This document shows, in pieces, positions 1 to 64,000 of a stretch of 64,000 bases of DNA. Source of the DNA: Byssovorax sp. Lineage in GTDB: Bacteria > Myxococcota_A > Polyangia > Polyangiales > Polyangiaceae. The stretch lies in the NCBI GenBank assembly GCA_025362495.1, contig JANYGI010000114.1, positions 62,001 through 126,000 on the forward strand, read 5' to 3'. Both the position numbers and the translations under genes were made by a program. Position 1 is the stretch's first letter. The number at the start of each line of letters is the position of its first letter. The notes below the pieces were generated by a model, which ran no database searches, was not told the origin of the DNA, and saw only the letters and a list, made by a program, of their open reading frames with translations.

Positions 1-648
1 CGTCGCGACGTTGTCGAGGAAGCGCTGATCGTGGCTGATGACGACGGCGCAGCCCTTGTACGCGGCGAGGAACTTCTCGAGCCAGCGGATCGAGAGGATG
101 TCGAGGTGGTTGGTCGGCTCGTCGAGCAGGAGAACGTCGGGCCCGCCGATCAGCACCTGCGCGAGCAACACCCGTAATTTGAAGCCTCCCGAGAGCGTGC
201 CGAGCGGCTGCCGGTGCGTCGCGAAGGGGATGCCGAGGCCTTCGAGGATCCAGGTCGCGCGCGACTCGAGCGTGTAGCCGTCGTGGGCGCGGAGCACGTC
301 CTCGATGGCCACGAGGTGCGTCGGATCGCCCTTGCCTTCGAGGATCTGCGCCTGCTCCGTCAGCGCGTCCCACACCGCGCGATCGCCCATCATCGTGAGG
401 TCGAGGATGATCTCCGCGTCGTCGAGGAAGCGGTCCTGCCGGAGCACGCCGAGGCGCGCCTCCTTCGGCAGGCTGACGTTGCCCTCGGTCGCGGTGTCGT
501 GCCCCGAGAGCACGTTGAGGAACGTCGTCTTGCCCGAGCCATTCGCCCCGACAAGGCCGTAGCGCGAGCCAGGGTTGAGCTTGAGCGAGACGCCCTCGAA
601 GAGGGTCCGAGCGCCGTACGACTTGCCGAGGTTCGAGGTGCCGAGCAT
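1..648 (-). CDS. ABC-F family ATPase, N-terminal part (cut by window edge)
   Basis: The reading frame runs off the left edge, so only the first 216 residues are visible. They form one complete ABC ATPase domain without membrane segments: Walker A GANGSGKT near residue 34, signature LSGGF, and Walker B LLLDEPTNHLD followed by a switch histidine in VISHDQRF. The motif DEPTNHLD and the lack of a permease are typical of soluble ABC-F proteins (Uup/EttA type), which act on ribosomes, some as translation factors and some in antibiotic protection. The second ATPase domain should lie beyond the edge. The start is the ATG at 648. The gene is divergent from the MMPL exporter, with 264 bases between them for both promoters. 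The subfamily cannot be decided from half a protein. Confidence 0.9.
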   Translation of the reverse strand, partial: MLGTSNLGKSYGARTLFEGVSLKLNPGSRYGLVGANGSGKTTFLNVLSGHDTATEGNVSLPKEARLGVLRQDRFLDDAEIILDLTMMGDRAVWDALTEQAQILEGKGDPTHLVAIEDVLRAHDGYTLESRATWILEGLGIPFATHRQPLGTLSGGFKLRVLLAQVLIGGPDVLLLDEPTNHLDILSIRWLEKFLAAYKGCAVVISHDQRFLDNVAT

Positions 649-912
649 TGCGGGGGCGCACCCTACTGAGGTTTTCGCGCGAGGGAAGGGCGACCGAGGC
701 GGGAGCGTCCCACCGGCGTCGCCCGCGGGCATGCGGACGGCGGGCCGCGGCGGGAGAGTGCTCCCGGGTCACGCGGCGCGCCGCTGCGTCGGGTTTCGCT
801 CCGACACAGCGCAAGTTTGTTCTATACGGAGCGTGGCTCGATCCCTGTCGGCTAGCGCGAGGTCCCCCTGAGCTCCGATCCCCGAACCCCTGCGATCCCC
901 CGGCCTCCGGCC

Positions 913-3555
913 ATGCCCCGGCTCGTCGGCCTCCCGCCGCCCGGCCCCGAAGAGGCCCCCCCGGCGTCGACGGTGAGCACCGCGTTCGCCTACCGCCTCG
1001 CCGATTTCCAGGTGCGCCGGCCGTGGATCCCGCTGGTCATCGCCACGGCGATGACGCTGATCTCGCTCTTCTTCGCGCTGCGCCTCAAGCTCCTCATGGG
1101 CTTCGACGCGCTCTTGCCGGAGAATCGCCCCAGCGTCCACGAGCTCAACCGCGTCGCCGCCAAGACGGCGGGCGTCTCCACGCTCTTCGTCGTCCTCCAG
1201 GGCGGCCCCACGACGAAGGTCGAGTCGCTGCGCAAGGCCGCCGACGCGCTCGTCCCCGAGATCGACAAGCTCGGCTCCCCGTGGGTCGGCAGCGTCGAGG
1301 ACGGCGTCCACGAGGCCTTGCATTTCCTCGCGCCGCGCTCCGGTCTGTTCGCCGACCAGGCCAAGCTCGAGAAGCTGCGCGACGACGTGACCGCGCGCTT
1401 CGACTACGAGGTGGCGAAGAAGGGCGGCAATCTCCTCGACGACTCCGATCCGCCGCCGGCCATCGATCCCGCGAAGATCAAGGCCGATTTCGGCCTCGAA
1501 GACGACCAGCAGAACCGCTACCCCGACGGCTACTACCAGTCGCAGGACGGCAAGGTCGTCGTCGTCGCCATCCGCTCCAAGGTCCTCGGCAGCGATTTCG
1601 AGAAGGGCACCGAAGCGCTGAAGCGCGTGCGCGAGGTCGTCGATCGCCTCGATGTGAAGACGTTCGACCCCGGGATCACCTACGGCTTCGCCGGCGATCT
1701 GCAGACGGGCATCTCCGAGTACACGGCGATCAACCGCGACCTGACCGAGGTCGGCGTCTTCGGCGTGGTGATGATCACCGCGGTGGTGTTCCTCTACTAC
1801 CTGCGCGTCCGCATCCTCTTCGCGATGCTGATCACCATCGCCTTCGGCGTCTCGTGGACGTTCGGGTTCACCGAGCTGACGATCGGTCACCTCAACCTGG
1901 CGACGAGCTTCCTCTTCACGATCATCGCCGGCAACGGCATCAACTTCGGCATCATCTACATGTCGCGGTTCCTCGAGGCGCGGCGCCGCGGCGCGACCTT
2001 GCAGGATGGCGTGCGCATCGCCCACCGCGAGACGTGGCTGCCGACGCTCACCGCCGGCGCCGCCGCGGCCGCGTCGTACGGCTCGCTCTGCGTCACCGAG
2101 TTCCGCGGGTTCCGCGACTTCGGCGTGATCGGCAGCGTGGGCATGGTGCTCTGCTGGCTCGCGACGTTCGGCGCGCTGCCCAGCGTGCTCACCGTGATCG
2201 AGCGCATTTTCCCGATGGAAAAGGTCGTGCTCACCGCCGACGGGGTGCCGTCGACGCGGCGCCCGCCGGGCTTCCTCCGCCGCCTCCGCCGCTTCACCAA
2301 GGGCGGCGTCGCCTTCGGCAAGCCCTTCGCGGCGCTCGTCCCCAAGTCGCCGCGGCTGATGCTCGGCGTGGGCGTGGCGCTGGCGATCGCCGGCTTCGTC
2401 GCCACGGTGCGCTACGTGCGCGCCGATCCAATGGAGTACGATCTCACCCGCCTGCGCACCGATCAGAGCAAGCGCGCCGACGAGATCCACCTGACCAAGA
2501 TCAGCGAGGACATCACCGGCTACGTCGGCTCCGACGGCATGGCGATCCTCGTCGACCGCGCCGACCAGGTCGAGCCGCTGCGCAAGGCGCTCTACGCGCG
2601 CCGCGACGCCGCGCCCGCAGGGCTGAAGCCTTTCAAGGACGTGCACTCGATCCAGGACTTCGTGCCGACGGGGCAAGAGGCCAAGATCCCCGTCCTGCTC
2701 GCCATCAAGGACAAGCTGGTCCGGGCCCGTAAATTCAAGGCCGTGAGCGACGCGGACTGGACCAAGCTCCAGGACTTCTTGCCCCCCGACGATCTGAAGC
2801 CGTTCGACATGAGCGGGCTCCCCGCGGGCGTGGCGCGCGCCTTCACCGAGATCGACGGGACCCGCGGCCGCATCGTCTACATCAGCCCGATCGCCCCCGA
2901 GGCCGTCGACGACGCGCACTACCTGCTGCGCTGGGCCGACTCGTACCGCGAGACGCCGCTCGCCGATGGCAGCAAGGTGATCGGCTCGGGCCGCGCGGTG
3001 ATCTACGCGGACATGTGGGCCGCGATCATCTCCGACGTGCCGCCGGCGGTGCTCTTCTCGTTCGCGGCGACGGTGCTGGTGGTGATCATCGCGTTCCGCG
3101 CCGGGCGCGCCTCGATGGCGGTGCTCGGCGCGCTCCTCGTCGGCGTGGGCTGGATGGCCGGGCTCCTGGTGCTCCTCGACGTGAAGCTCCAGTTCCTCAA
3201 CTTCATCGCCCTGCCGATCACCTTCGGCATCGGCGTGGACTACGCCGTCAACATCGTGCAACGCTACGTGCGCGAGGGCGCCGGCGGGGCGCTGATCGCC
3301 GTCCGCGAGACGGGCGGCGCCGTGATCCTGTGCAGCATGACGACGACCCTCGGCTACCTCGCCCTGGTGCGCTCGATGAACTACGCCGTGCGGAGCCTGG
3401 GCATCGCCGCGGTGCTCGGCGAGATCTCCTGCCTCCTCGCGGCGGTGCTGGTGCTCCCCGCCGCCCTCTTGCTGCTCGATCGCAACCTGCCCAAGGGCGC
3501 GCAGAGCACCCTCTCGGTCCGCCCCGGCCGCCCCTCCAGCCCCTCGATTTACTGA
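913..3555 (+). CDS. RND-superfamily MMPL-type exporter
   Basis: An 880-residue inner-membrane protein with the two-fold plan of RND/MMPL transporters. A first membrane segment (about residues 38-56) is followed by a soluble porter loop and a cluster of helices near 270-430. This is repeated in the second half, with a last membrane cluster near 705-860. MMPL proteins use the proton gradient to export lipids or hydrophobic molecules; HpnN, the hopanoid transporter, belongs to the same superfamily and is about the same length. No partner adaptor or outer-membrane gene is adjacent, so the cargo is unknown. I chose ATG 913; a GTG at 973 is also possible. The gene ends in a perfect hairpin shared with the convergent next gene. 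Confidence 0.85.
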   Translation: MPRLVGLPPPGPEEAPPASTVSTAFAYRLADFQVRRPWIPLVIATAMTLISLFFALRLKLLMGFDALLPENRPSVHELNRVAAKTAGVSTLFVVLQGGPTTKVESLRKAADALVPEIDKLGSPWVGSVEDGVHEALHFLAPRSGLFADQAKLEKLRDDVTARFDYEVAKKGGNLLDDSDPPPAIDPAKIKADFGLEDDQQNRYPDGYYQSQDGKVVVVAIRSKVLGSDFEKGTEALKRVREVVDRLDVKTFDPGITYGFAGDLQTGISEYTAINRDLTEVGVFGVVMITAVVFLYYLRVRILFAMLITIAFGVSWTFGFTELTIGHLNLATSFLFTIIAGNGINFGIIYMSRFLEARRRGATLQDGVRIAHRETWLPTLTAGAAAAASYGSLCVTEFRGFRDFGVIGSVGMVLCWLATFGALPSVLTVIERIFPMEKVVLTADGVPSTRRPPGFLRRLRRFTKGGVAFGKPFAALVPKSPRLMLGVGVALAIAGFVATVRYVRADPMEYDLTRLRTDQSKRADEIHLTKISEDITGYVGSDGMAILVDRADQVEPLRKALYARRDAAPAGLKPFKDVHSIQDFVPTGQEAKIPVLLAIKDKLVRARKFKAVSDADWTKLQDFLPPDDLKPFDMSGLPAGVARAFTEIDGTRGRIVYISPIAPEAVDDAHYLLRWADSYRETPLADGSKVIGSGRAVIYADMWAAIISDVPPAVLFSFAATVLVVIIAFRAGRASMAVLGALLVGVGWMAGLLVLLDVKLQFLNFIALPITFGIGVDYAVNIVQRYVREGAGGALIAVRETGGAVILCSMTTTLGYLALVRSMNYAVRSLGIAAVLGEISCLLAAVLVLPAALLLLDRNLPKGAQSTLSVRPGRPSSPSIY

Positions 3556-3571
3556 TCCGCCGCCTCGAGCT

Positions 3572-3600
3572 GTTGGAGCTGCAACTGTTGCAGCTCCAAC
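3572..3600. terminator. Perfect inverted repeat, bidirectional terminator candidate
   Basis: A 14-base arm GTTGGAGCTGCAAC at 3572-3585 and its exact reverse complement at 3587-3600 are separated by one T. It lies in the 54 bases between two convergent stop codons (3555 and 3610). Position and symmetry fit a two-way transcription stop, although there is no clear T-run on either side. Confidence 0.65.
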
Positions 3601-3609
3601 GGTTGCAGC

Positions 3610-4632
3610 TCAAAGCGGTTGGCTGGCGAAGAAGCCGCCGCCCCGCGGCTCCGCGCAGAAGTACCGCCGCACGATCAGGTAGTGGTGCAGCGGCAGGACC
3701 CGGGTGGCCTCGCGCATCGAGAGGCCCATGCAGCTCACCTCGGCGCCGGGGAACGGCGTCTTCGGGTAGAGCGACGACAGGCCCGAGAACGCCTCGTACT
3801 CGTCGAGCAGGCCGAGCATGTGGCCGACCTCGTGCGCCACGATCGGGAGCGACCAACCGCTTCGAAACGCTGAAAAATACGGCGTGCGCCCGCACGTCGG
3901 CGAGAGCGGCACCAGCAGGTCGGCGCCGGAGGGGGCCCCGCCCTCCGCGAGCACGAACTCGAAATCGTAGTCGATGGGCAGGCCGAAGGCGCGGGCGTCG
4001 CGCGTGTAGTAGCGCTCGGCCTCGCGCGACCAGCGGCCGAGGAGCGCGCGCACGTGGGCCGGCGTCGCGCTGATCGAGAACGATCCCGATCCGGGGCAGG
4101 CCTCGGTCTTCGGCGACGCCGAGTACGGGGTGCCCGAGCAGCGGCTCTCGTCCGCGCCCACCTCGTGCACGAGGCCGCAGTCGGGGAGCTCGAGCGAGGC
4201 CACGCCCAGCGGAGGCGCGATGGCGATCGTCACCGTCACGCGGAAGCGCCCGGCGCCGTCGACGGTGCGATGCGCGACGCGGTAGTGCATCGGCCCGAAG
4301 AAGAAGCCGTAGTGCGGCATCTCGCCGGCGATCGTCCGCTCCCCGTCGGGCGCGGGTCCGAAGAACACCGCCCGCGGCGACGGCTCGCACGCGTAGGGAT
4401 CGCTGGCGATCGTGTCCTCGAGGATCCCCCGGAACGTCGCGCGATGGGCCGACGTCAGGCCGTCGCTGAGCGCCGTCAGCTCGGCGTCGACGATCGCGAG
4501 GGTGCTCGCATCGCCCGTCGCCGCTGCGCTCCCGGGCGCCGCGACGGGCCCGCATCCGGCGCAGCTCAGCGCGAAAAAAATCGCGGTAGGGGCGCTGAAT
4601 CGACGAGATTTCTGCGCTGCGTCGCGGTCCAT
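3610..4632 (-). CDS. Secreted zinc metalloprotease-like lipoprotein
   Basis: A 340-residue protein starting at ATG 4632, where a short basic start and a hydrophobic stretch ending in a Cys-rich segment (SCAGCG) look like an export signal, probably a lipoprotein one though the lipobox is imperfect. The key motif is HEVGHMLGLLD at residues 267-277. This is the HExxHxxGxxD pattern with Asp as probable third zinc ligand, as in snapalysin-type zincins. Several Cys pairs suggest disulfides and an extracytoplasmic site. The substrate is unknown. The same frame is open further upstream (to 4887), but that extension is arginine-rich and lacks signal character, so I rejected it. The gene is divergent from the bufferin-like operon. 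Confidence 0.75.
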   Translation of the reverse strand: MDRDAAQKSRRFSAPTAIFFALSCAGCGPVAAPGSAAATGDASTLAIVDAELTALSDGLTSAHRATFRGILEDTIASDPYACEPSPRAVFFGPAPDGERTIAGEMPHYGFFFGPMHYRVAHRTVDGAGRFRVTVTIAIAPPLGVASLELPDCGLVHEVGADESRCSGTPYSASPKTEACPGSGSFSISATPAHVRALLGRWSREAERYYTRDARAFGLPIDYDFEFVLAEGGAPSGADLLVPLSPTCGRTPYFSAFRSGWSLPIVAHEVGHMLGLLDEYEAFSGLSSLYPKTPFPGAEVSCMGLSMREATRVLPLHHYLIVRRYFCAEPRGGGFFASQPL

Positions 4633-4931
4633 CGGCCCCGCGAGCTTACGCTTTCGCTTGCCCCGGAGCGAAGAGCCGCGGTACCTACGTGAGCCAGTTC
4701 GGCCGGGTGGTGCGTCGAAGGATCTGCACGCTCGAACGAAACGTTTGCAGCGGAGCCGCGTAGGTTCCGCCGAAGGTCGCTTGGCCCTCCATCCCGGTTC
4801 GGGAGAGGATTCAGCGTCCTCGGTTTCGAGAAAGTTCTGGCGATCCCTGGCCTCTGGCCTGCGGGTCGCCTTCGTCGCGACGACCATTCTGTCTGCGCGG
4901 CGTCCAATCGGTAACGTTGGTGGAGGTTGAG
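4633..4931. other. Divergent intergenic region upstream of bufferin-like operon
   Basis: This stretch of 299 bases separates the zincin gene from the precursor gene and must hold both promoters. I see a good Shine-Dalgarno at its right end but no convincing sigma-70 -35/-10 pair. Related copper-responsive operons often use ECF sigma factors, whose sites I cannot identify here by eye. Confidence 0.4.
4922..4926 (+). promoter_or_regulatory. Strong ribosome binding site deciding the precursor start
   Basis: GGAGG stands five bases before ATG 4932. This makes 4932 the start rather than the in-frame TTG at 4917, which has no site before it and would overlap the Shine-Dalgarno itself. Confidence 0.75.
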
Positions 4932-5210
4932 ATGGCGATTCAGATCGGCAAGGCGTTGGCGTTTACGGCGGTGGGCGGCATGGTTGCGGGCCTCGCGGCT
5001 TGCGGCGGCACGGCAGCGGCCGACGCCGGTGCGGCTGCCAAGAGCCCCGAGGCGGCCGGCGTTGCCGGCGCTGCCGTCGGTGCCAAGGACTGCTGCAAGG
5101 GCAAGAACGAGTGCAAGGGCAAGGGCAATTGCAAGAACGACAAGAACGACTGCAAGGGCAAGAACGAGTGCAAGGGCACCGGCGGCTGCAAGGCTGCTGA
5201 CTGCAAGTGA
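4932..5210 (+). CDS. Bufferin-like RiPP precursor, Cys/Lys-rich, lipobox-bearing
   Basis: A 92-residue peptide. Residues 1-24 form an export signal with a lipobox (LAAC, Cys24). An Ala/Gly-rich linker runs to about residue 52. The core (53-92) holds eight cysteines at 54, 55, 61, 67, 74, 80, 86 and 91. It contains two near-identical units: CKGKNECKGKGNCK (55-68) and CKGKNECKGTGGCK (74-87). This low-complexity CxGKNxCKGxGxC style matches BufA2-type precursors, whose cysteines are oxidised by DUF692 enzymes to copper-chelating heterocycles. The enzyme pair follows directly, supporting that reading. It differs from the EGKCG-motif precursors of Haemophilus-type systems. Protein modification and metal are inferred, not visible. 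Alternatively it could be an unmodified metallothionein-like lipoprotein. Confidence 0.75.
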   Translation: MAIQIGKALAFTAVGGMVAGLAACGGTAAADAGAAAKSPEAAGVAGAAVGAKDCCKGKNECKGKGNCKNDKNDCKGKNECKGTGGCKAADCK

Positions 5211-5270
5211 CTCGTCCTCGAGCCGCTGAGCCCGCCGCGAGGTAGGTTCACGCAGCTCGAGAGTCGGCTG

Positions 5271-5308
5271 GCCCGGGCCGCCGCTCCACGAGGAGCGGTA
5301 ACCCGGGC
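5271..5308 (+). terminator. Two-tier hairpin between precursor and enzyme genes
   Basis: An outer stem GCCCGGG (5271-5277) pairs with CCCGGGC (5302-5308). Inside it, CCGCTCC (5281-5287) pairs with GGAGCGG (5292-5298) around the loop ACGA. No T-run follows. It may act as a partial terminator or as an RNA-stabilising end of the precursor transcript, giving much more precursor than enzyme. Confidence 0.6.
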
Positions 5309-5343
5309 TCAGCATTTTCTAGCGCCGGAGATCTGCACGGAAG

Positions 5344-6207
5344 ATGTCGACGAAGCCCCCTGCCCGCCTCGGCCTCCCCGACCTCGGCGTCGGCGTCGGA
5401 ATGCGCATACCGCACTACGCCGATCTGCTCGACGGCCCCGAGCCCGCGCGGATGGACTGGCTCGAGATCATCAGCGAAAACTTCATGCTCCCCGGCGGCC
5501 TGCCTCGCTACAACCTCGGCCGCGCGCTCTCGCGGTATCAGCTCGTGCAGCACGGCGTGTCGCTCTCGATCGGCGCGACCGAGGCCCTCGACCTCGAGTA
5601 CCTGCGCAAGCTGAAGGCGCTGATCGGCGAGACGAAGACGCCCTGGGTCAGCGATCACCTGTGCTGGACGGGCGCGCACGGCGTCAACCTCCACGACCTG
5701 CTCCCGCTCCCGTACACGGAAGAGGCGGTGAAGCACGTCGCCGCGCGAGCTCGCCAGGTCCAAGACATCCTCGGCGTGCGGCTCTTGCTCGAGAACGTGT
5801 CGAGCTACCTCACGTACACCTCGAGCACGATGACCGAGTGGGAGTTCCTCACGGCGATCGCCGACGAGGCCGACGTCGGGCTCCTGCTCGACTGCAACAA
5901 CATCTACGTCTCGTCGTTCAACCACGGCTTCGATCCGCGCGATTTCGTCGACGGGGTGCCCCACGCGCGCGTCGCCCAGATCCATCTCGCGGGCCACACC
6001 AACTACGGGAAGTACATCATCGATACGCACAGCGCCCCGGTGATCGATCCGGTGTGGCAGCTCTACCGTCAGGCCATCGAGCGCTGCGGCCCCGTGTCGA
6101 CGCTGATCGAGTGGGACGACGACATCCCGCCCTTCGCCGAGCTCTGCGCCGAGGCCGAGAAGGCCCGTGTCATTCGCGACGAGGTGGCCCGTGACCGCGC
6201 CGCGTGA
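5344..6207 (+). CDS. bufB: DUF692 multinuclear non-heme iron oxidase (MNIO, BufB/MbnB type)
   Basis: A 287-residue cytoplasmic enzyme of the DUF692 family. Family members use a two- or three-iron centre and O2 to rewrite cysteines in RiPP precursors (oxazolone/thioamide in methanobactin, thiooxazole in bufferins). The TIM-barrel metal-ligand motifs are all here: IPHY (His24), SENF (Glu45), QHGVSLS (His70), SDHLCW (Asp104, His105), LLENVSSY (Glu150), LLLDCNNIYVSSFNHG (Asp183, His194), QIHLAGH (His214, His218), IDTHS (Asp228, His229) and IEWDDD (Glu256). Length and motifs are full, so it should be active. It follows the precursor by 133 bases and overlaps the partner gene. ATG 5344 is the only sensible start. 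Confidence 0.92.
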   Translation: MSTKPPARLGLPDLGVGVGMRIPHYADLLDGPEPARMDWLEIISENFMLPGGLPRYNLGRALSRYQLVQHGVSLSIGATEALDLEYLRKLKALIGETKTPWVSDHLCWTGAHGVNLHDLLPLPYTEEAVKHVAARARQVQDILGVRLLLENVSSYLTYTSSTMTEWEFLTAIADEADVGLLLDCNNIYVSSFNHGFDPRDFVDGVPHARVAQIHLAGHTNYGKYIIDTHSAPVIDPVWQLYRQAIERCGPVSTLIEWDDDIPPFAELCAEAEKARVIRDEVARDRAA

Positions 6208-7024
6208 GCCGATGGACGCCGTGATGGCCTTCCTCGAGCCCGCGTTTCGCCGCGTGGATCCGCTCGCCGGCGACGCCGCCATCGCGGGCGAGGTCGCCGC
6301 GCACGTGACGGGCAACAGCCGCCTCACGCCCGCCGAGCAGGTCGACATCTACCGTCGGCAGTACTGGCTGCGGCACCTCGACGCGCTCGCCGACGACTAC
6401 CCCGGCGTGGCGCACCTCGTCGGCGAAGAGGCCTTCGACGTCTTCCTCCGCGCGTACCTCGTCGCGTACCCGCCGCGCCACAAGTCGCTCCGCGATCTCG
6501 GCTGCGACATCGTCACGTTCGGCGACGGCTACGCGTTCGCCGACGACGTGCAGGCTGCGGCGCGCGAGATGCTCGCCTACGAGCACGCCTTCATCGATCT
6601 GTTCGACGGGGCCGAGCCGCCGCCGCTCGATCCGCAGAAGCTCACCTCGATCCCGGAAGACGCGTGGGAGCGCGCGCGCGTCGTGATCCACCCGCTTCTG
6701 GTGCACCGGCGCGTGCGCTTCCCCGTGCACCGGCTCCGGCTCGCGGCGAAGGACAGCGACGCCGCGCCGCGCACCGAGCCCCCTGCCCTCGCCCCGGCGA
6801 ACCTCGTGCTCTACCGCGACGACAACCTGATCCGCTTCGAAGAGCTCGACGGGACGGCGTTCGCGCTGCTCGACGCGCTCGCGCGGGGCGAGGCGCTCGG
6901 GCCCGCCTGCGAGCAGGTCGCCGCCACGCTCGACGCCGCAGCGGCCGAGCAGCTCGGCGCCCAGGTCGGACCGTGGTTCCAGCAATGGACCGCGCGCCGA
7001 TGGATCGTCGACGTCGTCGTTTGA
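6191..7024 (+). CDS. bufC: DUF2063 partner protein of the MNIO enzyme (BufC type)
   Basis: A 277-residue protein whose N-terminal half is the DUF2063 domain. Typical stretches are the early RxxYWLRHLDALADDYPGV-like segment and the LRAYLVAYPPRHKSLRDLG segment. DUF2063 proteins sit beside DUF692 enzymes and, as in MbnC/BufC, bind the precursor and assist the oxidation. The C-terminal part (about 185-277) is a separate domain ending in a Trp-rich strand. I prefer GTG 6191, which has GAGG at 6181-6184 and overlaps the enzyme gene by 17 bases, showing translational coupling. ATG 6212 and GTG 6167 are alternatives. No DoxX-like or export gene follows, so the operon appears to be only three genes. 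Confidence 0.85.
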   Translation: MTAPREPMDAVMAFLEPAFRRVDPLAGDAAIAGEVAAHVTGNSRLTPAEQVDIYRRQYWLRHLDALADDYPGVAHLVGEEAFDVFLRAYLVAYPPRHKSLRDLGCDIVTFGDGYAFADDVQAAAREMLAYEHAFIDLFDGAEPPPLDPQKLTSIPEDAWERARVVIHPLLVHRRVRFPVHRLRLAAKDSDAAPRTEPPALAPANLVLYRDDNLIRFEELDGTAFALLDALARGEALGPACEQVAATLDAAAAEQLGAQVGPWFQQWTARRWIVDVVV

Positions 7025-7044
7025 GCTGCTAACAAGGCTTTTCC

Positions 7045-7461
7045 ATGGCCTCCGTTCACCAGCGCAGCCTCGAGATCCCCACCCGCGGACGCGGCCTCAT
7101 CGACGTCACCCGCGCCGTCGCCGAGGTCGTCGCGAGCTCCGGCGTCACGGTCGGGCTCTGCTCGATCTTCGTCCAGCACACCTCGGCGAGCCTGGTGATC
7201 CAGGAGAACGCCGATCCCTCGGTGCTCCGCGATCTCGAGCGCTGGCTGGCGAAGCTCGCCCCCGAGTCCGACGTCTACGAGCACGACGACGAGGGCCCCG
7301 ACGACATGCCCGGCCACCTCCGCAGCGCGGTGACCCGCACCAGCGAGACGATCCCCATCGCCGGCGGCCGCCTCGCCCTCGGCACGTGGCAGGCCGTGTA
7401 CCTGTGGGAGCACCGCGCCGCCCCGCACGCGCGGCGCCTGATCGTCACCGTTCTCGGCTGA
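7045..7461 (+). CDS. yjbQ: YjbQ family (UPF0047) protein
   Basis: A 138-residue protein matching the full length of the UPF0047/YjbQ family. Recognisable features are the QHTSASLVIQENADPSV segment, the DDEGPDDMPGHLRS segment and the GTWQAVYLWEHR segment with its conserved histidines. The family forms trimers with a metal site at the interface; some members show weak thiamine-phosphate synthase activity in vivo, and the true role is unclear. It begins 20 bases after the bufC stop on the same strand and may be co-transcribed, but the family is widespread and probably unrelated to bufferin function. Confidence 0.9.
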   Translation: MASVHQRSLEIPTRGRGLIDVTRAVAEVVASSGVTVGLCSIFVQHTSASLVIQENADPSVLRDLERWLAKLAPESDVYEHDDEGPDDMPGHLRSAVTRTSETIPIAGGRLALGTWQAVYLWEHRAAPHARRLIVTVLG

Positions 7462-7530
7462 GAATTGCGCCGGTACGCTGGCCGACGGACCACCAGGGAA
7501 AGCCGTTTTCGTGTATCTTCGGCGCCCGGC

Positions 7531-7932
7531 ATGAATGGGCGCCTCCTCCTCGCGGTGATGCTCGTGACGCCGCTCGCGGTCGCCTCGAGCGCCGGCCTCC
7601 TGTCGCTCGCGACGGGCTGCGGCGAGGGTCGCTTCCCGGTGTGCCACACCGACGCAGACTGTCAGCAGCGCGACGCGGGCAAGCTCGGCAACGTGTGCGT
7701 CAGCCTGCGCTGCGTCGAGTGCCACTACGACTCCGACTGCGCGCCGGGCAGCTTCTGCGGGAGCACGGGCACCTGCTCCGCGCTCGACCACCCCGCCCAC
7801 GATCACAACGAGGCCGACGCCGGCCCCGTCGAGGCGAAATCGTGGGACCCCATGAACTGGAACGAGTGCGCCGCGGCGTGCAAGGACCAGGACTGCGTGG
7901 GCGCCTGCGACCGGCGCTTCCACGCCAAGTAG
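7531..7932 (+). CDS. Small cysteine-rich lipoprotein
   Basis: 133 residues from ATG 7531. A hydrophobic signal ends in a lipobox-like LATGC near residue 30. The mature part has about fourteen cysteines, in patterns such as CHTDADC and CHYDSDCAPGSFC that resemble the short disulfide repeats common on myxobacterial surface proteins. A His-rich patch (HPAHDH) follows. I do not recognise a named family. Export and disulfide formation are inferred. Frames open further upstream lack a signal and overlap yjbQ. Confidence 0.75.
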   Translation: MNGRLLLAVMLVTPLAVASSAGLLSLATGCGEGRFPVCHTDADCQQRDAGKLGNVCVSLRCVECHYDSDCAPGSFCGSTGTCSALDHPAHDHNEADAGPVEAKSWDPMNWNECAAACKDQDCVGACDRRFHAK

Positions 7933-7970
7933 CGAAGGGGTCGCGCGGCCCCGGCCCCGACCAGGACGAC

Positions 7971-8684
7971 ATGAGCCTGATACAGACCGTCGTAGGATTG
8001 TTCGACACCGCGCGGATCAGCTTTCCGACCGTCGCCGACAGCCTGCGCGGGCCCGTCCCCGCCTCGGTGACGGAGCAGCGCCTCTCCTGGTGGACAGCCA
8101 AGCTCCTCCGCGACGCCGAGGTCGATCTCCACGTGAGCGGCCTCGAGCACGCCGGCGACGGCCGAGAGGCCATGATCGTGATGTCCAATCATCAGAGCCT
8201 CTATGACATCCCGGTGCTGTTCCAGGCGCTCCCGGGCTCGCTCCGCATGGTGGCCAAGGCCGAGCTCTTCCGCATGCCCGTCTGGGGCCGCGCCATGCTC
8301 GCCGCGGGCTTCATCCGCATCAATCGCGCCGATCGCGAGCAGGCCGTGGAGAGCCTGCGCGCGACGGGCGGAGCGCTCCTCGCGCAGGGAACGCGGGTGT
8401 GGATCGCCCCCGAGGGCACGCGCAGCAAGACGGGTGAGCTCGGCCCGTTCAAGAGCGGAGGCTTCCGCATGGCGCTCGATTTCGGGGTGCGCATCCTCCC
8501 CGTCGTCGTCGACGGCACGCGCCACGTGCTCGCCTCGACCGACTGGACGGTTCACCGCGGCAAGACGGTGACTGTCACCGTGCTCCCGCCCATCGATCCT
8601 GCGCCGTTCGGCATCGAGCGGCGCAAGGAGCTGATGAGCGAGGTACGGTGTGCGATCGCCTCTGGCCTCGGCGTCGCCCCGTGA
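7971..8684 (+). CDS. plsC: 1-acyl-sn-glycerol-3-phosphate acyltransferase (PlsC)
   Basis: A 237-residue LPLAT-family enzyme that transfers an acyl chain to lysophosphatidate to make phosphatidate at the inner membrane. It has the catalytic HX4D motif NHQSLYD (His74, Asp79), the substrate motif around GFIRINR (113-119) and EGTRS (148-152), all intact and in the usual spacing. An N-terminal hydrophobic patch probably anchors it. ATG 7971 is 38 bases after the preceding lipoprotein. A second, divergent acyltransferase lies at 29905, so this genome region holds two members of the superfamily. The gene converges with the next one after only 45 bases. Confidence 0.9.
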   Translation: MSLIQTVVGLFDTARISFPTVADSLRGPVPASVTEQRLSWWTAKLLRDAEVDLHVSGLEHAGDGREAMIVMSNHQSLYDIPVLFQALPGSLRMVAKAELFRMPVWGRAMLAAGFIRINRADREQAVESLRATGGALLAQGTRVWIAPEGTRSKTGELGPFKSGGFRMALDFGVRILPVVVDGTRHVLASTDWTVHRGKTVTVTVLPPIDPAPFGIERRKELMSEVRCAIASGLGVAP

Positions 8685-8729
8685 CTATGGAGTCGCCGGG
8701 CCGCGGTGATTGCCAGTCTCCCGCGGCGA

Positions 8730-10427
8730 TCAGGGGGTGAAGGTGATCCCGTAGTTGCCCGCGGAGTTGCCGCCGCCAATGACGCTGCCATCGACGTAAA
8801 CGTACGTCGCCGCGCCGCCGTTTACGTTGCCCATGGAGATCGACTCGGCCGCGTTGCCCCCGTTGTTGGAGCACGTGAGCTCGGAGTTGCCGTCGGCGCA
8901 CGACGAGCGCGAGTACAGCACCGCGTTGTAGTTGGTGTTGGCGTTGACGGTGTCGACGTCGAGCGGCCCGGCGACCGCGCGCGTCACGGCGTAGACCACC
9001 TGACCGCCGGGCTGGCCGCCGCAGCTCCCCTGCACAGTGGGGAACCCGTTGATGCCCGTGGTGGACCCGCGCACCGTCATCCCGGAGCCGATTTCGAGGG
9101 GGATCGGGACCGGATCATTGCAGTCGAGGCCGGACGAGAGATCGAAGTGAATCTTGTAGCTGCCGTCGTCGCCGGCGTTGAAGCCGTCGACGAACACGTA
9201 CGCCGTCTGGCCTTGCTGGATGCGGATGGAGACGACCTCGCCGCCGTTCAACATCAGCTGGTTCTGCGGATCGTAGCTGTCGTTGCAGAGCAGCGTGGCG
9301 TTGGCATTGGCGTCGCTGCACGCCGCGGCGACGTAGAGCACGCTGTCGAAGGTGGTCTGGCTGCGGACGAGGTTGGCCGTGAGGAAGCCGTTCGCCGTGG
9401 CCTTCACCGCGTAGACGCGATCGGTCGCGGCCGACGTGCAGCCTTGCGCGGTGTGGTCGCCGCCGTTCGTCGTCGAGCCCGACACGTCCTGCCCGCCGAG
9501 CCCGATCGTCACCGGGATCGCGGTGCCACAGGTGGATCCGGCCGAGCTCACGACTTCGGTGTGGCAGGCGGAGTCGCAGCCGTCGCCCGAGGTGGTGTTG
9601 CCGTCGTCGCACTGCTCGGTCGGCTCGAGCTTGCCATTGCCGCAGGTGGCCTTGCAGCCGGCGCCGTCGAGCTGGCAGCCCGTGCATTTCAGGCCATCGC
9701 CCTTCGAGTAGCCGAGATCGACGCACGTGTGGCCGTTGAGGAACGGGCCGTCGCAGGTCTCGCCGGTCTCGAGCTTCTGGCCGTCGCACGTCGCCGCGCA
9801 GCCCGTCGTGTCGATCTGGCAGTTGACGCATTTCGTGCCGACGGGGTTGCTGAAGCCGACGTCGGTGCAGTCGTGGCCGTTGAGCAGCGCGCCGTCGCAG
9901 AGCTCGCCGGGCTCGACCTTCTGACCGTCGCACGTCGGCTTGCACAGGCCGAAGTTGACCTTGCAGCCCGCGGTGCAGATCAGCCCCGCCGGGTTGGTGA
10001 AGTTGAAGCTCGTGCAGCTGAGCGTGCCGAAGTCGGTCTGGTCGCACTGCTCGCCCGGCTCCTTGATACCGTCGCCGCAGCCGATGCCGCCGGTGCTCGT
10101 GCTCGACGTCGTCGCGCCCGTGGTCGCGGTGCTCGATCCCCCGGCGCCGCCCCCGCCGCCAGGGCCCGAGGCCGTCGTCGTCGTCGGGTTCGTCGCTGCC
10201 GTCGTCGAGGTCGTGTCGCCGCCCTGGCCGGTGCTGGTCACCATCGTGGACGCCGTGGACGACGTTGACGTCGTCGCCGCGCCACCTGCGCCCGACGCGG
10301 CGCCGGAGTCGAAGAGGTCGTCGTTGCCGAGCCCCCCGCACGCGCCGGCTCCCGCCCCAAGCAGGCCCGCCCCGAGCAGCGCCAGGCCCACCCGCGGAGC
10401 ATTCAAACGCAACGATCGCTTCGACAT
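8730..10427 (-). CDS. Myxobacterial surface lipoprotein with Cys-rich repeats
   Basis: A 565-residue exported protein. The start ATG 10427 precedes a basic/hydrophobic signal with a lipobox-like end at Cys30. A Ser/Thr/Gly-rich linker (about 35-120) leads to four cysteine-rich repeats (about 120-280). The last of these, with CGNGKLEPTEQCDDGN, is the Myxococcus disulfide repeat (DUF4215-like). The C-terminal half holds two similar beta-rich domains with GCTS..DRVYAV- and VVYAVT-type segments, like pre-peptidase C-terminal domains. It is probably displayed on the outer membrane; function is unknown. Frames upstream of 10427 are open but not signal-like. Confidence 0.8.
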   Translation of the reverse strand: MSKRSLRLNAPRVGLALLGAGLLGAGAGACGGLGNDDLFDSGAASGAGGAATTSTSSTASTMVTSTGQGGDTTSTTAATNPTTTTASGPGGGGGAGGSSTATTGATTSSTSTGGIGCGDGIKEPGEQCDQTDFGTLSCTSFNFTNPAGLICTAGCKVNFGLCKPTCDGQKVEPGELCDGALLNGHDCTDVGFSNPVGTKCVNCQIDTTGCAATCDGQKLETGETCDGPFLNGHTCVDLGYSKGDGLKCTGCQLDGAGCKATCGNGKLEPTEQCDDGNTTSGDGCDSACHTEVVSSAGSTCGTAIPVTIGLGGQDVSGSTTNGGDHTAQGCTSAATDRVYAVKATANGFLTANLVRSQTTFDSVLYVAAACSDANANATLLCNDSYDPQNQLMLNGGEVVSIRIQQGQTAYVFVDGFNAGDDGSYKIHFDLSSGLDCNDPVPIPLEIGSGMTVRGSTTGINGFPTVQGSCGGQPGGQVVYAVTRAVAGPLDVDTVNANTNYNAVLYSRSSCADGNSELTCSNNGGNAAESISMGNVNGGAATYVYVDGSVIGGGNSAGNYGITFTP

Positions 10428-10504
10428 ACGCGCTCCCGGATCGGCCCCCGGACGAGGGAGCCTCGTCACGACTCTATACCGGTGCTTTGTCGAAGGGAAT
10501 CGTC

Positions 10505-11299
10505 TCACGGAGGCGGCAACACGGCCGCGCGATGCTCCTCCGGCGGCGCCTGCCGGAGGCGCCACGGGCTACCGCCGACGACGCCGCTCTCGGCCGGAGC
10601 GCGCTCGGCGTTGAGCCACGCCCAGAAGGCCTCGGCCCAGATGGCGCCGCCGGCCTCGCTCGGGTGGATCTTGTCGCCTTGCCGCGGGATCGGCTGCTTC
10701 ACGAGCGCGTCGGAGTCGAAGAAGCGGCACGGCGCGGTGTTCTCGCGGATCACCGCGGTGATGCCGGTGTCCTTGCGCCACGAGGGCGGCGAGACCCACA
10801 CGCAGGGGCGGTTGCCGATGGACTTCACGATGCGACGCACCGCGGGCGCGTGCGCCGGGGGATCGGTGTTGGTGAACTCGTTGGCGCCGAGGTTGATGAT
10901 CACCAGATCGGGCTGGGTGTTGGCCACGAGCAGATCCATCTTGCCGGCCCAGCTGGTGGTGAACGAGCTGGTCTCGGCGCGGACCTCGTAGCGAACGCCG
11001 AGCGCGGCCATGTGCGGCTTGAGCGCCTGGGCGAAGCCGGCGACGGCGAACGAGTCGCCGATATGGAGCACCGCGGTGCCCGTGGGGATCGGCGGCGGGG
11101 CAGGAGCGACCGGCGCGATCGGCGCTGCGGACGCGACCGGCACAGCGGACGACGCGGCCAGGGCCGGCGCGGGCGGAGCTTGTTGCGCCGAGGACACCGC
11201 GGACGCCGACACGATTTCCGGCGCCGTCGGGCCGGGGGTCGGCGGCGCACAGGCGCACGCGGCGAGGAGCAACGAAAGCACAGCGGGGGCTCGGCGCAT
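10505..11299 (-). CDS. SGNH/GDSL-type hydrolase, probable lipoprotein
   Basis: 264 residues. The start ATG 11299 has GAGG seven bases upstream. A signal with a Cys-rich end (LAACAC) and a Pro/Ala linker (20-75) precede the hydrolase domain. Catalytic blocks are visible: GDS with nucleophile Ser83, LGANE with Asn140, and DKIH with Asp209 and His212. SGNH enzymes are esterases, lipases or carbohydrate deacetylases; the LGANE block is like that of periplasmic members acting on cell-wall or polysaccharide esters. The substrate cannot be told. It is divergent from the M50 protease gene. Confidence 0.8.
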   Translation of the reverse strand: MRRAPAVLSLLLAACACAPPTPGPTAPEIVSASAVSSAQQAPPAPALAASSAVPVASAAPIAPVAPAPPPIPTGTAVLHIGDSFAVAGFAQALKPHMAALGVRYEVRAETSSFTTSWAGKMDLLVANTQPDLVIINLGANEFTNTDPPAHAPAVRRIVKSIGNRPCVWVSPPSWRKDTGITAVIRENTAPCRFFDSDALVKQPIPRQGDKIHPSEAGGAIWAEAFWAWLNAERAPAESGVVGGSPWRLRQAPPEEHRAAVLPPP

Positions 11300-11434
11300 G
11301 ACAAAACCTCGGGGAAGGCGCAGGTCGCGCACTCTAGGCGGGGCGCCGTCGCGGTCGCAATCTTCTGGCGACCGAGCCCGTTTGTTGTGGCAAGGTTCGC
11401 GCGAGCAAAGCGCGGTTCAGGAACGGAAATTCCC

Positions 11435-12847
11435 ATGAGATTTCGGCTTTTCGGCATCGACGTGCAGGTCCAGATGTTCTTCTGGCTCACGACCGCGTTC
11501 TTCGCCTACGAAGATCTGATGGCCGGCAACCTGGCCGGCGTCGCGATGTGGATCCTCGCGGTGTTCATCTCGGTCCTCGTGCACGAGCTCGGTCACGCGC
11601 TCGCCGTGAAGCGCCACGGCCTCGAGCCGGAGATCGCGCTGCACGGGATGGGCGGGACGACCTCGTGGATGCCGAGCTCGTCCACGTCGCGCCTCGATCA
11701 CATCATGATAAGCCTCGCCGGCCCGTTCGCCGGCTTCGCGCTCGGGCTGCCGATCCTGATGGTGTTCGGCGGCATATTCGGGCTGCCGGGGCACTACTGG
11801 TTCGTCGCGCCGATGTTCAACTGGCGCCTGCCGATGCTCGCCCACGAGCTGATCTCGGACATGATCTGGGTCAACCTCGGCTGGGGCTTCGTGAACCTGC
11901 TGCCGGTGCTGCCCTTCGACGGCGGTCACGTGCTGGAGCAGGCGCTCGGCCCGCGCCACGTGAAGCTCACGGCGGCGATCTCGGGGCTCGTCGGCGCCGG
12001 GGTGGCCATCGCCGCCATGATGGGCAAGCAGTGGTGGGTCGCGATGCTGTTCGGCATGTCGGCGATGCAGAGCTTCCAGCGCTTCAACGCGCCCCCGGCG
12101 CACTCGGTGATCATGCCGCAGAAGAAGGCGGCGCCGCCCGCATCGGCGATCCCGGCCGAGCTCGCGGCGATGCTGGCGTCGGCTCGCAGCGCCCTCGCCG
12201 ACGACAGGCTCGCGAAGGCGATCGAGATCGCGCAGGCGGTGCTGATCGCCAAGCCGCTGCCGCCTCGCGCCGCGGTGCTCGCGCTGGAGATCGTCGGCTG
12301 GGCGCACCTCCTCGGCGACGATCCGCGCGAGGCCGCGAAGGCCGTGAAATCCGCGCAGAGCCTCGGCGAGGTCGACGCGGCGCTGGTCGGTGCGACGCTG
12401 CACGCGACGGGCGATCTGGCCTCGGCGCGCGAGGTGCTCGAGGCCGCGAGGAGCGCCGGCGACAGCCGCAAAGAGGTCGTGGGCCCGCTGATCCAGGTCC
12501 TGATCCAGCAGGGCGAGGTGGCGCGCGCGGCGGCCGTGGCGCTCGACATCGTCGAGTCCCTGTCGGAGGACGACGCGCGCAAGATGGCCGAAATCGCCCT
12601 GGAACACCGCGATTTCGAGGGCGCCGCTCGGCTCTTCGAGGCGATCTTCAAGCGGGTGCGCGGCGCGGAGGACGCCTACGCGGCGGCGCGCGCCCACGCC
12701 CTCGGCGGGAGCCACGATCGCGCGGTCGAGTGGCTGCGTCGCGCGGTCGAGGCTGGCTTCTCGGATCGCGCGCGGGCATGGTCCGACGCTGCCCTCGAGG
12801 CGCTCCGCACCGGCCCCGATCTCGAGACCGTCCTCCCGAGACCCTGA
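11435..12847 (+). CDS. Site-2-protease-like M50 metalloprotease with helical-repeat C-terminus
   Basis: 470 residues. The first half is an integral-membrane M50 peptidase with HELGH at residues 50-54 and the third ligand in LPFDGG (Asp162), both needed for zinc. Such proteases cut membrane-bound regulators. The second half (about 225-470) is Ala/Leu/Glu-rich and reads as TPR-like helical repeats, for example SARSALADDRLAKAIEIAQA and the final DRAVEWLRRAVEAGF. This fusion could recruit substrates. There is no PDZ domain, unlike RseP. ATG 11435 is chosen because it starts the amphipathic strand typical of the fold; the longer open frame upstream crosses another gene. dut follows after three bases. 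Confidence 0.85.
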   Translation: MRFRLFGIDVQVQMFFWLTTAFFAYEDLMAGNLAGVAMWILAVFISVLVHELGHALAVKRHGLEPEIALHGMGGTTSWMPSSSTSRLDHIMISLAGPFAGFALGLPILMVFGGIFGLPGHYWFVAPMFNWRLPMLAHELISDMIWVNLGWGFVNLLPVLPFDGGHVLEQALGPRHVKLTAAISGLVGAGVAIAAMMGKQWWVAMLFGMSAMQSFQRFNAPPAHSVIMPQKKAAPPASAIPAELAAMLASARSALADDRLAKAIEIAQAVLIAKPLPPRAAVLALEIVGWAHLLGDDPREAAKAVKSAQSLGEVDAALVGATLHATGDLASAREVLEAARSAGDSRKEVVGPLIQVLIQQGEVARAAAVALDIVESLSEDDARKMAEIALEHRDFEGAARLFEAIFKRVRGAEDAYAAARAHALGGSHDRAVEWLRRAVEAGFSDRARAWSDAALEALRTGPDLETVLPRP

Positions 12848-12850
12848 TCC

Positions 12851-13339
12851 ATGTCCCCTCGCCGTCTCCCGTTACGCGTCCACTGCGCTCGCACCGGCGC
12901 GCACGACATTCCTCGCCCCGCCTACCAGACCGAAGGCGCCGTCGGGATGGACCTCTGCGCCGCTGTCGACGCAGCGCTCACGCTCGCCCCCGGCGATCGC
13001 GCGCTCGTCGGCACGGGCTGGTCGATCGCCGTTCCCGAAGGCTTCGAGGGCCAGGTGCGACCGCGGTCGGGGTTGGCGCTGAACCACGGAGTCACCGTGC
13101 TCAACAGCCCCGGCACCATCGATCCCGACTTCCGGGGCGAGCTCCTGGTGCTGCTCATCAACCACGGCCGCGAGCCGTTCGTGATCACGCGCGGCGATCG
13201 CATCGCACAGCTGGTGATCGCGCCGACCGCGCGCGCCGAGCTCGTCGAGATGACGACGCTGCCGCCCACGTCTCGCGGGAGCGGCGGGTACGGATCGACC
13301 GGCGTTCAGGCCCCGAAGCCCCCCGCTTCGCGGCCCTGA
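12851..13339 (+). CDS. dut: dUTP diphosphatase (dUTPase)
   Basis: 162 residues, the normal size of the trimeric dUTPase that turns dUTP into dUMP and keeps uracil out of DNA. All five motifs are present: GAVGMDLCA (29-37), RPRSGLAL (70-77), [14 protein letters not shown] (85-98), RGDRIAQLV (114-122) and the C-terminal Gly-rich loop [10 protein letters not shown] that closes over the substrate. The catalytic Asp is in the third motif. The gene starts three bases after the protease stop and is probably translated from the same message. Confidence 0.95.
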
Positions 13340-13344
13340 TCGCT

Positions 13345-13368
13345 CAACGCATCAACGCATCAACGCTT
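13345..13368. repeat. Three tandem copies of an 8-base unit
   Basis: CAACGCAT, CAACGCAT and CAACGCTT stand head to tail between the convergent stops of dut and the S1-domain gene, and run into the last codons of the latter. A short slippage-prone repeat; no function is evident. Confidence 0.6.
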
Positions 13369-14226
13369 CGGCGCGGGCGCGCGGCGCGACGCTTCCGGCG
13401 TCGTCGCCTTCGGCGCGGCGGCCTTGGGCGCGGGGGCGGCCTTCACCGTCGTCTTCGAGAGCAGATCGGCCAGCGTCCCGAAGTTGCGCGGCTCGGGCTT
13501 CGCAGGCTTCTTCGGGGCGCCCTTCTGCGGGCCGCCCGCGGCCGCCGCGTCGCCGGTCGCGGCCGCGTCGGGCGCCTGACCCGACTTGAACGCCTCGAAC
13601 AGGCCGCGCTCGTCGTCGGCGCCGAGGGCCGCGATCGAGAGGCGGATCTTCCCGGTCTCGTCGATGGCCAGGATCTTCGCGTCGATGTCCTGGCCGATGG
13701 CGAAGTGCTTCTTGAGATCGGCGCCGCGTGACGTGCCCGTCTCCTGCGAGGGGACGAGGCCGCGGCCGCTGCGACCGAAGGTGCCGTCGATCTGCACGAA
13801 GACGCCGTAGCGCTCGATGCCGGTGATCTTGCCCTTCACGCGGGCGCCCTCGACGAGGGTCGGACCGGTCGAGCCGGCGGGGCCCGACGCCGTCGCGCGG
13901 GCGACGCCGATGTCGGCGTCGGCGTGGCGGATCACCGTGGGATTGAGGCGAACTTGCCCCGTCTCCTTGTCGATCGACGCGACGATCGCCGAGACGCGGC
14001 CGCCGACCTCGATGCGGATCTTACCGTCCGCGTCGCACAGGCCGATGCGCTCGAACACGCCCTCTTGCTTGCCGCCCAGCTCGGCGAAGACCGCCTCGCG
14101 GGCGATGGCGACGATCGTGACCTCGACCTGCTCGCCGACTCGGTACTCGCGGCGACCCCGCCGCGCGTCGCTGGACTGCTCGAAAAGGTTGGCGAAAGAG
14201 TCGGCGTTTCCGGAAGGCGTGGACAT
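13360..14226 (-). CDS. S1 RNA-binding domain protein
   Basis: 288 residues with two S1 (OB-fold) domains, at about 27-98 and 122-200. The second contains GKITGIERYGVFVQIDG and later KIRLSI, the classic S1 signature; the first is more divergent (VTIVAIAREAVFAELGG). The remainder is a Lys/Ala/Pro-rich tail, probably disordered and basic. Short S1 proteins of this kind bind RNA or ribosomes; the exact role is unknown. It is not ribosomal protein S1, which has four to six domains. The start ATG 14226 has no competitor nearby. Confidence 0.85.
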   Translation of the reverse strand: MSTPSGNADSFANLFEQSSDARRGRREYRVGEQVEVTIVAIAREAVFAELGGKQEGVFERIGLCDADGKIRIEVGGRVSAIVASIDKETGQVRLNPTVIRHADADIGVARATASGPAGSTGPTLVEGARVKGKITGIERYGVFVQIDGTFGRSGRGLVPSQETGTSRGADLKKHFAIGQDIDAKILAIDETGKIRLSIAALGADDERGLFEAFKSGQAPDAAATGDAAAAGGPQKGAPKKPAKPEPRNFGTLADLLSKTTVKAAPAPKAAAPKATTPEASRRAPAPKR

Positions 14227-14343
14227 GGGCCGGGGTCATAGCGCGGGGAGCGCGGGCGCGAAAGGGCGCGAAACCCGGTCTTCGCGCGGACCTTCGCGAA
14301 GAGCGACGAAGGCGAACGATCGACACCAACTTCCAGGAGGATG

Positions 14344-14352
14344 TGCTAGGGT
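14344..14352 (+). promoter_or_regulatory. Extended -10 promoter of the tRNA gene
   Basis: TGC-TAGGGT fits an extended -10 element (TGnTAnnnT) and ends 15 bases before the tRNA 5' end. No good -35 stands at the usual distance, which is common for extended -10 promoters. Confidence 0.5.
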
Positions 14353-14367
14353 CCGCGCACTTTCACC

Positions 14368-14443
14368 GGGTCGATAGCTCAGTCGGTAGAGCTGCGGGCT
14401 TTTAACCCGTTGGTCCGGGGTTCGAGTCCCCGTCGACCCACCA
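14368..14443 (+). tRNA. tRNA-Lys, anticodon UUU, CCA encoded
   Basis: A full cloverleaf of 76 bases. The acceptor GGGTCGA pairs with TCGACCC. The D stem is GCTC/GAGC, the anticodon stem GCGGG/CCCGT and the loop CTTTTAA, giving anticodon TTT. The T arm is CGGGG TTCGAGT CCCCG, and the 3' CCA is encoded. Its anticodon reads AAA/AAG. A weak hairpin (CCCTGC/GCGGGG, about 14453-14470) follows and could mark the transcript end. Confidence 0.97.
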
Positions 14444-14521
14444 GATAATCCCTGCGATTTTGCGGGGAGACGCCAGAGCGCGAGGCGGGCGACGAAGGGC
14501 TTCGTCGCTCGGGTGAAAGCG

Positions 14522-15742
14522 TCAGAAGACTTCGGGGCACCACGGGGCGCGCGCCGAACGAAAGAGCGCGTCGGCGCGGAGCAGCGCGCCCGGCGTGCGC
14601 TCGACGGCGCGCCCGGCGTCGGCGAGGCGGGTGAAGCCGACGCCGCCGAGGTACGTCGCGCCGAGCGCGTCGACGTCGAGCGTGAGATCCGGCGCCTCCC
14701 CGGTGCGCGCGGCCTTGCCGTCGGCGAGGCGATACGAGCCTTCATTCCACGGGCAAAACGCGTCGCGTACGCCGATCACGAGCGGCGGGCCCTCGGCCTC
14801 CCAGCCGCGCTGCGAGAGCGCCGCGGCGACGTCGACGAGGCGGATCCACACCGCGTCGTTGAGGCGCATGCCGAGGCGCCCCGGCTCGACGACGAGGTGC
14901 AGCAGCGGGTGATCGATTGGCAGGAGCGAGGCCCTGATCGTGCGCACCAGATCGGTGTCGCAGAGGTAGCGCCAGATCGCGCGCGTGGCCGCGGGCGAGT
15001 CGCCGAGCGCCTCGACGACGTCGAGCGATCCCGCGAGGACGTCGTCGACGACGTGGGTGCCGACGCGGTACGCCGCGTAGCCCGCCGGGCGACCGTCGAG
15101 GGTGCAGAGCACGCGCAGCTGCGCCGGCCGGCCGGCGCGCGCCCAGTCGGGATCGGACAGGCGACGCGAGCGCCACCAGCTCGGCGAGCGCGAGAGCAGC
15201 CCCGGCGTCGCGAGGCGGACCCGCTCGTAGATCGGCGCGAACTCGCGGGCCGCTTCGTCGAGATCGACGAGGCGAAAGCGCGCGGTCGCGGCGGCGCCCG
15301 GCGCTCCGGAGAACTGCGAGCGATCGCGATCGAGCGCGATCGAGCCGCCGAACGAGGCCACGCCGTAGCCGAAGCGGCCGTAGATCGATCCCTCCGACGC
15401 GAAGAGCGAGGCCACCGATTTGCCGCGCGCGCGCGTCTCGTCGAGGTGGGCGCGCATCAGCTCGCGGAGGATCCCGCGGCGTCGATGGGTCGGGAGCACC
15501 GCGACGATCGTCAGCCCCTCGGTCTCGACGGCAACGCCTCCCGGCGTGGTGGTCGCGAAGGACCAGGAGCCCGCGGAGCCCACGAGCGCGTCGCCGTCGA
15601 AGGCGCCGAGGCGCATCTGGAATTCGGCGAGCGATTGCAGGCGCGCGACGCGCTCCGGGACGGCGCCGATCCCGAACGCGATCCCCATCGGGCCGAGAAG
15701 CGCAGCGTCTTCGTCGAGCGACGTGGGGCGGATGGTGATCAT
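14522..15742 (-). CDS. Eis-like GNAT N-acetyltransferase
   Basis: 406 residues with the three-part plan of the Eis family. An N-terminal GNAT fold has acetyl-CoA loop VLPTHRRRGILRELM (about 94-108), followed by a second GNAT-like region and a C-terminal sterol-carrier-like domain. The chain ends in CPEVF, where the terminal carboxylate acts as catalytic base in Eis enzymes. Eis proteins acetylate amines, including aminoglycosides and protein lysines; the natural substrate here is unknown. ATG 15742 starts the conserved ITIRPTSLDED strand; the slightly longer frame is arginine-rich and unlikely. It shares the strand of the ligase and NRPS genes upstream, but a 49-base gap leaves co-transcription open. 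Confidence 0.88.
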   Translation of the reverse strand: MITIRPTSLDEDAALLGPMGIAFGIGAVPERVARLQSLAEFQMRLGAFDGDALVGSAGSWSFATTTPGGVAVETEGLTIVAVLPTHRRRGILRELMRAHLDETRARGKSVASLFASEGSIYGRFGYGVASFGGSIALDRDRSQFSGAPGAAATARFRLVDLDEAAREFAPIYERVRLATPGLLSRSPSWWRSRRLSDPDWARAGRPAQLRVLCTLDGRPAGYAAYRVGTHVVDDVLAGSLDVVEALGDSPAATRAIWRYLCDTDLVRTIRASLLPIDHPLLHLVVEPGRLGMRLNDAVWIRLVDVAAALSQRGWEAEGPPLVIGVRDAFCPWNEGSYRLADGKAARTGEAPDLTLDVDALGATYLGGVGFTRLADAGRAVERTPGALLRADALFRSARAPWCPEVF

Positions 15743-15791
15743 CACCGCGCGAGCATACGCGCGAGCGCGCCCGCCCGGTAACACCGAAAAA

Positions 15792-17369
15792 TCAGGGCTT
15801 TCGCAGCTTGAAGCGCTGGATCTTCCCGGTCGCGGTCTTCGGCAGGTCGGCCACGATCTCGATCCAGCGCGGGTATTTGTAGGGCGCGAGCGTCGCCTTC
15901 ACGTGGACCTTGAGCGCCTCGATCAGCGCGTCGGACGCGAGCGCGCCCTCGGCGAGCACCACGATCGCGCGCGGCTTGATCAGGCCGTTCTCGTCGGCGT
16001 GACCGACGACGGCGGCCTCGAGGACGTCGGGGTGCGCGACGAGCGCGGTCTCGACCTCGAACGGCGAGACGTAGATCCCGCCGACCTTGAGCATGTCGTC
16101 GGAGCGGCCCTGGTAGACGTAGCGCCCCTCGGCGTCGCACAGGTAGTGATCGCCGGTGCGCGTCCAGCGGCCGTGAAACGTGGCGTGGCTCTGCTCGCGC
16201 TTGTTCCAGTAGAGCGCCGCCGCCGACGGGCCGCTGACCCAGAGATCGCCGACGCCGCCGGGCGCGACGGCGTGGCCGTGCTCGTCGCGGATCGCGACCT
16301 CGTAGCCGGGGACGGGCTTGCCCGTCGTCCCGTAGCGCACGTCGCCGGGCCGGTTCGAGAGGAAGATGTGCAGCATCTCGGTCGAGCCGATCCCGTCGAG
16401 GATGTCCACGCCGGTGCGCGCGACGAAGCGATCGCCGACGTCTTTCGGGAGCGCCTCGCCGGCCGACGTGCAGACGCGGAGCGCGCTCGACGCCAGCTCG
16501 CCCGGCTCGGCGAGGAGCGAGGCGTAGAGCGTGGGAACGCCGTAAAATATCGTCGGCCTCTTCTCGACGAGGCGACGACGGACCGCGGCGGGCGTGGGGC
16601 GCTCGCCCATCAGCAGCGCGGTCGCGCCGACGCGGAGCGGGAACGTGATCGAGTTGCCGAGGCCGTAGGCGAAGAAGAGCTTCGCGGCGGAGAACACCAC
16701 GTCGTCCTCGCGGATCCCGAGGACGCTCGTGCCGTAGTACTCGGCCGTGTAGACCAGATCCGACTGCCGGTGCACCGCGCCCTTGAGCTGCCCCGTGGAG
16801 CCCGACGTGTAGAGCCAGAACGCGAAGTCGTCGGCGCAGGTGGGCGCGGCCTCGAGCGCGGGGCTCGCCGCGGCGAGGATCGCGTCGAGCGCGAGCGCGC
16901 CCCCCGCCGCCGGGCCGTCGAGGATCACGTGCTCGAGGAACGGCTGCCCGGGCAGGATCGCCGCGATCTTGTCGAAGAGCGGAGCCGAGACGACCAGGAC
17001 CCGCGCGCGCGTGTCGCGGAGGAGCGCGTCGTAGTCGCTCGCGGTGAGCAGCGTGTTCACCGGCACGGGGACGGCGCCAATCTTGATCGCGCCGAAGAAC
17101 ACCGCGGGGAAGCGCACCGTGTCGAGGAGCACGAGGAGCACGCGCTCTTCCATCCGCACGTCGAGGCCTCGCAGCGCGTTGCCCGCGCGGTTGACCTGCT
17201 CGGCGAGGCCGGCGTAGGTGAGTTCGGTGGTGTCGTCGATGAACGCGACCTTGGCCCCGCGCCCCTCGGCGAGGTGGCGATCGACGAAGTCGGCGGCCGC
17301 GTTGTAGACGCGCGGGATCGCGATCATGGGCGGGGACGTGGAGCGGTCAGCCGTGGCGTAGCCGGACAT
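15792..17369 (-). CDS. Benzoate-CoA ligase family enzyme
   Basis: 525 residues of the ANL (acyl-adenylating) superfamily, making an acyl-CoA from acid, ATP and CoA. The phosphate loop YTSGSTGQLKG (near 215), the segment DGIGSTEMLHIFLSN (near 335), the hinge DDMLKVGGIYVSPFEVE (near 435) and the catalytic Lys in KTATGKIQRFKL (near 517) are intact. The GSTEMLHIFLSN pattern is that of benzoate-CoA ligases, so an aryl acid is the likely substrate. It lies 26 bases downstream of maf, which overlaps the NRPS, so it may supply an aryl-CoA starter to that enzyme; alternatively it serves aromatic catabolism, though no ring-degrading gene is near. Confidence 0.85.
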   Translation of the reverse strand: MSGYATADRSTSPPMIAIPRVYNAAADFVDRHLAEGRGAKVAFIDDTTELTYAGLAEQVNRAGNALRGLDVRMEERVLLVLLDTVRFPAVFFGAIKIGAVPVPVNTLLTASDYDALLRDTRARVLVVSAPLFDKIAAILPGQPFLEHVILDGPAAGGALALDAILAAASPALEAAPTCADDFAFWLYTSGSTGQLKGAVHRQSDLVYTAEYYGTSVLGIREDDVVFSAAKLFFAYGLGNSITFPLRVGATALLMGERPTPAAVRRRLVEKRPTIFYGVPTLYASLLAEPGELASSALRVCTSAGEALPKDVGDRFVARTGVDILDGIGSTEMLHIFLSNRPGDVRYGTTGKPVPGYEVAIRDEHGHAVAPGGVGDLWVSGPSAAALYWNKREQSHATFHGRWTRTGDHYLCDAEGRYVYQGRSDDMLKVGGIYVSPFEVETALVAHPDVLEAAVVGHADENGLIKPRAIVVLAEGALASDALIEALKVHVKATLAPYKYPRWIEIVADLPKTATGKIQRFKLRKP

Positions 17370-17395
17370 CGCTCGACGCTATCACCGCGCCGAGG

Positions 17396-17986
17396 TCATG
17401 GAATCACGAACCCGATCTCGCCGAGCATCGCCCCGAGCGCGAGCAGCGGGAGGCCGATGATGGCCGTGTGATCGTCGGATTCGATCCGCGAGAACAGCGC
17501 GATCCCGAGGCGCTCGAGGCGGTACGAGCCGCAGCAGTCGAGGGGCTGATCAGCGGCGACGTAGCGCGCGATCTGCGCCGGCGTGAGCGGCCGCATCGTC
17601 AGTCGGGTCACGTCGGTGTGCGCGAGGACGCGGCCCTCGACGAGCAGCGCCACCGCCGTGATCAGCGTGTGCGTGCGCCCCGCGAGGCGCGCGAGCTGCG
17701 CGCAGGCGGCGGCCTCGGTCCCGGGCTTGTCGAGGATCAGATCGTCGATCGCGGCGACCTGATCGCCGCCGAGGATCGCGGCGTCGGGGTGGGCCGCGCG
17801 CAGGCTCTCGGCCTTCAGGCGAGCCAGCGTCTCGGCGAGCTCGCGCGGCGATAATCCCCTGAATTTGTGGGCGTTTTCGTCGCAATCGGGCGCGGCCGCG
17901 ACGAACGGCACGCCCAGGCGCGCGAGCAGCTCGCGGCGATACGGGGACGTGCTCGCGAGGACGAGCGACGGCGCGCCGCCGGTCAC
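17396..17986 (-). CDS. Maf/YceF family nucleoside triphosphate pyrophosphatase
   Basis: 196 residues. Maf proteins hydrolyse non-canonical or modified NTPs to the monophosphate. The signature LASTSPYRRELL (10-21), the acidic GGDQVA (73-78) and the block CGSYRLERLGIALFSRIE are present. The GS(Y/F)-type block and the final GLPLLAL resemble YceF, the 7-methyl-GTP pyrophosphatase branch, more than Maf itself. The start is GTG 17986, whose last base begins the NRPS stop TGA (four-base overlap GTGA), with AAGGAG eight bases before it. Such coupling to an NRPS is odd for a housekeeping gene and suggests simple read-through from the biosynthetic message. Confidence 0.88.
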   Translation of the reverse strand: MTGGAPSLVLASTSPYRRELLARLGVPFVAAAPDCDENAHKFRGLSPRELAETLARLKAESLRAAHPDAAILGGDQVAAIDDLILDKPGTEAAACAQLARLAGRTHTLITAVALLVEGRVLAHTDVTRLTMRPLTPAQIARYVAADQPLDCCGSYRLERLGIALFSRIESDDHTAIIGLPLLALGAMLGEIGFVIP

Positions 17987-20900
17987 CGCGACGGCTCCTT
18001 CCCCGGCTTCGCGGGCGCGGCGGCGGCGGCCAGCGCGTCGGCCCGATCGATCGCCGCGTGGACCTTGCTCAGCGCGATGTTGAGCTCGCGCGCCAGCACC
18101 GCCACGTGCGGCGGCCGCATGAAGTCGGTGTGCACGCCGTCGACGTGGTGCAGATCGACGCCGCCGCGCGTGCGATCGCCCCAGCCGAGCCGCTCGTCCT
18201 TGATCCGCCAGGGGGGCTGCTCTTTGACGCGGAACACGGTGATCGGCGCGTCGACTTTTGGCGGGACGAAGCTCGGCCCGGGGAAGACGCGCTCGTCCCA
18301 CAGGGCCTGCGTGGTCGCGGCGAACGACGCCGCGCGCGTCGCCTCATCGCGCGCGGCGGCGTTCGACGCCGGCTCGTTCTGCCGCTTGGGCCGGATGCGC
18401 GCGGCGAGCCTGCCCAGCATCTGCTTGACGTACTTCTGCTTCTTCGGCGGGGTCATCGCCAGGAAGTCGGTGAGCTTCTGGTAGTACTTGGACGCGAAGT
18501 TCACGAACCGCCGCCGCGTGTTCTCCTCCGGCCAGGCGTCCATCATCCCGAGGAACGCCACCTTCTGACCGGCCGCCTCGAGCTGGCGCGTCATCACGAA
18601 CGCAATGAGCGCGCCCTCGCACATCCCGCCGAGCAGGTAGGGGCCTTCGGGCTGAAACGCGCGGAGGATCTCGCAGTAGGAGCGGCCGCGCTCTTCGTAC
18701 TCGTCGCGCGTGTACGGCCGGCCGAGGTACGACTCCTCTGGGTACTGGAACTGGAGGCCGTACACCGGCTGATCCGGATCGAGGCGCTTCGCGAGCGCGA
18801 TGTACCCGAGCGAGTTGGCGTTGGGTCGGGTCACCAGGAAAAACGGCCGCCGCGAGCCGGTCACCTTCATCGGCACCAGCGTCTTCCACACGTGCTTGGC
18901 CGCGCCGTCGCGCAGCAGATCGGCGATCTGCTCGACGGTCTGTGCCTCGAAGAGCGACGTCAGAGGGATGGTCTTACCGATGGCCTTCTTGAGCTCCGAG
19001 GTCATCTTCACGGCGAGCATCGAGTGACCGCCGAGGTCGAAGAAGCTGTCCTTGATGCCGATCCGCGCGACGCCGAGCACGCTGCGCCACACGTTGATGA
19101 TCTGCGCCTCGAGCTCGTCGCGCGGCGCCGCGGTCCCGGCGAGCGTCCGGCCCGCGCCCGCGTCGGGCGCGGGCAGCGCGGCGCGATCGATCTTGCTGTT
19201 GGCCGTGCGCGGCATCTGCTCGAGAACGACGAAGTTCGTCGGGATCAGGTGATCGGGCAGCGTCTCTTTGAGGAACGCGCGGGCCTCGGCGGCGGTCGGT
19301 GCGACGGCGGGCGGCAAGGGCACGAGGTACGCGACGAGGCGCTTGTCGCCCGGCGTGTCCTCGCGCGCGATGACGGTGCACTCGCGCAGCGCGGGGTGCC
19401 GGCTGAGCGCCGCCTCGATCTCGCCGAGCTCGATCCGGAAGCCGCGGATCTTCACCTGAAAATCGCGTCGACCACCGAACGCGATCGCTCCGTCGGGCAG
19501 GAAGCGAGCGAGATCACCGGTGCGATAGAGGCGCTCGCTGGCAACGAACGGGTTAGCAATGAAGCGCTCGGCCGTGAGTTCGGGTCGGTTCAGATAGCCC
19601 CGGGCGACGCCGTCGCCACCGACGTAGAGCTCGCCGAACACGCCGATCGGCACGGGAGCGAGGGCCTCGTCCAGTATGTAGACCGTCGAGTTGGAGATGG
19701 GTCGACCGATGGGCATCGCGCCGTCGTGAGGCTCGCGAGGGATCGGGTGCATCGTGGTGAAGGTCGTGCCCTCCGTCGGCCCGTAGGCATTGACGAGGTC
19801 CACGTCGGGCAGCGCGGCGAGCGCCATTTTCACGTGTGACATCGAGAGCGAGTCGCCGCCGGTGAGCACGCGGCGCACGGTCGCGAGGGCCTCGACGGGC
19901 CCCTCGACGATGGCGTTGAAGAGGCCCGATGTGAGGAACATCAGCGTGACCCGCTCGCGGCGGATCACCTCCGCGATGTCGTCCAGCGCCGGGATGCCGG
20001 GTGGGAAGATCGCCAGGCGTCCGCCGTTCAGGAGCGGGCCCCAGACCTCGAAGGTCGCGGCGTCGAACGTCATCGGCGCGATCTGGAGGACTACCTCATC
20101 GCGGCCTAACGCGGCGTAGCTCGTCCCCATCACGAGGCGCACGACCGATCCGTGCTCGACGCAGACCCCCTTCGGCAGACCCGTCGATCCCGAGGTGTAC
20201 ATCACGTACGCGAGGCTCGATCCCGAGGCCCCCACGTCGTCGAGGGGCGCCTCGATCTCGCGGGCGATCGCCTCGTCGTCCGCATCGAGACGCACCAGCG
20301 GCTTCGTCTCGAGCGCAGCCGGGAAGCGGCCCGTGCCGACGATCAGCTCCACGCCGGCGTCGTCGATCATGAACGCGAGGCGGGGCGCGGGATAGTCGGG
20401 ATCGAGCGGCACGTACGCCCCGCCCGCCTTGAGGATGCCGACCACGGCGACGATCATCTCGATCGATCGCGCCGCGAGCACGCCGACCGGCGTCTCGTGG
20501 ACGACGCCGCGCCCGCGCAGGTGACGCGCGAGCTGGTTCGCGCGCCGATCGAGTTCACCATACGTGATCTTCGCCTCGCCGAACGTGGCGGCGACGGCGT
20601 CGGGACGTGCGGAGACCTGGGCCTCGAAGAGCGACTGGAGGCTCGCGCCGCGCGGGTACTCGGTGCGGGTGTTGTTCCAGTCGAAGAGGATCTGGCGGCG
20701 CTCGTCGTCCGCGAGCATCGCCGCGGCGCGGATCGTCTGATCCGGATCTGCGGCGAACGCTTCGAGCAAGGCGCGCAGGTGACGGAGCATCCGGTCGATC
20801 GTCGCGCCGTCGAAGAGATCGACGTTGTACTCGAGGTTCACGCCGAGGCCGGACGCGGCCTCGACCATTCCGATCATCAGATCGAATTTGGCGGTGGTGG

Positions 20901-23900
20901 TGGGCGCGCTCATCCCGCGCAGCCGCAAGCCCGAGTCACCGCTGCCGGCCTCGCCCGACACCGTCTCCAGCGTGAACATCACCTGGAACAGGGGCGAGCG
21001 GCCAAGGTCGCGATCGGGCGCGAGCTCCTGCACCAGGCGCTCGAACGGGACGTCTTGGTGGGCGTAGGCGCCGAGGCAAGCCTCGCGCACTTGCTGGAGC
21101 AGCTCGCGAAACGAGAGCTCGCCCGTGGGCCGCGCGCGCAGGACCAGCGTGTTGACGAAGAAGCCGATCAGCCCCTCGGCCTCGCGTCGCTGGCGGTTGA
21201 GCATCGGCGTGCCGACGAGGATGTCGTCCTGCCCGCTGTAGCGGCTCAGCAGCGCGTACGCCGTGCCGAGCAGGGTCATGAATAACGTCATCCCCTCGCG
21301 GCGAGAGAGCTCTTTCAACGCGACGAGCAGCGACCTCGGCAAGGTGATCGAGCGCCGATCGCCGCGGTGGGTCTGCACCGGGGGGCGGACGCGATCGGTC
21401 GGCAGCACCAGCGCGGTCGGCGCCCCCTCCAGGTGCTTCTTCCAGTACGCGAGCTGCTTCTCGAGCACCTCGCCGTCGAGCCAGTGGCGTTGCCAGTAGG
21501 CGTAGTCGGCGTACTGGATCGGCAGCTCAGGGAGCGGCGAGCCGAGGCCCCTCGCGAAGGCCGAGTACAGCGTCATCAGCTCGCGCTGGAAGATCACGCG
21601 GGTCGACGCGTCGGACACGATGTGGTGCAGCGTCAACAGGAGGACGTGATCGTGGTCGCCGAGGCGGAGGATCTGGCCGCGGACCATCGGGCCGACAGCG
21701 AGATCGAACGGGCGCGCGGCCTCTTCGCGCATCGCGGCGCGGGTGGCCGCTTCGCGAGCGCCAGGCGCGATCTCGCCCATATCGACGAGCGGCACCTCGG
21801 TGGTCACGACGTCGTGGATCACCTGGATCGGCTGCCCGTTTTCAAGCGCAAACGTGGTGCGCAGCACCTCATGGCGGCGGACGATCTCGCGGAAGGCGCG
21901 CACCAGCGCGCCAGCGTCGAACGGCCCCGCGAAGTGCGTCGCCGAGGGGACGTTGTAGAACGAGCTCCCGGGCTCGAGCTGATCGAGGAACCAGAGCCGC
22001 TCCTGCGCGAACGATAGGCGGAGCTCGGCGCCGCGCGGCATGCGGGTGATCGGGGGCGCCTCGAGGCCCTGATCCTCGCGCACGGTGGCTTCGACGACGG
22101 CGGCGAGCGCGGCGATCGTCGGGTGCTCGAAGATCGCGCGCAGCGGGATCTGCGCCTGGAACGCGTCGCGCGCGCGGGCCACGATCTGGATCGCCAGGAG
22201 CGAGTGGCCGCCGAGATCGGCGAAGCGCTCGTCGATGCCGACGCGCTCCTTGCCGAAGACGTCGGCCCAGATGCTCGCCAGCACCTCTTCCGTCGGCGTG
22301 CGCGGCTCGACGTGGCCTTCCGGGATCGCCCGCGGCCGCTCGAGCGTCGCGAGGGCGCGGCGATCGATCTTGCCGTTCGACGACAGCGGCAGCGCGTCGA
22401 GGAAGTCGAACGACGCCGGCACCATGTAGTCGGGCAGGCGCTGCGCGAGGAAGGTCGCGAGGTCGGCCGCGGCGGGCGCCTCGCTCGCGCTCTCTCTCAC
22501 CACGAACGCGGCGAGGCGCTTGGTGTCGGTGTCGCCGTCGTCGAGCGCGAGGACCACGGCCTCCTTCAGCGACGGGTGGGCCGCGAGGGCCGACTCGATC
22601 TCGCCGAGCTCGACGCGGAAACCCCTTATCTTGACCTGGAAATCGATCCGACCGAGGAACACGAGCGTGCCGTCGGGGAGGTAGCGCGCGCGATCGCCGG
22701 TGCGGTAGAGGCGCGCTCCCGGAGTGAACGGATCGGGGACGAAGCGCTCGGCGGTGAGCTCCGGTTGATCGAGGTAGCCGCGCGCGATCTGCGCGCCGCC
22801 GATGTAGATCTCGCCCGGTACGCCCGTGGGCGTGGGCTCCATCCGCCCGTCGAGCACGTGAACGCGGTTGTTCGGCAGCGGCGTGCCGAGCGGCACGATC
22901 GCCGCGTCCGGGCGCGCGCCCCTGGTGACGGCGTGGGTGAGCACGCCGACCGTGGTCTCGGTCGGCCCGTAGTGGTTGAGGATCCGCATCGCCGGCGCGA
23001 GGCGCTCGAGGCGATCGACGAGCTCCCAGCTCGAGGCCTCGCCGCCGAGCACGAGGAGCGCGCGCGGCAGCACGCGAGCGGGCTGCGACGCCGAGAGCAG
23101 CGCCGAGAGATGCGACGGCACGATCTTGAGGCAGTCGATCCCCTCGCGCGCGAAGTAGGCGCCGAGGCCGTCGGGATCCGTCGTCAGCTCCTCGCCGATC
23201 ACGTGGAGCACGCCGCCGGTGACGAGCGGCGGGAAGAGCACGGTGTTGCCGAGATCGGCCGCAAAGGTGGACACGTGCGCGTAGCTCGCGCCGGCGGGGA
23301 GCGCGAGGCGCGCGCTCACCCCGAGCGTGTAGTTGACGAGCTGACGGTGCTCGACCGCAACGCCCTTGGGCTTGCCCGTCGAGCCCGACGTGAAGAGCAC
23401 GTAGGCGAGGTTGCTCGAAGTAGCCTCGTTTTCGAGGCGATCGGTCGATCGCATCGCCAGCGCCGCCGCGCCGTCGTCGAGGAGGATCGAGGTCGTGCCC
23501 GCGGGCATCGACGCGGCGACCGAGGCTTGCGTGACGACGATGGTCGCCCGGGCTTCGCCCAGGATCTGCGCGATGCGGCCCGCCGGGTAGCCCGGCTCGA
23601 GCGGGAGGTACGCGCCCCCCGATTTGAGGATCCCGAGCAGGCCGATGATCACCTCGGCGCCACGGCCGAGGCAGAGGCCGACGACGGAGTCGGGTCCGAC
23701 GCCGAGCTCGCGGAGGTGATGCGCGAGCTGGTTTGAGCGGCGATCGAGCTCGGCGAACGTGAGCCGCGATTCGCCGGCGACGAGCGCCGTAGCGTCGGGC
23801 GTGCGATCGACCTGGGCCTCGAAGAGATCGTGCAGGCACGCCCCCTCGCCCAGCGACGACGACGCGGGGTTCCACTCCACGAGGAGGCGCGCGCGCTCCT

Positions 23901-26900
23901 CGGCGGGCAGGAGCGAGATCTCGCGGACCTTCTTTTCAAGGGATCTCGGCATCGCCACGAGCAGCGTGCTCAGCTGGCGGAGCATGCGGTCGATGGTCGA
24001 GGCGTCGAAGAGATCGGTGTTGAACTCGATCGAGGCCCGCAGGCTCCCCTCGATCTCGCCCATCAGGAAGGTGAGGTCGTACTTCGCCGTGGTGCTGCCG
24101 CCGCCGCCGAGGCTACGGATGTCGAGGCCCGGGAGCGCGAGGCCGGCGCGGGGCGCGTTCTGCAGGGTGAAGATCACCTGGAACAGCGGCGCGCGGCTGC
24201 GATCCGGCTCGGGCGCGAGCTCGTGCACGAGGCGCTCGAAGGGCATGTCCTGGTGGGCGTACGCGCCGAGGCAGGTCTCGCGCACCTGCTGCAGCGTGGC
24301 GCGCAGGGTCGCGTCCTCGTCGAGCGTGGTGCGGAGGACGAGGGCGTTGATGAAGAAGCCGACGAGCTTCTCGGTCTCGGCCTGGGTGCGCCCCGCGATC
24401 GAGGTCCCGACGACGACGTCGGGCTGCCCGGTGTAGCGGTAGAGCAGCAGATCGAGCGCGGTGAGCAGCGTCATGTAGAGGGTGACGCCCTCCTTGCGCG
24501 AGAGATCGACGAGGGCCTTGGTGGCGTCGGCGGAGAGCGCCATCCCGCGGAGCGCGCCGCGGAACGTCTGCACCGGCGGTCGCGGTCGATCGGTCGGGAG
24601 CTCGAGCGCGAGGGGAGCGCCGGCGAGCTTGGTCTTCCAGTACGCGAGCTGGGCGTCGAGCACGCCGCCGCTGAGCCAGCCGCGCTGCCACTCGGCGAAG
24701 TCGGCGTATTGCACGGTGAGCTCGGGCAGCGGCGAGGCCTCGCCCGCGCGGAACGCCTCGTAGAGGGCGCGGCTCTCGCGGCTCATGATCCCGCGCGTCC
24801 AGGCGTCGGAGACGATGTGGTGCATCGTCAACGAAAGGACATGCTCGCCCTCGTCGACGCGGATCAGGCGAGCGCGCAGGAGCGGGCCGCGAGCGAGATC
24901 GAACGGGAGGCGCGCGTCGTCGGCCACCATCGCGCGGGCGGCGGCCTCGCGCTCGGCCACCGGCAGCGCCGAGAGATCGACGACGCCGCCCCAGAACGAC
25001 ACGTCGGCGTGGATGATCTGCACCGGGCGACCGTCGACCGTGGCGATGGTCGTGCGCAGGACCTCGTGGCGGCGGACGATCTCGCGCAGCGCGCGCTCGT
25101 ACGCGGCGACGTCGAGCGGCCCGAGCAGGCGCAGCGGCTCGGGCACGTTGTAGGCGGGGTTGCCCGGATCGATCTGATCGACGAGCCAGAGCCGCTCCTG
25201 CGCGAACGAGAGACGGAGCCTCCGAGCGCGCGCGACCGGGACGAGCGGCGGCAACGCCGATCCGCGGAGCGAGCCCGCGATCCGCGCCGCGAGCTCGGCC
25301 GGTGTCGGAGCCTCGAAGAGCGCGCGCAGCGGCAGCTCGACGCCGAGCGCGCCGCGGATCCGGGTGACCGCCTGCGTCGCCGTCAGCGAGTGCCCGCCGA
25401 GCTCGAAGAAGCCGTCGTGCGCGCCGACCGACGCGACCTTGAGCACCTCGGCGAAGATGGCCGCGAGCGTCTCTTCGACGGGGCCGCGCGGCGCGACGTA
25501 CTCGCGCTCGCTCGAGGTGTCGGTCGCCCCGGGCGCGGGCAGCGCGCGGCGATCGACCTTGCCGTTGGCCGTGAGCGGGAGCGCGTCGAGCGCGACGAAG
25601 ATCGCCGGCACCATGTACTCGGGCAGCGCGTTCTTCACGGCGACGCGGAGCTCCGACGTGGCGAGCGCCGCGCCGTCGGCCCCGACGACATACGCGACGA
25701 GGCGCTTGTCGCCAGGCTGATCCTCGCGCGCGACGACGACGACGTCGCGGACGCCGGACTGCTTGCGCAGGACGGCCTCGATCTCGCCGAGCTCGATCCG
25801 GAAGCCGCGCAGCTTGATCTGGTGATCGAGCCGGCCGAGGTACTCGAGCTCGCCCCCCTCGCGGTAGCGGCCGAGATCGCCGGTGCGGTAGAGGCGCTCA
25901 CCGGCGACGAAAGGGCTCAGCACGAAGCGATCGGCCGTCATTCCGGGCTGATGGAGATACCCGCGCGCCAGGCCCGCGCCGCCGAGGTAAATCTCGCCCG
26001 CGACGCCGATCGGCTCGGGCTCCATGCGCGCGTCGAGGATGTACGCGGTGCCGTTGGCGATGGGCCGGCCGATGAGCGGCGCGCTCCCGTCGCGCGGCAC
26101 GAGCGTGTACGTGGAGTACGTCGTGTCCTCGGTCGGGCCGTAGAGATTGTAGAGCTTTTCGATCGTCGGCTCGGCGTACACCGCCGCGGCGAGGCTCGCG
26201 GGGAGCGCTTCGCCGGCCAGACAAACGGTGCGCACGGACGCGGGGATGCCCTTCATGCGCAGGAGCTCGGCCATCGCCGACGGGACGGTGTTGATCAGCG
26301 TGACCTGATCGGCCGCGGTCAGCGTCGGGAGCTCGAGCGCGTTCGTCGCGATGAGGAGCCTGCCACCGACGGCGAGCGGGAGAAACACTTCAAAAACCGA
26401 GAGATCGAACGAGATCGACGTCGAGAAGAGCACCCCCGCGAGCTCGGCCGCCGAGAAGACCTGGCGGCCCCAGGCCACGAGCGCGACGGCGCTCCGGTGC
26501 TCGATCGCGACGCCCTTCGGCGTGCCGGTGGAGCCCGACGTGAAGAGCACATACGCGAGATCGCGCGCCGTGGCGCCGCCGGCGAGGCGGGGGGAGGCCT
26601 CGAGCGGGGGCTCGCCGACGAGGAGCAGCTCGGCCGCGTTCTCGGGGAGCGCCGCGCGCGCGGCGTCGTCGATGACGATCACCGGCGCCTGCGCCTGCAG
26701 GAGGATCTGCGCGAGCCTCGGCCGCGGGTACGCAGGATCGAGCGGCACGTAGGCCCCGCCCGCCTTGAGGATCCCGAGCATCGCTGCCACCAGCGCGGCG
26801 CTGCGGTGCACCGAGACGCCGACGAGCGTGCCCGCCTCCACCCCGCGCTCACGAAGCCGATGGGCGACGGCGTTCGCCCACGCGTCGAGCCGCCGGTAGG

Positions 26901-28416
26901 TGACCGTCTCGGTCCCGGCGACGAGGGCGACGGCGTCCGGCGTGCGGTCGACCTGCTGCTCGAAGAGCTGGTGGAGCCCCACGCCCTCGGGGATCGGCGC
27001 GGCGGTCTCGTTCCACGCGACGAGGAGCGTGCGGCGCTCGGCCTCGTCGAGCAGCGACACATCGCCGAGCTTCGCGGCGGGATCGCGCGCGAACGCCTCG
27101 AGGATGGTCACGAGGTGGGCGAGGACGCGATCCACGGTGGCGGCGTCGAAGCGGCGCGCGTCGTGGCCGATGTTCAGCATCAGCGTCTGGCGCAGGGCGC
27201 CGAGGAGCGTGAGCGGGTACGGCGGCGTTTCGAGGGTCGACCCCTCGCTGATCGCGGTGCGCTTCTGCGGTCCCGACGGCCCCTTCCCTGCCCCCACCTG
27301 CTGCGGCGCCGTCGTCGGATCGATCGGGTAGTTCTCGAAGACGACGAGGCTCTCGAACAGCGGCGTTCCCCGGGGGATCGCGCTCCAACCGTGCACGTCG
27401 ACGAGCGGGCTGTACTCGAACTCGGTGAGCTCGCCCTGGGCCCGGTGGAGCGCGGTGAGCCACGCGAGGACGGTCTCGCCCTGCGGCACCCGCACGCGCA
27501 CCGGAACGGTGTTGATGAACAGGCCCACCATCCGATCAATGCCGGCGACCGGCGCCGAGCGGCCGGAGACCGTGGCGCCGAAGAGCACGTCGTCCTCGCC
27601 GCTGTAGCGCGCGAGGAGGAGCGCCCACGCGCCCTGCAGGAGGGTGCTCAGGGTGAGGTTGTTGCGGCGGACCAGCTCCTGGATCGACACGAGCGACGCG
27701 CCGCTGATCTCGCGCTTGCGCTCGCCGAAGCGCGGCGCGCCTGCGACGAGCGCAGCGACGTTCCCCCCGGGCAGCGCCGTCGGCGCCGTGAGGCCAGCGA
27801 GGCGGGCCCGCCAGAAGGCCTCGGCCTTGCTGGCGTCCTGCTTTTGCAGCCATGCGACGTAATCGCGGTACGAGCGCGCGCGCTCGAGCTGGAGCTCGCG
27901 ACCATTGATCCTCGCGTTGTACAGGCCGAAGACCTCGAACAGCAGAATCGGGTTCGACCAGCCGTCGAGGATGAGGTGATGGGAGCTCCAGAGGAAGCGA
28001 TAGGCGTCCTCGTCGAGCCGAAGAAAGGCCAGCCGCAGGAGGGGCGCGCGGGTGAGATCGAAGCCGCGGCGCCGATCTTCCTCGGCGAACGCCGCGACGC
28101 GGGCCGCCTGCTCCGCCGCGGGTAGGCCGCGGAGATCGACCTCGGTCACCGGGACCTTCACTCGCTTCCAGACGACCTGCATCGGCTGCTCGAGCTTTTC
28201 CCAGACGAAGGCCGTGCGCAGGGCGCCATGGCGATCGACCACCTCCTGAAAGGCGCGCACAAGAGCCTTCGTGTCGACGTCGCCCCGCAGCGTCCACCCC
28301 GCCTGAACGAAATACGCGCCTGGCTCCGATGCCTCGGAGGCAACCAGCGATTGGTACAGGATACCCTGCTGCAGGGGAGCGAGCGGATAGATGTCTTCGA
28401 GGTTGTTCCGGCTCAT
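17983..28416 (-). CDS. Three-module nonribosomal peptide synthetase, C-A-T-C-A-T-C-A-T-TE
   Basis: One intact 3477-residue chain. C1 has HHLILDG near 145. A1 covers about 480-960, T1 Ser is near 1008, and C2 has HHIVSDA near 1200. A2 covers about 1530-2020, T2 is near 2071 and C3 has HHIVSDA near 2265. A3 covers about 2595-3080, T3 is near 3129 and TE covers about 3190-3450. All three carriers keep GGHS. Reading specificity residues by eye gives A1 DLFNCALTYK (close to an alanine code) and A3 DAFFLGATFK (Ile/Val-like). A2 has FAADLGNT instead of FDxSxxE, so its substrate is unclear. TE has GMCEG with Cys3266, Asp3293 and His3429. There is no epimerase. The N-terminal C domain and absent loading module suggest an N-acyl tripeptide. 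GTG 28434 is an alternative start. Confidence 0.93.
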   Translation of the reverse strand: MSRNNLEDIYPLAPLQQGILYQSLVASEASEPGAYFVQAGWTLRGDVDTKALVRAFQEVVDRHGALRTAFVWEKLEQPMQVVWKRVKVPVTEVDLRGLPAAEQAARVAAFAEEDRRRGFDLTRAPLLRLAFLRLDEDAYRFLWSSHHLILDGWSNPILLFEVFGLYNARINGRELQLERARSYRDYVAWLQKQDASKAEAFWRARLAGLTAPTALPGGNVAALVAGAPRFGERKREISGASLVSIQELVRRNNLTLSTLLQGAWALLLARYSGEDDVLFGATVSGRSAPVAGIDRMVGLFINTVPVRVRVPQGETVLAWLTALHRAQGELTEFEYSPLVDVHGWSAIPRGTPLFESLVVFENYPIDPTTAPQQVGAGKGPSGPQKRTAISEGSTLETPPYPLTLLGALRQTLMLNIGHDARRFDAATVDRVLAHLVTILEAFARDPAAKLGDVSLLDEAERRTLLVAWNETAAPIPEGVGLHQLFEQQVDRTPDAVALVAGTETVTYRRLDAWANAVAHRLRERGVEAGTLVGVSVHRSAALVAAMLGILKAGGAYVPLDPAYPRPRLAQILLQAQAPVIVIDDAARAALPENAAELLLVGEPPLEASPRLAGGATARDLAYVLFTSGSTGTPKGVAIEHRSAVALVAWGRQVFSAAELAGVLFSTSISFDLSVFEVFLPLAVGGRLLIATNALELPTLTAADQVTLINTVPSAMAELLRMKGIPASVRTVCLAGEALPASLAAAVYAEPTIEKLYNLYGPTEDTTYSTYTLVPRDGSAPLIGRPIANGTAYILDARMEPEPIGVAGEIYLGGAGLARGYLHQPGMTADRFVLSPFVAGERLYRTGDLGRYREGGELEYLGRLDHQIKLRGFRIELGEIEAVLRKQSGVRDVVVVAREDQPGDKRLVAYVVGADGAALATSELRVAVKNALPEYMVPAIFVALDALPLTANGKVDRRALPAPGATDTSSEREYVAPRGPVEETLAAIFAEVLKVASVGAHDGFFELGGHSLTATQAVTRIRGALGVELPLRALFEAPTPAELAARIAGSLRGSALPPLVPVARARRLRLSFAQERLWLVDQIDPGNPAYNVPEPLRLLGPLDVAAYERALREIVRRHEVLRTTIATVDGRPVQIIHADVSFWGGVVDLSALPVAEREAAARAMVADDARLPFDLARGPLLRARLIRVDEGEHVLSLTMHHIVSDAWTRGIMSRESRALYEAFRAGEASPLPELTVQYADFAEWQRGWLSGGVLDAQLAYWKTKLAGAPLALELPTDRPRPPVQTFRGALRGMALSADATKALVDLSRKEGVTLYMTLLTALDLLLYRYTGQPDVVVGTSIAGRTQAETEKLVGFFINALVLRTTLDEDATLRATLQQVRETCLGAYAHQDMPFERLVHELAPEPDRSRAPLFQVIFTLQNAPRAGLALPGLDIRSLGGGGSTTAKYDLTFLMGEIEGSLRASIEFNTDLFDASTIDRMLRQLSTLLVAMPRSLEKKVREISLLPAEERARLLVEWNPASSSLGEGACLHDLFEAQVDRTPDATALVAGESRLTFAELDRRSNQLAHHLRELGVGPDSVVGLCLGRGAEVIIGLLGILKSGGAYLPLEPGYPAGRIAQILGEARATIVVTQASVAASMPAGTTSILLDDGAAALAMRSTDRLENEATSSNLAYVLFTSGSTGKPKGVAVEHRQLVNYTLGVSARLALPAGASYAHVSTFAADLGNTVLFPPLVTGGVLHVIGEELTTDPDGLGAYFAREGIDCLKIVPSHLSALLSASQPARVLPRALLVLGGEASSWELVDRLERLAPAMRILNHYGPTETTVGVLTHAVTRGARPDAAIVPLGTPLPNNRVHVLDGRMEPTPTGVPGEIYIGGAQIARGYLDQPELTAERFVPDPFTPGARLYRTGDRARYLPDGTLVFLGRIDFQVKIRGFRVELGEIESALAAHPSLKEAVVLALDDGDTDTKRLAAFVVRESASEAPAAADLATFLAQRLPDYMVPASFDFLDALPLSSNGKIDRRALATLERPRAIPEGHVEPRTPTEEVLASIWADVFGKERVGIDERFADLGGHSLLAIQIVARARDAFQAQIPLRAIFEHPTIAALAAVVEATVREDQGLEAPPITRMPRGAELRLSFAQERLWFLDQLEPGSSFYNVPSATHFAGPFDAGALVRAFREIVRRHEVLRTTFALENGQPIQVIHDVVTTEVPLVDMGEIAPGAREAATRAAMREEAARPFDLAVGPMVRGQILRLGDHDHVLLLTLHHIVSDASTRVIFQRELMTLYSAFARGLGSPLPELPIQYADYAYWQRHWLDGEVLEKQLAYWKKHLEGAPTALVLPTDRVRPPVQTHRGDRRSITLPRSLLVALKELSRREGMTLFMTLLGTAYALLSRYSGQDDILVGTPMLNRQRREAEGLIGFFVNTLVLRARPTGELSFRELLQQVREACLGAYAHQDVPFERLVQELAPDRDLGRSPLFQVMFTLETVSGEAGSGDSGLRLRGMSAPTTTAKFDLMIGMVEAASGLGVNLEYNVDLFDGATIDRMLRHLRALLEAFAADPDQTIRAAAMLADDERRQILFDWNNTRTEYPRGASLQSLFEAQVSARPDAVAATFGEAKITYGELDRRANQLARHLRGRGVVHETPVGVLAARSIEMIVAVVGILKAGGAYVPLDPDYPAPRLAFMIDDAGVELIVGTGRFPAALETKPLVRLDADDEAIAREIEAPLDDVGASGSSLAYVMYTSGSTGLPKGVCVEHGSVVRLVMGTSYAALGRDEVVLQIAPMTFDAATFEVWGPLLNGGRLAIFPPGIPALDDIAEVIRRERVTLMFLTSGLFNAIVEGPVEALATVRRVLTGGDSLSMSHVKMALAALPDVDLVNAYGPTEGTTFTTMHPIPREPHDGAMPIGRPISNSTVYILDEALAPVPIGVFGELYVGGDGVARGYLNRPELTAERFIANPFVASERLYRTGDLARFLPDGAIAFGGRRDFQVKIRGFRIELGEIEAALSRHPALRECTVIAREDTPGDKRLVAYLVPLPPAVAPTAAEARAFLKETLPDHLIPTNFVVLEQMPRTANSKIDRAALPAPDAGAGRTLAGTAAPRDELEAQIINVWRSVLGVARIGIKDSFFDLGGHSMLAVKMTSELKKAIGKTIPLTSLFEAQTVEQIADLLRDGAAKHVWKTLVPMKVTGSRRPFFLVTRPNANSLGYIALAKRLDPDQPVYGLQFQYPEESYLGRPYTRDEYEERGRSYCEILRAFQPEGPYLLGGMCEGALIAFVMTRQLEAAGQKVAFLGMMDAWPEENTRRRFVNFASKYYQKLTDFLAMTPPKKQKYVKQMLGRLAARIRPKRQNEPASNAAARDEATRAASFAATTQALWDERVFPGPSFVPPKVDAPITVFRVKEQPPWRIKDERLGWGDRTRGGVDLHHVDGVHTDFMRPPHVAVLARELNIALSKVHAAIDRADALAAAAAPAKPGKEPSR

Positions 28417-28474
28417 CTCAGCGTTGCGGCCCACGGGACGGGGGGTGTCGGCGATCGGGATTCAGGGGGGTTGC

Positions 28475-28504
28475 ACGTTAGTTTCGAGCATCGCGCGCTG
28501 TCAA
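28475..28504 (-). promoter_or_regulatory. Sigma-70-type promoter of the NRPS gene
   Basis: On the minus strand TTGACA (28504-28499) and TAACGT (28480-28475) are 18 bases apart. The transcript would start near 28468, giving a leader of about 50 bases before ATG 28416. The match to consensus is good for a GC-rich genome. Confidence 0.65.
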
Positions 28505-28632
28505 GCGCGACGCCCCGGCGCTGGCCGCCGCACGAACTCGGTTCGCGGCGAATTCATGCAAGGATAACGACGAGCTCCTGCCGGTGGCGCCGCCGACCCG
28601 CGCGCCCCCGGACCGATCGCCTTCGGAGCCAT

Positions 28633-28663
28633 GTTGAATTCGAATTTCGACATCAAATTCAAC
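28633..28663. repeat. AT-rich inverted repeat upstream of the NRPS promoter
   Basis: GTTGAATT (28633-28640) and AATTCAAC (28656-28663) are inverted copies. An alternative inner pair GAATTT/AAATTC (28642-28647/28655-28660) overlaps them. The stretch is strikingly AT-rich against its surroundings. It lies between the SDR stop and the NRPS promoter and could be an operator for a dimeric regulator or the SDR terminator. Confidence 0.5.
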
Positions 28664-28676
28664 AGATTCCGCTTCA

Positions 28677-29717
28677 TCAGCAGGGATCGTCGACTGCGCG
28701 CACCGCCGACTCTATGCCATGGGCCGGGGAATAGCCCATCACCTCGCGAGCGCGTCCATCGTCGACCATGCACACGTAGCGAATGTGATCGAGCTCGGGC
28801 GCCGGGAACGAGGTGGCGCGGTACTGCCAGAGGCGCTTGATGATGCCTTGAGCCAGGAAGTGCGGTATCGCCATTCGCTGCCTGCCGGTGAGCGAGATCA
28901 GGCGCGAGAGCGGCAGCGGCGGCGGCCCAGCCACATTGAAGATCCCGCGAATCGACGGGCGAAGCGCGGCGATTATCGCCGATACCACATCATCCTGGTG
29001 GAGGACTTGCACCATGGGATCGAACCCCATCAGCGTGGGTATCACGTTGAGACGAAGGTAGTTGGAGGGCGCGTTGCGGACCCCACCGACGATGTGGACG
29101 GGGCGGAGGATCACCGTCTCTGTCTCGGGGCGCTTCCAGAAGAACGATTGCGCCAGCATGTCGACCTCGATGAGATCGCGGATCTCGCTGAAGGCCGCGC
29201 CGCCGAGGAGAGGCGCCTCCTCGGGCAAGAACTGCGGGTTGTCGGGGCGCGGGCCGTAGACGTTGGCGCTCGAGAGGACGACCAGCTTGGGGACGTCGTA
29301 CTGAGCGACGAACTCGAGCAGGCGCTGGAAGCCGGCGACGTTCCAGCTGTGGTGCTCGGCCGCGCTGGCCCGCGGATCGTGCATGACCCCGAGGTGGACG
29401 ACCGCCGCGAGCTTCTGCTGACGGAAAATGTCCTGGGTCTTCTTGCGGCGGATGTCGAAGCGATAGTGCTGGACATCCTTGGGGCGGCCCTCGAACTCGC
29501 GTCGATCGATGCCGATGACGCGGCCGTCGCGGTGGAGCACGCGGCAGAGGCGCTTGCCCAGGCGACCGCAGATACCGGTGATCAGGATCGGCGGGGCGTC
29601 CACCTCTTCGCCGAGCGGCGGCGGGCGGCGCGACTGTCGCTGCGGGGGGCGCGGCGGCGGCGACGACGGGAGGTGCACCTGCGGAGGCACGCTGAGCGGC
29701 GTTTCATCGCGGTTCAT
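28677..29717 (-). CDS. Atypical extended SDR (NAD-dependent epimerase-like), catalytic pair replaced
   Basis: 346 residues from ATG 29717. A Pro/Arg-rich leader (1-40) precedes a Rossmann fold with nucleotide loop ITGICGRLGKR (46-56), then VVLSSANVYGP (147-156), as in epimerase/dehydratase SDRs. The YxxxK catalytic motif should lie after EEAPLLGGAA; there the sequence reads FSEIR (Phe176, Arg180), replacing both Tyr and Lys. It may therefore bind NAD(P) and a sugar nucleotide as a sensor or scaffold rather than catalyse. Function is unknown. The next gene is divergent with 187 bases between. Frames upstream of 29717 look like non-coding extension. Confidence 0.8.
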   Translation of the reverse strand: MNRDETPLSVPPQVHLPSSPPPRPPQRQSRRPPPLGEEVDAPPILITGICGRLGKRLCRVLHRDGRVIGIDRREFEGRPKDVQHYRFDIRRKKTQDIFRQQKLAAVVHLGVMHDPRASAAEHHSWNVAGFQRLLEFVAQYDVPKLVVLSSANVYGPRPDNPQFLPEEAPLLGGAAFSEIRDLIEVDMLAQSFFWKRPETETVILRPVHIVGGVRNAPSNYLRLNVIPTLMGFDPMVQVLHQDDVVSAIIAALRPSIRGIFNVAGPPPLPLSRLISLTGRQRMAIPHFLAQGIIKRLWQYRATSFPAPELDHIRYVCMVDDGRAREVMGYSPAHGIESAVRAVDDPC

Positions 29718-29904
29718 GGGAACGGACCGTGGCGCCGGGTCCGGCCGATCGTCAAGACTTCTTGTTTCGGGATCCCCTGCGAGGAGGGGCCCGATCGGGC
29801 AGCAGGGCTCTCCTTCGTCTCGACGCGTCAGCGCGCAAACACCCGCTTTCGTCGCCGGAGGGCTGCGATTCGTGGGGCGTTGGAGTAGCTTGGCGCCCCA
29901 CCCC

Positions 29905-30831
29905 ATGGCCAACTCGAAGGCTCTCGCCCGGCTCAGTCATTTCGCCACGCACGACGCTCTCCCGGTCGCCCGGCTCGGCGCCGACGCGGTGCGCGAGGCG
30001 CTCGACGACTTCACGACTCGCCTCCTCGGTCGCGACTTCGAGGAGCGGCTCGCGCGCGTCTCGGTCGCGATGGGGAGCGGCGGCGTCGATCCGTTCGGCC
30101 TCGATCCCTCGTGGGCGAAGTACGCGGTCGGCGTCGCGGCGTTCTTCCATCGCTTCTATTTTCGCACCGCCGTGCACGGGATCGATCGCGTGCCGAGCGG
30201 CCGTGTTCTCCTCGTGTCGAACCACTCGGGGCAGCTCCCGCTCGACGGGATGATCCTCGGCGCGTCGATGTTCCTCGACTCCGAGCCTCCGCGGATCGTG
30301 CGGAGCATGGTGGAGAAATGGACGCAGACGCTGCCCTTCATTTCCACGATGTTCTCGCGCGTGGGGCAGGTGGTCGGCGTGCCCGAGAACGCGCGGCGGC
30401 TGCTCGATCTGGGCGAGGCGATCCTGGTGTTCCCCGAGGGCGCGCGCGGGATCTCGAAGAGCTTCGCCAATCGCTACAAGCTGGGCGAGTTCGGCCTCGG
30501 CTTCATGCGCCTCGCGCTCGAGACCGATACGCCGATCGTGCCAGTCGCGGTGATCGGCGCCGAGGAGCAGTACATCTCGTTCGGCAACTTCGGCGCTCTG
30601 GCGAAGGCCTTCGGGATGCCGAACTTTCCTATCTTGCCGCAGTTCCTGCTGCCGGGTGGGCAGCTACCCTTGCCGACGAAATACCGCATCTACTTCGGAG
30701 AGCCGATGGCGTTCGAGGGTGATCCCGACGACGACGACGCCGTCATCGAGGAGAAGGTCGCCAAGGTGCGGGGGACGATCCAGTCGATGCTCAACCGCGG
30801 GCTGAAAGAGCGGCGTTCGATCTTCTGGTGA
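29905..30831 (+). CDS. LPLAT-family glycerolipid acyltransferase
   Basis: 308 residues from ATG 29905. The acyltransferase core has SNHSGQLPLDG with His107 and Asp114, spaced wider than the usual HX4D, and FPEGARG with Glu178 for substrate binding. The spacing variant occurs in a subgroup of 1-acylglycerol-3-phosphate acyltransferase-like proteins of unknown acceptor. An N-terminal helical region of about 80 residues precedes the core. It differs strongly from the canonical PlsC at 7971, so the two probably act on different lipids. An open frame further upstream crosses the divergent SDR start and was rejected. Confidence 0.85.
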   Translation: MANSKALARLSHFATHDALPVARLGADAVREALDDFTTRLLGRDFEERLARVSVAMGSGGVDPFGLDPSWAKYAVGVAAFFHRFYFRTAVHGIDRVPSGRVLLVSNHSGQLPLDGMILGASMFLDSEPPRIVRSMVEKWTQTLPFISTMFSRVGQVVGVPENARRLLDLGEAILVFPEGARGISKSFANRYKLGEFGLGFMRLALETDTPIVPVAVIGAEEQYISFGNFGALAKAFGMPNFPILPQFLLPGGQLPLPTKYRIYFGEPMAFEGDPDDDDAVIEEKVAKVRGTIQSMLNRGLKERRSIFW

Positions 30832-30899
30832 GGGGCCGAAACGCACGACGCCGTCAACCTCGCGATTGACGGCGTCCGCGGCCGCGGTGCGGCGGCTGA

Positions 30900-33800
30900 T
30901 CAGCGCTTGTGGGCGTCGGTGTCTTCTTCGATGAGCTCGGCGTCGTCGACCTCGGCGATTTCGTCGCCGCCGTCGTCGGGCGCGTGGGCGGCCACGGGCG
31001 CATGAGCCGGGTGGGCCGGCTGCGGGGGCTGCGGCGCCGCGTAGGCCGGGTAAGCCTCGGGCGGGTAGTAGCCCTGGGGGGCCGCCGGGGCCGCGTGCGG
31101 ATCGTACGCGGGGGGCGCGTAGCCGGGAGCCGGCGGGTAGCCCTGCTGCTCGTAGCCGGACTGCGGCTGCGCGTACTGCGGGGCCTCGTAGCCGGCCTGC
31201 GGATGGGCCGGCGGGGCCTGCTGGGCGTCGTGACCGGGCTCGGGGTAGTAGCCCGGCTGGGGCGCCTGCGGGTAGCCCGGGTAGCCGCCCTGCGGCGGCG
31301 CTTCGTAGGCGGGCGGAGCGTACTGCGCGTGCTCCGGCGCCGCGTAGGCGTGGGGATCGTGAGCTACGGGCGCGGGGTACGCCGGCGGCGCATGCGCCGC
31401 GGCATCGCCGGTCGCATCGAGGTGCGCCGGCTGCGGCTCCGCGCCGCCAGCCAGCTCGGCGTGCGAGAAGCCGCGCGGCGGGCCGTCAGCGGTGTTCTCG
31501 ACGTCCTCGTCGTGCGAGCGGCCCGACGACGGCGGGGGCGCCGACGGCGTGGTCGAGACGGCCACGGGCGCGGCGATCGACGCGGGCGCGGCGATCGACG
31601 CGGGCGCGCCGACCGGAGGGGGCGCCGACGGCGAGCGCGGGGCCGCCGCGAGGCCGCCCTGGGGCGGCGGCGGCGCGCGCTTGAGCTTGCCGGCCTTGGC
31701 GCGATCGAGGCCCGCGGTGGCCTCGGTGTCGCCGGCCTTCATGCGGAGCACGCGGCGCCACGCATCGGCGGCCTCGCGGGCGTCGCCGAGGTCTTCCTCC
31801 CAGATGCGGGCGACCTTGCGCGCCAGCTCGGCGCGGAGCGCGGGATCACGGCCGCGGAGGATCTGATCTTCGTAGAGCTGGATCATCCCGCGGTGATCGC
31901 CGAGCTCGAGCAGGAGGCTCGACAGATCGTTCATCACGTCCTGATCCGAGGGGGACAGGTCGTGGAGCTTCTTGAGGTCGACGGCGGCGCCCTTGCGATC
32001 GCCGACGACGTCGCGCCGGAGCTTGGCGCGACGGTGCAGGAGCTTGCGCACGAGCGGGCCGTCGAAGACCTCGTCGAGGGCGCGGCTGAGCGTGGCCTCG
32101 ACGCGCGCGATGTCGTTGACCTCGCGGCCGAGCTGCTCGAGGGCCTCGAGCGAGGCGTCGTCGACGTGCGTTATCAGCGCGTCGCCGATCCAGCCGAAGG
32201 CCTTGTTGACGTCGAGCAGATCGTGGTGCGCGAGCGTGGCGGCGCGGCGGAGGAGCGCGCCGCGGGTGCGGCCGCCGTCACGCGAGCCCTGCCCGCCGGC
32301 CGCGAGCGCGTCGGCGAGGATGGCGCGGAGCGCGGTGCCGCCGGCGCGATCGTCGCCGAGGCGAGCCGCGGCTTCGAGGGCGCTGATGGTGTCTTCCTGG
32401 ACGCCGCCGCCGAGGGCGAGCTCGAAGAAGCTGCGGGCGCGATCGTTGGCGCCGCGCTCGGCGGCGACCTGCGCGGCTCGAGCGAGGGCGACGAGGCGAT
32501 CGGCCGGGACGCGGCAGCGGCCGACCTGACGCTCGTAGAGATCGATCACGTGCCCCGGCGCCTGCGTCAGCGCGGCGAGGCGCGTGAGCAGCGGCTCGAC
32601 GTCCGTGGGCGGGACGCTGGTGAGCGCCGATTCCCCGTGCTGCATGGCCTCGAGCGGATCGACGCCGGCCTGGACCTGGACCTCGGCCTGGCGAACGAGC
32701 TCGCTGGCGCGCGCGAAGCCCGACGCCTCCTTGCCGAGGATGTCGTGGGCCACGCCGAGGGCATCGAGATCCTTGAGCTTGATCGCGATCTGCTCGAGCT
32801 TCTCGGCGAGCTCGCGATCGGCGCCGCGCGAGCGCGCGAGCTCCATCGCGACGCGGGCGGCGTCGCTGTCGCGGCCGATGTCGAGGAAGCGGAGGAAGGC
32901 CGAGCGGAGCGCCTCGTTGCGCTGCGGGCCCGACGCCGACTCGTTCCAGGCGACGAGCTTGGTGGCGACGATCCCCTTCCAGCCGAGCTTGTCGCCGAGC
33001 GCGACGTACGCGACGCGGCACGGCTCGTCGCCCTGATCGGCCATCTTCTCGAGGGCGGCGAGGGCTTCGTCGCCCTTGTTGAGCCGGAGCTCGAGGATCT
33101 CGGCGAGGCGCACGCTGAGGCGCGAGGCCTCTTCTTCGTCGCCCTCGACCTCGATCAGCGTCGTCATCAGCGCGGCGACGCGCGGCCAGTCCTCGACCTC
33201 TTCGCAGAGCTTCTGGAGGCGGGCGATGGCGTCGAAATCCTCGGGATCGGCCTCGTGGACGATCTCGAGGGCCTTGATCGCGCCGCGCGGGTTGGCGAGC
33301 GGCCCCTCGTAGAGCTGGGCCGCGCGCTGGGCGAGCTCGACGCGCTCCGGGCCTTCGGAAAGCGGGATTTCACGCTCGAGCGCGGCGGCCGCGCCCTGGT
33401 GGTTGCCGCGGCGCTCTTCGAGATCGGCGATGGCGTGGAGGGCGACGCGGCTCTTCGGATCGAGGCTCTTGAAGATCGCCTCGTAGCGATCGATCGCGCC
33501 CTCGACGTCGTCGGTGCTCTCGGCCAGGACCGAGGCCTCGCGGAGCGCGATCTCGAGCTTCTCGGCCGGGTTCTTCGTGGCCGCGCCGAGCCGACGGAGG
33601 AGCGCGACCTGCTCCTGGTAATCGCCGCGCTCGCCGGCGTCCTCCACCAGCTTGGCGAGGGCCTCGGCGTCGTCGCCGTCGGCGAGCAGTAGCAGCAAGC
33701 TCTCGCGCGCGCCCTCGCGATCGCCGAGGCCGGCCTGGATGTCGGCGGCGGTGCGGCGCGCGACGATGCGGCGCGCTTTGTCGTTTAGCTTCTCGGCGCG

Positions 33801-36176
33801 GCTGAGCAGGAAGCGCACGAGATCGGGCTCGCGCCCGTCGCGGCGGTACTGCTCGTCGAGCGCCTGCGCGTAGCTGTCGTTCGCCGGATCGATCTCGGTC
33901 GCCTGCTCGAGCTTGACGATGGCGCTGCCCGCGTCGCCGGCCTTGAGCAGGAGGTCTGCGGCCTGCGCGAAGAGCGTCGCCTGCTGCTTCCCGTCGGAGA
34001 GCTGCGCGCGCTGATCGAGGGCGTTCGCCGCGTCGGCGAAGCGGCTCGCCGCGATGTAGGCCTTCTCGGCCATCTCCCAGATCTTGGCTTGCCCGATGGC
34101 CTCGGCCGCCTCGGCGAACGACTCGCCGGCGCCGCCGGGATCGTTCGTCTTCAGGCGGAGCTCGCCGAGCTTCTGGAGCAGGCCGCCGCGCACCGTCGGC
34201 TCGGTGATGCCGGAGATGCTGTCGGCGATGACCGAAGCGGCGAGGTCGAAGCGCTCGCCTTTTTCGTAGAGCTTGACGGCGGTCTGGATCGCCGTCTCGT
34301 CCTCGGGGGAGAGGTTGGCGATGCGGGCCCAGGCCTCGGCCGCCGCGGCGGGATCCTTGCGCTTGGTCTCGTGGAGCGCCGCGAGCTTCTTTTCGAGGGC
34401 GATCTTCTGCTCGACGTCGAGCGTGCCCATCGCCTCTTGCTCGAGGACCGTCGCGAGATCGTCCCAGCGGGCGCCGCGCTCGAGGAGGCGGCGGAGCTGA
34501 TCGCGCGCCTGCTCGTCGCCGCGATCGATCTGGCAGACCTGTTTCCAGGCCTGGATCGCGGTGTCGATGTCGCGGAGCTGCGACTCGCACAGACCGGCGA
34601 CGTCGCGGAGCTGGGCCTTGCGCGTGTCGGCCGAGACCGAGGAGACGCGCGACGCCGCGAGGAGCACGTCGCGCAAATCGGCGTACATGCGCTTCTGGCG
34701 GAGGTGCTCCTCGACCCATGACAGGGCCTCGGAGTTGGCGGGATCGATCTTCAGCGCCTCGCGGAACTTCGCGAGCGCCTGGGGCTTCCGGTTCTTCTGC
34801 GACTCGGCCTGCGCCTCTTCGAGGAGCTGCCCGATGCTGGCGGTGGCGACCGGCTCGGCCCCGCCCGACGGGGGATCGGCGACGGGCGCCTGGCCCGGCT
34901 GCACGGCCTGGAACGAGGGCCGCGACGCCGAGCCGACGGGCTGCTGCTGGAACGACGGAGCGCCGCCTTGCGGAGCACCGAAGGTGGGCGCGACGGGGGG
35001 CTGCGAGGCGCCCGGTTGCTGCTGCTGAAACGCGGCCGCCGCGGCGGGCATCACCGGCGCGTTGTACGAAGGACGCGAGGCGCCGGGCGCCGACGGCATC
35101 CCACCGGGCATCGACGGCGGCGCCTGTGGGGGCAGCGAGCTGCCCGCCTTGTTGCGCGCCTCGCCGGCCATGAAGCCGCCGGGGTTCGCCTGGAGGTAGG
35201 CCGCATAGCGCGGACCGAGCTCCTGGATGCGACCGAGCTTGCCCGCGTAGTAATCGGCGAGCTGCATCGCGCGATCGTTGCCGGGGACGGCCTTCAGCGC
35301 CGACACCGAGTACGACAGGCCGTACTCGCCGTCGTACGTCTCGGCGAGCGAGACGAAGAGCTGCGCCGACTCTTCGCGCTCGGGCTGCGGGACCAGCTCG
35401 CCGGCGCTGATGCGCTCGAGGATGACGACGCCGACCTCTTGCTTGAGCGCGGTGTCGTCGGGGCGCACCTGGCGGGCGCTGCGCAGCGCCTGCGTGGCGC
35501 CGGCGAGATCGCCCGCGCGCCGCCGGATCTCGGCCTCGTCGCGGTAGAGCGCCAGCTTGCGATCGGGATCGTCGACGAGCGCCTGCTCCATGCCGAAGTA
35601 GGGCACGGCCTCGGCCCACTGCTGCTGCTGCTTCAGCATCTCGCGGGCGGCGTAGATCGCGTAGGCGTGCTGCGGATCGAGCTCGGCCAGGCGGCGCCAG
35701 TTTTCGAGGGCGCGCTCGGGCCTGCCGAAGGGCGGATCGCTCCACAGGCGGCCGAGCTCTTCATGCATCGCCGTGAGCTGCGACCGCACCTCGGGCCGCT
35801 CGTTCAGCAGCGGCGTCAGCGATTTCACGAGGCGCTCGAGCAGCGCGACGACGGCCTTCTGATCGCCCTTGTCGCGGTAGAGCTGCGCGAGACGATCCGC
35901 CGCGCTGCGCGCCGTCGGATCCTTCTCGATCGCTCCCATGAGCGTGCGCGCGGCGTGGTGGGCGTCGCCGATCGTCGTCGACCAGACGTTCGCCGCCTCG
36001 CTCAGCCAGTGCGCGGCGTAGGCCGGGTCGGTCGTCGCGGCACCGACCTTCTCGAGCAGAATGGCGTAAGCCCGTGGGTCCTGCGTGCCCGCGCGGTGCG
36101 CGTAAGCGAGCGCCTCCTCATCGTGCGGGTTCGCGACCAGGCGCTGGATGAGCGTTTCCATCTCCCGAGGATCCAT
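30900..36176 (-). CDS. Giant TPR-repeat protein with disordered Pro/Tyr/Gln tail
   Basis: 1758 residues without signal peptide. Two TPR solenoids, about 20-340 and 440-1540, are recognised by repeated helices such as QALAKFREALKIDPANSEAL and AIVKLEQATEIDPANDSY. They are joined by a Gln/Pro/Ala linker (345-430). The end (about 1545-1740) is low-complexity, rich in Pro, Tyr, Ala and Gln with many GYxP-like units, and closes with an acidic segment. Such proteins act as scaffolds for large assemblies. In this organism group several motility and sporulation factors are long TPR proteins, but I cannot link it to one. A tandem 18-base repeat inside the coding region (31572-31607) makes a doubled ASIAAP unit. 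Confidence 0.85.
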   Translation of the reverse strand: MDPREMETLIQRLVANPHDEEALAYAHRAGTQDPRAYAILLEKVGAATTDPAYAAHWLSEAANVWSTTIGDAHHAARTLMGAIEKDPTARSAADRLAQLYRDKGDQKAVVALLERLVKSLTPLLNERPEVRSQLTAMHEELGRLWSDPPFGRPERALENWRRLAELDPQHAYAIYAAREMLKQQQQWAEAVPYFGMEQALVDDPDRKLALYRDEAEIRRRAGDLAGATQALRSARQVRPDDTALKQEVGVVILERISAGELVPQPEREESAQLFVSLAETYDGEYGLSYSVSALKAVPGNDRAMQLADYYAGKLGRIQELGPRYAAYLQANPGGFMAGEARNKAGSSLPPQAPPSMPGGMPSAPGASRPSYNAPVMPAAAAAFQQQQPGASQPPVAPTFGAPQGGAPSFQQQPVGSASRPSFQAVQPGQAPVADPPSGGAEPVATASIGQLLEEAQAESQKNRKPQALAKFREALKIDPANSEALSWVEEHLRQKRMYADLRDVLLAASRVSSVSADTRKAQLRDVAGLCESQLRDIDTAIQAWKQVCQIDRGDEQARDQLRRLLERGARWDDLATVLEQEAMGTLDVEQKIALEKKLAALHETKRKDPAAAAEAWARIANLSPEDETAIQTAVKLYEKGERFDLAASVIADSISGITEPTVRGGLLQKLGELRLKTNDPGGAGESFAEAAEAIGQAKIWEMAEKAYIAASRFADAANALDQRAQLSDGKQQATLFAQAADLLLKAGDAGSAIVKLEQATEIDPANDSYAQALDEQYRRDGREPDLVRFLLSRAEKLNDKARRIVARRTAADIQAGLGDREGARESLLLLLADGDDAEALAKLVEDAGERGDYQEQVALLRRLGAATKNPAEKLEIALREASVLAESTDDVEGAIDRYEAIFKSLDPKSRVALHAIADLEERRGNHQGAAAALEREIPLSEGPERVELAQRAAQLYEGPLANPRGAIKALEIVHEADPEDFDAIARLQKLCEEVEDWPRVAALMTTLIEVEGDEEEASRLSVRLAEILELRLNKGDEALAALEKMADQGDEPCRVAYVALGDKLGWKGIVATKLVAWNESASGPQRNEALRSAFLRFLDIGRDSDAARVAMELARSRGADRELAEKLEQIAIKLKDLDALGVAHDILGKEASGFARASELVRQAEVQVQAGVDPLEAMQHGESALTSVPPTDVEPLLTRLAALTQAPGHVIDLYERQVGRCRVPADRLVALARAAQVAAERGANDRARSFFELALGGGVQEDTISALEAAARLGDDRAGGTALRAILADALAAGGQGSRDGGRTRGALLRRAATLAHHDLLDVNKAFGWIGDALITHVDDASLEALEQLGREVNDIARVEATLSRALDEVFDGPLVRKLLHRRAKLRRDVVGDRKGAAVDLKKLHDLSPSDQDVMNDLSSLLLELGDHRGMIQLYEDQILRGRDPALRAELARKVARIWEEDLGDAREAADAWRRVLRMKAGDTEATAGLDRAKAGKLKRAPPPPQGGLAAAPRSPSAPPPVGAPASIAAPASIAAPVAVSTTPSAPPPSSGRSHDEDVENTADGPPRGFSHAELAGGAEPQPAHLDATGDAAAHAPPAYPAPVAHDPHAYAAPEHAQYAPPAYEAPPQGGYPGYPQAPQPGYYPEPGHDAQQAPPAHPQAGYEAPQYAQPQSGYEQQGYPPAPGYAPPAYDPHAAPAAPQGYYPPEAYPAYAAPQPPQPAHPAHAPVAAHAPDDGGDEIAEVDDAELIEEDTDAHKR

Positions 36177-36327
36177 GGTTTCGCGGGGAAGTTACACGGA
36201 CCCATCCGCCCCGTACAGGGAATCCACGGCCGATTGGAACACCGCGAAAAAGCCCGGCTTTCTCGCGGCGATTTGCCCTTCGACGCCTCGCGTGAAGACG
36301 CCGGGTCGGCGCGTCACGAGCCTCGCT

Positions 36328-36370
36328 CTCACCTACTTCTCACCTACTCCTCACCTACTTCTCACCTACC
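36328..36370. repeat. Four tandem copies of an 11-base unit
   Basis: CTCACCTACTT repeats four times (last copy incomplete), with C/T variation at the end of the unit. On the minus strand it reads as AAGTAGGTGAG and starts within the stop codon of the DUF2804 gene. A slippage-prone repeat that may vary in copy number. Confidence 0.8.
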
Positions 36371-37403
36371 AGAGCACGTCCTGGTCCTCGACGACGCCGA
36401 GGGCGCGTGCAAGGACGAGTGGATCGCGCCCAGGCACGCGGATCGTGCCCGAGAAGCACCCCACCGGCTGGATGAACCGCGAGGTGATCACGCCGAAGTT
36501 CTTGTGCTCCTGGTGGATGGCGCCGGGCTCGAAGCGGAGGTCGACGCTGTCGTCCGCGGTGCGCACGATCCACGGATCGCCGGGGTGCTTGGCGTCGAAG
36601 GTGAAGCGTCCTTCGGCGAGCGGGTGGAGCGCGCCGTCGATCCAGAGCGCGCACTCCGGCTCGCCGACGAAGCCCTCCACGAGGTTCAACCCCACGCGCT
36701 CGCCGCTCTCGGCGCGGCCGAGAAGGTACGCCCATTTCCACGCAGTGCGCCGCGCGAGATACCCGTGCGTGTAGTCGTAGCCACCGAGCCCGCCGTCGAG
36801 CGTGAACCTTCGGTTCGCGACCGTCGCCGAGCCCGTCACCGCGAGCAGCGCGCCCTTCTCGGTGGTGTTGACGAGGCCAGGCGCGCCGAGGCTCGCGACG
36901 ACGCCGATCGGCGGCGGCGCGCTCGATCCGTCGAGGTGCGCGTCGATCACCACGTCGCCGGCGCGCACCGCGAGCGAGTAGCCGCTCGCGCCCGCGGCGC
37001 GCGTCCAGGTGATCGAGGCGCGCTGCAGAGGCGACGAGAACCGCGACGACGCGCCCTCGCGCGGCGACCCGTTCACCGAGGCGAACGCCGCCGGACCGAG
37101 GAGCGACACGTCGGCGAGCATGCGCCCCGAGGCGCGATCGAACGCGAACACGAAGGCGCTCGACGCGTAGCCGAGCTTGATGATCGCGGCGCCGACGAAG
37201 AGATCGCCCGCGGCGATCGCCGCGTAGATCCAGCGCTTCTCGTGCGCGACGCGGAAGAGGTGGCCGCCGATAACCGGCAGCCCGCCCACCTCGAGCGCCG
37301 CGAGATCGACGCGCGGGGGCAGGCCGCCGCGAAACGAGCCGGCGAGGACCGCGCCGCTCAGGGGGTGGAGAACCGAAGACGGCGGAGCTTCGAGGGTGCG
37401 CAT
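36366..37403 (-). CDS. DUF2804 family protein
   Basis: 345 residues, beta-rich throughout. The N-terminal HPLSGAVLAGSFRGGLPPRVDL region and segments such as GYDYTHGYLARRTAWKWAYL, RVGLNLVEGF and the C-terminal FGVITSRFIQPVGCFSGTI match the DUF2804 family, which is proposed to bind lipids or hydrophobic compounds by analogy with tocopherol-cyclase-like folds. Biochemical function is unknown. The start ATG 37403 is divergent from the dehydrogenase gene, with 75 bases between. The stop codon merges with a tandem repeat. Confidence 0.85.
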   Translation of the reverse strand: MRTLEAPPSSVLHPLSGAVLAGSFRGGLPPRVDLAALEVGGLPVIGGHLFRVAHEKRWIYAAIAAGDLFVGAAIIKLGYASSAFVFAFDRASGRMLADVSLLGPAAFASVNGSPREGASSRFSSPLQRASITWTRAAGASGYSLAVRAGDVVIDAHLDGSSAPPPIGVVASLGAPGLVNTTEKGALLAVTGSATVANRRFTLDGGLGGYDYTHGYLARRTAWKWAYLLGRAESGERVGLNLVEGFVGEPECALWIDGALHPLAEGRFTFDAKHPGDPWIVRTADDSVDLRFEPGAIHQEHKNFGVITSRFIQPVGCFSGTIRVPGRDPLVLARALGVVEDQDVLW

Positions 37404-37478
37404 ACCCCGGGAATAGCAGGCTCCACGTCGTTCGAGAACCGATCGCAGCCCCTCCGGGATCGACTATGCTGCCCGGCC

Positions 37479-39110
37479 ATGATCGACGCCATCGTCTCCC
37501 CTCCCCACCCGGTCAACGAGCCCATCCTCGACTACGCCCCCGGCAGCGCCGAGCGCGCGGCGCTCAAGGCCGAGCTCGCGCGTCGCGCGGCCGAGACGAT
37601 CGAGATCCCGATGGTCATCGACGGCAAAGAGGTGACGACCGGCGAGCTCCAGGACGTGCGCTCACCGCACCGTCGCGGGCTGCTCCTCGCCCGCGCTCAC
37701 CAGGGCACCGTCGCGCACGTCGAGCAGGCGATCGCCGCGGCCAAGCGCGCTCACGACGGCTGGTCGTCGATGCCGTGGACGGCGCGCGCCAGCGTGTTCC
37801 TCAAGGCCGCCGATCTCCTGGCGACCCGGCTCCGGCCCACGATCTGCGCCGCGACGATGCTCGGCCAGAGCAAGACCGCGCACCAGGCCGAGATCGACGC
37901 CTCGTGCGAGCTCATCGATTTCCTCCGCTTCAACGTCCACTTCGCGCGGCAGATCGCGGCCGAGCAGCCCATCTCCAGCCCCGGCGTCTGGAACCTGGTC
38001 GAGCCCCGCCCGCTCGAGGGGTTCGTCTTCGCGAGCACGCCGTTCAACTTCACCGCCATCGCCGGTAACCTCCCCGCCGCGCCCGCGCTGATGGGCAACA
38101 CCGTGGTGTGGAAGCCCGCCGCCAACGCGCTCTACTCCGCGCACTTCGTGATGGAAACGTTCCGCGAGGCCGGCCTCCCCGACGGCGTGATCAACCTGGT
38201 GATGGGCCCGCCCGAGGCCATCTCCAACGCCTGCCTCGATCACCCCGATCTGGCGGGCGTGCACTTCACCGGATCCACGGGCGTGTTCCAGTCGATGTGG
38301 CGGCGCGTCGGCGAGAACATCGCCCGCTACCGCAGCTACCCGCGCCTCGTCGGCGAGACCGGCGGGAAAGACTTCGTCTTCGCGCACCCGAGCGCCGATC
38401 TCGAGGCCCTCGCCGTCGCGCTCGTGCGCGGCGCATTCGAATACCAGGGGCAGAAGTGCTCGGCCGCGTCGCGCGCGTACATCCCGAAATCGATCTGGCC
38501 CGCCGTCAGATCACGCATGCTCGACCTCATCGCCACCATCCGCGTCGGCGACGTGTCGGACTTCCGCAACTTCATGGGCGCCGTGATCGACGAGCGCGCC
38601 TTCGCGCGGATCACCGGCTACATCGGCGAGGCGCGCGGCGACACGGCGTGCAGCATCCTCGCCGGCGGCGGCGCGAAGAGCGACGTTGGCTTCTTCGTCG
38701 AGCCGACGGTGATCGAGACGACCGATCCGCGGCACCGCCTGATGCGCGAAGAGATCTTCGGGCCGGTCCTCACGGTGTGGGTCTACCCCGACGGAGGCGA
38801 GGCGAGCGCGCTCGAGCTCTGCGACACGACGGCCCCGTACGCGCTGACCGGCGCGATCTTCGGAAACGATCGCGTCTTCGTCGAGCGCGCGATGCGGTCG
38901 CTGCGCTTCTCGGCGGGCAACTTCTACATCAACGACAAGCCGACCGGCGCCGTCGTCGGGCAGCAGCCGTTCGGCGGCGCGCGCGCGTCGGGCACCAACG
39001 ACAAGGCGGGCAGCGCCCTCAACCTCTACCGGTGGATGTCGCCGCGCACGATCAAGGAGACGTTCGCGCCGTCCCGCAAGCTCGGCTATCCGTTCCTCGG
39101 CGCCGAGTAG
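37479..39110 (+). CDS. pruA: L-glutamate gamma-semialdehyde (P5C) dehydrogenase
   Basis: 543 residues, an NAD-dependent aldehyde dehydrogenase that completes proline breakdown to glutamate. The catalytic Cys327 sits in GQKCSAASR and the general base Glu293 in GETGGKD. FTGSTGVF, which binds NAD, and the FGPVLTVWVYP segment are intact. The length and the N-terminal extension match the free-standing group (human ALDH4A1-like) rather than bifunctional PutA. No proline dehydrogenase gene is adjacent, so the first pathway enzyme must be elsewhere. ATG 37479 begins the conserved NEPILDYAPGS leader. Confidence 0.93.
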   Translation: MIDAIVSPPHPVNEPILDYAPGSAERAALKAELARRAAETIEIPMVIDGKEVTTGELQDVRSPHRRGLLLARAHQGTVAHVEQAIAAAKRAHDGWSSMPWTARASVFLKAADLLATRLRPTICAATMLGQSKTAHQAEIDASCELIDFLRFNVHFARQIAAEQPISSPGVWNLVEPRPLEGFVFASTPFNFTAIAGNLPAAPALMGNTVVWKPAANALYSAHFVMETFREAGLPDGVINLVMGPPEAISNACLDHPDLAGVHFTGSTGVFQSMWRRVGENIARYRSYPRLVGETGGKDFVFAHPSADLEALAVALVRGAFEYQGQKCSAASRAYIPKSIWPAVRSRMLDLIATIRVGDVSDFRNFMGAVIDERAFARITGYIGEARGDTACSILAGGGAKSDVGFFVEPTVIETTDPRHRLMREEIFGPVLTVWVYPDGGEASALELCDTTAPYALTGAIFGNDRVFVERAMRSLRFSAGNFYINDKPTGAVVGQQPFGGARASGTNDKAGSALNLYRWMSPRTIKETFAPSRKLGYPFLGAE

Positions 39111-39120
39111 CCCGCGCGCT

Positions 39121-39525
39121 TCAGGCGAGGAGCGCGGGGGCGAGGATCCGCTGCAAGGCGACCTGGGTCTCGCGCTGCCGCGGGAGCCGCGCGCCGATCG
39201 AGGTGACATAGAACGTCTCACCGCAGACCTCGATCGCCGAGGCGTAGAGATCGTCGCCGTGGGTCACGTCGTCGACCAGGGCCTCGGGGAAGCCGTGCCC
39301 GATTCCATCGCCCCCGTAGACCGGGCCGAGCGACGCCAGGCCCTGCAGATCGTAGCCCTGGCCGGCGGCCGCCACGAGGAAGCCGTCCTCGTTGGCGATG
39401 GCCACGGCGTGCACGTCGCGCCCCTGCAGCGCGGCGCGCAGGTAGAGGTTCGCGGCCTCCAGCGGGCTATCGCTGCGGTTCTTCCGGCGCTCGGGGATCG
39501 ACTCGGGGCCTCGGTCTTGGTGCAT
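39121..39525 (-). CDS. Small Roadblock/LC7-like protein
   Basis: 134 residues. After a charged leader, the segment from about 22 onward (SPLEAANLYLRAAL, VHAVAIANEDGFLVAAAG, YDLQGLASLGP) has the alternating pattern of Roadblock/LC7 folds, which in myxobacteria work with small Ras-like GTPases (MglA/MglB). The match is by pattern only and weak; a plain hypothetical protein is possible. The gene converges with pruA and ends ten bases from it. Confidence 0.6.
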   Translation of the reverse strand: MHQDRGPESIPERRKNRSDSPLEAANLYLRAALQGRDVHAVAIANEDGFLVAAAGQGYDLQGLASLGPVYGGDGIGHGFPEALVDDVTHGDDLYASAIEVCGETFYVTSIGARLPRQRETQVALQRILAPALLA

Positions 39526-39713
39526 GCGTCATCGTGCCTCACGCGGCGCGGCGACCCAAGAAAGCGGCGATCGCCCCGCGCGATCCTTGGGCCGTGAGAG
39601 AGAGCACGACCCGGACTTGTCTGCGATCGGGCGGAGGTGTAGGAAGCCCTTTCCTTGACGAGCGAGCGACGATGAATTCGTCGTGACGCCGAAAGAAAGA
39701 ATTTGGAGGCGCT

Positions 39714-41327
39714 ATGAGGTCGAAGCATTTCTTGGGTCTGTGTTTCGTGGGTAGTTTCGCGGCGATGGCGCTCGTGGGGACGGGCTGCGGCGGCGGCACC
39801 ACCAGCACCAGCACCACGGGCGCGGGTGGCGGCGCGGAGGGCGGCGGCTCGTCGGTGACGACGGGCTCGAACACCACGACCGGCAGCAACACCACCACGG
39901 GGTCGATGACGACCACCTCCACGACGACCGGCTCGAACACGACCTCGTCGGGCGCGGGCGGCTCCACCGGCAACCACGACTTCGCCAGCGCGACGCCGAT
40001 CGACATCAACCCGATGGCGAACACCGCCGGCGCGCTCATCGATGCCGACACGACCACCGACTACTTCAAGATCACCGGCACCAAGGGCGAGCGCATCACC
40101 GCGGTCGTCAACGCCCAGGGCCTGGTCACCACCGCCGGGCACGATCCCAACGACGCGACCGTCATCGACACCGTCGTGACGATCTTCGACGCCAGCAAGA
40201 AGCAGATCGCGCAGGACGACGACGCGTGGCCCCGCCCGAGCACCGACTCGCAGGCCTTCACCGTCCTCCCCGCCGACGGCGACTACTACGTCACCGTGAC
40301 CAACTTCTGCACCGCGTTCTCGTCGGTCGCGGGCGCCTGCACCAACGCCGGCAACGTCACCACGTTCGACTACGAGCTCTTCGTGGCCGACGTCGACAAG
40401 CTCAACGCCCCCGAGATCAACGAGGGCGCCGAGCCGAACGACGACACCGCGAAGGCCGTCAAGGTCGCCTACAAGGTCCCGACGATGGGCACGGCCGGCA
40501 ACTACGGCATCACCATCCTCGACGGCAGCTTCCAGACCGCCACCGACACCGACGCGTACTCGCTCGCGATCCCGGCCGACACCAAGTTCGACGCCAACCA
40601 GCGCGCGCACGCGGAGTTCTGGGTCCAGCCGATCACGGCCAACAACGGCACGGGCGCGGCCACCAACGCCAAGCTCTGGGTCGTCGACGCCGACGACATC
40701 ACCAAGCACATCGCCGAGGTCGACCAGGTCAACTACTCGGACGGCGACAACCAGGCGAGCGGCCCGATCGCCATGTCGGTCCCCGTCGTAGCGGGCCACT
40801 CGTACTACCTCTTCGTGAAGCACGGCATCGAGGCCTCGGTCCCGCTGCAGGACTACTACTTCATCAAGCACTTCATCGGCAGCTACTACTACGGTCAGCT
40901 CGAGAAGAGCCCCGACGTGAACAACACGGTCCTCACGGCCGAGACGCTCACCACGCCGGCGATGGTCACGGCCGGTAACTACTTCGTCGACGGCAACATC
41001 TCGACGCCCGTCGACGTCGACTACTACACGATGGACGTGGCCACGGGCGCCGTCAGCGCCACGCTGTTCTGCGACGCGCAGCGCTCGGGCTCGGGCCTCC
41101 GCAACGCGAAGTTCAGCCTCCTCAAGACGGACGGCTCGGCCCTCGGGACCGGCAACGTCCTCGCGGAGCTCCCCAACAAGGACGTGTTCATCGGCGGCAT
41201 GACGCCGGTGACGCTCCCCGCCGGTACGACCAAGGTCGTCCTCAAGGTCGAGGCCGGATCGCAGGATCCGCTCGTCACGGGCACGTACTACCACTGCTCG
41301 ATCGGCGTCGCGGCTCCCGTTCCCTGA
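39714..41327 (+). CDS. Lipoprotein with pre-peptidase C-terminal-like domains
   Basis: 537 residues with GGAGG-type ribosome binding (GGAGG at 39705-39709) before ATG 39714. The signal ends in VGTGC (Cys25). A long Thr/Ser/Gly linker (28-86) follows, with TTTGSNTTTGS-style repeats. Then three beta-sandwich units (about 88-220, 235-375, 380-535) each have the DxDxYxF/L-type core seen in PPC domains (TTDYFKITG, DTDAYSLAI, DVDYYTMDV). PPC domains are exported adhesion or folding modules. It is probably an abundant surface protein; no catalytic residues are seen. A strong terminator follows. Confidence 0.82.
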   Translation: MRSKHFLGLCFVGSFAAMALVGTGCGGGTTSTSTTGAGGGAEGGGSSVTTGSNTTTGSNTTTGSMTTTSTTTGSNTTSSGAGGSTGNHDFASATPIDINPMANTAGALIDADTTTDYFKITGTKGERITAVVNAQGLVTTAGHDPNDATVIDTVVTIFDASKKQIAQDDDAWPRPSTDSQAFTVLPADGDYYVTVTNFCTAFSSVAGACTNAGNVTTFDYELFVADVDKLNAPEINEGAEPNDDTAKAVKVAYKVPTMGTAGNYGITILDGSFQTATDTDAYSLAIPADTKFDANQRAHAEFWVQPITANNGTGAATNAKLWVVDADDITKHIAEVDQVNYSDGDNQASGPIAMSVPVVAGHSYYLFVKHGIEASVPLQDYYFIKHFIGSYYYGQLEKSPDVNNTVLTAETLTTPAMVTAGNYFVDGNISTPVDVDYYTMDVATGAVSATLFCDAQRSGSGLRNAKFSLLKTDGSALGTGNVLAELPNKDVFIGGMTPVTLPAGTTKVVLKVEAGSQDPLVTGTYYHCSIGVAAPVP

Positions 41328-41357
41328 GCTGAGACTTCGTCTCTGACACGCACGCGC

Positions 41358-41393
41358 GGCGCGCTCCCCTCGGGGGGCGCGCCGTCGCTTTTC
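41358..41393 (+). terminator. Rho-independent terminator of the PPC lipoprotein gene
   Basis: GGCGCGC (41358-41364) pairs with GCGCGCC (41377-41383) and an inner CCCC/GGGG extends the stem. A short run of four T begins at 41389. It lies 31 bases after the stop codon. Confidence 0.7.
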
Positions 41394-41446
41394 CATGATC
41401 CCGACGTCGAGTGAAGCCCGCGCGCGCCCGTGATATGGGGCCGCCC

Positions 41447-43576
41447 ATGCGGATCCGCTCCTTCGCGCTGCTCTTCCCCGTCCTCGCGCTCGGCGCCTGC
41501 GGCCCGGCCCCCGAGCCGGTCACGCCGCCTGGGCCCACGCCGCCCACGGTCGTCGGCGGCAGCGCGTCGTCGGTGTCGGCCGCCCCTGCCCTCGGCCCTG
41601 ACGTCCGCCCCAGCGCCGACTTCGATCCCGTCGCCGTGGGCATGTCGGTCGACGGCGCAAAGCGGCTCTGCGACGAGCACCTCAAGGCCGCGCAGGCGCT
41701 CGTGGAGCGCATCAAGACGCTGAAGGGCGCCGCGCCCGCGCAGCTCACCTACGATGCGGTGCTGGGCCGCTTCGACGACGTGGTGCTCGAGGTCGACAGC
41801 GCCGGCGAGTTCAACCAGCTCACCGCCGTCGCGCACCCCGACGTCGCCGTGCGCGAGGCCGCGAAGCTCTGCGAGCCGCGCGCCGACGCGTTCCTCACGG
41901 GGCTCTACCTCGACGCCGATCTCGCGGGCGTGATCCGCGCCTACGCCGCGAAGAGCGAGCCGCTCGACGGCGAGCGCAAGAAGCTGCTCGTCGAGGTGCT
42001 GCGCGACTTCCGCAGGAACGGCCTCGATCTCGGCCCCGATCAGCAGAAAGAGCTGCGCCGGATGAGCGAAGAGATCATCCACATCGGCCAGGACTTCGAG
42101 TCGAACATCGCCTCGTCCGCGGGCCACATCGAGGTCAAGGCCGACGCGCTCAAGGGCCTCCCGCCGGAGTACATCGCCAAGCACCCGGCGAAGAACGGCA
42201 AGATCGAGATCGGGATCGACTACCCCGACTACTTCCCGTTCGTGACTTACTCGACGGATCGCAAGGCCGCGACCGAGCTCTACGTGAAGTTCTCGAACCG
42301 CGGCGGCGAGGAGAACGTGAAGCTCCTCGAGCGGCTGCTCAAGCTCCGCAGCGACAAGGCCAGGCTCCTCGGCTACGCGTCGTGGGCCGACTACGTGCTC
42401 GAGCCGCGCATGGCGAAGGACGCGAAGACCGTGAAGGCGTTCCTCGGTCAGATCCGCGAAGCGCTGCGCGCCCCGGCGAAGATCGAGTTCGCCGAGCTGA
42501 TGAAGGAGCACGTGAAGCAGCTCGGCAAATCGACGGACAAGCTGCCGCCCTCGGAGCGCTACTTCCTCCAGGACCGCGTCAAGAAGGAGAAGTACAAGCT
42601 CGATACGCAGGAGCTGTCGAGCTACCTCGAGATCGGCGCCGTCAAGAAGGGCCTCCTCGACATCACCGCGAAGATGTACGGCCTCGACTACAAAGAGGTC
42701 CCCGCGAAGGCCTGGCACCCCGACGTCACGGCGTACGAGGTCTCGTCGGGCGGCAAGCTGATCGGGAAGTTCTACCTCGATCTCTACTCGCGCCCTGACA
42801 AGTTCAAGCACATGGCGATGTTCCCCGTCGTCACGTCGAAGAAGATGTCCGACGGTCGCGTCCGCCTCCCCGTCGCGTCGCTCGAGTGCAACTTCCCCAA
42901 GCCCGGCGCCGAGGCCGCGCTGCTCTCGCACGAGGACGTCGTCACGTTCTTCCACGAGTTCGGCCACGTGCTCCATCACCTGCTCACGCGGTCGGAGCTC
43001 GCGCACTTCTCGGGGACCAACGTGGTGCGCGACTTCGTCGAGGCCCCGTCGCAGATGTTCGAGGAGTGGCCGTGGTCGCGCGAGGTGCTCGATCTGTTCG
43101 CCGTGCACCACACGACCGGGAAGAAGATCCCCGACGATCTCTTCAACGCGCTGCAACGCGCACGAGGCTTCGGAAAGGCCCTGGAGACGCAGCGCCAGCT
43201 CGTCTTCGCGACGCTCGATCAGGAGTACCACACGCGCGCGCCCGGCTTCGACACCACGGCCGTCTACGAGGAGGTGACCAACGCCAACGACTCGTTCGCC
43301 TACGTGAAGGGCGTGCACTTCCAGTCGAGCTTCGGCCACCTCATCGGCTACGACGCCGGCTACTACAGCTACCAGTGGGCGCTCTCGCTCTCGCGCGACG
43401 TGCTCACCCGCTTCCGCAAGGAGGGCCTGCTCAACCCGGTGGTCGCGAAATCGTGGCGCGACGAGGTGCTCTCGAAGGGCGGTGGCGAGGACGAGCAGGC
43501 GATGGTGACGAAGTTCCTCGGCCGCGCTCCCAATACGGACGCCTATCTCGCGTACATCAAGGGCGAGGCCCTCTGA
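41447..43576 (+). CDS. M3-family zinc oligopeptidase, predicted lipoprotein
   Basis: 709 residues. From ATG 41447 the signal ends in the clear lipobox LGAC (Cys18), so this thimet-oligopeptidase-like enzyme is probably anchored outside the cytoplasm, unusual for a family that is mostly cytosolic. The zinc motif HEFGH is at 503-507 within TFFHEFGHVLHHLL, with the third ligand Glu expected in DFVEAPSQMFEEW. The C-terminal substrate-binding segment SSFGHLIGYDAGYYSYQWAL is typical of M3. It should cut short peptides in the envelope, perhaps for feeding on prey. A GTG at 41411 would hide the signal and is unlikely. Confidence 0.9.
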   Translation: MRIRSFALLFPVLALGACGPAPEPVTPPGPTPPTVVGGSASSVSAAPALGPDVRPSADFDPVAVGMSVDGAKRLCDEHLKAAQALVERIKTLKGAAPAQLTYDAVLGRFDDVVLEVDSAGEFNQLTAVAHPDVAVREAAKLCEPRADAFLTGLYLDADLAGVIRAYAAKSEPLDGERKKLLVEVLRDFRRNGLDLGPDQQKELRRMSEEIIHIGQDFESNIASSAGHIEVKADALKGLPPEYIAKHPAKNGKIEIGIDYPDYFPFVTYSTDRKAATELYVKFSNRGGEENVKLLERLLKLRSDKARLLGYASWADYVLEPRMAKDAKTVKAFLGQIREALRAPAKIEFAELMKEHVKQLGKSTDKLPPSERYFLQDRVKKEKYKLDTQELSSYLEIGAVKKGLLDITAKMYGLDYKEVPAKAWHPDVTAYEVSSGGKLIGKFYLDLYSRPDKFKHMAMFPVVTSKKMSDGRVRLPVASLECNFPKPGAEAALLSHEDVVTFFHEFGHVLHHLLTRSELAHFSGTNVVRDFVEAPSQMFEEWPWSREVLDLFAVHHTTGKKIPDDLFNALQRARGFGKALETQRQLVFATLDQEYHTRAPGFDTTAVYEEVTNANDSFAYVKGVHFQSSFGHLIGYDAGYYSYQWALSLSRDVLTRFRKEGLLNPVVAKSWRDEVLSKGGGEDEQAMVTKFLGRAPNTDAYLAYIKGEAL

Positions 43577-43609
43577 GAAGCGAGCGGAGCGGGAAAAGAA
43601 GGGGAATTT

Positions 43610-43712
43610 AACGCTCAGGCGCGGAGACGCAGAGGCGCAAAAAGGCGCGGAGAAGATCCGGAGTTTTTCACCTCCGGATCTTTTTTTTGCGTCTCCGCGT
43701 CTTTGCGCCGCT
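43610..43712. repeat. Dispersed intergenic repeat enclosing a terminator
   Basis: Two inverted arms built on GCGGAGACGC (43621-43630, and its complement around 43689-43700) with interleaved GGCGCAAA units surround a hairpin. This GCGCAGAGACGC-type composition is a known dispersed element in many bacterial genomes, often mis-translated as an arginine-rich ORF with the reverse reading LRLRA/APLR. It fills the gap between two convergent genes. Confidence 0.6.
43655..43688 (+). terminator. Rho-independent terminator after the M3 peptidase gene
   Basis: GATCCGGAG (43655-43663) and CTCCGGATC (43672-43680) form a perfect nine-base stem around TTTTTCAC, followed by eight T residues (43681-43688). 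A textbook plus-strand terminator. Confidence 0.9.
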
Positions 43713-43774
43713 GCGTCGAGATCCGGTGCTCGTCTGCGAGATCCGCGCATCGAGCACCGCGGGCGTCGCGAGAG

Positions 43775-46700
43775 CTACGGCTGGATCGCGATGCCGAGCT
43801 CGTCGCGCAGGGCATGGTGTTCGTCGGACACTGTGAAGCCGACGAGGTCGGCGATCTTGTCGTCGGCCGACACGAGGCCGAGGGGATCGCTGCGGAGCAC
43901 GGTGGCGACGACCTCGAGATCGCCGGCGAGGAGGAAGCCCGCGCGCGTGGCGCAGCGCTCGACGGCGCCGACCCAGCCCGCGATGTCGGCGCGCACGCGG
44001 GCGGCCTCGAACGCGACGACGGCCTTCCCGAGCTCGGCGCGCGTGGCGTCGTCGAGGTGCTGCTCGAGGCGCAGGGCGAGATCGTTCACCACGGCGGCCG
44101 ACGCGGCGGGCACCGGCAGATCGGGGATGGCGATCTTCACGGCCGCGAGGAAGCAGGCCGAGAGCTCGTCGATCGACGAGTAGTACAGCACGAGCTGGTG
44201 CGCGCCGACGTGGTACGCGAGGTGACGGCCGGCGAGGAACGCGAGCTCCGACAGCGATCGTCCGCGGAGCACGCGCCCGCCCGCGAGCGCCGTCGGCTCC
44301 ACGGCGATGATCGTCGCGAGCCCGACCGTCGCGTCGTCGTGGAGGTAGATCGCCGGCGGCGCGACGCCGAGGAAATGGCTCGCCCACTTGAACGAGCGCA
44401 CGATCGAGATCGTCGTCTTCGCGGGATCTTGCCGCGCGGCCGGATCGAGCTTGGGCAGCCGCCCTTCGTCCTCGAGCTGCGAGAGGCGCGCGGCGATCGC
44501 CGCCGGCGTGATCGTCGTGAGCACCGCCTCGAGGTTGAGGTCGCGCGCCGGGGTGCGGAGCAGATCCCACCCGTCTTGCCGCATCGCGTGCAGGAGCTGC
44601 GGCACGCCCTCGGGCTTGTGCTCGTCGAAGACGAAGCGCTCGCGCGACTCGGCCTTGCGCCCCGACATCGTGACGCACGCCGCGGAGTAGGCCTGATCGG
44701 GGCGCCGCAGCTTCTGGAAGAGATCGAAGAGCGTGTGGAAGGTGCTGAGGCGCGACGGATCGAGCGCCGCCGCGGCCTGGAGGTGGACGGCCGCGCGATC
44801 GAACGCGCCGATCGATCGCGCGAGCTCGGCGGCGGTCAGGCGGCTCTGGAGCTCGCGCGGCTTCTCGGAGACGGCGTCCTCGAACGCGTCGAGCGCGAGC
44901 GCGGGATCCTCGAGGTGATCGCGGAACAGCGTCCCGAGCAGGCGACAGAGCTCCCACGTGACCTGGCTCCGCACTGCGGCGTCGGGGATGCGCGGGGCGC
45001 GATCGAGCATGCGGCGGTAGGCCTTCTCGAGCTCGCTCCACTCCTGCCTCTCGGCGAAGAAGCGCGCGATCACGGCGAGCGGCTCGAGCATGCTCGGATC
45101 GGCCGCGAGGGCCTCGTCGAAGAGCTCGAGCGCGGGCTCTTCGCGCTTGAGATCGTCGAGCAAGTAGCGGCCTAGCGCGAAGTACTGCTCGGCGCGGCCG
45201 CGGGCGTCGGCGGTGTTCTTCGCGTAGCGGCGGCGCACGTAGATCGCGTCCTCGATCGCGCCGGCCTGCTCGTAGAGGCCGCGGAGCCGCAGCAGCACGC
45301 CCGGATCGTCGGGACGAAGCTCGGCGGCGCGCTCGAACGCGGCGCGGGCGCGCACCGGATCGCCTGCGCGATCGTGCCACCGCGCCCCGAACTCCACGAG
45401 CCGAGCGAAGCGCGCCCCGGGATCGCTGATGGTCGCGAGGACGCGATCCTCGGCGATCTGCACCGCGCGCAGATCCCCTTCCGCCACGTTGAGATCGAGC
45501 AGCGCCGTCAGCGCCGTGGTGTGCGTCGACGAGATCGACAGCGCCTTCTCGAAGCTGGCGATGGCCTCGCGCCGCTTGTCTTGCCGCTGCTTGACCTGCC
45601 CGACGCGCACGTGAACGTCGGCGCGGTCGGCGCTGGCGGCGGGGCCGAGCATCCCGAACGCGCGCTTGTACGCCGCGAGCGCGCCCTCGTGATCGTTCGC
45701 CGCGGCGAGCCGCTCGCCCTCCGCGACATGGTCCGTGAACGTCACCGGAGCAGGCGGCGGAGCGGGCACGCTCGGCGCGGGCGCGGGCACGCTCGGCGCA
45801 GGCGCGGGAACGCTGGTCGACCGAGCGGCCTTCTCTTCGCTGATCGCGGACTTCGGCGGCGTCGACGCCGTGCGCGGCTCGGCGAGCATCACCCTGGGCA
45901 GCGCGGCGGTCTCGCTCTCGGGGCGGATCGATCGCGGCTCCGGGGGAACGGTGGGAGGCGCCGAGCTCCGACGAGCCTCGGGCTCGAGCGCGACCACGGG
46001 CGTCGGCGCGACCATCGGGGCCGATGGAGAAGATGGCTCGTCGAGATCGACCGAGATGCCCTCGTCGACCTCGGGCGCCGCGATCGGCGGCGCAGCTTCG
46101 ATCGTCGGCGCGGGCTCGACGATCGGCGCGGCTTCGATCGTCGTGACGGGCTCGATCGCCGGGTCGGCCACCGCCGACGCGTCTGCGAGCGCGCCGGTCG
46201 CCTCGAGCACGACGAACGCATCGCGCGCCTTCACGTGCGCGAAGCACGGGACACCGACGAGCGCGCCGGAGTCGCGCACGCGCTCGAAGAAGGCCACGAG
46301 CGACAGCCCCACCGCGGGATCGGCGTCATCGAGCGCCTCGATCAGCGCCCGCGTCAGCGGCGACGTCGTCTCTTCGACGTCCGCGGTCAGCGGCCTCGCG
46401 GCGACCAGCACCTCGACGCTGGCGCCGTTCGCGCCGAGGCCGCGCAGCGAGTCCTTCGCGGCGCCGACGATCGTCGCCGAGCGAAACGGATCCTGCTCGT
46501 CGATCGCGTGACGACACTCGATCACGAACGCCACGGGGCCGGGCACGCGATCGCGGACCACCGCCGCGATGTCGCGCACCGAGTCGCCGGTCTCCGGGTT
46601 GTCGGGATCGAGGCAGAGGAACAGCTCGCCCTCGGCGCTCGCGGCGACGCGCGCCGACGCATAGAAGAGCGCGGGGGTGCCGGGCTCGAGCGGCGTCTCC

Positions 46701-46876
46701 TCGAAGAGCAGCTCGAGCTGCTCCGCGAGGTCGATCGCGGGGTCCAGATCGACCACGTGATAGCCGGCGTCGGGGAGGAGCAGCCGGGATCGGAGCGCAT
46801 CCCCGTCGAGCGCTCCAGGCGCTGGTCGGAGGTCGGAGGTCGCCGCCGGTGCCGCGACGATCGCGAGACGCATCAT
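43775..46876 (-). CDS. TPR protein with degenerate caspase-like N-terminus
   Basis: 1033 residues from ATG 46876 (46873 and 46921 are alternatives). The first 200 residues resemble a caspase/metacaspase p20 fold: TPALFYASARV stands where an active enzyme has the SGHG histidine, and VAFVIECRHA keeps a Cys where the nucleophile would be. The histidine is missing, so it is probably inactive. A Pro/Ala/Glu linker with repeated VPAPAPS (about 245-385) leads to a TPR array (390-740), e.g. HEGALAAYKRAFGML and REAIASFEKALSIS. The C-terminal 290 residues form a helical region I do not recognise. Likely a scaffold. Confidence 0.78.
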   Translation of the reverse strand: MMRLAIVAAPAATSDLRPAPGALDGDALRSRLLLPDAGYHVVDLDPAIDLAEQLELLFEETPLEPGTPALFYASARVAASAEGELFLCLDPDNPETGDSVRDIAAVVRDRVPGPVAFVIECRHAIDEQDPFRSATIVGAAKDSLRGLGANGASVEVLVAARPLTADVEETTSPLTRALIEALDDADPAVGLSLVAFFERVRDSGALVGVPCFAHVKARDAFVVLEATGALADASAVADPAIEPVTTIEAAPIVEPAPTIEAAPPIAAPEVDEGISVDLDEPSSPSAPMVAPTPVVALEPEARRSSAPPTVPPEPRSIRPESETAALPRVMLAEPRTASTPPKSAISEEKAARSTSVPAPAPSVPAPAPSVPAPPPAPVTFTDHVAEGERLAAANDHEGALAAYKRAFGMLGPAASADRADVHVRVGQVKQRQDKRREAIASFEKALSISSTHTTALTALLDLNVAEGDLRAVQIAEDRVLATISDPGARFARLVEFGARWHDRAGDPVRARAAFERAAELRPDDPGVLLRLRGLYEQAGAIEDAIYVRRRYAKNTADARGRAEQYFALGRYLLDDLKREEPALELFDEALAADPSMLEPLAVIARFFAERQEWSELEKAYRRMLDRAPRIPDAAVRSQVTWELCRLLGTLFRDHLEDPALALDAFEDAVSEKPRELQSRLTAAELARSIGAFDRAAVHLQAAAALDPSRLSTFHTLFDLFQKLRRPDQAYSAACVTMSGRKAESRERFVFDEHKPEGVPQLLHAMRQDGWDLLRTPARDLNLEAVLTTITPAAIAARLSQLEDEGRLPKLDPAARQDPAKTTISIVRSFKWASHFLGVAPPAIYLHDDATVGLATIIAVEPTALAGGRVLRGRSLSELAFLAGRHLAYHVGAHQLVLYYSSIDELSACFLAAVKIAIPDLPVPAASAAVVNDLALRLEQHLDDATRAELGKAVVAFEAARVRADIAGWVGAVERCATRAGFLLAGDLEVVATVLRSDPLGLVSADDKIADLVGFTVSDEHHALRDELGIAIQP

Positions 46877-47095
46877 CGCGGGGAATGTATCAGCAGCCAC
46901 GCCGGGTTGGACCACGCCCATGATGAGCTGGGTGTGAATCTACCGCCCACGCGGTCACCTCACAGTCGCGGCACAAAACGATGGTGCACCTGGAAGTGCC
47001 GCACGCCGTGCGCCGGCACCCGTGAATCCTGCACAACACCTCACGGCACGCTGTGGCGCTGAAGTCACACGAGACCTATCCCGCTGCATTGGAAG

Positions 47096-47123
47096 TTGAC
47101 GGATAGCGCCGTTTCGATAGAGT
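47096..47123 (+). promoter_or_regulatory. Sigma-70-type promoter of the candidate small RNA
   Basis: TTGACG (47096-47101) and TAGAGT (47118-47123) are separated by 16 bases. Transcription would start near 47130. The -35 is one base from consensus. Confidence 0.6.
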
Positions 47124-47129
47124 GGCGCC

Positions 47130-47195
47130 GCCGGTCCAGGGATTGCTAAGCAGTGGTCCAGGAACCGAACCCGGTACGCCGGGTGTTTCTTTTTC
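47130..47195 (+). ncRNA. Candidate short RNA or attenuated leader
   Basis: A promoter is followed after about 40 bases by a terminator: ACCCGG (47169-47174), loop TACG, CCGGGT (47179-47184), then GTTTCTTTTT. Between them the unit GGTCCAGG occurs twice (about 47132-47139 and 47155-47162) around TTGCTAAGCAGT. The short transcript of some 65 bases has no start codon. It could be a trans-acting sRNA or a premature-termination leader of the lipoprotein gene at 47337. No known riboswitch or sRNA family is recognised. Confidence 0.5.
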
Positions 47196-47336
47196 AAGAC
47201 TAAGCCAGGTACAGGGTGCGCTCCGGGGAACCTCCGGGGCTCACAAGAGCGTTGTAAGGTGCTCGCTCGTCGAGTATCAACCGCGCCTCGTCGCCCCGTT
47301 ACACTGCCGGTCGACACCCCCAAGGAGAGAACGAAA

Positions 47337-47663
47337 ATGAACTTCAAGATTGCGATTGTTGGCGTTGCGATGATGGCTTTTGGTGGTCTCTTTGCCGTCG
47401 GCTGCGGCGCGGACGCCTGCACGCAGGCCGGTGACGACATCGCGGCGAAGCTCGCCGGCTGCCCGAAGCCCCCGGCCGTCAAGACGACGTCCAGCACCAC
47501 GGCGGCTGCCCCCGCCTGCACCGACGCGGCCGGCACGATCGCGACCTGCCAGGCGGCGGCGTTCACGGCGGCTTCGTGCGACTGCATCGGCGGCGGCGAT
47601 CCCACCAAGTGCATGCCGGCCGACGCGAAGAAGTTCACGGACGCCTTCACGGCCTGCAAGTGA
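47337..47663 (+). CDS. Small cysteine-rich lipoprotein 1 of 3
   Basis: 108 residues, with AAGGAG ten bases before ATG 47337. The signal peptide ends in the lipobox AVGC (Cys23). The mature part has nine further cysteines spaced as in two helical hairpins (DACTQAGDD..LAGC, ACTDAAGTIATC, SCDCIGGGDPTKC, final ACK). It shares size, signal and cysteine layout with the genes at 47893 and 48521, although sequence identity is low. The secreted, disulfide-bonded form is inferred. The family is unknown to me; clusters of such proteins are common in this bacterial group. A very strong terminator follows. Confidence 0.75.
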   Translation: MNFKIAIVGVAMMAFGGLFAVGCGADACTQAGDDIAAKLAGCPKPPAVKTTSSTTAAAPACTDAAGTIATCQAAAFTAASCDCIGGGDPTKCMPADAKKFTDAFTACK

Positions 47664-47730
47664 GCACGGTCGTCGCAGCCACCCGGTAGTCTTCGCGAAA
47701 GCGCAGCTCCGGGCCTGCGACGATGAGAGG

Positions 47731-47767
47731 CGCGCGCGATAGTTCATCTATCGCGCGCGTTTTTTTT
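47731..47767 (+). terminator. Rho-independent terminator after small lipoprotein 1
   Basis: A perfect 12-base stem CGCGCGCGATAG (47731-47742)/CTATCGCGCGCG (47748-47759) with loop TTCAT and a run of eight T. One of the strongest terminators in the window. Confidence 0.92.
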
Positions 47768-47892
47768 CGTCCACGATTTGCCGTCAGCGCCTCGCGCGTC
47801 GGCGAGTCCAGTAGAGTTCACGGAGGCGTGTCCCGTCGAGCCTGCATCCGACCGGCTGGCTCGAGTGAAGCGCCGGGATGCAGGATCAGACG

Positions 47893-48192
47893 ATGGCCTT
47901 CGAGACACTCTCCACCTGCGCGGCGCTGGTGCTCATCGCCATCGCGTCCTCGGCGATCGGCTGCGGAGGCGACGAATGCGCGAACGCCGACGCCCACTTG
48001 ACGGAGTGTCTCGCTGCGGCGACGCCGAGCTCCGCTGCGGCCAGAGCGACGACCTGCAAAGGCGAGCCGGCCTGCATCGCGGGCTGCGTCAACGGCGCGG
48101 AGTGCAGCACGCTGAAGGACTTCTACTCGACGAAGCCAACCGACGCGTCGAAGGTCCTGCTCGACTGCTACACGAAATGCCAGACGCCCTGA
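47893..48192 (+). CDS. Small cysteine-rich lipoprotein 2 of 3
   Basis: 99 residues from ATG 47893, which has AGGA seven bases before it; an in-frame ATG at 47878 adds five residues. The lipobox AIGC is followed by GGDECANAD, then TTCKGEPACIAGCVNGAECSTL and a final LLDCYTKC. This C-terminal block is clearly homologous to that of the gene at 48521 (ACIAxCVNxxECSxLxDxY), so the two are duplicates. Function is unknown. Nine cysteines besides the one in the export signal imply an oxidising, extracytoplasmic location. Confidence 0.75.
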   Translation: MAFETLSTCAALVLIAIASSAIGCGGDECANADAHLTECLAAATPSSAAARATTCKGEPACIAGCVNGAECSTLKDFYSTKPTDASKVLLDCYTKCQTP

Positions 48193-48520
48193 TCTGCGGG
48201 CAAACGCGGTCAAGCGCTGCAATTTTCCGAGGCGAGATGGCCTGACAGAGCCATCGAGTCACCCGGCCTCGATCGATGTGGTTCGATAGTCACGGTACGT
48301 CGACGGCCGCTTCGCGCGATCACGGGATCAAGCCATCTGCGTTGGGCCCGGAGGACGGCAATCCGCACCACCCGGCGAGCGGGCGCGCGACGCGGGACGA
48401 GCCGGGATGGAGACGTCACCGGCGGACCCGACGCGCGACGGGGTTTGCTCCTTTCCGCGGCTTCGGGTAGCAAGCGCACGGACCGGCGCGCATCGGCGCC
48501 CAGGAGTTGGGAACAGAACG
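48193..48520. other. Intergenic region before small lipoprotein 3
   Basis: 328 bases. The only element I can propose is a weak promoter TTGCTC (48445-48450), 17 bases, TAGCAA (48468-48473), which would start transcription about 40 bases before the next ATG. No hairpin with T-run and no credible gene is seen. Confidence 0.35.
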
Positions 48521-48847
48521 ATGACCCTGCAGAGCACGCACGCCGGCACCCGGTTCATGTTGGTCGCGCTCGTCGCGCTCGTGGCGCTGGCCCGCGCCAG
48601 CGTCGGCTGCGGCGGCGCCACCGAGTGCGACCTCGCCGCGACGCACGTCGTCGATTGCGTCAACTCGGTGAGCTCGCCCGTGTCGTCGACGCCGGCCGTC
48701 ACCGCGAAGTGCGAAGGCGAGACGGCGTGCATCGCCGCGTGCGTGAACCAGACGGAGTGCTCCGCGCTCCAGGACGCCTACGGAGCCGGGACCTCGGCGG
48801 GGGCGAAGGCGTTCCTGAAGTGCACCAACACCTGCGCCGCGCCCTGA
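48521..48847 (+). CDS. Small cysteine-rich lipoprotein 3 of 3
   Basis: 108 residues from ATG 48521. A Leu/Val/Ala-rich signal ends at SVGC (Cys30). The mature part ECDLAATHVVDCVNS...KCEGETACIAACVNQTECSAL...FLKCTNTC aligns with gene 2, including the ACIAxCVN core. The open frame extends upstream to 48407, but without signal character. Three related units in a row, each with its own leader, suggest local duplication and separate regulation. Function is unknown. Confidence 0.75.
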   Translation: MTLQSTHAGTRFMLVALVALVALARASVGCGGATECDLAATHVVDCVNSVSSPVSSTPAVTAKCEGETACIAACVNQTECSALQDAYGAGTSAGAKAFLKCTNTCAAP

Positions 48848-48916
48848 ACGTCTTCGGCTGCATTCGCAGCTCATTTCGCGATCGCACGGGGCGCGCGGAC
48901 GCCGCGTGAGCGCGCG

Positions 48917-50203
48917 TCACGGCAGGCGCTGCACCAGCTCGGCGCCGCTCTCGGGGCGACCTTCGTCGGGGCCGATGCACGTGAGCGCGAACGATCGCCA
49001 CACCTCGGCGTCGTCACCGGCGGCGACGCCCGCGGACTCGAGGCGGTGGAGCACGTCCTCGATCACGCGGCCGTAGCCGTAGACGTCGTCGCGCGGGTGG
49101 CTCGCGCGACCGGCGAGGCGCTCCGGCGAGACGTACCCCGCGCTGCCGCCCTCCCCCGGCGCGCCGATGGGGCGGGCGATCCCGAAGTCGCCGAGGATCG
49201 CGTCGTGCGGCTGGCGGAGCAGCACGTTGGCGGGCTTCACGTCGGCGTGAACGAGGCCCTCGGCGTGCACGCGCGCGAGGGCGCGGGCCAGCGGGCGCGC
49301 CCAGCGGCTCACCGGCGTGAGCGGCGCGAGGTCGCCCGCGCGGAGGATGTCGCGCACCGAGCCGCGCGGGACCCACTCGAGCGCGAGCCATCCCTGCGCG
49401 GGATCGGCGTCGTAGATGCGCAGGACGCCCGGGCCCGCGAGCGTCGCGGCCGCGCGCGCCTCGTGCTGGAGGAGCGCCTGATCGGCCCCGCGACCGTGAT
49501 AGACCTTGAAGGCGATTCGCCGGCCAAACGCGGCGTCCTCGGCCTCGTACACCGCGCCGGCGCCGCCGCGAGCGACCTCGCGCAACAGGCGGTACGGGCT
49601 GCCGGTCGGGCTCGCGGCGACCATCGTGGCCTCGTCGAGCTTGCGCACCTCGCGCCGCACCACGCCGAGCGCGGTGGTCCAGCGCAGGTGACGCTCGCGC
49701 GCCCCGGGGGCGTCGAGATCGCGCGCCAGCACCCGCTCGATCGTGCCCACCGCGCGGGCGAGCTGTCCGCCGGCCGCGTGGAGATCAGCGGCGAGCACCA
49801 GGCCCGCCGTCGAGGTGGTGCCCTCGAGCACGCGGAGCGCGCCGTCCTCGTCGCCGCGCGCCGCCAGCAGATCCGCGCAGGCGACGCGCACCGGATCGGG
49901 GACGGGGTGCTGCTCGATCGCGCGCTGCACCTGCAGCACGGCGGCGGCCTCGTGCACGGTGCCGCGCACGCGACGCAGCAGGCCGATGGCCTCGTCCACC
50001 GTCGGGCCGCCGCGCGCGCCCACGTCGGCGAGCCGCTGGATCTGGGGCAGCGTCCCCGAGGCCTCGCCGGCGATCGCCGCGCTCGACTCGGCGGCGGCGA
50101 TCGCGCGCTCCACGCCGGCGGCCTTCGCGTCGTCTGCCGGGGGATCGTCTCCTGCTCGCGGACCCGTCGAGAAAAAACTCCGGACCCGCGAGAGCAGGCT
50201 CAT
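48917..50203 (-). CDS. Ser/Thr protein kinase, non-RD type, with N-terminal helical domain
   Basis: 428 residues. The first 190 are helical and TPR-like (for example ARGDEDGALRVLEGTTSTAG). The kinase domain (about 203-428) has the Gly loop REVARGGAGAVYE, Lys233 (AFKVYHG), Glu248, catalytic Asp321 in HADVKPAN and DFG at 339-341. The usual HRD arginine is Ala320, so activation-loop phosphorylation may not control it. The domain ends early, just after the lobe helix. No membrane segment is seen. The start overlaps the stop of the FHA gene by four bases (ATGA), so the two are made together. Confidence 0.88.
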   Translation of the reverse strand: MSLLSRVRSFFSTGPRAGDDPPADDAKAAGVERAIAAAESSAAIAGEASGTLPQIQRLADVGARGGPTVDEAIGLLRRVRGTVHEAAAVLQVQRAIEQHPVPDPVRVACADLLAARGDEDGALRVLEGTTSTAGLVLAADLHAAGGQLARAVGTIERVLARDLDAPGARERHLRWTTALGVVRREVRKLDEATMVAASPTGSPYRLLREVARGGAGAVYEAEDAAFGRRIAFKVYHGRGADQALLQHEARAAATLAGPGVLRIYDADPAQGWLALEWVPRGSVRDILRAGDLAPLTPVSRWARPLARALARVHAEGLVHADVKPANVLLRQPHDAILGDFGIARPIGAPGEGGSAGYVSPERLAGRASHPRDDVYGYGRVIEDVLHRLESAGVAAGDDAEVWRSFALTCIGPDEGRPESGAELVQRLP

Positions 50204-51435
50204 GTCCGGTCCCGGGTGTAGATCATCGTCTCTTCTTGCGAGCGCGTCCCGGCGTGCGCCGTGGGCACGCGGAGCCGCACCGGGCCGCCACGCGACGATC
50301 GGATCTCGTCGCCCGCGCAGAGCTCGACCCGCGCCGCGAGCTGGAAATCGCCGAGGTACGGGCGCGCCGCCCCGGCCGGCGATCGCAGCACCACGAACGA
50401 CTCGTCGCGCACCGCCTCGTGCTCGACGGCCCAGCCGTCGATCATCAGCTCGCCGAGCGGCGCGACGTACGCCACGCCGGCGACCTCGACGTCGACGTTG
50501 CCGTCGGGGCGCGGGGTGATCACGCAGAGCACCTCGCCGCCGAGCTCGAGCCGGAGCCCGTCGCCCACGGCGATCGCGCCGGAGATGCGCGCGCCCGCCA
50601 GCAGCGTCCCGTTGCGCGTGTCGAGATCCTCGGCGACGAGGCCCTCGATCGGATCGCGGCGCACGCGCAGGTGCTTGCGGCTCGCGGCGCGCGAGGCGAC
50701 GACGATGGTGGCGTCGCCGCGGCCGACCGTGACCTCGGCGCCGAGGGCGTAGCGCCGCGGCTCGCCGTCGATCTCGAGATCGACCACGGGGCCGCGCGTG
50801 AGGTGCGCGCGGATCGTCCGCGCGGCGTCGGCGATGCGCTCGTCGTCGCGCTTGGCGAGCATCGCGAGGGCCAGCTCGAGCGCGGCGCGGCGCTCGGCGG
50901 TGCGATCGAGATCGGCGATCTTGCGCAGCGTCAGCTCGAGATCGCGCTCGTCGCGCGTGGCCGCCTCGGTCTCGCGGAGCCGCTCTTCCAGGCGATCGAT
51001 CGCCCCCGCCGAGGTGAGCGCGCGGATCTCGCCGTCGGCGTCGCCGGCGAGCGCGTAGGCGTCGGCCGCGGGCTCGAGCTCGCCGGCCTCTTCGAGCTCG
51101 CGCGCGACGGCGAGCACCTCGCTCTTCAGGAACGATCCGCCGCGCCCGCGCAGCACGTCGAACGAGACCTGCGCCTTGCGCCCGGCGGCCTTCTTCTTGA
51201 TGTCCTCGCTCTGCGCCGTGTACGCCGCGAGCGCGAGCAGCGCGATGCGCTTCTCGGCGCTGCGCTCGCCGTCGGCGCGCATCAGGAGCACGCGCGCGGC
51301 CTCGTCGGGGAGCCCGGCCTCCTGGTAGAGATCGACGGCGTCAGCGAGCTCGCCCGACATTTCCTTGGCGCGCGCGGCCTTCACCTGACGGCTGGTGCGC
51401 TGGGATCTGGGCACGAATCGGTCGAAGAAGCCCAC
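50200..51435 (-). CDS. FHA-domain protein with helical-repeat N-terminus
   Basis: 411 residues from GTG 51435 (GFFDRFVPRSQR start); an in-frame ATG at 51501 gives a longer, less likely protein. The helical N-terminal part (about 10-225) has TPR-like pairs (ELADAVDLYQEAGLPDEAARV). The FHA domain (about 233-298) has the phosphothreonine-binding signature GR...SRKHL...NGT intact. A beta-rich C-terminal domain follows. FHA modules read phosphothreonine, so this is the natural partner or substrate of the kinase whose start codon overlaps its stop. Confidence 0.87.
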   Translation of the reverse strand: MGFFDRFVPRSQRTSRQVKAARAKEMSGELADAVDLYQEAGLPDEAARVLLMRADGERSAEKRIALLALAAYTAQSEDIKKKAAGRKAQVSFDVLRGRGGSFLKSEVLAVARELEEAGELEPAADAYALAGDADGEIRALTSAGAIDRLEERLRETEAATRDERDLELTLRKIADLDRTAERRAALELALAMLAKRDDERIADAARTIRAHLTRGPVVDLEIDGEPRRYALGAEVTVGRGDATIVVASRAASRKHLRVRRDPIEGLVAEDLDTRNGTLLAGARISGAIAVGDGLRLELGGEVLCVITPRPDGNVDVEVAGVAYVAPLGELMIDGWAVEHEAVRDESFVVLRSPAGAARPYLGDFQLAARVELCAGDEIRSSRGGPVRLRVPTAHAGTRSQEETMIYTRDRT

Positions 51436-51591
51436 GACTCGCGGATGGTAGCGCCCTTCGCTCACCGCGGTGGCGGAGAATGCGGATCGGCGCGTCGTCA
51501 CGGAGCGCGCGCGCGCAAACCGGTGGCCGGGCAGGCGTCCTCACCCGGACGTTGACTCGAAAGCCTTCAATCACTCACCATGGAAGGCCGG

Positions 51592-53301
<1,710 letters not shown>

Positions 53302-53304
53302 CCG

Positions 53305-54453
53305 ATGAGCGACGTCGATCAGGGCGCCGGCGGCGCGCCGCCCGAGGGGCTCAAGTACAACCTCCAGCAGCTCCTCCGCGCCATGGTCGACAAGGGCGCG
53401 AGCGACATGCACATCACGGCGGGCTCGCCGCCGGTGCTGCGCATCGACGGCTCCGTCGTCCCGCTCAAGCTGGCGCCGCTGTCGAAGTCCGACGCCAAGC
53501 AGCTCTGCTACGAGATGCTCAACGACGAGCAGCGCACCACCTTCGAGAGCAAGAACGAGCTCGACCTCTCGTTCCCGCTCCGCAACGTCTCGCGCTTCCG
53601 CGCCAACATCTACGTGCAGCGCGGCGCGGTCGCGGGCGCCTTCCGCCAGATCCCCTTCAAGATCCTGACGTTCGAAGAGCTCGGCCTTCCCCCTGTCGCC
53701 GCCGAGATCGCCAACAAGCCGCGCGGCCTCGTCCTCGTCACGGGGCCGACGGGCTCGGGCAAGAGCACCACGCTGGCGAGCATCATCGACAAGATCAACA
53801 CCGAGCAGCGCCTGCACATCATGACGATCGAAGATCCGATCGAGTACCTGCACGGCCACAAGATGTGCATCGTCAACCAGCGCGAGGTCGGCGCCGACAC
53901 GGCCTCGTTCAAGGACGCGCTCAAGTACGTGCTGCGCCAGGATCCCGACGTCGTGCTCATCGGCGAGATGCGCAACCTCGAGACGATAGAGGCCGCCCTG
54001 ACGATCGCCGAGACGGGCCACCTCGTGTTCGCGACGCTCCACACCAACTCGGCGGTGAGCTCGATCAACCGGATCATCGACGTGTTCCCGGCCTTCCAGC
54101 AGTCGCAGATCCGGGCGCAGCTCTCGTTCACGCTCGCCGCCGTGATGACCCAGGTGCTGCTCCCGCGCGCGAGCGGCCCCGGCCGCGCCCTCGCGATGGA
54201 AGTGATGATCCCCAACGCCGCGATCAAGAACCTGATCCGCGAGGACAAGCTCCACCAGATCTACTCGCAGATGCAGATGGGCCAGGGCGGCAGCGGGATG
54301 ACGACCATGAACCAGACGCTCTACGGCCTCGTGCAGCGCCGGGCGATCACGCAGGAGGTCGCCTTCGAGACCTCGAGCGACGCCGACGAGCTCCGCGCGA
54401 TGTTCGAAGGTCGCGGCGGCGTCGGCCAGCCGCCCGCTCGCCTGCCCCGCTGA
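53305..54453 (+). CDS. pilT: Type IV pilus retraction ATPase PilT
   Basis: 382 residues. Hexameric ATPase that powers pilus retraction and twitching (S-motility in myxobacteria). Walker A GPTGSGKST is at 148-156, the HxxxIEDPIEY Asp box follows, Walker B DPDVVLIGEMRN is near 213, and the His box is AETGHLVFATLHTN. The AIRNLIRE-like PilT motif reads AAIKNLIRED. A Gly-rich C-terminal tail follows. It starts three bases after the pilB stop and is probably translated from the same message. Confidence 0.95.
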   Translation: MSDVDQGAGGAPPEGLKYNLQQLLRAMVDKGASDMHITAGSPPVLRIDGSVVPLKLAPLSKSDAKQLCYEMLNDEQRTTFESKNELDLSFPLRNVSRFRANIYVQRGAVAGAFRQIPFKILTFEELGLPPVAAEIANKPRGLVLVTGPTGSGKSTTLASIIDKINTEQRLHIMTIEDPIEYLHGHKMCIVNQREVGADTASFKDALKYVLRQDPDVVLIGEMRNLETIEAALTIAETGHLVFATLHTNSAVSSINRIIDVFPAFQQSQIRAQLSFTLAAVMTQVLLPRASGPGRALAMEVMIPNAAIKNLIREDKLHQIYSQMQMGQGGSGMTTMNQTLYGLVQRRAITQEVAFETSSDADELRAMFEGRGGVGQPPARLPR

Positions 54454-54603
54454 AAATCCGCGCCCCCTCGACCACTGTTCGGCGGCCCTGCACAGGGCTG
54501 CAAATCAGTGATCGCCCGTCCGCCGCGAACGACTTCGCGCCCCGTCATGCCCGGGAAAAATCAAGCGAAACCGCCCATCTGTGCAGGCACCACGGCTACT
54601 TTT

Positions 54604-54632
54604 TTGACATCTCACCAGCTGTTCAGTAAGGT
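54604..54632 (+). promoter_or_regulatory. lexA promoter with overlapping SOS-box-like site
   Basis: TTGACA (54604-54609) and TAAGGT (54627-54632) are 17 bases apart, an almost ideal -35. The spacer (54611-54627) ends in GTTCAG, the conserved half of the LexA box reported for Myxococcus xanthus; the other half is a poor match. Transcription should start at or near the GTG start codon at 54641, so the message would be leaderless. Confidence 0.6.
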
Positions 54633-54640
54633 GCCAAGCC

Positions 54641-55297
54641 GTGCAAGGCCTCACCGATCGTCAGCAGCAGGTCCTTCATTACATTCGTCAGTCGATTCAC
54701 GAGCGCGGGTACCCTCCCACGCTGCGTGAAATCGGGGCCCACATGGGCATCCGGTCGACGAATGGGGTGAACGACCATCTTCGCGCCCTCGAGCGCAAGG
54801 GCTACCTCACCCGGGAGGACATGAAGAGTCGCGCGCTGCGGCCGGTCGATCTCCAGGCCGAGCTCCCGCTGAGCACGCTCGAGGCGAAGGCCGAGAACGA
54901 CGACGACATCCTCAGCATCCCCGTCGTCGGGCGCATCGCCGCCGGCCTGCCGATCCTCGCCGAGGAGCACATCCTCGACACCGTCCGCATCGAGCGGAGC
55001 ATGGTGCGCGGCGGGCGCGACGTGTTCGGCCTGCGCGTCAACGGCGACTCGATGATCGAGGCCGGCATCTTCAACGGCGACTACATCTTCGTGCGCAAGC
55101 AGCTCGCAGCGCAGCGCGGCGACATCGTCGTGGCCCTGATCGGCGACGAGGCGACGGTCAAGTACTATTACCCCGAGAAGGACTACATCGCCTTCAAGCC
55201 GGCCAACCAGCACATGGCCCCGATCCTCGTCCGCGCGACGGATTTCCGACCGACGATGCTCCTCGGCGTCGTCGTCGGCGTCTACCGCAAGCTTTAG
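54641..55297 (+). CDS. lexA: LexA repressor
   Basis: 218 residues. The N-terminal winged helix ([40 protein letters not shown]) binds SOS boxes. The C-terminal self-cleavage domain has the Ala101-Gly102 scissile bond in GRIAAGLP, nucleophile Ser137 (NGDSM) and Lys174 (ATVKYYY). RecA-stimulated cleavage switches on the SOS response. The start is GTG 54641, with no ribosome site before it, consistent with a leaderless message. A hairpin GGGGCCGC/GCGGCCCC (55305-55322) follows the stop. Confidence 0.96.
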
Positions 55298-55609
55298 TCT
55301 CGATGGGGCCGCAAGCGGCCCCAAACCCCGCGCTCGCTTCGCTCGCTTTTTGTCGACTGGAAGCGCGGCGCTACGAAACAGATCACCCCCTCGCGCTCCG
55401 AGACTAACTCCGCTCCGGGGCTAACTCCGATGTGGCTGGCGTCGACCGACGCCGGCCCCGCGCCCGGCTCGACGAAAAGCACCCGGCTCCAGTTGACGTG
55501 TTGATGCGGCACTTGGTAGCGTCCGATCGCACCGTTCGGGGACGTTTCCCGCGGCTCGCGCAGAAAGAACGCGATCGTGACGACCAACGAGCGGACTTCC
55601 AGGGCTGAA
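55298..55609. other. Intergenic region after lexA
   Basis: 312 bases. It begins with a compact hairpin, GGGGCCGC (55305-55312) and GCGGCCCC (55315-55322), followed by a five-T stretch at about 55350, a plausible lexA terminator. Further right, the unit CTAACTCCG is repeated (about 55404-55428). The rest must hold the promoter for the envelope operon, which I cannot locate. The minus-strand open frame here is not gene-like. Confidence 0.45.
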
Positions 55610-55939
55610 ATGAACACCATGTCCCGCGCCTCGCACGCACCGCGCTGGCTGCTCGCCGTGGCGAGCGTGATCGCGCTCGGCGCGACGGGCTGCGGCGGCT
55701 TCTTCTACGGGCTCGAGGCCAGCGCGGCGGCGTCGCGGCTCGAGCAGGCGCAGGCGCTCGGCGCCGAGAAGTACGCGCCGTACGAGTATTACTACGCGTA
55801 CGAGCACCTCTGGAAGGCGATGGAAGAGGCGTCCTCGGCCGACTACGGCGACGCTCTCGACTTCGCAGACGCGGCCGAGAAATCGGCCGACAAAGCCATC
55901 CTGCTCTCCAAGCAGGCGCACGAGGGCGCGGGTCGATGA
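55610..55939 (+). CDS. DUF4398-type small lipoprotein
   Basis: 109 residues from ATG 55610 (GTG 55577 and ATG 55619 are in frame). The signal ends in the lipobox ATGC. The mature part is one helical hairpin (ASAAASRLEQAQALGAEKYAPYEYYYAYEHLWKAMEEAS), typical of DUF4398 proteins. Its stop overlaps the next start by four bases (ATGA), and the next protein carries a similar helical segment at its N-terminus, so the two probably interact at the outer membrane or in the periplasm. Confidence 0.8.
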   Translation: MNTMSRASHAPRWLLAVASVIALGATGCGGFFYGLEASAAASRLEQAQALGAEKYAPYEYYYAYEHLWKAMEEASSADYGDALDFADAAEKSADKAILLSKQAHEGAGR

Positions 55940-57093
55940 ATAGAGCTCCGTGGCTGCGTGGGCGATCGACGTCCCGCGCTCAGCGCCTCGTCGTGGCGAT
56001 CACCTCGACGATCTTCCTCGCGTCGTGCTCGCAGGTCTCGACGATGCGCGGCAGCATCGAGGGGCTCACCAAGGTGGCCGATCAAGCGGAGCGCAACGGC
56101 GCGATCCGCTGCGCGCCGCGCGAGCTCGCCCTCGCGAAATCGCACCTCGAGTTCGCCACGGTCGAGCTCGATCAAGGCTTCTGGACGCGCGCGAAGGAGC
56201 ACCTCGACATCGCCGAGGCCAACGCGCACGCGGCCTACGATCTCTCGCCGCCCCAGAAGTGCGCCGAGCGCGGCTTCGTGGAGGACGCACCGCCGCCGAA
56301 GCCCGGCGACAAGGACGGCGACGGCTACCTCGATCCCGACGACAAGTGCCCGGACGAGCCCGAGAATTACAACGGCTACCAGGACGACGACGGCTGCCCC
56401 GACGATCCCGACACCGACGGCGACGGGATCCCCGACTCGAAGGACCAGTGCGTCCTCGCGCCGGAGGACAAGGACGGCTACCTCGACGACGACGGCTGCC
56501 CCGATCCCGACAACGATCTCGACACGGTGCCCGACACGGCAGACAAGGACGCGACCGGCAAGACGTGCATGAACGATCCGGAAGATCCTGACGGCTTCGA
56601 AGACGCCGACGGCTGCCCCGAGCTCGACAATGACAAGGACGGCGTCGTCGATCTCGAGGATCAGTGCCCGGCCGAGCCCGGCCCGCCCGGCGGCGACAAG
56701 CCCGGCTGCCCGAAGAAGCCTTCGCTCGTGATCGTCACCGCGAAGGAGATCAAGATCACGCAGCAGATCCACTTCGAGTTCGACAAGGACAAGATCCGCT
56801 CGGAGAGCTTCCCGGTCCTCGACGCCGTCGCCGACGTGCTCAAGACGAACCCGAACATCAAGATCGACGTCCAGGGGCACACCGACAACAAGGGCGGCGC
56901 CGAGTACAACAAGAAGCTCTCTGATCGCCGCGCGGCCTCGGTCAAGAAGTACCTCGTCGGCAAGGGCGTCGAGGCATCGCGCCTCGTCTCGCACGGCTAC
57001 GGCGCCGAGCAACCGGTCGTGCCCAACACGACGGATCAGAACCGCGCGCTCAATCGCCGCGTTCAATTTGTCCGAACCGAGACCGCCCCGTAA
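55936..57093 (+). CDS. OmpA-family lipoprotein with thrombospondin-type-3 repeats
   Basis: 385 residues. The signal ends in LASC (Cys31). A DUF4398-like helical segment (about 40-110) leads to five calcium-binding TSP3-type repeats (about 118-255) rich in DxDxDG units such as DKDGDGYLDPDDKCP. The OmpA C-terminal domain (about 265-380) has FEFDKDKIRSES and VQGHTDNKGGAEYNKKLS, which grip peptidoglycan. It should tether the outer membrane to the wall in a calcium-dependent, rigid manner. It is translationally coupled to the upstream lipoprotein. Confidence 0.92.
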   Translation: MNRAPWLRGRSTSRAQRLVVAITSTIFLASCSQVSTMRGSIEGLTKVADQAERNGAIRCAPRELALAKSHLEFATVELDQGFWTRAKEHLDIAEANAHAAYDLSPPQKCAERGFVEDAPPPKPGDKDGDGYLDPDDKCPDEPENYNGYQDDDGCPDDPDTDGDGIPDSKDQCVLAPEDKDGYLDDDGCPDPDNDLDTVPDTADKDATGKTCMNDPEDPDGFEDADGCPELDNDKDGVVDLEDQCPAEPGPPGGDKPGCPKKPSLVIVTAKEIKITQQIHFEFDKDKIRSESFPVLDAVADVLKTNPNIKIDVQGHTDNKGGAEYNKKLSDRRAASVKKYLVGKGVEASRLVSHGYGAEQPVVPNTTDQNRALNRRVQFVRTETAP

Positions 57094-57250
57094 GCTCCGA
57101 CCGGCGACGCCGAGTTTCTGGTGAGGGAGCCGAAGTCAGGCCCCGCGACGCCCACGTACGTCCAGGTCCTGCTAGCCGGCACTTGACGCCAGAGCGCGAC
57201 CACCGCTTTGTTCGCATGCCGTATTTCTTTGTCCGTGGAGGTTTGACACC

Positions 57251-59002
57251 GTGCACTTCCGTCCGTTTCGGTCGCTTTCTGCTGCCGCCGTGTCGTCGTT
57301 CTTGCTCCTCGGCCTGGTCTCCTCAGCGAGCGCCGCGGGCGAAAAGGACAAGGAGGCGCTCAAGCTCCACGACCAGGCGATCAACGAGGACTACCTCAAC
57401 GCGGACTTCCCCAAGGCCACCGGGAAGCTCAAGGACGCGCTGAAGAAGTGCGGCACCGACGGCTGCTCGCCGGCCGTGGTCGCCAAGATCCATGTCTCGC
57501 TCGGCACCATCTACGGCGCCGGCATGAGCAAGCTCGATCAGGCCAAGGACGAGTTCATCCTTGGTTTGAAGGCTGATCCGACGGTCACCGTCGACACGTC
57601 GCTCACCAACCCCGACCTCGACAAGGTCTTCGCCGACGCGAAGAAGTCGGCGGGCGGCAGCGGCGCGGCGGGCGCGGGCGGCGCGGGCACGGGCCCGAAG
57701 AAGCCGCCGCCGGCCGACGGCGACGCGGGCACGCACAAGGCGCCCCCCGAGCAAGCGGTGAACACCCCGGTCCCGATCTACATGGAGCCGTCGGACGAGC
57801 AGCCGACGTCGAAGGTCACCCTTCGCTACAAGCCCTTCGGCTCGAAGACGTACAAGTCGGTCGAGCTCAAGAAGATGGGCAAGGGCTTCGGCGGGGAGAT
57901 CCCGTGCGAAGACGTCACCACCACCGGCGACATCAAGTACTTCTTCGCGCTGACCGACGAGAGCGGCGAGGCCGCCGGCACCCTCGGCACCACGAAGGAT
58001 CCGTACAAGGTCACGATCAAGAGCGAGATTGAAGGCGAAGCGCCGACGCTCCCCGGGCAGAAGGCCCCCGATCAGTGCAAGGAGAAGGTCGACTGTCCGC
58101 CGGGCCTCCCGGGCTGCCCTGCAGCTGGCGGCGCCGGCGGCGACAACGTCAAGCGCGGCGACAAGGGCTGGGGCGCGAGCTGCGAAGAGACGCAACAGTG
58201 CTCGGCGGGCCTAGTCTGTCTCAACGGCGCCTGCGAAGAAGGCAAGGACGACGGCTCGTCGAAGGACAAGGCATCCAAGGGCGCGAAGCGCAACCTGGTC
58301 AGCCTCGGCGTGCAGCTCGACTGGCTCATGGTCGGCAGCCAGTCCGACGTGTGCTCCCCCGCGGCGGCCGGCTCGTACGCGTGCTTCATCTCGGGCACCA
58401 CGACGCAGTTCGACGGCGTCATCGCCAACAAGGGCGGCACCAACGGCGTCGTCGGCGGCGGCAGCTTCGCCGACGTCCGCGTGCTCGCCGGCTACGATCG
58501 CCAGCTCTTCGCGAGCGTCCCGCTCACGCTCGGCGTGCGCCTCGGCTGGGCCTTCGGCGGCTCGCCCAAGCCTGACAACGTCGCGGCCGACGGCTTCCTG
58601 AAGGTCCACCACGCCACGCCCGCGAACGCGTTCCTCGGCTTCCACGGCGAGGTTCGCGCGGAGTACCACTTCCTCGGCTTCTTCGAGAAGAGCAAGCTCC
58701 GCCCGTACGCCTTCGTCGGCGGCGGCCTCGCGCAGGTGAACGCCGCGGTACCGATCAAGGTCTGCGACACGGACGCGGGCGCCGCCGGCACCTCGTGCGG
58801 CATCAAGAGCAAGCCCACCGCGAAGCTCGTCGACGTCGACGCGTACCAGATCACCGGCCTCAACTTCATCGGGTTCGGCGGCGGCGCGACCTACGGCCTC
58901 ACGGCGAACTTCGGCATCCAGGCCGAGCTGAAGATGATGATCATGGTGCCGACGTCGGGCTTCGTCTTCGCCCCGACTTTCGGCCCGGTCGTGGGTTTCT
59001 AG
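57251..59002 (+). CDS. Predicted outer-membrane beta-barrel protein with TPR-like periplasmic head
   Basis: 583 residues from GTG 57251, with GGAGG nine bases before it. A signal peptide ends at SASAAG. The head (30-130) is TPR-like (LHDQAINEDYLNADFPKATGKL). A Gly/Ala/Pro linker, a beta domain (175-260) and a Cys-rich EGF-like piece (CEETQQCSAGLVCLNGAC) precede a C-terminal barrel (about 345-583) of amphipathic strands. The chain ends in Phe, as BAM-dependent barrels do. It follows the OmpA gene by 157 bases. Cargo or function is unknown. Confidence 0.8.
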   Translation: MHFRPFRSLSAAAVSSFLLLGLVSSASAAGEKDKEALKLHDQAINEDYLNADFPKATGKLKDALKKCGTDGCSPAVVAKIHVSLGTIYGAGMSKLDQAKDEFILGLKADPTVTVDTSLTNPDLDKVFADAKKSAGGSGAAGAGGAGTGPKKPPPADGDAGTHKAPPEQAVNTPVPIYMEPSDEQPTSKVTLRYKPFGSKTYKSVELKKMGKGFGGEIPCEDVTTTGDIKYFFALTDESGEAAGTLGTTKDPYKVTIKSEIEGEAPTLPGQKAPDQCKEKVDCPPGLPGCPAAGGAGGDNVKRGDKGWGASCEETQQCSAGLVCLNGACEEGKDDGSSKDKASKGAKRNLVSLGVQLDWLMVGSQSDVCSPAAAGSYACFISGTTTQFDGVIANKGGTNGVVGGGSFADVRVLAGYDRQLFASVPLTLGVRLGWAFGGSPKPDNVAADGFLKVHHATPANAFLGFHGEVRAEYHFLGFFEKSKLRPYAFVGGGLAQVNAAVPIKVCDTDAGAAGTSCGIKSKPTAKLVDVDAYQITGLNFIGFGGGATYGLTANFGIQAELKMMIMVPTSGFVFAPTFGPVVGF

Positions 59003-59131
59003 CTCCACGCGGCGTGGCTCGAGCGGCGGCGCATCCAGCGCCGTCACCTCGAGTCACATTCCAGCACGGCGCGGCGAGGGAGCGACCTCGGCCGCGCCTT
59101 GCCATGTGCGCGTTCGTGGTAGAACGTCGGG

Positions 59132-59746
59132 GTGGACTACCCCCAATTCCAGGTCGCTGCGGTCGAGCTCGCGAGCGAGGGGACACCGTTGACGGTGGCC
59201 AACATCGTCGTCGGCTTGCGGATCGGGGTGTCCGAGGCCGAGCGTCACCTCGAGCGCATGAAGCGCGAAGGCCACCTCGACGCGGACCGCGACGACGGCG
59301 TGATCGTGTACCGCGTCCGCGGCCTCACGCCGAAGCGTCGCGGCGACTCGCTCACAGGCGCGCTCCGCAAGGCCGCCGTGGGCGCGATGGTGCAGCAGAA
59401 GCTGGGCGCGCTCGGCCTCCCCGGCGCCTCCGCGACGGGGCTCGCGCAGCCGCGCAAGATCGCGACGGGCGCCCTGATCGGCGCCGTCGTCCCCGGCCTC
59501 GGCCTCGCGTACTCCGCGCCGTGGAAGGTCGTCGCGCTCGCGACCGTCGTCGTCGTCGTCGGCTTCAAGGTCCTGGCGTTCTTCTCGCTGATGTTCGCCG
59601 TCCCGTTCCTGGTCGCAGCCGCGGCGCTCTCCGGCATCCTCGGCGCGCTCTACACGTGGCAGTACAACCAGGCCGGCCACCGCGTCTCGCTCAGCACCGA
59701 TCCCGAAATCAAGAAGCGCCTCCCCGGCCGCTTGAAAGATCTCTGA
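59132..59746 (+). CDS. Small protein with winged-helix N-terminus and two membrane segments
   Basis: 204 residues from GTG 59132. Residues 1-65 read like a winged helix (LTVANIVVGLRIGVSEAERHLERMKREGHL). A linker with Gly/Lys leads to two hydrophobic stretches near 135-155 and 158-178 (VVALATVVVVVGFKVLAFF and a second one). This could be a membrane-tethered DNA-binding regulator, or the HTH may serve protein contacts. I do not recognise the family. It converges with the PilZ gene after seven bases. Confidence 0.7.
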   Translation: MDYPQFQVAAVELASEGTPLTVANIVVGLRIGVSEAERHLERMKREGHLDADRDDGVIVYRVRGLTPKRRGDSLTGALRKAAVGAMVQQKLGALGLPGASATGLAQPRKIATGALIGAVVPGLGLAYSAPWKVVALATVVVVVGFKVLAFFSLMFAVPFLVAAAALSGILGALYTWQYNQAGHRVSLSTDPEIKKRLPGRLKDL

Positions 59747-59753
59747 ATCGCGC

Positions 59754-60155
59754 CTAGGCGTCGTAACCGTGCGCGCCGAGCAGTTGAAATAACGCGTAGA
59801 GCGCGCTCGGCTCGCGGTGCTCGAAGCGGACGCCGGCGCGCGTGGCGCGACCCGGGCCACTGCGGCGGATCCAGGCGATTTTCCCGGCTAGAACGAGCGG
59901 ATCCCACAGCGACGGGGCGAGCACTTCGAGCGTCACCGACGCCTCGCGCTCGAGCGTCACGGGGCCAGGGCGCGCGGCCCGGCCAGGCTCGCGCGCCGCG
60001 GCCGCGCCGAGCTCGGGGAGCTCGATGCAGACGCCGCCGAGGCCGAGATCGCGGATGCGCACGTCCTGTCGGGTGAGGCCCGCGGGAGAACGGAGGACGG
60101 CTCCGAGCTCGACGCGACGCCGAGCATGCGCACGGAAGTGATCGCGGGCGGCCAT
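59754..60155 (-). CDS. PilZ domain protein
   Basis: 133 residues. A single PilZ domain with the cyclic-di-GMP binding arginines in HARRRVEL (residues 10-17) and the second motif DLGLGGVCIEL, a variant of the (D/N)xSxxG loop with Gly where Ser is normal. Binding of c-di-GMP is likely but the loop change could lower affinity. It may act on motility or polysaccharide export. It is divergent from the second PilZ-like gene, sharing 231 bases of regulatory region. Confidence 0.8.
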   Translation of the reverse strand: MAARDHFRAHARRRVELGAVLRSPAGLTRQDVRIRDLGLGGVCIELPELGAAAAREPGRAARPGPVTLEREASVTLEVLAPSLWDPLVLAGKIAWIRRSGPGRATRAGVRFEHREPSALYALFQLLGAHGYDA

Positions 60156-60295
60156 TCGAGGGCGGCGACCTTACCACGGCCGCTACGCCCCTGGCGTGGG
60201 CTCACGGAGTCGGGACGCAGCTCACGTTCACCGGCGCGCTGATCACCGATGAAATCCGCGGCGGGCCGAGAAAGACGACAGCGCGACCATCATTT

Positions 60296-60325
60296 TTGAG
60301 TTTCGCCCCCGACCGAAGGTAACAT
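60296..60325 (+). promoter_or_regulatory. Sigma-70-type promoter of the PilZ-like membrane protein gene
   Basis: TTGAGT (60296-60301) and TAACAT (60320-60325) are 18 bases apart. Transcription would begin near 60332, 55 bases before ATG 60387. The -10 overlaps an in-frame ATG at 60324, which therefore cannot be the start. Confidence 0.55.
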
Positions 60326-60386
60326 GCCGTGCTGCGTCTGCGCGCGACGTCGGCAGTCTCGCCGATACAGCCCGGAGTTCACCCTG

Positions 60387-61823
60387 ATGGCCCAGGACAC
60401 ACGAAAAGATCCGCGAGCAAAGGTGCTCAGCATGACCGTTCGCTACAAGAGCGCGACGGTCGATGAGTTCATCGAGCACCACTCGCACGACGTGAGCCGC
60501 GGCGGCATCTTCATCAAGACCCCGTCGCCTTTCCCGCCCGGCACGCTGCTCAAATTCGAGATTCGAATCCAGGATGAGCAGTCGGTTCTCGCCGGTGTCG
60601 GTCGCGTCGTCTGGAAGCGCGATGCCGGGGAGACCGGCACCGAGTCGCCCGCCGGCATGGGCGTGAAGTTCATCAAGATCGACGACAAGTCCAAGGGCCT
60701 GATCCAGCGCCTCGTCGAGTCGCAACCGGAAGGCACCGCGTCGGCATTCGAGGCGGGCAAGGACGGCAGCGGCGCGAGCAGCGACGACGTCGCCTCGGAC
60801 GACGCGACGAAGAAGATCGAGACGCCCGGCGCGGCCGGCGCCGTTAAGGCGCCGCAGAAGCGCGCCTCGACGATGCTCGGTCTCGGCTCGATCGGCGGCT
60901 CCTCGAAGACCGACGACAAGAAGGAATCGGCCGCCGACGCGCACGCCGCGAAGGACGGCGGCTTCTTCCCGCGCACGAACCCCGAGAAGGAAATGCCGCC
61001 GCCGGAAGAGCGGACGGTGATGAAGCAGGCCGCCGAGCTGCTCAAGCAAGCGCTCGCCGAGGCCGGCGGATCGCTCGACGATCTCAAGGATCTCCAGGCG
61101 CCCACGAAGGAAGAGCCGAAGCCCGCCGCCAAGGAAGAGCCCGCGAAGGAGCTCGAGGCGAAGGCCGAAGCGAAGAAGGAAAACGAGGCTGAAGCGAAGG
61201 CCGACGCCAAGGTCGAGGCGGTCGCCGTGGCCGTCGCCGCTGTCGCCAAGGCAGCGACGAAGGACGAGGAGCCCGCGAAGCCCAAGGCCAAGGACGACGC
61301 TCCGAAGGCCAAGCCCGCCGAGAAGACGAAGCCCGCCGCCGAGGAGCGCGCCGTCGCCGCGAAGCCCGCGCCCAAGCCCCTGATGCAGGAGCCGGAGGAG
61401 AGCGGCGGCAGCGGGAAAATGCTGACGATCTTGCTCGTCGTGGCCGGCCTCGGCGCGGCCGCGTGGCTGCTGTTCGGCCGCACCGACGCGGGCTCGTCCT
61501 CGGGCGCGACGCCCGACACGACGACCGCGCCCACGGCGGCGATGACGGCGAAGCCGATGCCGACGATGACGGCTGCGCCCGTCCCGACGATGACGGCGAC
61601 CCCGACGCCGACGATGACGGCGACCGCTGCGGCGAGCGCCTCGGCCGCGCCCAGCGCGAGCGCCGCGACGACCGCCAAGGCCACCGCAGCTCCGGAGGCG
61701 CCGAAGCCGCCGCCGGTCGTCACGGCCGCGCCGAAGCCGCCGGTCGTCGCTCCGCCGCCCGCCGGCGACAAGCCGAAGCCGCCGCCCGTCAAGACCAAGC
61801 CGGTCGACGATCCCTACGGCTGA
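60387..61823 (+). CDS. PilZ-like (TIGR02266-type) protein with Lys/Ala/Glu-rich region and one membrane segment
   Basis: 478 residues. The N-terminal 110 residues form a PilZ-like domain of the Myxococcus paralogous type: RAKVLSMTVRYKS, then HDVSRGGIFIKTPSPFPPGT and a final GMGVKFIKI. A long charged region (about 115-345) rich in Lys, Ala, Glu and Pro looks disordered. A membrane segment (about 352-370, TILLVVAGLGAAAWLLF) is followed by an Ala/Pro/Thr tail with repeated PTMTA units. The topology puts the sensor inside and the tail outside. The PilZ-like domain may sense c-di-GMP. A strong terminator follows. Confidence 0.8.
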   Translation: MAQDTRKDPRAKVLSMTVRYKSATVDEFIEHHSHDVSRGGIFIKTPSPFPPGTLLKFEIRIQDEQSVLAGVGRVVWKRDAGETGTESPAGMGVKFIKIDDKSKGLIQRLVESQPEGTASAFEAGKDGSGASSDDVASDDATKKIETPGAAGAVKAPQKRASTMLGLGSIGGSSKTDDKKESAADAHAAKDGGFFPRTNPEKEMPPPEERTVMKQAAELLKQALAEAGGSLDDLKDLQAPTKEEPKPAAKEEPAKELEAKAEAKKENEAEAKADAKVEAVAVAVAAVAKAATKDEEPAKPKAKDDAPKAKPAEKTKPAAEERAVAAKPAPKPLMQEPEESGGSGKMLTILLVVAGLGAAAWLLFGRTDAGSSSGATPDTTTAPTAAMTAKPMPTMTAAPVPTMTATPTPTMTATAAASASAAPSASAATTAKATAAPEAPKPPPVVTAAPKPPVVAPPPAGDKPKPPPVKTKPVDDPYG

Positions 61824-61846
61824 TCGGCCGCAGCGTCCCTGACGCG

Positions 61847-61884
61847 AACGGGGCAGGTGCAACGCCTGCCCCGTTTTCTTTTTT
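61847..61884 (+). terminator. Rho-independent terminator
   Basis: AACGGGGCAGG (61847-61857) and CCTGCCCCGTT (61865-61875) form a perfect 11-base stem around TGCAACG, followed by TTTTCTTTTTT. It ends the PilZ-like gene and lies before the convergent Nudix gene. Confidence 0.92.
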
Positions 61885-61956
61885 GTTCGACGCCGGTCGC
61901 CGTCGTTGCCCGCTGGATCACGGTGGGCAACACCGGGATCCACGCGGAGCCATCGT

Positions 61957-62562
61957 TCACGGCGCGTGCGTCGCGAGGCGCTCGGCCAGCGCGGCGAGGA
62001 TCGCCGCCGTCGCGCCCCACACGATCTCCCCCTCGATGCGGTAGGCGCGCACCAGGCGGCGGAGCGACTCGATCGGGATCAGCTCGACGAGGCCGGCGTC
62101 GCGGAACGTCGCGAAGGGCGCCGAGAAGAGGCGGCTGACCTCGAACGGGTTGATCACCGGCTCGAACGGCGCGTGGATCCAGCCGACGACGGGCGTGATC
62201 ACGTAGCCGGTCCCCGTCACGAGATCGTCGGCCTCGCCCAGGATCTCGACCGCGGCGCGCGGGAGGCCGATTTCTTCCTCGGCCTCGCGGAGGGCCGTGG
62301 TGATCAGATCGGGATCCTCGGCGTCGCGCTTGCCGCCGGGGAGCGCGACCTGGCCGCTGTGGGAGCGCAGCGCCTCGGGGCGCAGGACGAGCCAGACGTG
62401 CGGCACGCCGCTCGGGCCGGGGAAGAGGGCCACCAGCACCGCGGCGGCCCTGGCGCCGGGCGCCTCGCGCCGCAGCGGGGCGCGCGCGGCGAGGGCCGCC
62501 CGCAGCGCTCCGGTGAAGAGCTGCGTCCGCGCGTCGTGGGGGCTCTCGGCGCCAGCGTTCAC
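61957..62562 (-). CDS. Nudix hydrolase, CoA pyrophosphatase type
   Basis: 201 residues. The Nudix box spans 76-100: GGKRDAE, then LREAEEEIGL, with the metal-binding Glu residues present. Directly before it, LRPEALRSHSGQVALPGG matches the UPF0035/NudL signature of enzymes that split coenzyme A or its derivatives into phosphopantetheine and 3',5'-ADP. No membrane segment is seen. It is probably a housekeeping enzyme of CoA turnover. ATG 62562 gives the expected length. It is divergent from the kinase gene with 65 bases between. Confidence 0.88.
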   Translation of the reverse strand: MNAGAESPHDARTQLFTGALRAALAARAPLRREAPGARAAAVLVALFPGPSGVPHVWLVLRPEALRSHSGQVALPGGKRDAEDPDLITTALREAEEEIGLPRAAVEILGEADDLVTGTGYVITPVVGWIHAPFEPVINPFEVSRLFSAPFATFRDAGLVELIPIESLRRLVRAYRIEGEIVWGATAAILAALAERLATHAP

Positions 62563-62627
62563 CGCGGTGCGATAGCACGAGATCGCGCGTGGTTGGCGGC
62601 GCGCGCGCCGTGTAGGATCCCGGCGCG

Positions 62628-64000
<1,373 letters not shown>

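Follow-up and report, generated by a model that had tools for sequence, protein, structure and literature searches.

The bufA-bufB-bufC operon at positions 4932 to 7024 (plus strand) of the window, by which we mean the whole 64-kb stretch of DNA analyzed here, is an eight-cysteine variant of the bufferins, a recently described kind of RiPP. Its three genes code for a precursor, a maturase of the MNIO (DUF692) type, and a partner with DUF2063 and RRE-like domains, and it probably makes a lipid-anchored Buf2-type bufferin (a Cys-Lys captophorin) with 5-thiooxazoles, under ECF-controlled envelope metal/oxidant stress. The host is a soil myxobacterium, in which the peptide is probably membrane anchored, as judged from its sequence, and the product of the maturase, an iron enzyme, is predicted by analogy to bind copper. 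The bufferin kind itself is known; the 8-Cys lipobox form, the intercistronic hairpins, and the ECF-type promoter are new.

The bufABC operon and its eight-cysteine precursor

The genes, their order and homology, the lipobox, the hairpins, and the conservation of the promoter are read directly from the DNA, and the features are as follows.

4738..4762, plus strand: predicted ECF-sigma promoter (GAAAC-N16-CGTA), with the ATG of bufA 194 nt downstream
4932..5210, plus strand: bufA, 92-aa Cys/Lys-rich RiPP precursor, BufA2-like, with an 8-Cys core; C terminus ...KDCCKGKNECKGKGNCKNDKNDCKGKNECKGTGGCKAADCK
4932..5003, plus strand: putative signal peptide with lipobox LAA-C24, found by sequence inspection; predicted lipoprotein
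5091..5204, plus strand: core from C54 to C91, made up of an extra Cys, two 3-Cys units (5094-5135 and 5151-5192), and an extra Cys
5211..5343, plus strand: bufA-bufB gap; strong hairpins at about 5213-5266 and at about 5267-5313, with TTTT at 5315 after the second
5344..6207, plus strand: bufB, MNIO maturase; Pfam PF05114 (DUF692), 357 bits, above the Pfam cut-off
6191..7024, plus strand: bufC, PME-type 1 partner with DUF2063 and an RRE-like C-terminal domain
7045..7461, plus strand: yjbQ (UPF0047), 20 nt downstream of bufC, syntenic in the nearest relatives

The initial annotation described a 92-residue Cys/Lys-rich peptide followed by DUF692 and DUF2063 genes, and all three are present, the products of the DUF692 and DUF2063 genes with Pfam domains above their cut-offs. 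BufC matches PF09836 (DUF2063) with 58 bits (cut-off, 27.2) and, in its RRE-like domain, NGO1945_C (PF22106) with 33.5 bits (cut-off, 27); its start is either the GTG at 6191, overlapping bufB, or the ATG at 6212. The bufA-bufB-bufC order is tight and is kept in relatives, and yjbQ is outside the core system. The divergent gene at 3610-4632 (minus strand), which keeps its place beside bufABC in the nearest relatives, encodes a lipoprotein-like protein with an HExxH metallopeptidase-type motif (HEVGH) and matches no family above cut-off.

BufB scores 348 bits against the NCBI BufB equivalog model NF050167, above its cut-off of 310, and 272.8 bits against the HvfB model, under the cut-off of 360. 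In the alignment, the residues conserved with 3BWW, TglH, and MbnB are all intact in BufB (conserved residues H70, H105, E150, D183, H214, D227, H229, and E256). D258 aligns with the presumed catalytic base, and D259 follows it within IEWDDDIPP. Cys-Lys MNIOs carry Asp at the site of FonB Phe250 (Gadgil et al., PMC13097082), and D259 is the predicted equivalent of that residue, which would set Cys-Lys specificity in BufB. The Asp rule for Cys-Lys MNIOs is not absolute, because a group of loci with Cys-Lys-rich, six-Cys, mostly lipobox-bearing precursors ending in GGCK has Ala at this site.

BufA contains nine Cys residues: one, C24, belongs to the lipobox, and the others (C54, -55, -61, -67, -74, -80, -86, and -91) make up the eight of the core, with Lys following seven of these eight. 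The calculated monoisotopic mass of the mature peptide starting at C24, before lipidation, is 6533.96 Da. The two near-identical 14-residue units reported in the initial annotation are real, matching at 12 of 14 positions, a value equaled in 0 of 20,000 core shuffles; the same annotation read them as modification sites, and the idea of a new modification unit does not stand, since the pattern is that of ordinary Buf2. The six-Cys core has the 5-5-6-5 spacing canonical for 6-Cys myxobacterial BufA2, and the two repeats are the ordinary Buf2 layout of 2 × 3 Cys, to which the 8-Cys form adds one Cys on either side. That annotation overlooked four features: the lipobox, the added Cys on each side of the core, the hairpins between bufA and bufB, and the promoter.

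The only family match of the precursor is to the BufA2 model (NF050166), with 28.2 bits, under the cut-off of 60. This model matches 14 of 14 aligned precursors, giving 83 to 84 bits for the canonical 6-Cys myxobacterial sequences and 17 to 41 bits for the 8-Cys group (five sequences scored, including that of the window). The profile search suggested earlier against BufA1 and BufA2 thus yielded homology to BufA2 below the curated score, while the precursor had no Pfam match of any kind, and DUF2282 (PF10048) had none in the host genome; membership in Bufferin 1 is rejected on the lack of a PF10048 match. With a score below the curated cut-off and eight core Cys, where BufA2 in the strict sense has "6 or 12 conserved core Cys," the peptide lies outside strict BufA2, and its sequence supports its placement in the broad Cys-Lys captophorin/bufferin class.

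Distribution of the eight-cysteine form

The comparison set comprised 93 distinct maturase loci from the host's class and family, with precursors sorted by Cys spacing. Thirty-three loci, including that of the window, have 8-Cys precursors, nearly all with the pattern CC-x5-C-x5-C-x(6-7)-C-x5-C-x5-C-x(3-4)-C, and in most of them, once the additional first Cys is set aside, the next six start out with the canonical 5-5-6-5 spacing. The DUF692 genes of relatives are therefore not always paired with another precursor type, the outcome that the initial annotation had named as evidence against its proposal. The other loci comprise 8 with seven-Cys precursors, 8 with canonical six-Cys precursors, 9 with the six-Cys form ending in GGCK (7 of them with a lipobox), and 35 with other, reduced, or unrecognized precursors. 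In the maturase tree, the 8-Cys loci group with the 7-Cys loci and with loci carrying reduced precursors, all from the host's family. A precursor pattern scan of named genomes gave matches in MAGs of Polyangiaceae, Labilithrix, and Sorangium, and among the compared loci the 8-Cys form (33 of 93) was found in the host's family only, which is Polyangiaceae by the named contigs.

All 33 of the 8-Cys precursors have a lipobox-like site with Cys and have the seventh Cys in a GGC context. In the 7-Cys group, the last Cys mostly stands in an SCP context, resembling the last Cys (HCP) of many 8-Cys precursors and unlike the GGC site, and one hypothesis is that this group lost its inner seventh Cys but kept both outer ones. 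Taken together with the disulfide of Buf1, which joins its first Cys to its last (PMC12452194), this context suggests an outer disulfide, so C54 and C91 may be paired by analogy, a reading based on few independent events.

The core is reduced, mostly to three Cys, in some relatives whose maturases are about 70% identical to that of the window. A 3-Cys core (CSGAK...CSG) was seen at the orthologous locus in six of them (L005, L012, L040, L042, L043, and L046), orthology being judged from the common yjbQ and divergent peptidase genes at the loci covered by longer stretches. The system can therefore do without the full 8-Cys core, because in these close relatives the maturase persists beside a precursor of three Cys, and the shrinkage from eight to three Cys at orthologous loci opens the substrate rules of BufB to direct testing.

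CC-type bufferin precursors were also observed without bufB in the up to 8 kb of sequence analyzed per locus (L120, L121, L123, L129, L133, L148, L149, and L151), with apparently several tandem cores in L151; no common function was found among the genes neighboring these orphan precursors. In Legionella species (L117, L124, L130, L134, L136, and L154), long CKGKNGCKGKN tandem-repeat precursors adjoin bufB genes whose products are about 44 to 54% identical to that of the window.

Intercistronic hairpins, a predicted ECF-type promoter, and a second MNIO operon

The 133-nt bufA-bufB gap folds with a z score of -5.4. Among 32 eight- and seven-Cys loci, z was below -2 in the gap at 26, whereas segments of equal length reached this value at 7 loci when taken upstream of bufA and at 5 when taken within bufB. 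The gap hairpins fit a control of stoichiometry that keeps precursor above enzyme, presumably through partial termination or mRNA stability.

The promoter motif GAAAC-N16/17-CGTA was derived from an enriched-word search of the regions upstream of bufA, in which 8-mers were weak alone and nothing stood out except the pair of boxes at a fixed distance. It has a single match in the 64-kb window, at 4738-4762, against an expectation of 0.14. Upstream of bufA it occurs in the forward direction at 23 of 78 loci, compared with 1 on the reverse strand, 0 in bufB, and a shuffle mean of 0.125, counts that are descriptive given that the motif was discovered on the same loci. Only spacers of 16 and 17 are favored, those of 10 to 15 plus 18 to 23 together giving one match. 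The motif precedes bufA at 18 of the 33 8-Cys loci, with none in controls; the exact form is absent from the other 15 and from all eight 7-Cys loci. The window has the hexamer GAAACG versus the commoner GAAACC, the sharper pattern TGAAACCG has no match in the host genome, and a scan for sigma-70 promoters and simple terminators gave no result.

Over the whole genome, the motif occurs 12 times with N16 (control, 9) and 2 times with N17 (control, 7), so near to control that a regulon cannot be read from counts alone. Two further sets test the motif. In the first, one of the other exact copies in the host genome is located 37 nt upstream of the precursor gene in a second MNIO operon, and the motif lies upstream of the corresponding operon in six relatives. 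In the second, the motif is found 36 to 78 nt upstream of a lipoprotein msrA gene in 13 of the 14 best orthologs (L175-L188, including that of the host; ≥55% identity, genomes of the host's family). This conservation is not mere recent shared ancestry, because the spacer sequences differ between genomes. Exact copies also stand 8 to 29 nt before genes for exported YtkA-like, thioredoxin/NHL, and DUF1223 proteins in the host genome (L160, L170, and L172), which are possible further members of the regulon at motif counts of chance level. The motif provides a handle for finding further MNIO operons and their regulon.

The second MNIO operon (contig 52 of G000, L205:1246-4849, minus strand) has the order precursor, MNIO, DUF2063, ECF sigma (Sigma70_r2 plus r4_2), and NrsF. 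Its precursor is lipoprotein-like with the C terminus SCGEGTCG, those of the relatives end in GCGAGTCG, and its MNIO falls between models (HvfB, 277 bits, below 360; BufB, 262 bits, below 310). In relatives, no sigma/NrsF pair was seen next to the corresponding MNIO locus. The Buf2-type bufABC appears to answer to an ECF sigma encoded elsewhere in the genome, probably that of the second operon. The second operon has a parallel in Caulobacter, where sigmaF (GTAACC-N16-CGAA, with NrsF) drives two Buf1 operons and YedY and responds to chromate and cadmium (PMC3511200), and in ECF systems that put msrAB and related operons under sigmaE in Neisseria and under RpoE2 in Haemophilus, the Haemophilus regulon responding to HOCl (PMC2893595, PMC7907618). 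The link between an ECF sigma, methionine-sulfoxide repair, and MNIO RiPPs known in these three genera is here carried into myxobacteria and extended to a Buf2-type operon. Sigma and NrsF genes have been found in Buf1 clusters, not Buf2 clusters (Antoine et al.), and linked sigma genes were previously unreported for Buf2.

Proposed function and comparison with known systems

A course of events can be proposed, drawing on relatives for 5-thiooxazole formation, Cu(I) binding, Sec export and lipidation, the identity of the sigma, and the disulfide. Envelope metal/oxidant stress would activate an ECF sigma, probably the NrsF-controlled one of the second MNIO operon, to start transcription at 4738-4762, and the hairpins after bufA would keep precursor mRNA above enzyme mRNA. 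In the cytoplasm, the RRE domain of BufC would present pre-BufA to BufB, which would oxidize the Cys of Cys-Lys sites to 5-thiooxazoles. The Sec/Lgt/Lsp pathway would then export the peptide and lipidate C24, and a flexible Ala-rich linker would hold the core at the membrane, facing the periplasm, where it would bind Cu(I) or another soft metal. C54 and C91 may pair as a disulfide, like the first and last Cys of Buf1. Copper is the likeliest but not the sole metal candidate, because no metal gene was recognized adjoining the operon among the neighbors scanned. Several observations speak against the proposal as a whole: the BufA2 score below cut-off, the lack of metal and DoxX genes among the scanned neighbors, the near-control motif count of the genome, the 8- and 7-Cys loci that have no exact motif, the GAAACG hexamer and the distance of 194 nt from bufA in the window, the missing sigma/NrsF pair in relatives, and the close relatives with 3-Cys precursors.

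The link to msrA allows an oxidant role for the bufferin, and the same RiPP might have as its main task the defense against envelope oxidants (hypochlorite, thiol oxidation) or noncopper metals, with copper incidental. The motif common to msrA and present before the DUF1223 and thioredoxin-like exported genes of the host favors this possibility, as do the pairing of MsrAB with related operons in the Neisseria and Haemophilus ECF regulons, the HOCl response of the latter, and the chromate and cadmium response of Caulobacter sigmaF (PMC3511200). However, the bufferins characterized so far are copper binders, as are related captophorins (PMC12452194, PMC13097082), and copper itself provokes oxidative stress, so that both roles are compatible; we regard such a main task as possible but rather unlikely. 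A further reading, which is improbable, would leave the precursor unmodified, as a Cys/Lys lipoprotein resembling metallothionein, with BufBC acting elsewhere or being relictual. Some genomes do have CC-type precursors without bufB within up to 8 kb, and bufB is retained beside reduced precursors in relatives, but the tight, conserved gene order, the conserved active-site residues, and an MNIO specificity residue that fits Cys-Lys substrates argue for modification of this peptide. Least credible is an oxazolin/HvfA-type (EGKCG) product, for which the best NCBIfam match of the partner, HvfC, speaks with 45 bits, far under its cut-off of 142. The precursor has no EGKCG repeat, in agreement with the initial annotation; the HvfB model stays at 273 bits, below 360, and the BufB model passes; and the specificity site has Asp, not Phe. 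HvfA membership is rejected on the absence of EGKCG and the sub-cut-off HvfB score.

Beyond the lipid-anchored Buf2-type bufferin preferred here, we tentatively raise a more specific idea, which may well not hold: a Polyangiaceae bufferin subclass with a lipid-anchored core and an outer C1-C8 disulfide around six thiooxazole Cys, sharing one ECF/NrsF switch with lipo-MsrA and the second, differently encoded MNIO RiPP (core GCGAGTCG). Such a peptide would act as an oxidant/metal shield at the membrane surface rather than as a plain copper buffer.

The assignment to a bufferin-type RiPP made in the initial annotation is well supported by the BufB cut-off, the PME-type 1 partner, the gene order, and the Cys spacing. 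Bufferin 2 (BufA2; Buf_6/12Cys, NF050166) shares with the operon the bufABC order, a BufB equivalog, the PME-type 1 partner, CxGxNxCKG units, the 5-5-6-5 Cys spacing, and a precursor that is here predicted to be exported; lipoprotein status is predicted for about 16% of Buf2 (PMC12452194). The operon differs from Bufferin 2 in its eight core Cys with an outer CC...C pair, its sub-cut-off BufA2 score, the lack of DoxX among the scanned neighbors, and the ECF-type promoter. Bufferin 1 (DUF2282) with the Caulobacter sigmaF-NrsF system resembles it in having MNIO and DUF2063 genes and in the ECF/NrsF control, proposed for the host, of two MNIO operons together with a periplasmic reductase of the methionine-sulfoxide type, which is YedY in Caulobacter and MsrA in the host, but DUF2282 is absent from the host genome, and the promoter is GAAAC-N16-CGTA here and GTAACC-N16-CGAA there. 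Lipidated MNIO RiPPs (RiPP-lipoprotein hybrids) have been isolated (PMC12636315). The lipidated oxazolin NedA and the chryseobasin-like DybA likewise have an MNIO RiPP core behind a lipobox, but their cores are EGKCG or CPACGMG, and their lipidation is experimental, whereas that of BufA is predicted.

Follow-up and report, generated by a model that had tools for sequence, protein, structure and literature searches.

A terminal thioesterase with a cysteine nucleophile and a predicted canonical triad layout in a Byssovorax NRPS

The thioesterase (TE) domain that ends an NRPS of Byssovorax carries Cys in place of the nucleophilic Ser, and its sequence and structural model indicate a type I TE with a canonical triad layout. 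On this basis, the enzyme would release its peptide through capture of the enzyme-bound chain by a nucleophile, most likely one belonging to the chain itself, so that a ring is closed; we give this reading an even chance. Capture by a nucleophile appears likelier than hydrolysis, and ring closure likelier than transfer to another molecule. A four-membered (strained) ring is unlikely.

The NRPS (3483 aa, three modules) is encoded by a minus-strand ORF at positions 17983-28434 of the window, which is the whole 64 kb stretch of DNA that was analysed. Its features and those of the adjacent gene are as follows.

17983-28434, minus strand: NRPS with domain order C-A-PCP-C-A-PCP-C-A-PCP-TE, 3483 aa
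27064-28404, minus strand: C domain 1, DCL-like (a type found after presumed epimerisation domains, which also opens first subunits)
25519-27036, minus strand: A domain 1, code DLFNCALTYK
25255-25479, minus strand: PCP 1
23905-25239, minus strand: C domain 2, LCL-like
22336-23892, minus strand: A domain 2, code DLTKVGHVGK
22069-22293, minus strand: PCP 2
20710-22044, minus strand: C domain 3, LCL-like
19156-20700, minus strand: A domain 3, code DAFFLGATFK
18898-19113, minus strand: PCP 3
18055-18894, minus strand: thioesterase domain with Cys nucleophile
18619-18621, minus strand: catalytic Cys codon TGC, directly after beta5 in the model
18616-18618, minus strand: Glu codon GAG, next to Cys
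18538-18540, minus strand: triad Asp codon GAC, directly after beta6 in the model (position I)
18130-18132, minus strand: triad His codon CAC, five residues past beta8 in the model
15792-17369, minus strand: benzoate-CoA ligase family protein, downstream of the NRPS on the same strand, with a 613-base gap

We take the code of A domain 1 to be Ala-like (with some uncertainty), that of A domain 2 to be an Asp code, and that of the terminal A domain to be Ile/Val-like. By this code reading, no beta-hydroxy or beta-amino residue is predicted at the terminal module. Code reading was checked at a related locus (L093), where an A code presumed to be of Asn type was found with an asparagine synthase gene nearby. 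The solved structures nearest to the first C domain were domains of McyB, PvdL, bacitracin synthase 3, tyrocidine synthase 2, and SrfA-C, several of which sit after epimerisation domains. This C domain clustered with C domains that stand behind presumed epimerisation domains; the same type was also found at the start of the first subunits of related lines. C domains 2 and 3, both LCL-like, showed the motif HHIVSDA instead of HHxxxDG. The benzoate-CoA ligase family protein is a possible starter supplier for the NRPS, its position being the sole pointer to such a role. A gene for an Eis-like GNAT acetyltransferase (14522-15784, minus strand) lies seven bases behind the ligase gene. The window also contained a RiPP locus (4932-7024, plus strand), with a Cys-rich small ORF having Cys-Lys-rich repeats (4932-5210), an MbnB/TglH/ChrH gene (PF05114; 5344-6207), and a DUF2063 gene (6167-7024); we presume this locus to be bufferin/methanobactin-like.

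The preliminary description reported a TE motif GGMCEG with Cys instead of Ser and named Asp3293 and His3429 as triad partners. The motif was found as described, with codon TGC in the ORF, and the two partners were corroborated by alignment: the three columns were Cys, Asp, and His in 9/9 members of the clade described below. The Cys is residue 3272 when counted from GTG at 28434, and 3266, the number used earlier, when counted from ATG at 28416; Asp is correspondingly 3299 or 3293, and His 3435 or 3429. The PF00975 Thioesterase profile matched residues 3211-3444 (approximately 18103-18804), behind the third PCP, with 68.6 bits (cut-off 26.4). A chance or sequencing slip was ruled out as the source of the Cys, because four TEs of Minicystis rosea, with 36-50% identity, also read GMC[ED]G. 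In a survey of 40 PF00975 TEs of the same family, which were hand-picked rather than drawn at random, from long frames and among the best-scoring matches listed, the nucleophile was Ser in 38 and Cys in two, both type II-like. The Byssovorax genome had 13 PF00975 matches; the nucleophile was readable in 10, being Ser in six and Cys in four. Cys is therefore a minority nucleophile, though not a unique one. In an alignment of 62 distinct type I TEs, a biased set gathered by similarity to the window TE, the nucleophile column was Cys in 20 (nine clade members and 11 others).

The position of the triad Asp was examined in an AlphaFold2 model of the TE, for which 9 sequences were aligned (mean pLDDT 83.2, with values below 50 in part of the lid), and in an alignment of 66 TEs. 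In the model, beta5 ends at residue 91 and is followed by Cys92; beta6 comprises residues 112-118 and is followed by Asp119, 27 residues past Cys92; and beta8 ends at residue 250, with His255 five residues on. The Asp119 column was Asp in 9/9 clade members, and Asp in 51 and Glu in two of the 53 other type I TEs; all four type II TEs had Ser or Ala there, and their Asp stands after beta7. Another acidic residue, Asp233, eleven residues beyond beta7, was invariant in the clade and was Asp in 22/53 other type I TEs; it is provisionally taken as structural rather than as the triad acid. According to PMC11298585, the triad Asp of ObiF and SulM stands after beta7, whereas in almost every other NRPS TE of known structure it stands after beta6; PMC6668435 gives the same placement for ObiF and SulM, with strand numbers one lower. 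The Asp after beta7 (position II) associated with strained-ring TEs was thus not what the model and alignment of the window TE showed, nor was the Gln-Cys-Asn of SulM found at its nucleophile, which reads Met-Cys-Glu. The profile match, the elbow GxCxG, the Asp after beta6, and the His after beta8 identify the window TE, as modelled, as a type I NRPS/PKS thioesterase, and its predicted triad layout is the ordinary one of the EntF, AB3403, and BulbE type.

Profile searches, a tree, and fold comparison were used to place the TE among known lineages. A profile made from five TEs of the clade matched, among solved structures, 7dxo/7crn (a Ser TE; E 1e-22), AB3403 (third, 3e-20), and EntF (2e-18); ObiF1 was reached at E 0.06, and SulM was not present among the 57 chains found at E up to 10. 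A search with the window TE alone gave EntF (2e-9) and AB3403 (2e-8), with neither ObiF1 nor SulM among its 39 chains. In a reverse control, a type II-lineage Cys TE of the same genome matched RifR (3e-43), ObiF1 (7e-12), and SulM (0.012). In a tree of 66 TEs, the four type II rows came together on a branch of their own (support 100); the window TE fell among the type I TEs in a nine-member branch (support 99). This was a quick tree with the ObiF, SulM, and BulbE sequences outside it, and lineage was therefore read from the profiles, the reverse control, and the published phylogeny, which puts ObiF and SulM with the type II TEs (PMC11298585 and PMC6668435). Cys was scattered over several separate branches among Ser TEs. 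Ten Cys TEs outside the clade, recognised by motif, require four changes on the tree, and a further one (L083), the sister row of the clade (support 86), escaped the motif pattern and was seen in the alignment. Because Cys occurs in several other branches, Cys alone is no proof of special chemistry. Fold comparison gave nearly tied Z-scores for Pks13 (21.8), AB3403 (20.9), 7crn (20.8), human FAS (20.7), and EntF (20.4), and lower scores for SulM (16.8) and RifR (16.6); ObiF1 was outside the best 50 matches, an absence that excludes nothing.

The nine-member branch consists entirely of Cys TEs: the window TE, four from M. rosea (one NRPS-terminal, one in an A-PCP-TE protein, and two free-standing), two from one other Polyangia genus (L059/L067, from the fen_1121 MAG, and L093/L066), and two from Acidobacteriota MAGs (L060 and L063). 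The residue after Cys was acidic or an amide in all nine (Glu in four, Gln in three, Asp in two); after the nucleophile of the 53 other type I TEs, Gln occurred once (L089, a Ser TE) and Glu or Asp never. The clade looks rare. A match below 1e-70 was found in 4/317 genomes of the class. In a draw of 377 genomes from the phylum, the genome of the window was the sole one to pass 1e-50; the three other carrier genomes are not listed in that draw, being either undrawn or missed at first look. The scan of genome contigs, made with two peptide patterns only, gave 7 loci. None of the titles listed in the literature searches concerned a GxC[EDQ]G clade or NRPS-TE genes clustered with flippases.

Several other arrangements of Cys TEs were observed. 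The A-PCP-TE protein at L038 (7744-10731, minus strand) has no C domain, carries the code DFWNIGMVFK, which we take to be Thr-like, and a TE with GMCEG, and is encoded beside an HTTM-domain protein. M. rosea also has a pair of convergent genes ten bases apart (L037, 5194-8247, plus strand, and 8258-9898, minus strand) whose Cys TEs differ in motif, one reading GWCLG and the other AGMCEG. Another Cys group, with GHC[A/I/T]G, was represented by two adjoining TE genes per genome at L041 and L048 (G066 and G087). Long frames on contigs C110 and C189 of the Byssovorax genome (G000; L096 and L097) had tandem TE matches, the first type II-like with GHCLG.

The closest architectural match of the window NRPS was the terminal subunit of an M. 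rosea line (L037/L108; CP016211.1, ~3.29-3.31 Mb), whose domains run C-A-PCP-C-A(Asp)-PCP-C-A-PCP-TE, as in the window NRPS; a break in its reading frame falls within the third A domain. Its TE reads GMCEG and is 45% identical to the window TE, and its Asp-coded middle A domain is 66% identical to A domain 2 of the window NRPS; its third module is Gly-coded, whereas that of the window NRPS is Ile/Val-like. When this M. rosea TE was searched against the Byssovorax genome, the window TE was the only close match (E 8e-72; next 6e-17). The M. rosea subunit stands directly behind further NRPS subunits, whereas the window NRPS stands alone mid-contig; a role as terminal subunit in trans is therefore a guess. 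A related line was found in the Byssovorax genome itself, on contig C158 (L208 and L209). Its first frames are 5877 and 5203 aa (5854 and 5187 aa in M. rosea), its A codes are the same or nearly so at 7/9 places, and the contig ends within its third subunit. In that truncated subunit, the first C domain was the nearest relative of the first C domain of the window NRPS (60%, support 96). From these similarities, the window NRPS may serve in trans as the end of the C158 line, or it may be an independent copy; the C158 line, cut as it is, could own a separate terminal subunit.

The triad and the family suggest how release would proceed. The chain on PCP 3 would pass to Cys by transthioesterification, giving an S-acyl enzyme; an amine or hydroxyl, most probably one that the chain itself carries, would then capture it. 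If the window subunit ends a multi-subunit line like its Minicystis relative, the result would be macrocyclisation of a longer peptide. The acid or amide beside Cys may position the nucleophile or the peptide. Cys was probably kept for nucleophile capture, because, as argued for BulbE in PMC11536411, a thioester is more prone to aminolysis than an oxoester, while hydrolysis is alike for both. Several points count against this reading, besides the scatter of Cys over the tree and the lone position of the gene: the Ala-like, Asp, and Ile/Val-like codes offer by themselves no side-chain nucleophile for a macrocycle, and in RufT an engineered Ser-to-Cys change (S105C) is reported to have raised total conversion and allowed a heterochiral substrate but lowered cyclisation of the first substrate.

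The strongest alternative, though the less probable, is plain hydrolysis to a linear acyl-peptide acid, with Cys as a neutral historical substitution. The recurrence of Cys among Ser TEs on the tree fits such a history, and the lack of a side-chain nucleophile in the three codes favours a linear product. However, Cys and the acidic or amide residue that follows it have been kept together in all nine clade members across two phyla, and the M. rosea A-PCP-TE protein, having no C domain, would presumably run a futile cycle of loading and hydrolysis.

Nucleophile capture could also involve a molecule other than the chain, and the neighbourhoods of the clade bear on this. At all four clade loci outside the Byssovorax genome and Minicystis (L059, L060, L063, and L093), a Wzx-like flippase gene was found close to the NRPS, with the flippase of L060 barely above the Pfam cut-off and two of the four loci coming from one genus, so that these may represent one event. 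The four loci variously contained glycosyltransferases, UDP-glucose dehydrogenase, polysaccharide deacetylase, GNAT proteins, and phosphopantetheinyl transferase; no glycosyltransferase was found among the scanned ORFs of L063. We take the terminal A codes at these loci to be Gly-like in three and Ser-like in L063. A profile of the four flippases drew no match in the 64 kb window or the 20 kb flanking it on each side, nor in nine Minicystis stretches or 15 further TE loci of the family, each 10-19 kb long. The profile was built from the four flippases that it matches, so that only its negative results carry weight, and it could overlook divergent flippases. With flippases at four loci and silence at the window and Minicystis, a link to glycans holds for one part of the clade. 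For the window NRPS itself a polysaccharide link was rejected on the absence of a flippase match in the window and its flanks.

These polysaccharide clusters are an argument for transfer to the amine or hydroxyl of a separate acceptor (a sugar, lipid, or small molecule), with the TE acting as an acyltransferase. The A-PCP-TE and free-standing clade members are consistent with such a role, as is the top fold match, since the Pks13 TE is reported to release its product onto polyols, preferably trehalose. We regard transfer as rather improbable for the window enzyme: the scanned ORFs around its NRPS yielded no polysaccharide genes, the flippase profile was silent there and in Minicystis, the score of Pks13 was nearly tied with those of four other structures, and a genome neighbourhood is not an assay. 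A broader and equally doubtful proposal is that the GxC[E/D/Q]G clade as a whole consists of Cys acyltransferases, which would move NRPS aminoacyl or peptidyl groups to acceptors including the sugars of exported polysaccharides, the acid or amide serving the incoming nucleophile; the window enzyme would then be a branch recruited to end a lipopeptide-like line.

Closure of a beta-lactone or beta-lactam as in ObiF and SulM, suggested by the Cys nucleophile and by the polar residue after it as in SulM, was rejected as very improbable on the position of the Asp, the lineage away from type II TEs in tree and profiles, the distant profile scores, and the predicted substrate of the terminal module; a Pfam scan of 31 window ORFs gave neither a sulfotransferase nor a transaldolase. 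The strained-ring analogy of the preliminary description is thus unsupported, while its caveat still holds: Cys TEs without such chemistry occur, and an unusual kind of release is possible.

Cys in a TE domain is easily taken for a sign of strained-ring chemistry; this case shows the need to check beforehand where the triad Asp lies and which lineage the TE belongs to. The all-Cys clade, with members at NRPS ends, in one A-PCP-TE protein, free-standing, and in polysaccharide clusters, provides a testable set for two questions: what benefit Cys confers, and whether NRPS peptides are placed onto glycans.

Among named systems, EntF shares the triad layout of the window TE but has Ser as nucleophile. 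ObiF and SulM share the Cys nucleophile and differ in the position of the Asp. SulM further resembles the window TE in having a polar residue next to Cys; in PMC11298585, this residue (Asn2819) is proposed to help place the peptide and is hydrophobic in the other domains aligned there. According to that paper, AB3403 of Acinetobacter baumannii (PDB 4zxh) has Cys as nucleophile, with its Asp after beta6, and is uncharacterised. AB3403 is, like the window TE, a type I NRPS TE, and it was the best-scoring solved Cys TE for the clade profile; it differs in reading GWCFG, with no acid or amide after Cys, and in belonging to a four-domain, single-module protein. Further sources are PMC9210659, PMC11934086, and PMC8436480. 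BulbE, the bulbiferamide TE, likewise combines Cys with Asp after beta6 (Cys961 and Asp988; PMC11536411), as does the window TE in its predicted model. Compared through the published residues rather than the full sequence, the spacing from Cys to Asp is 27 in both, and His stands at +136 in BulbE versus +163 in the window TE. The product of BulbE is an indolylamide macrolactam, and according to PMC11536411 its Cys is needed for a difficult aminolysis, the Cys-to-Ser form hydrolysing instead.
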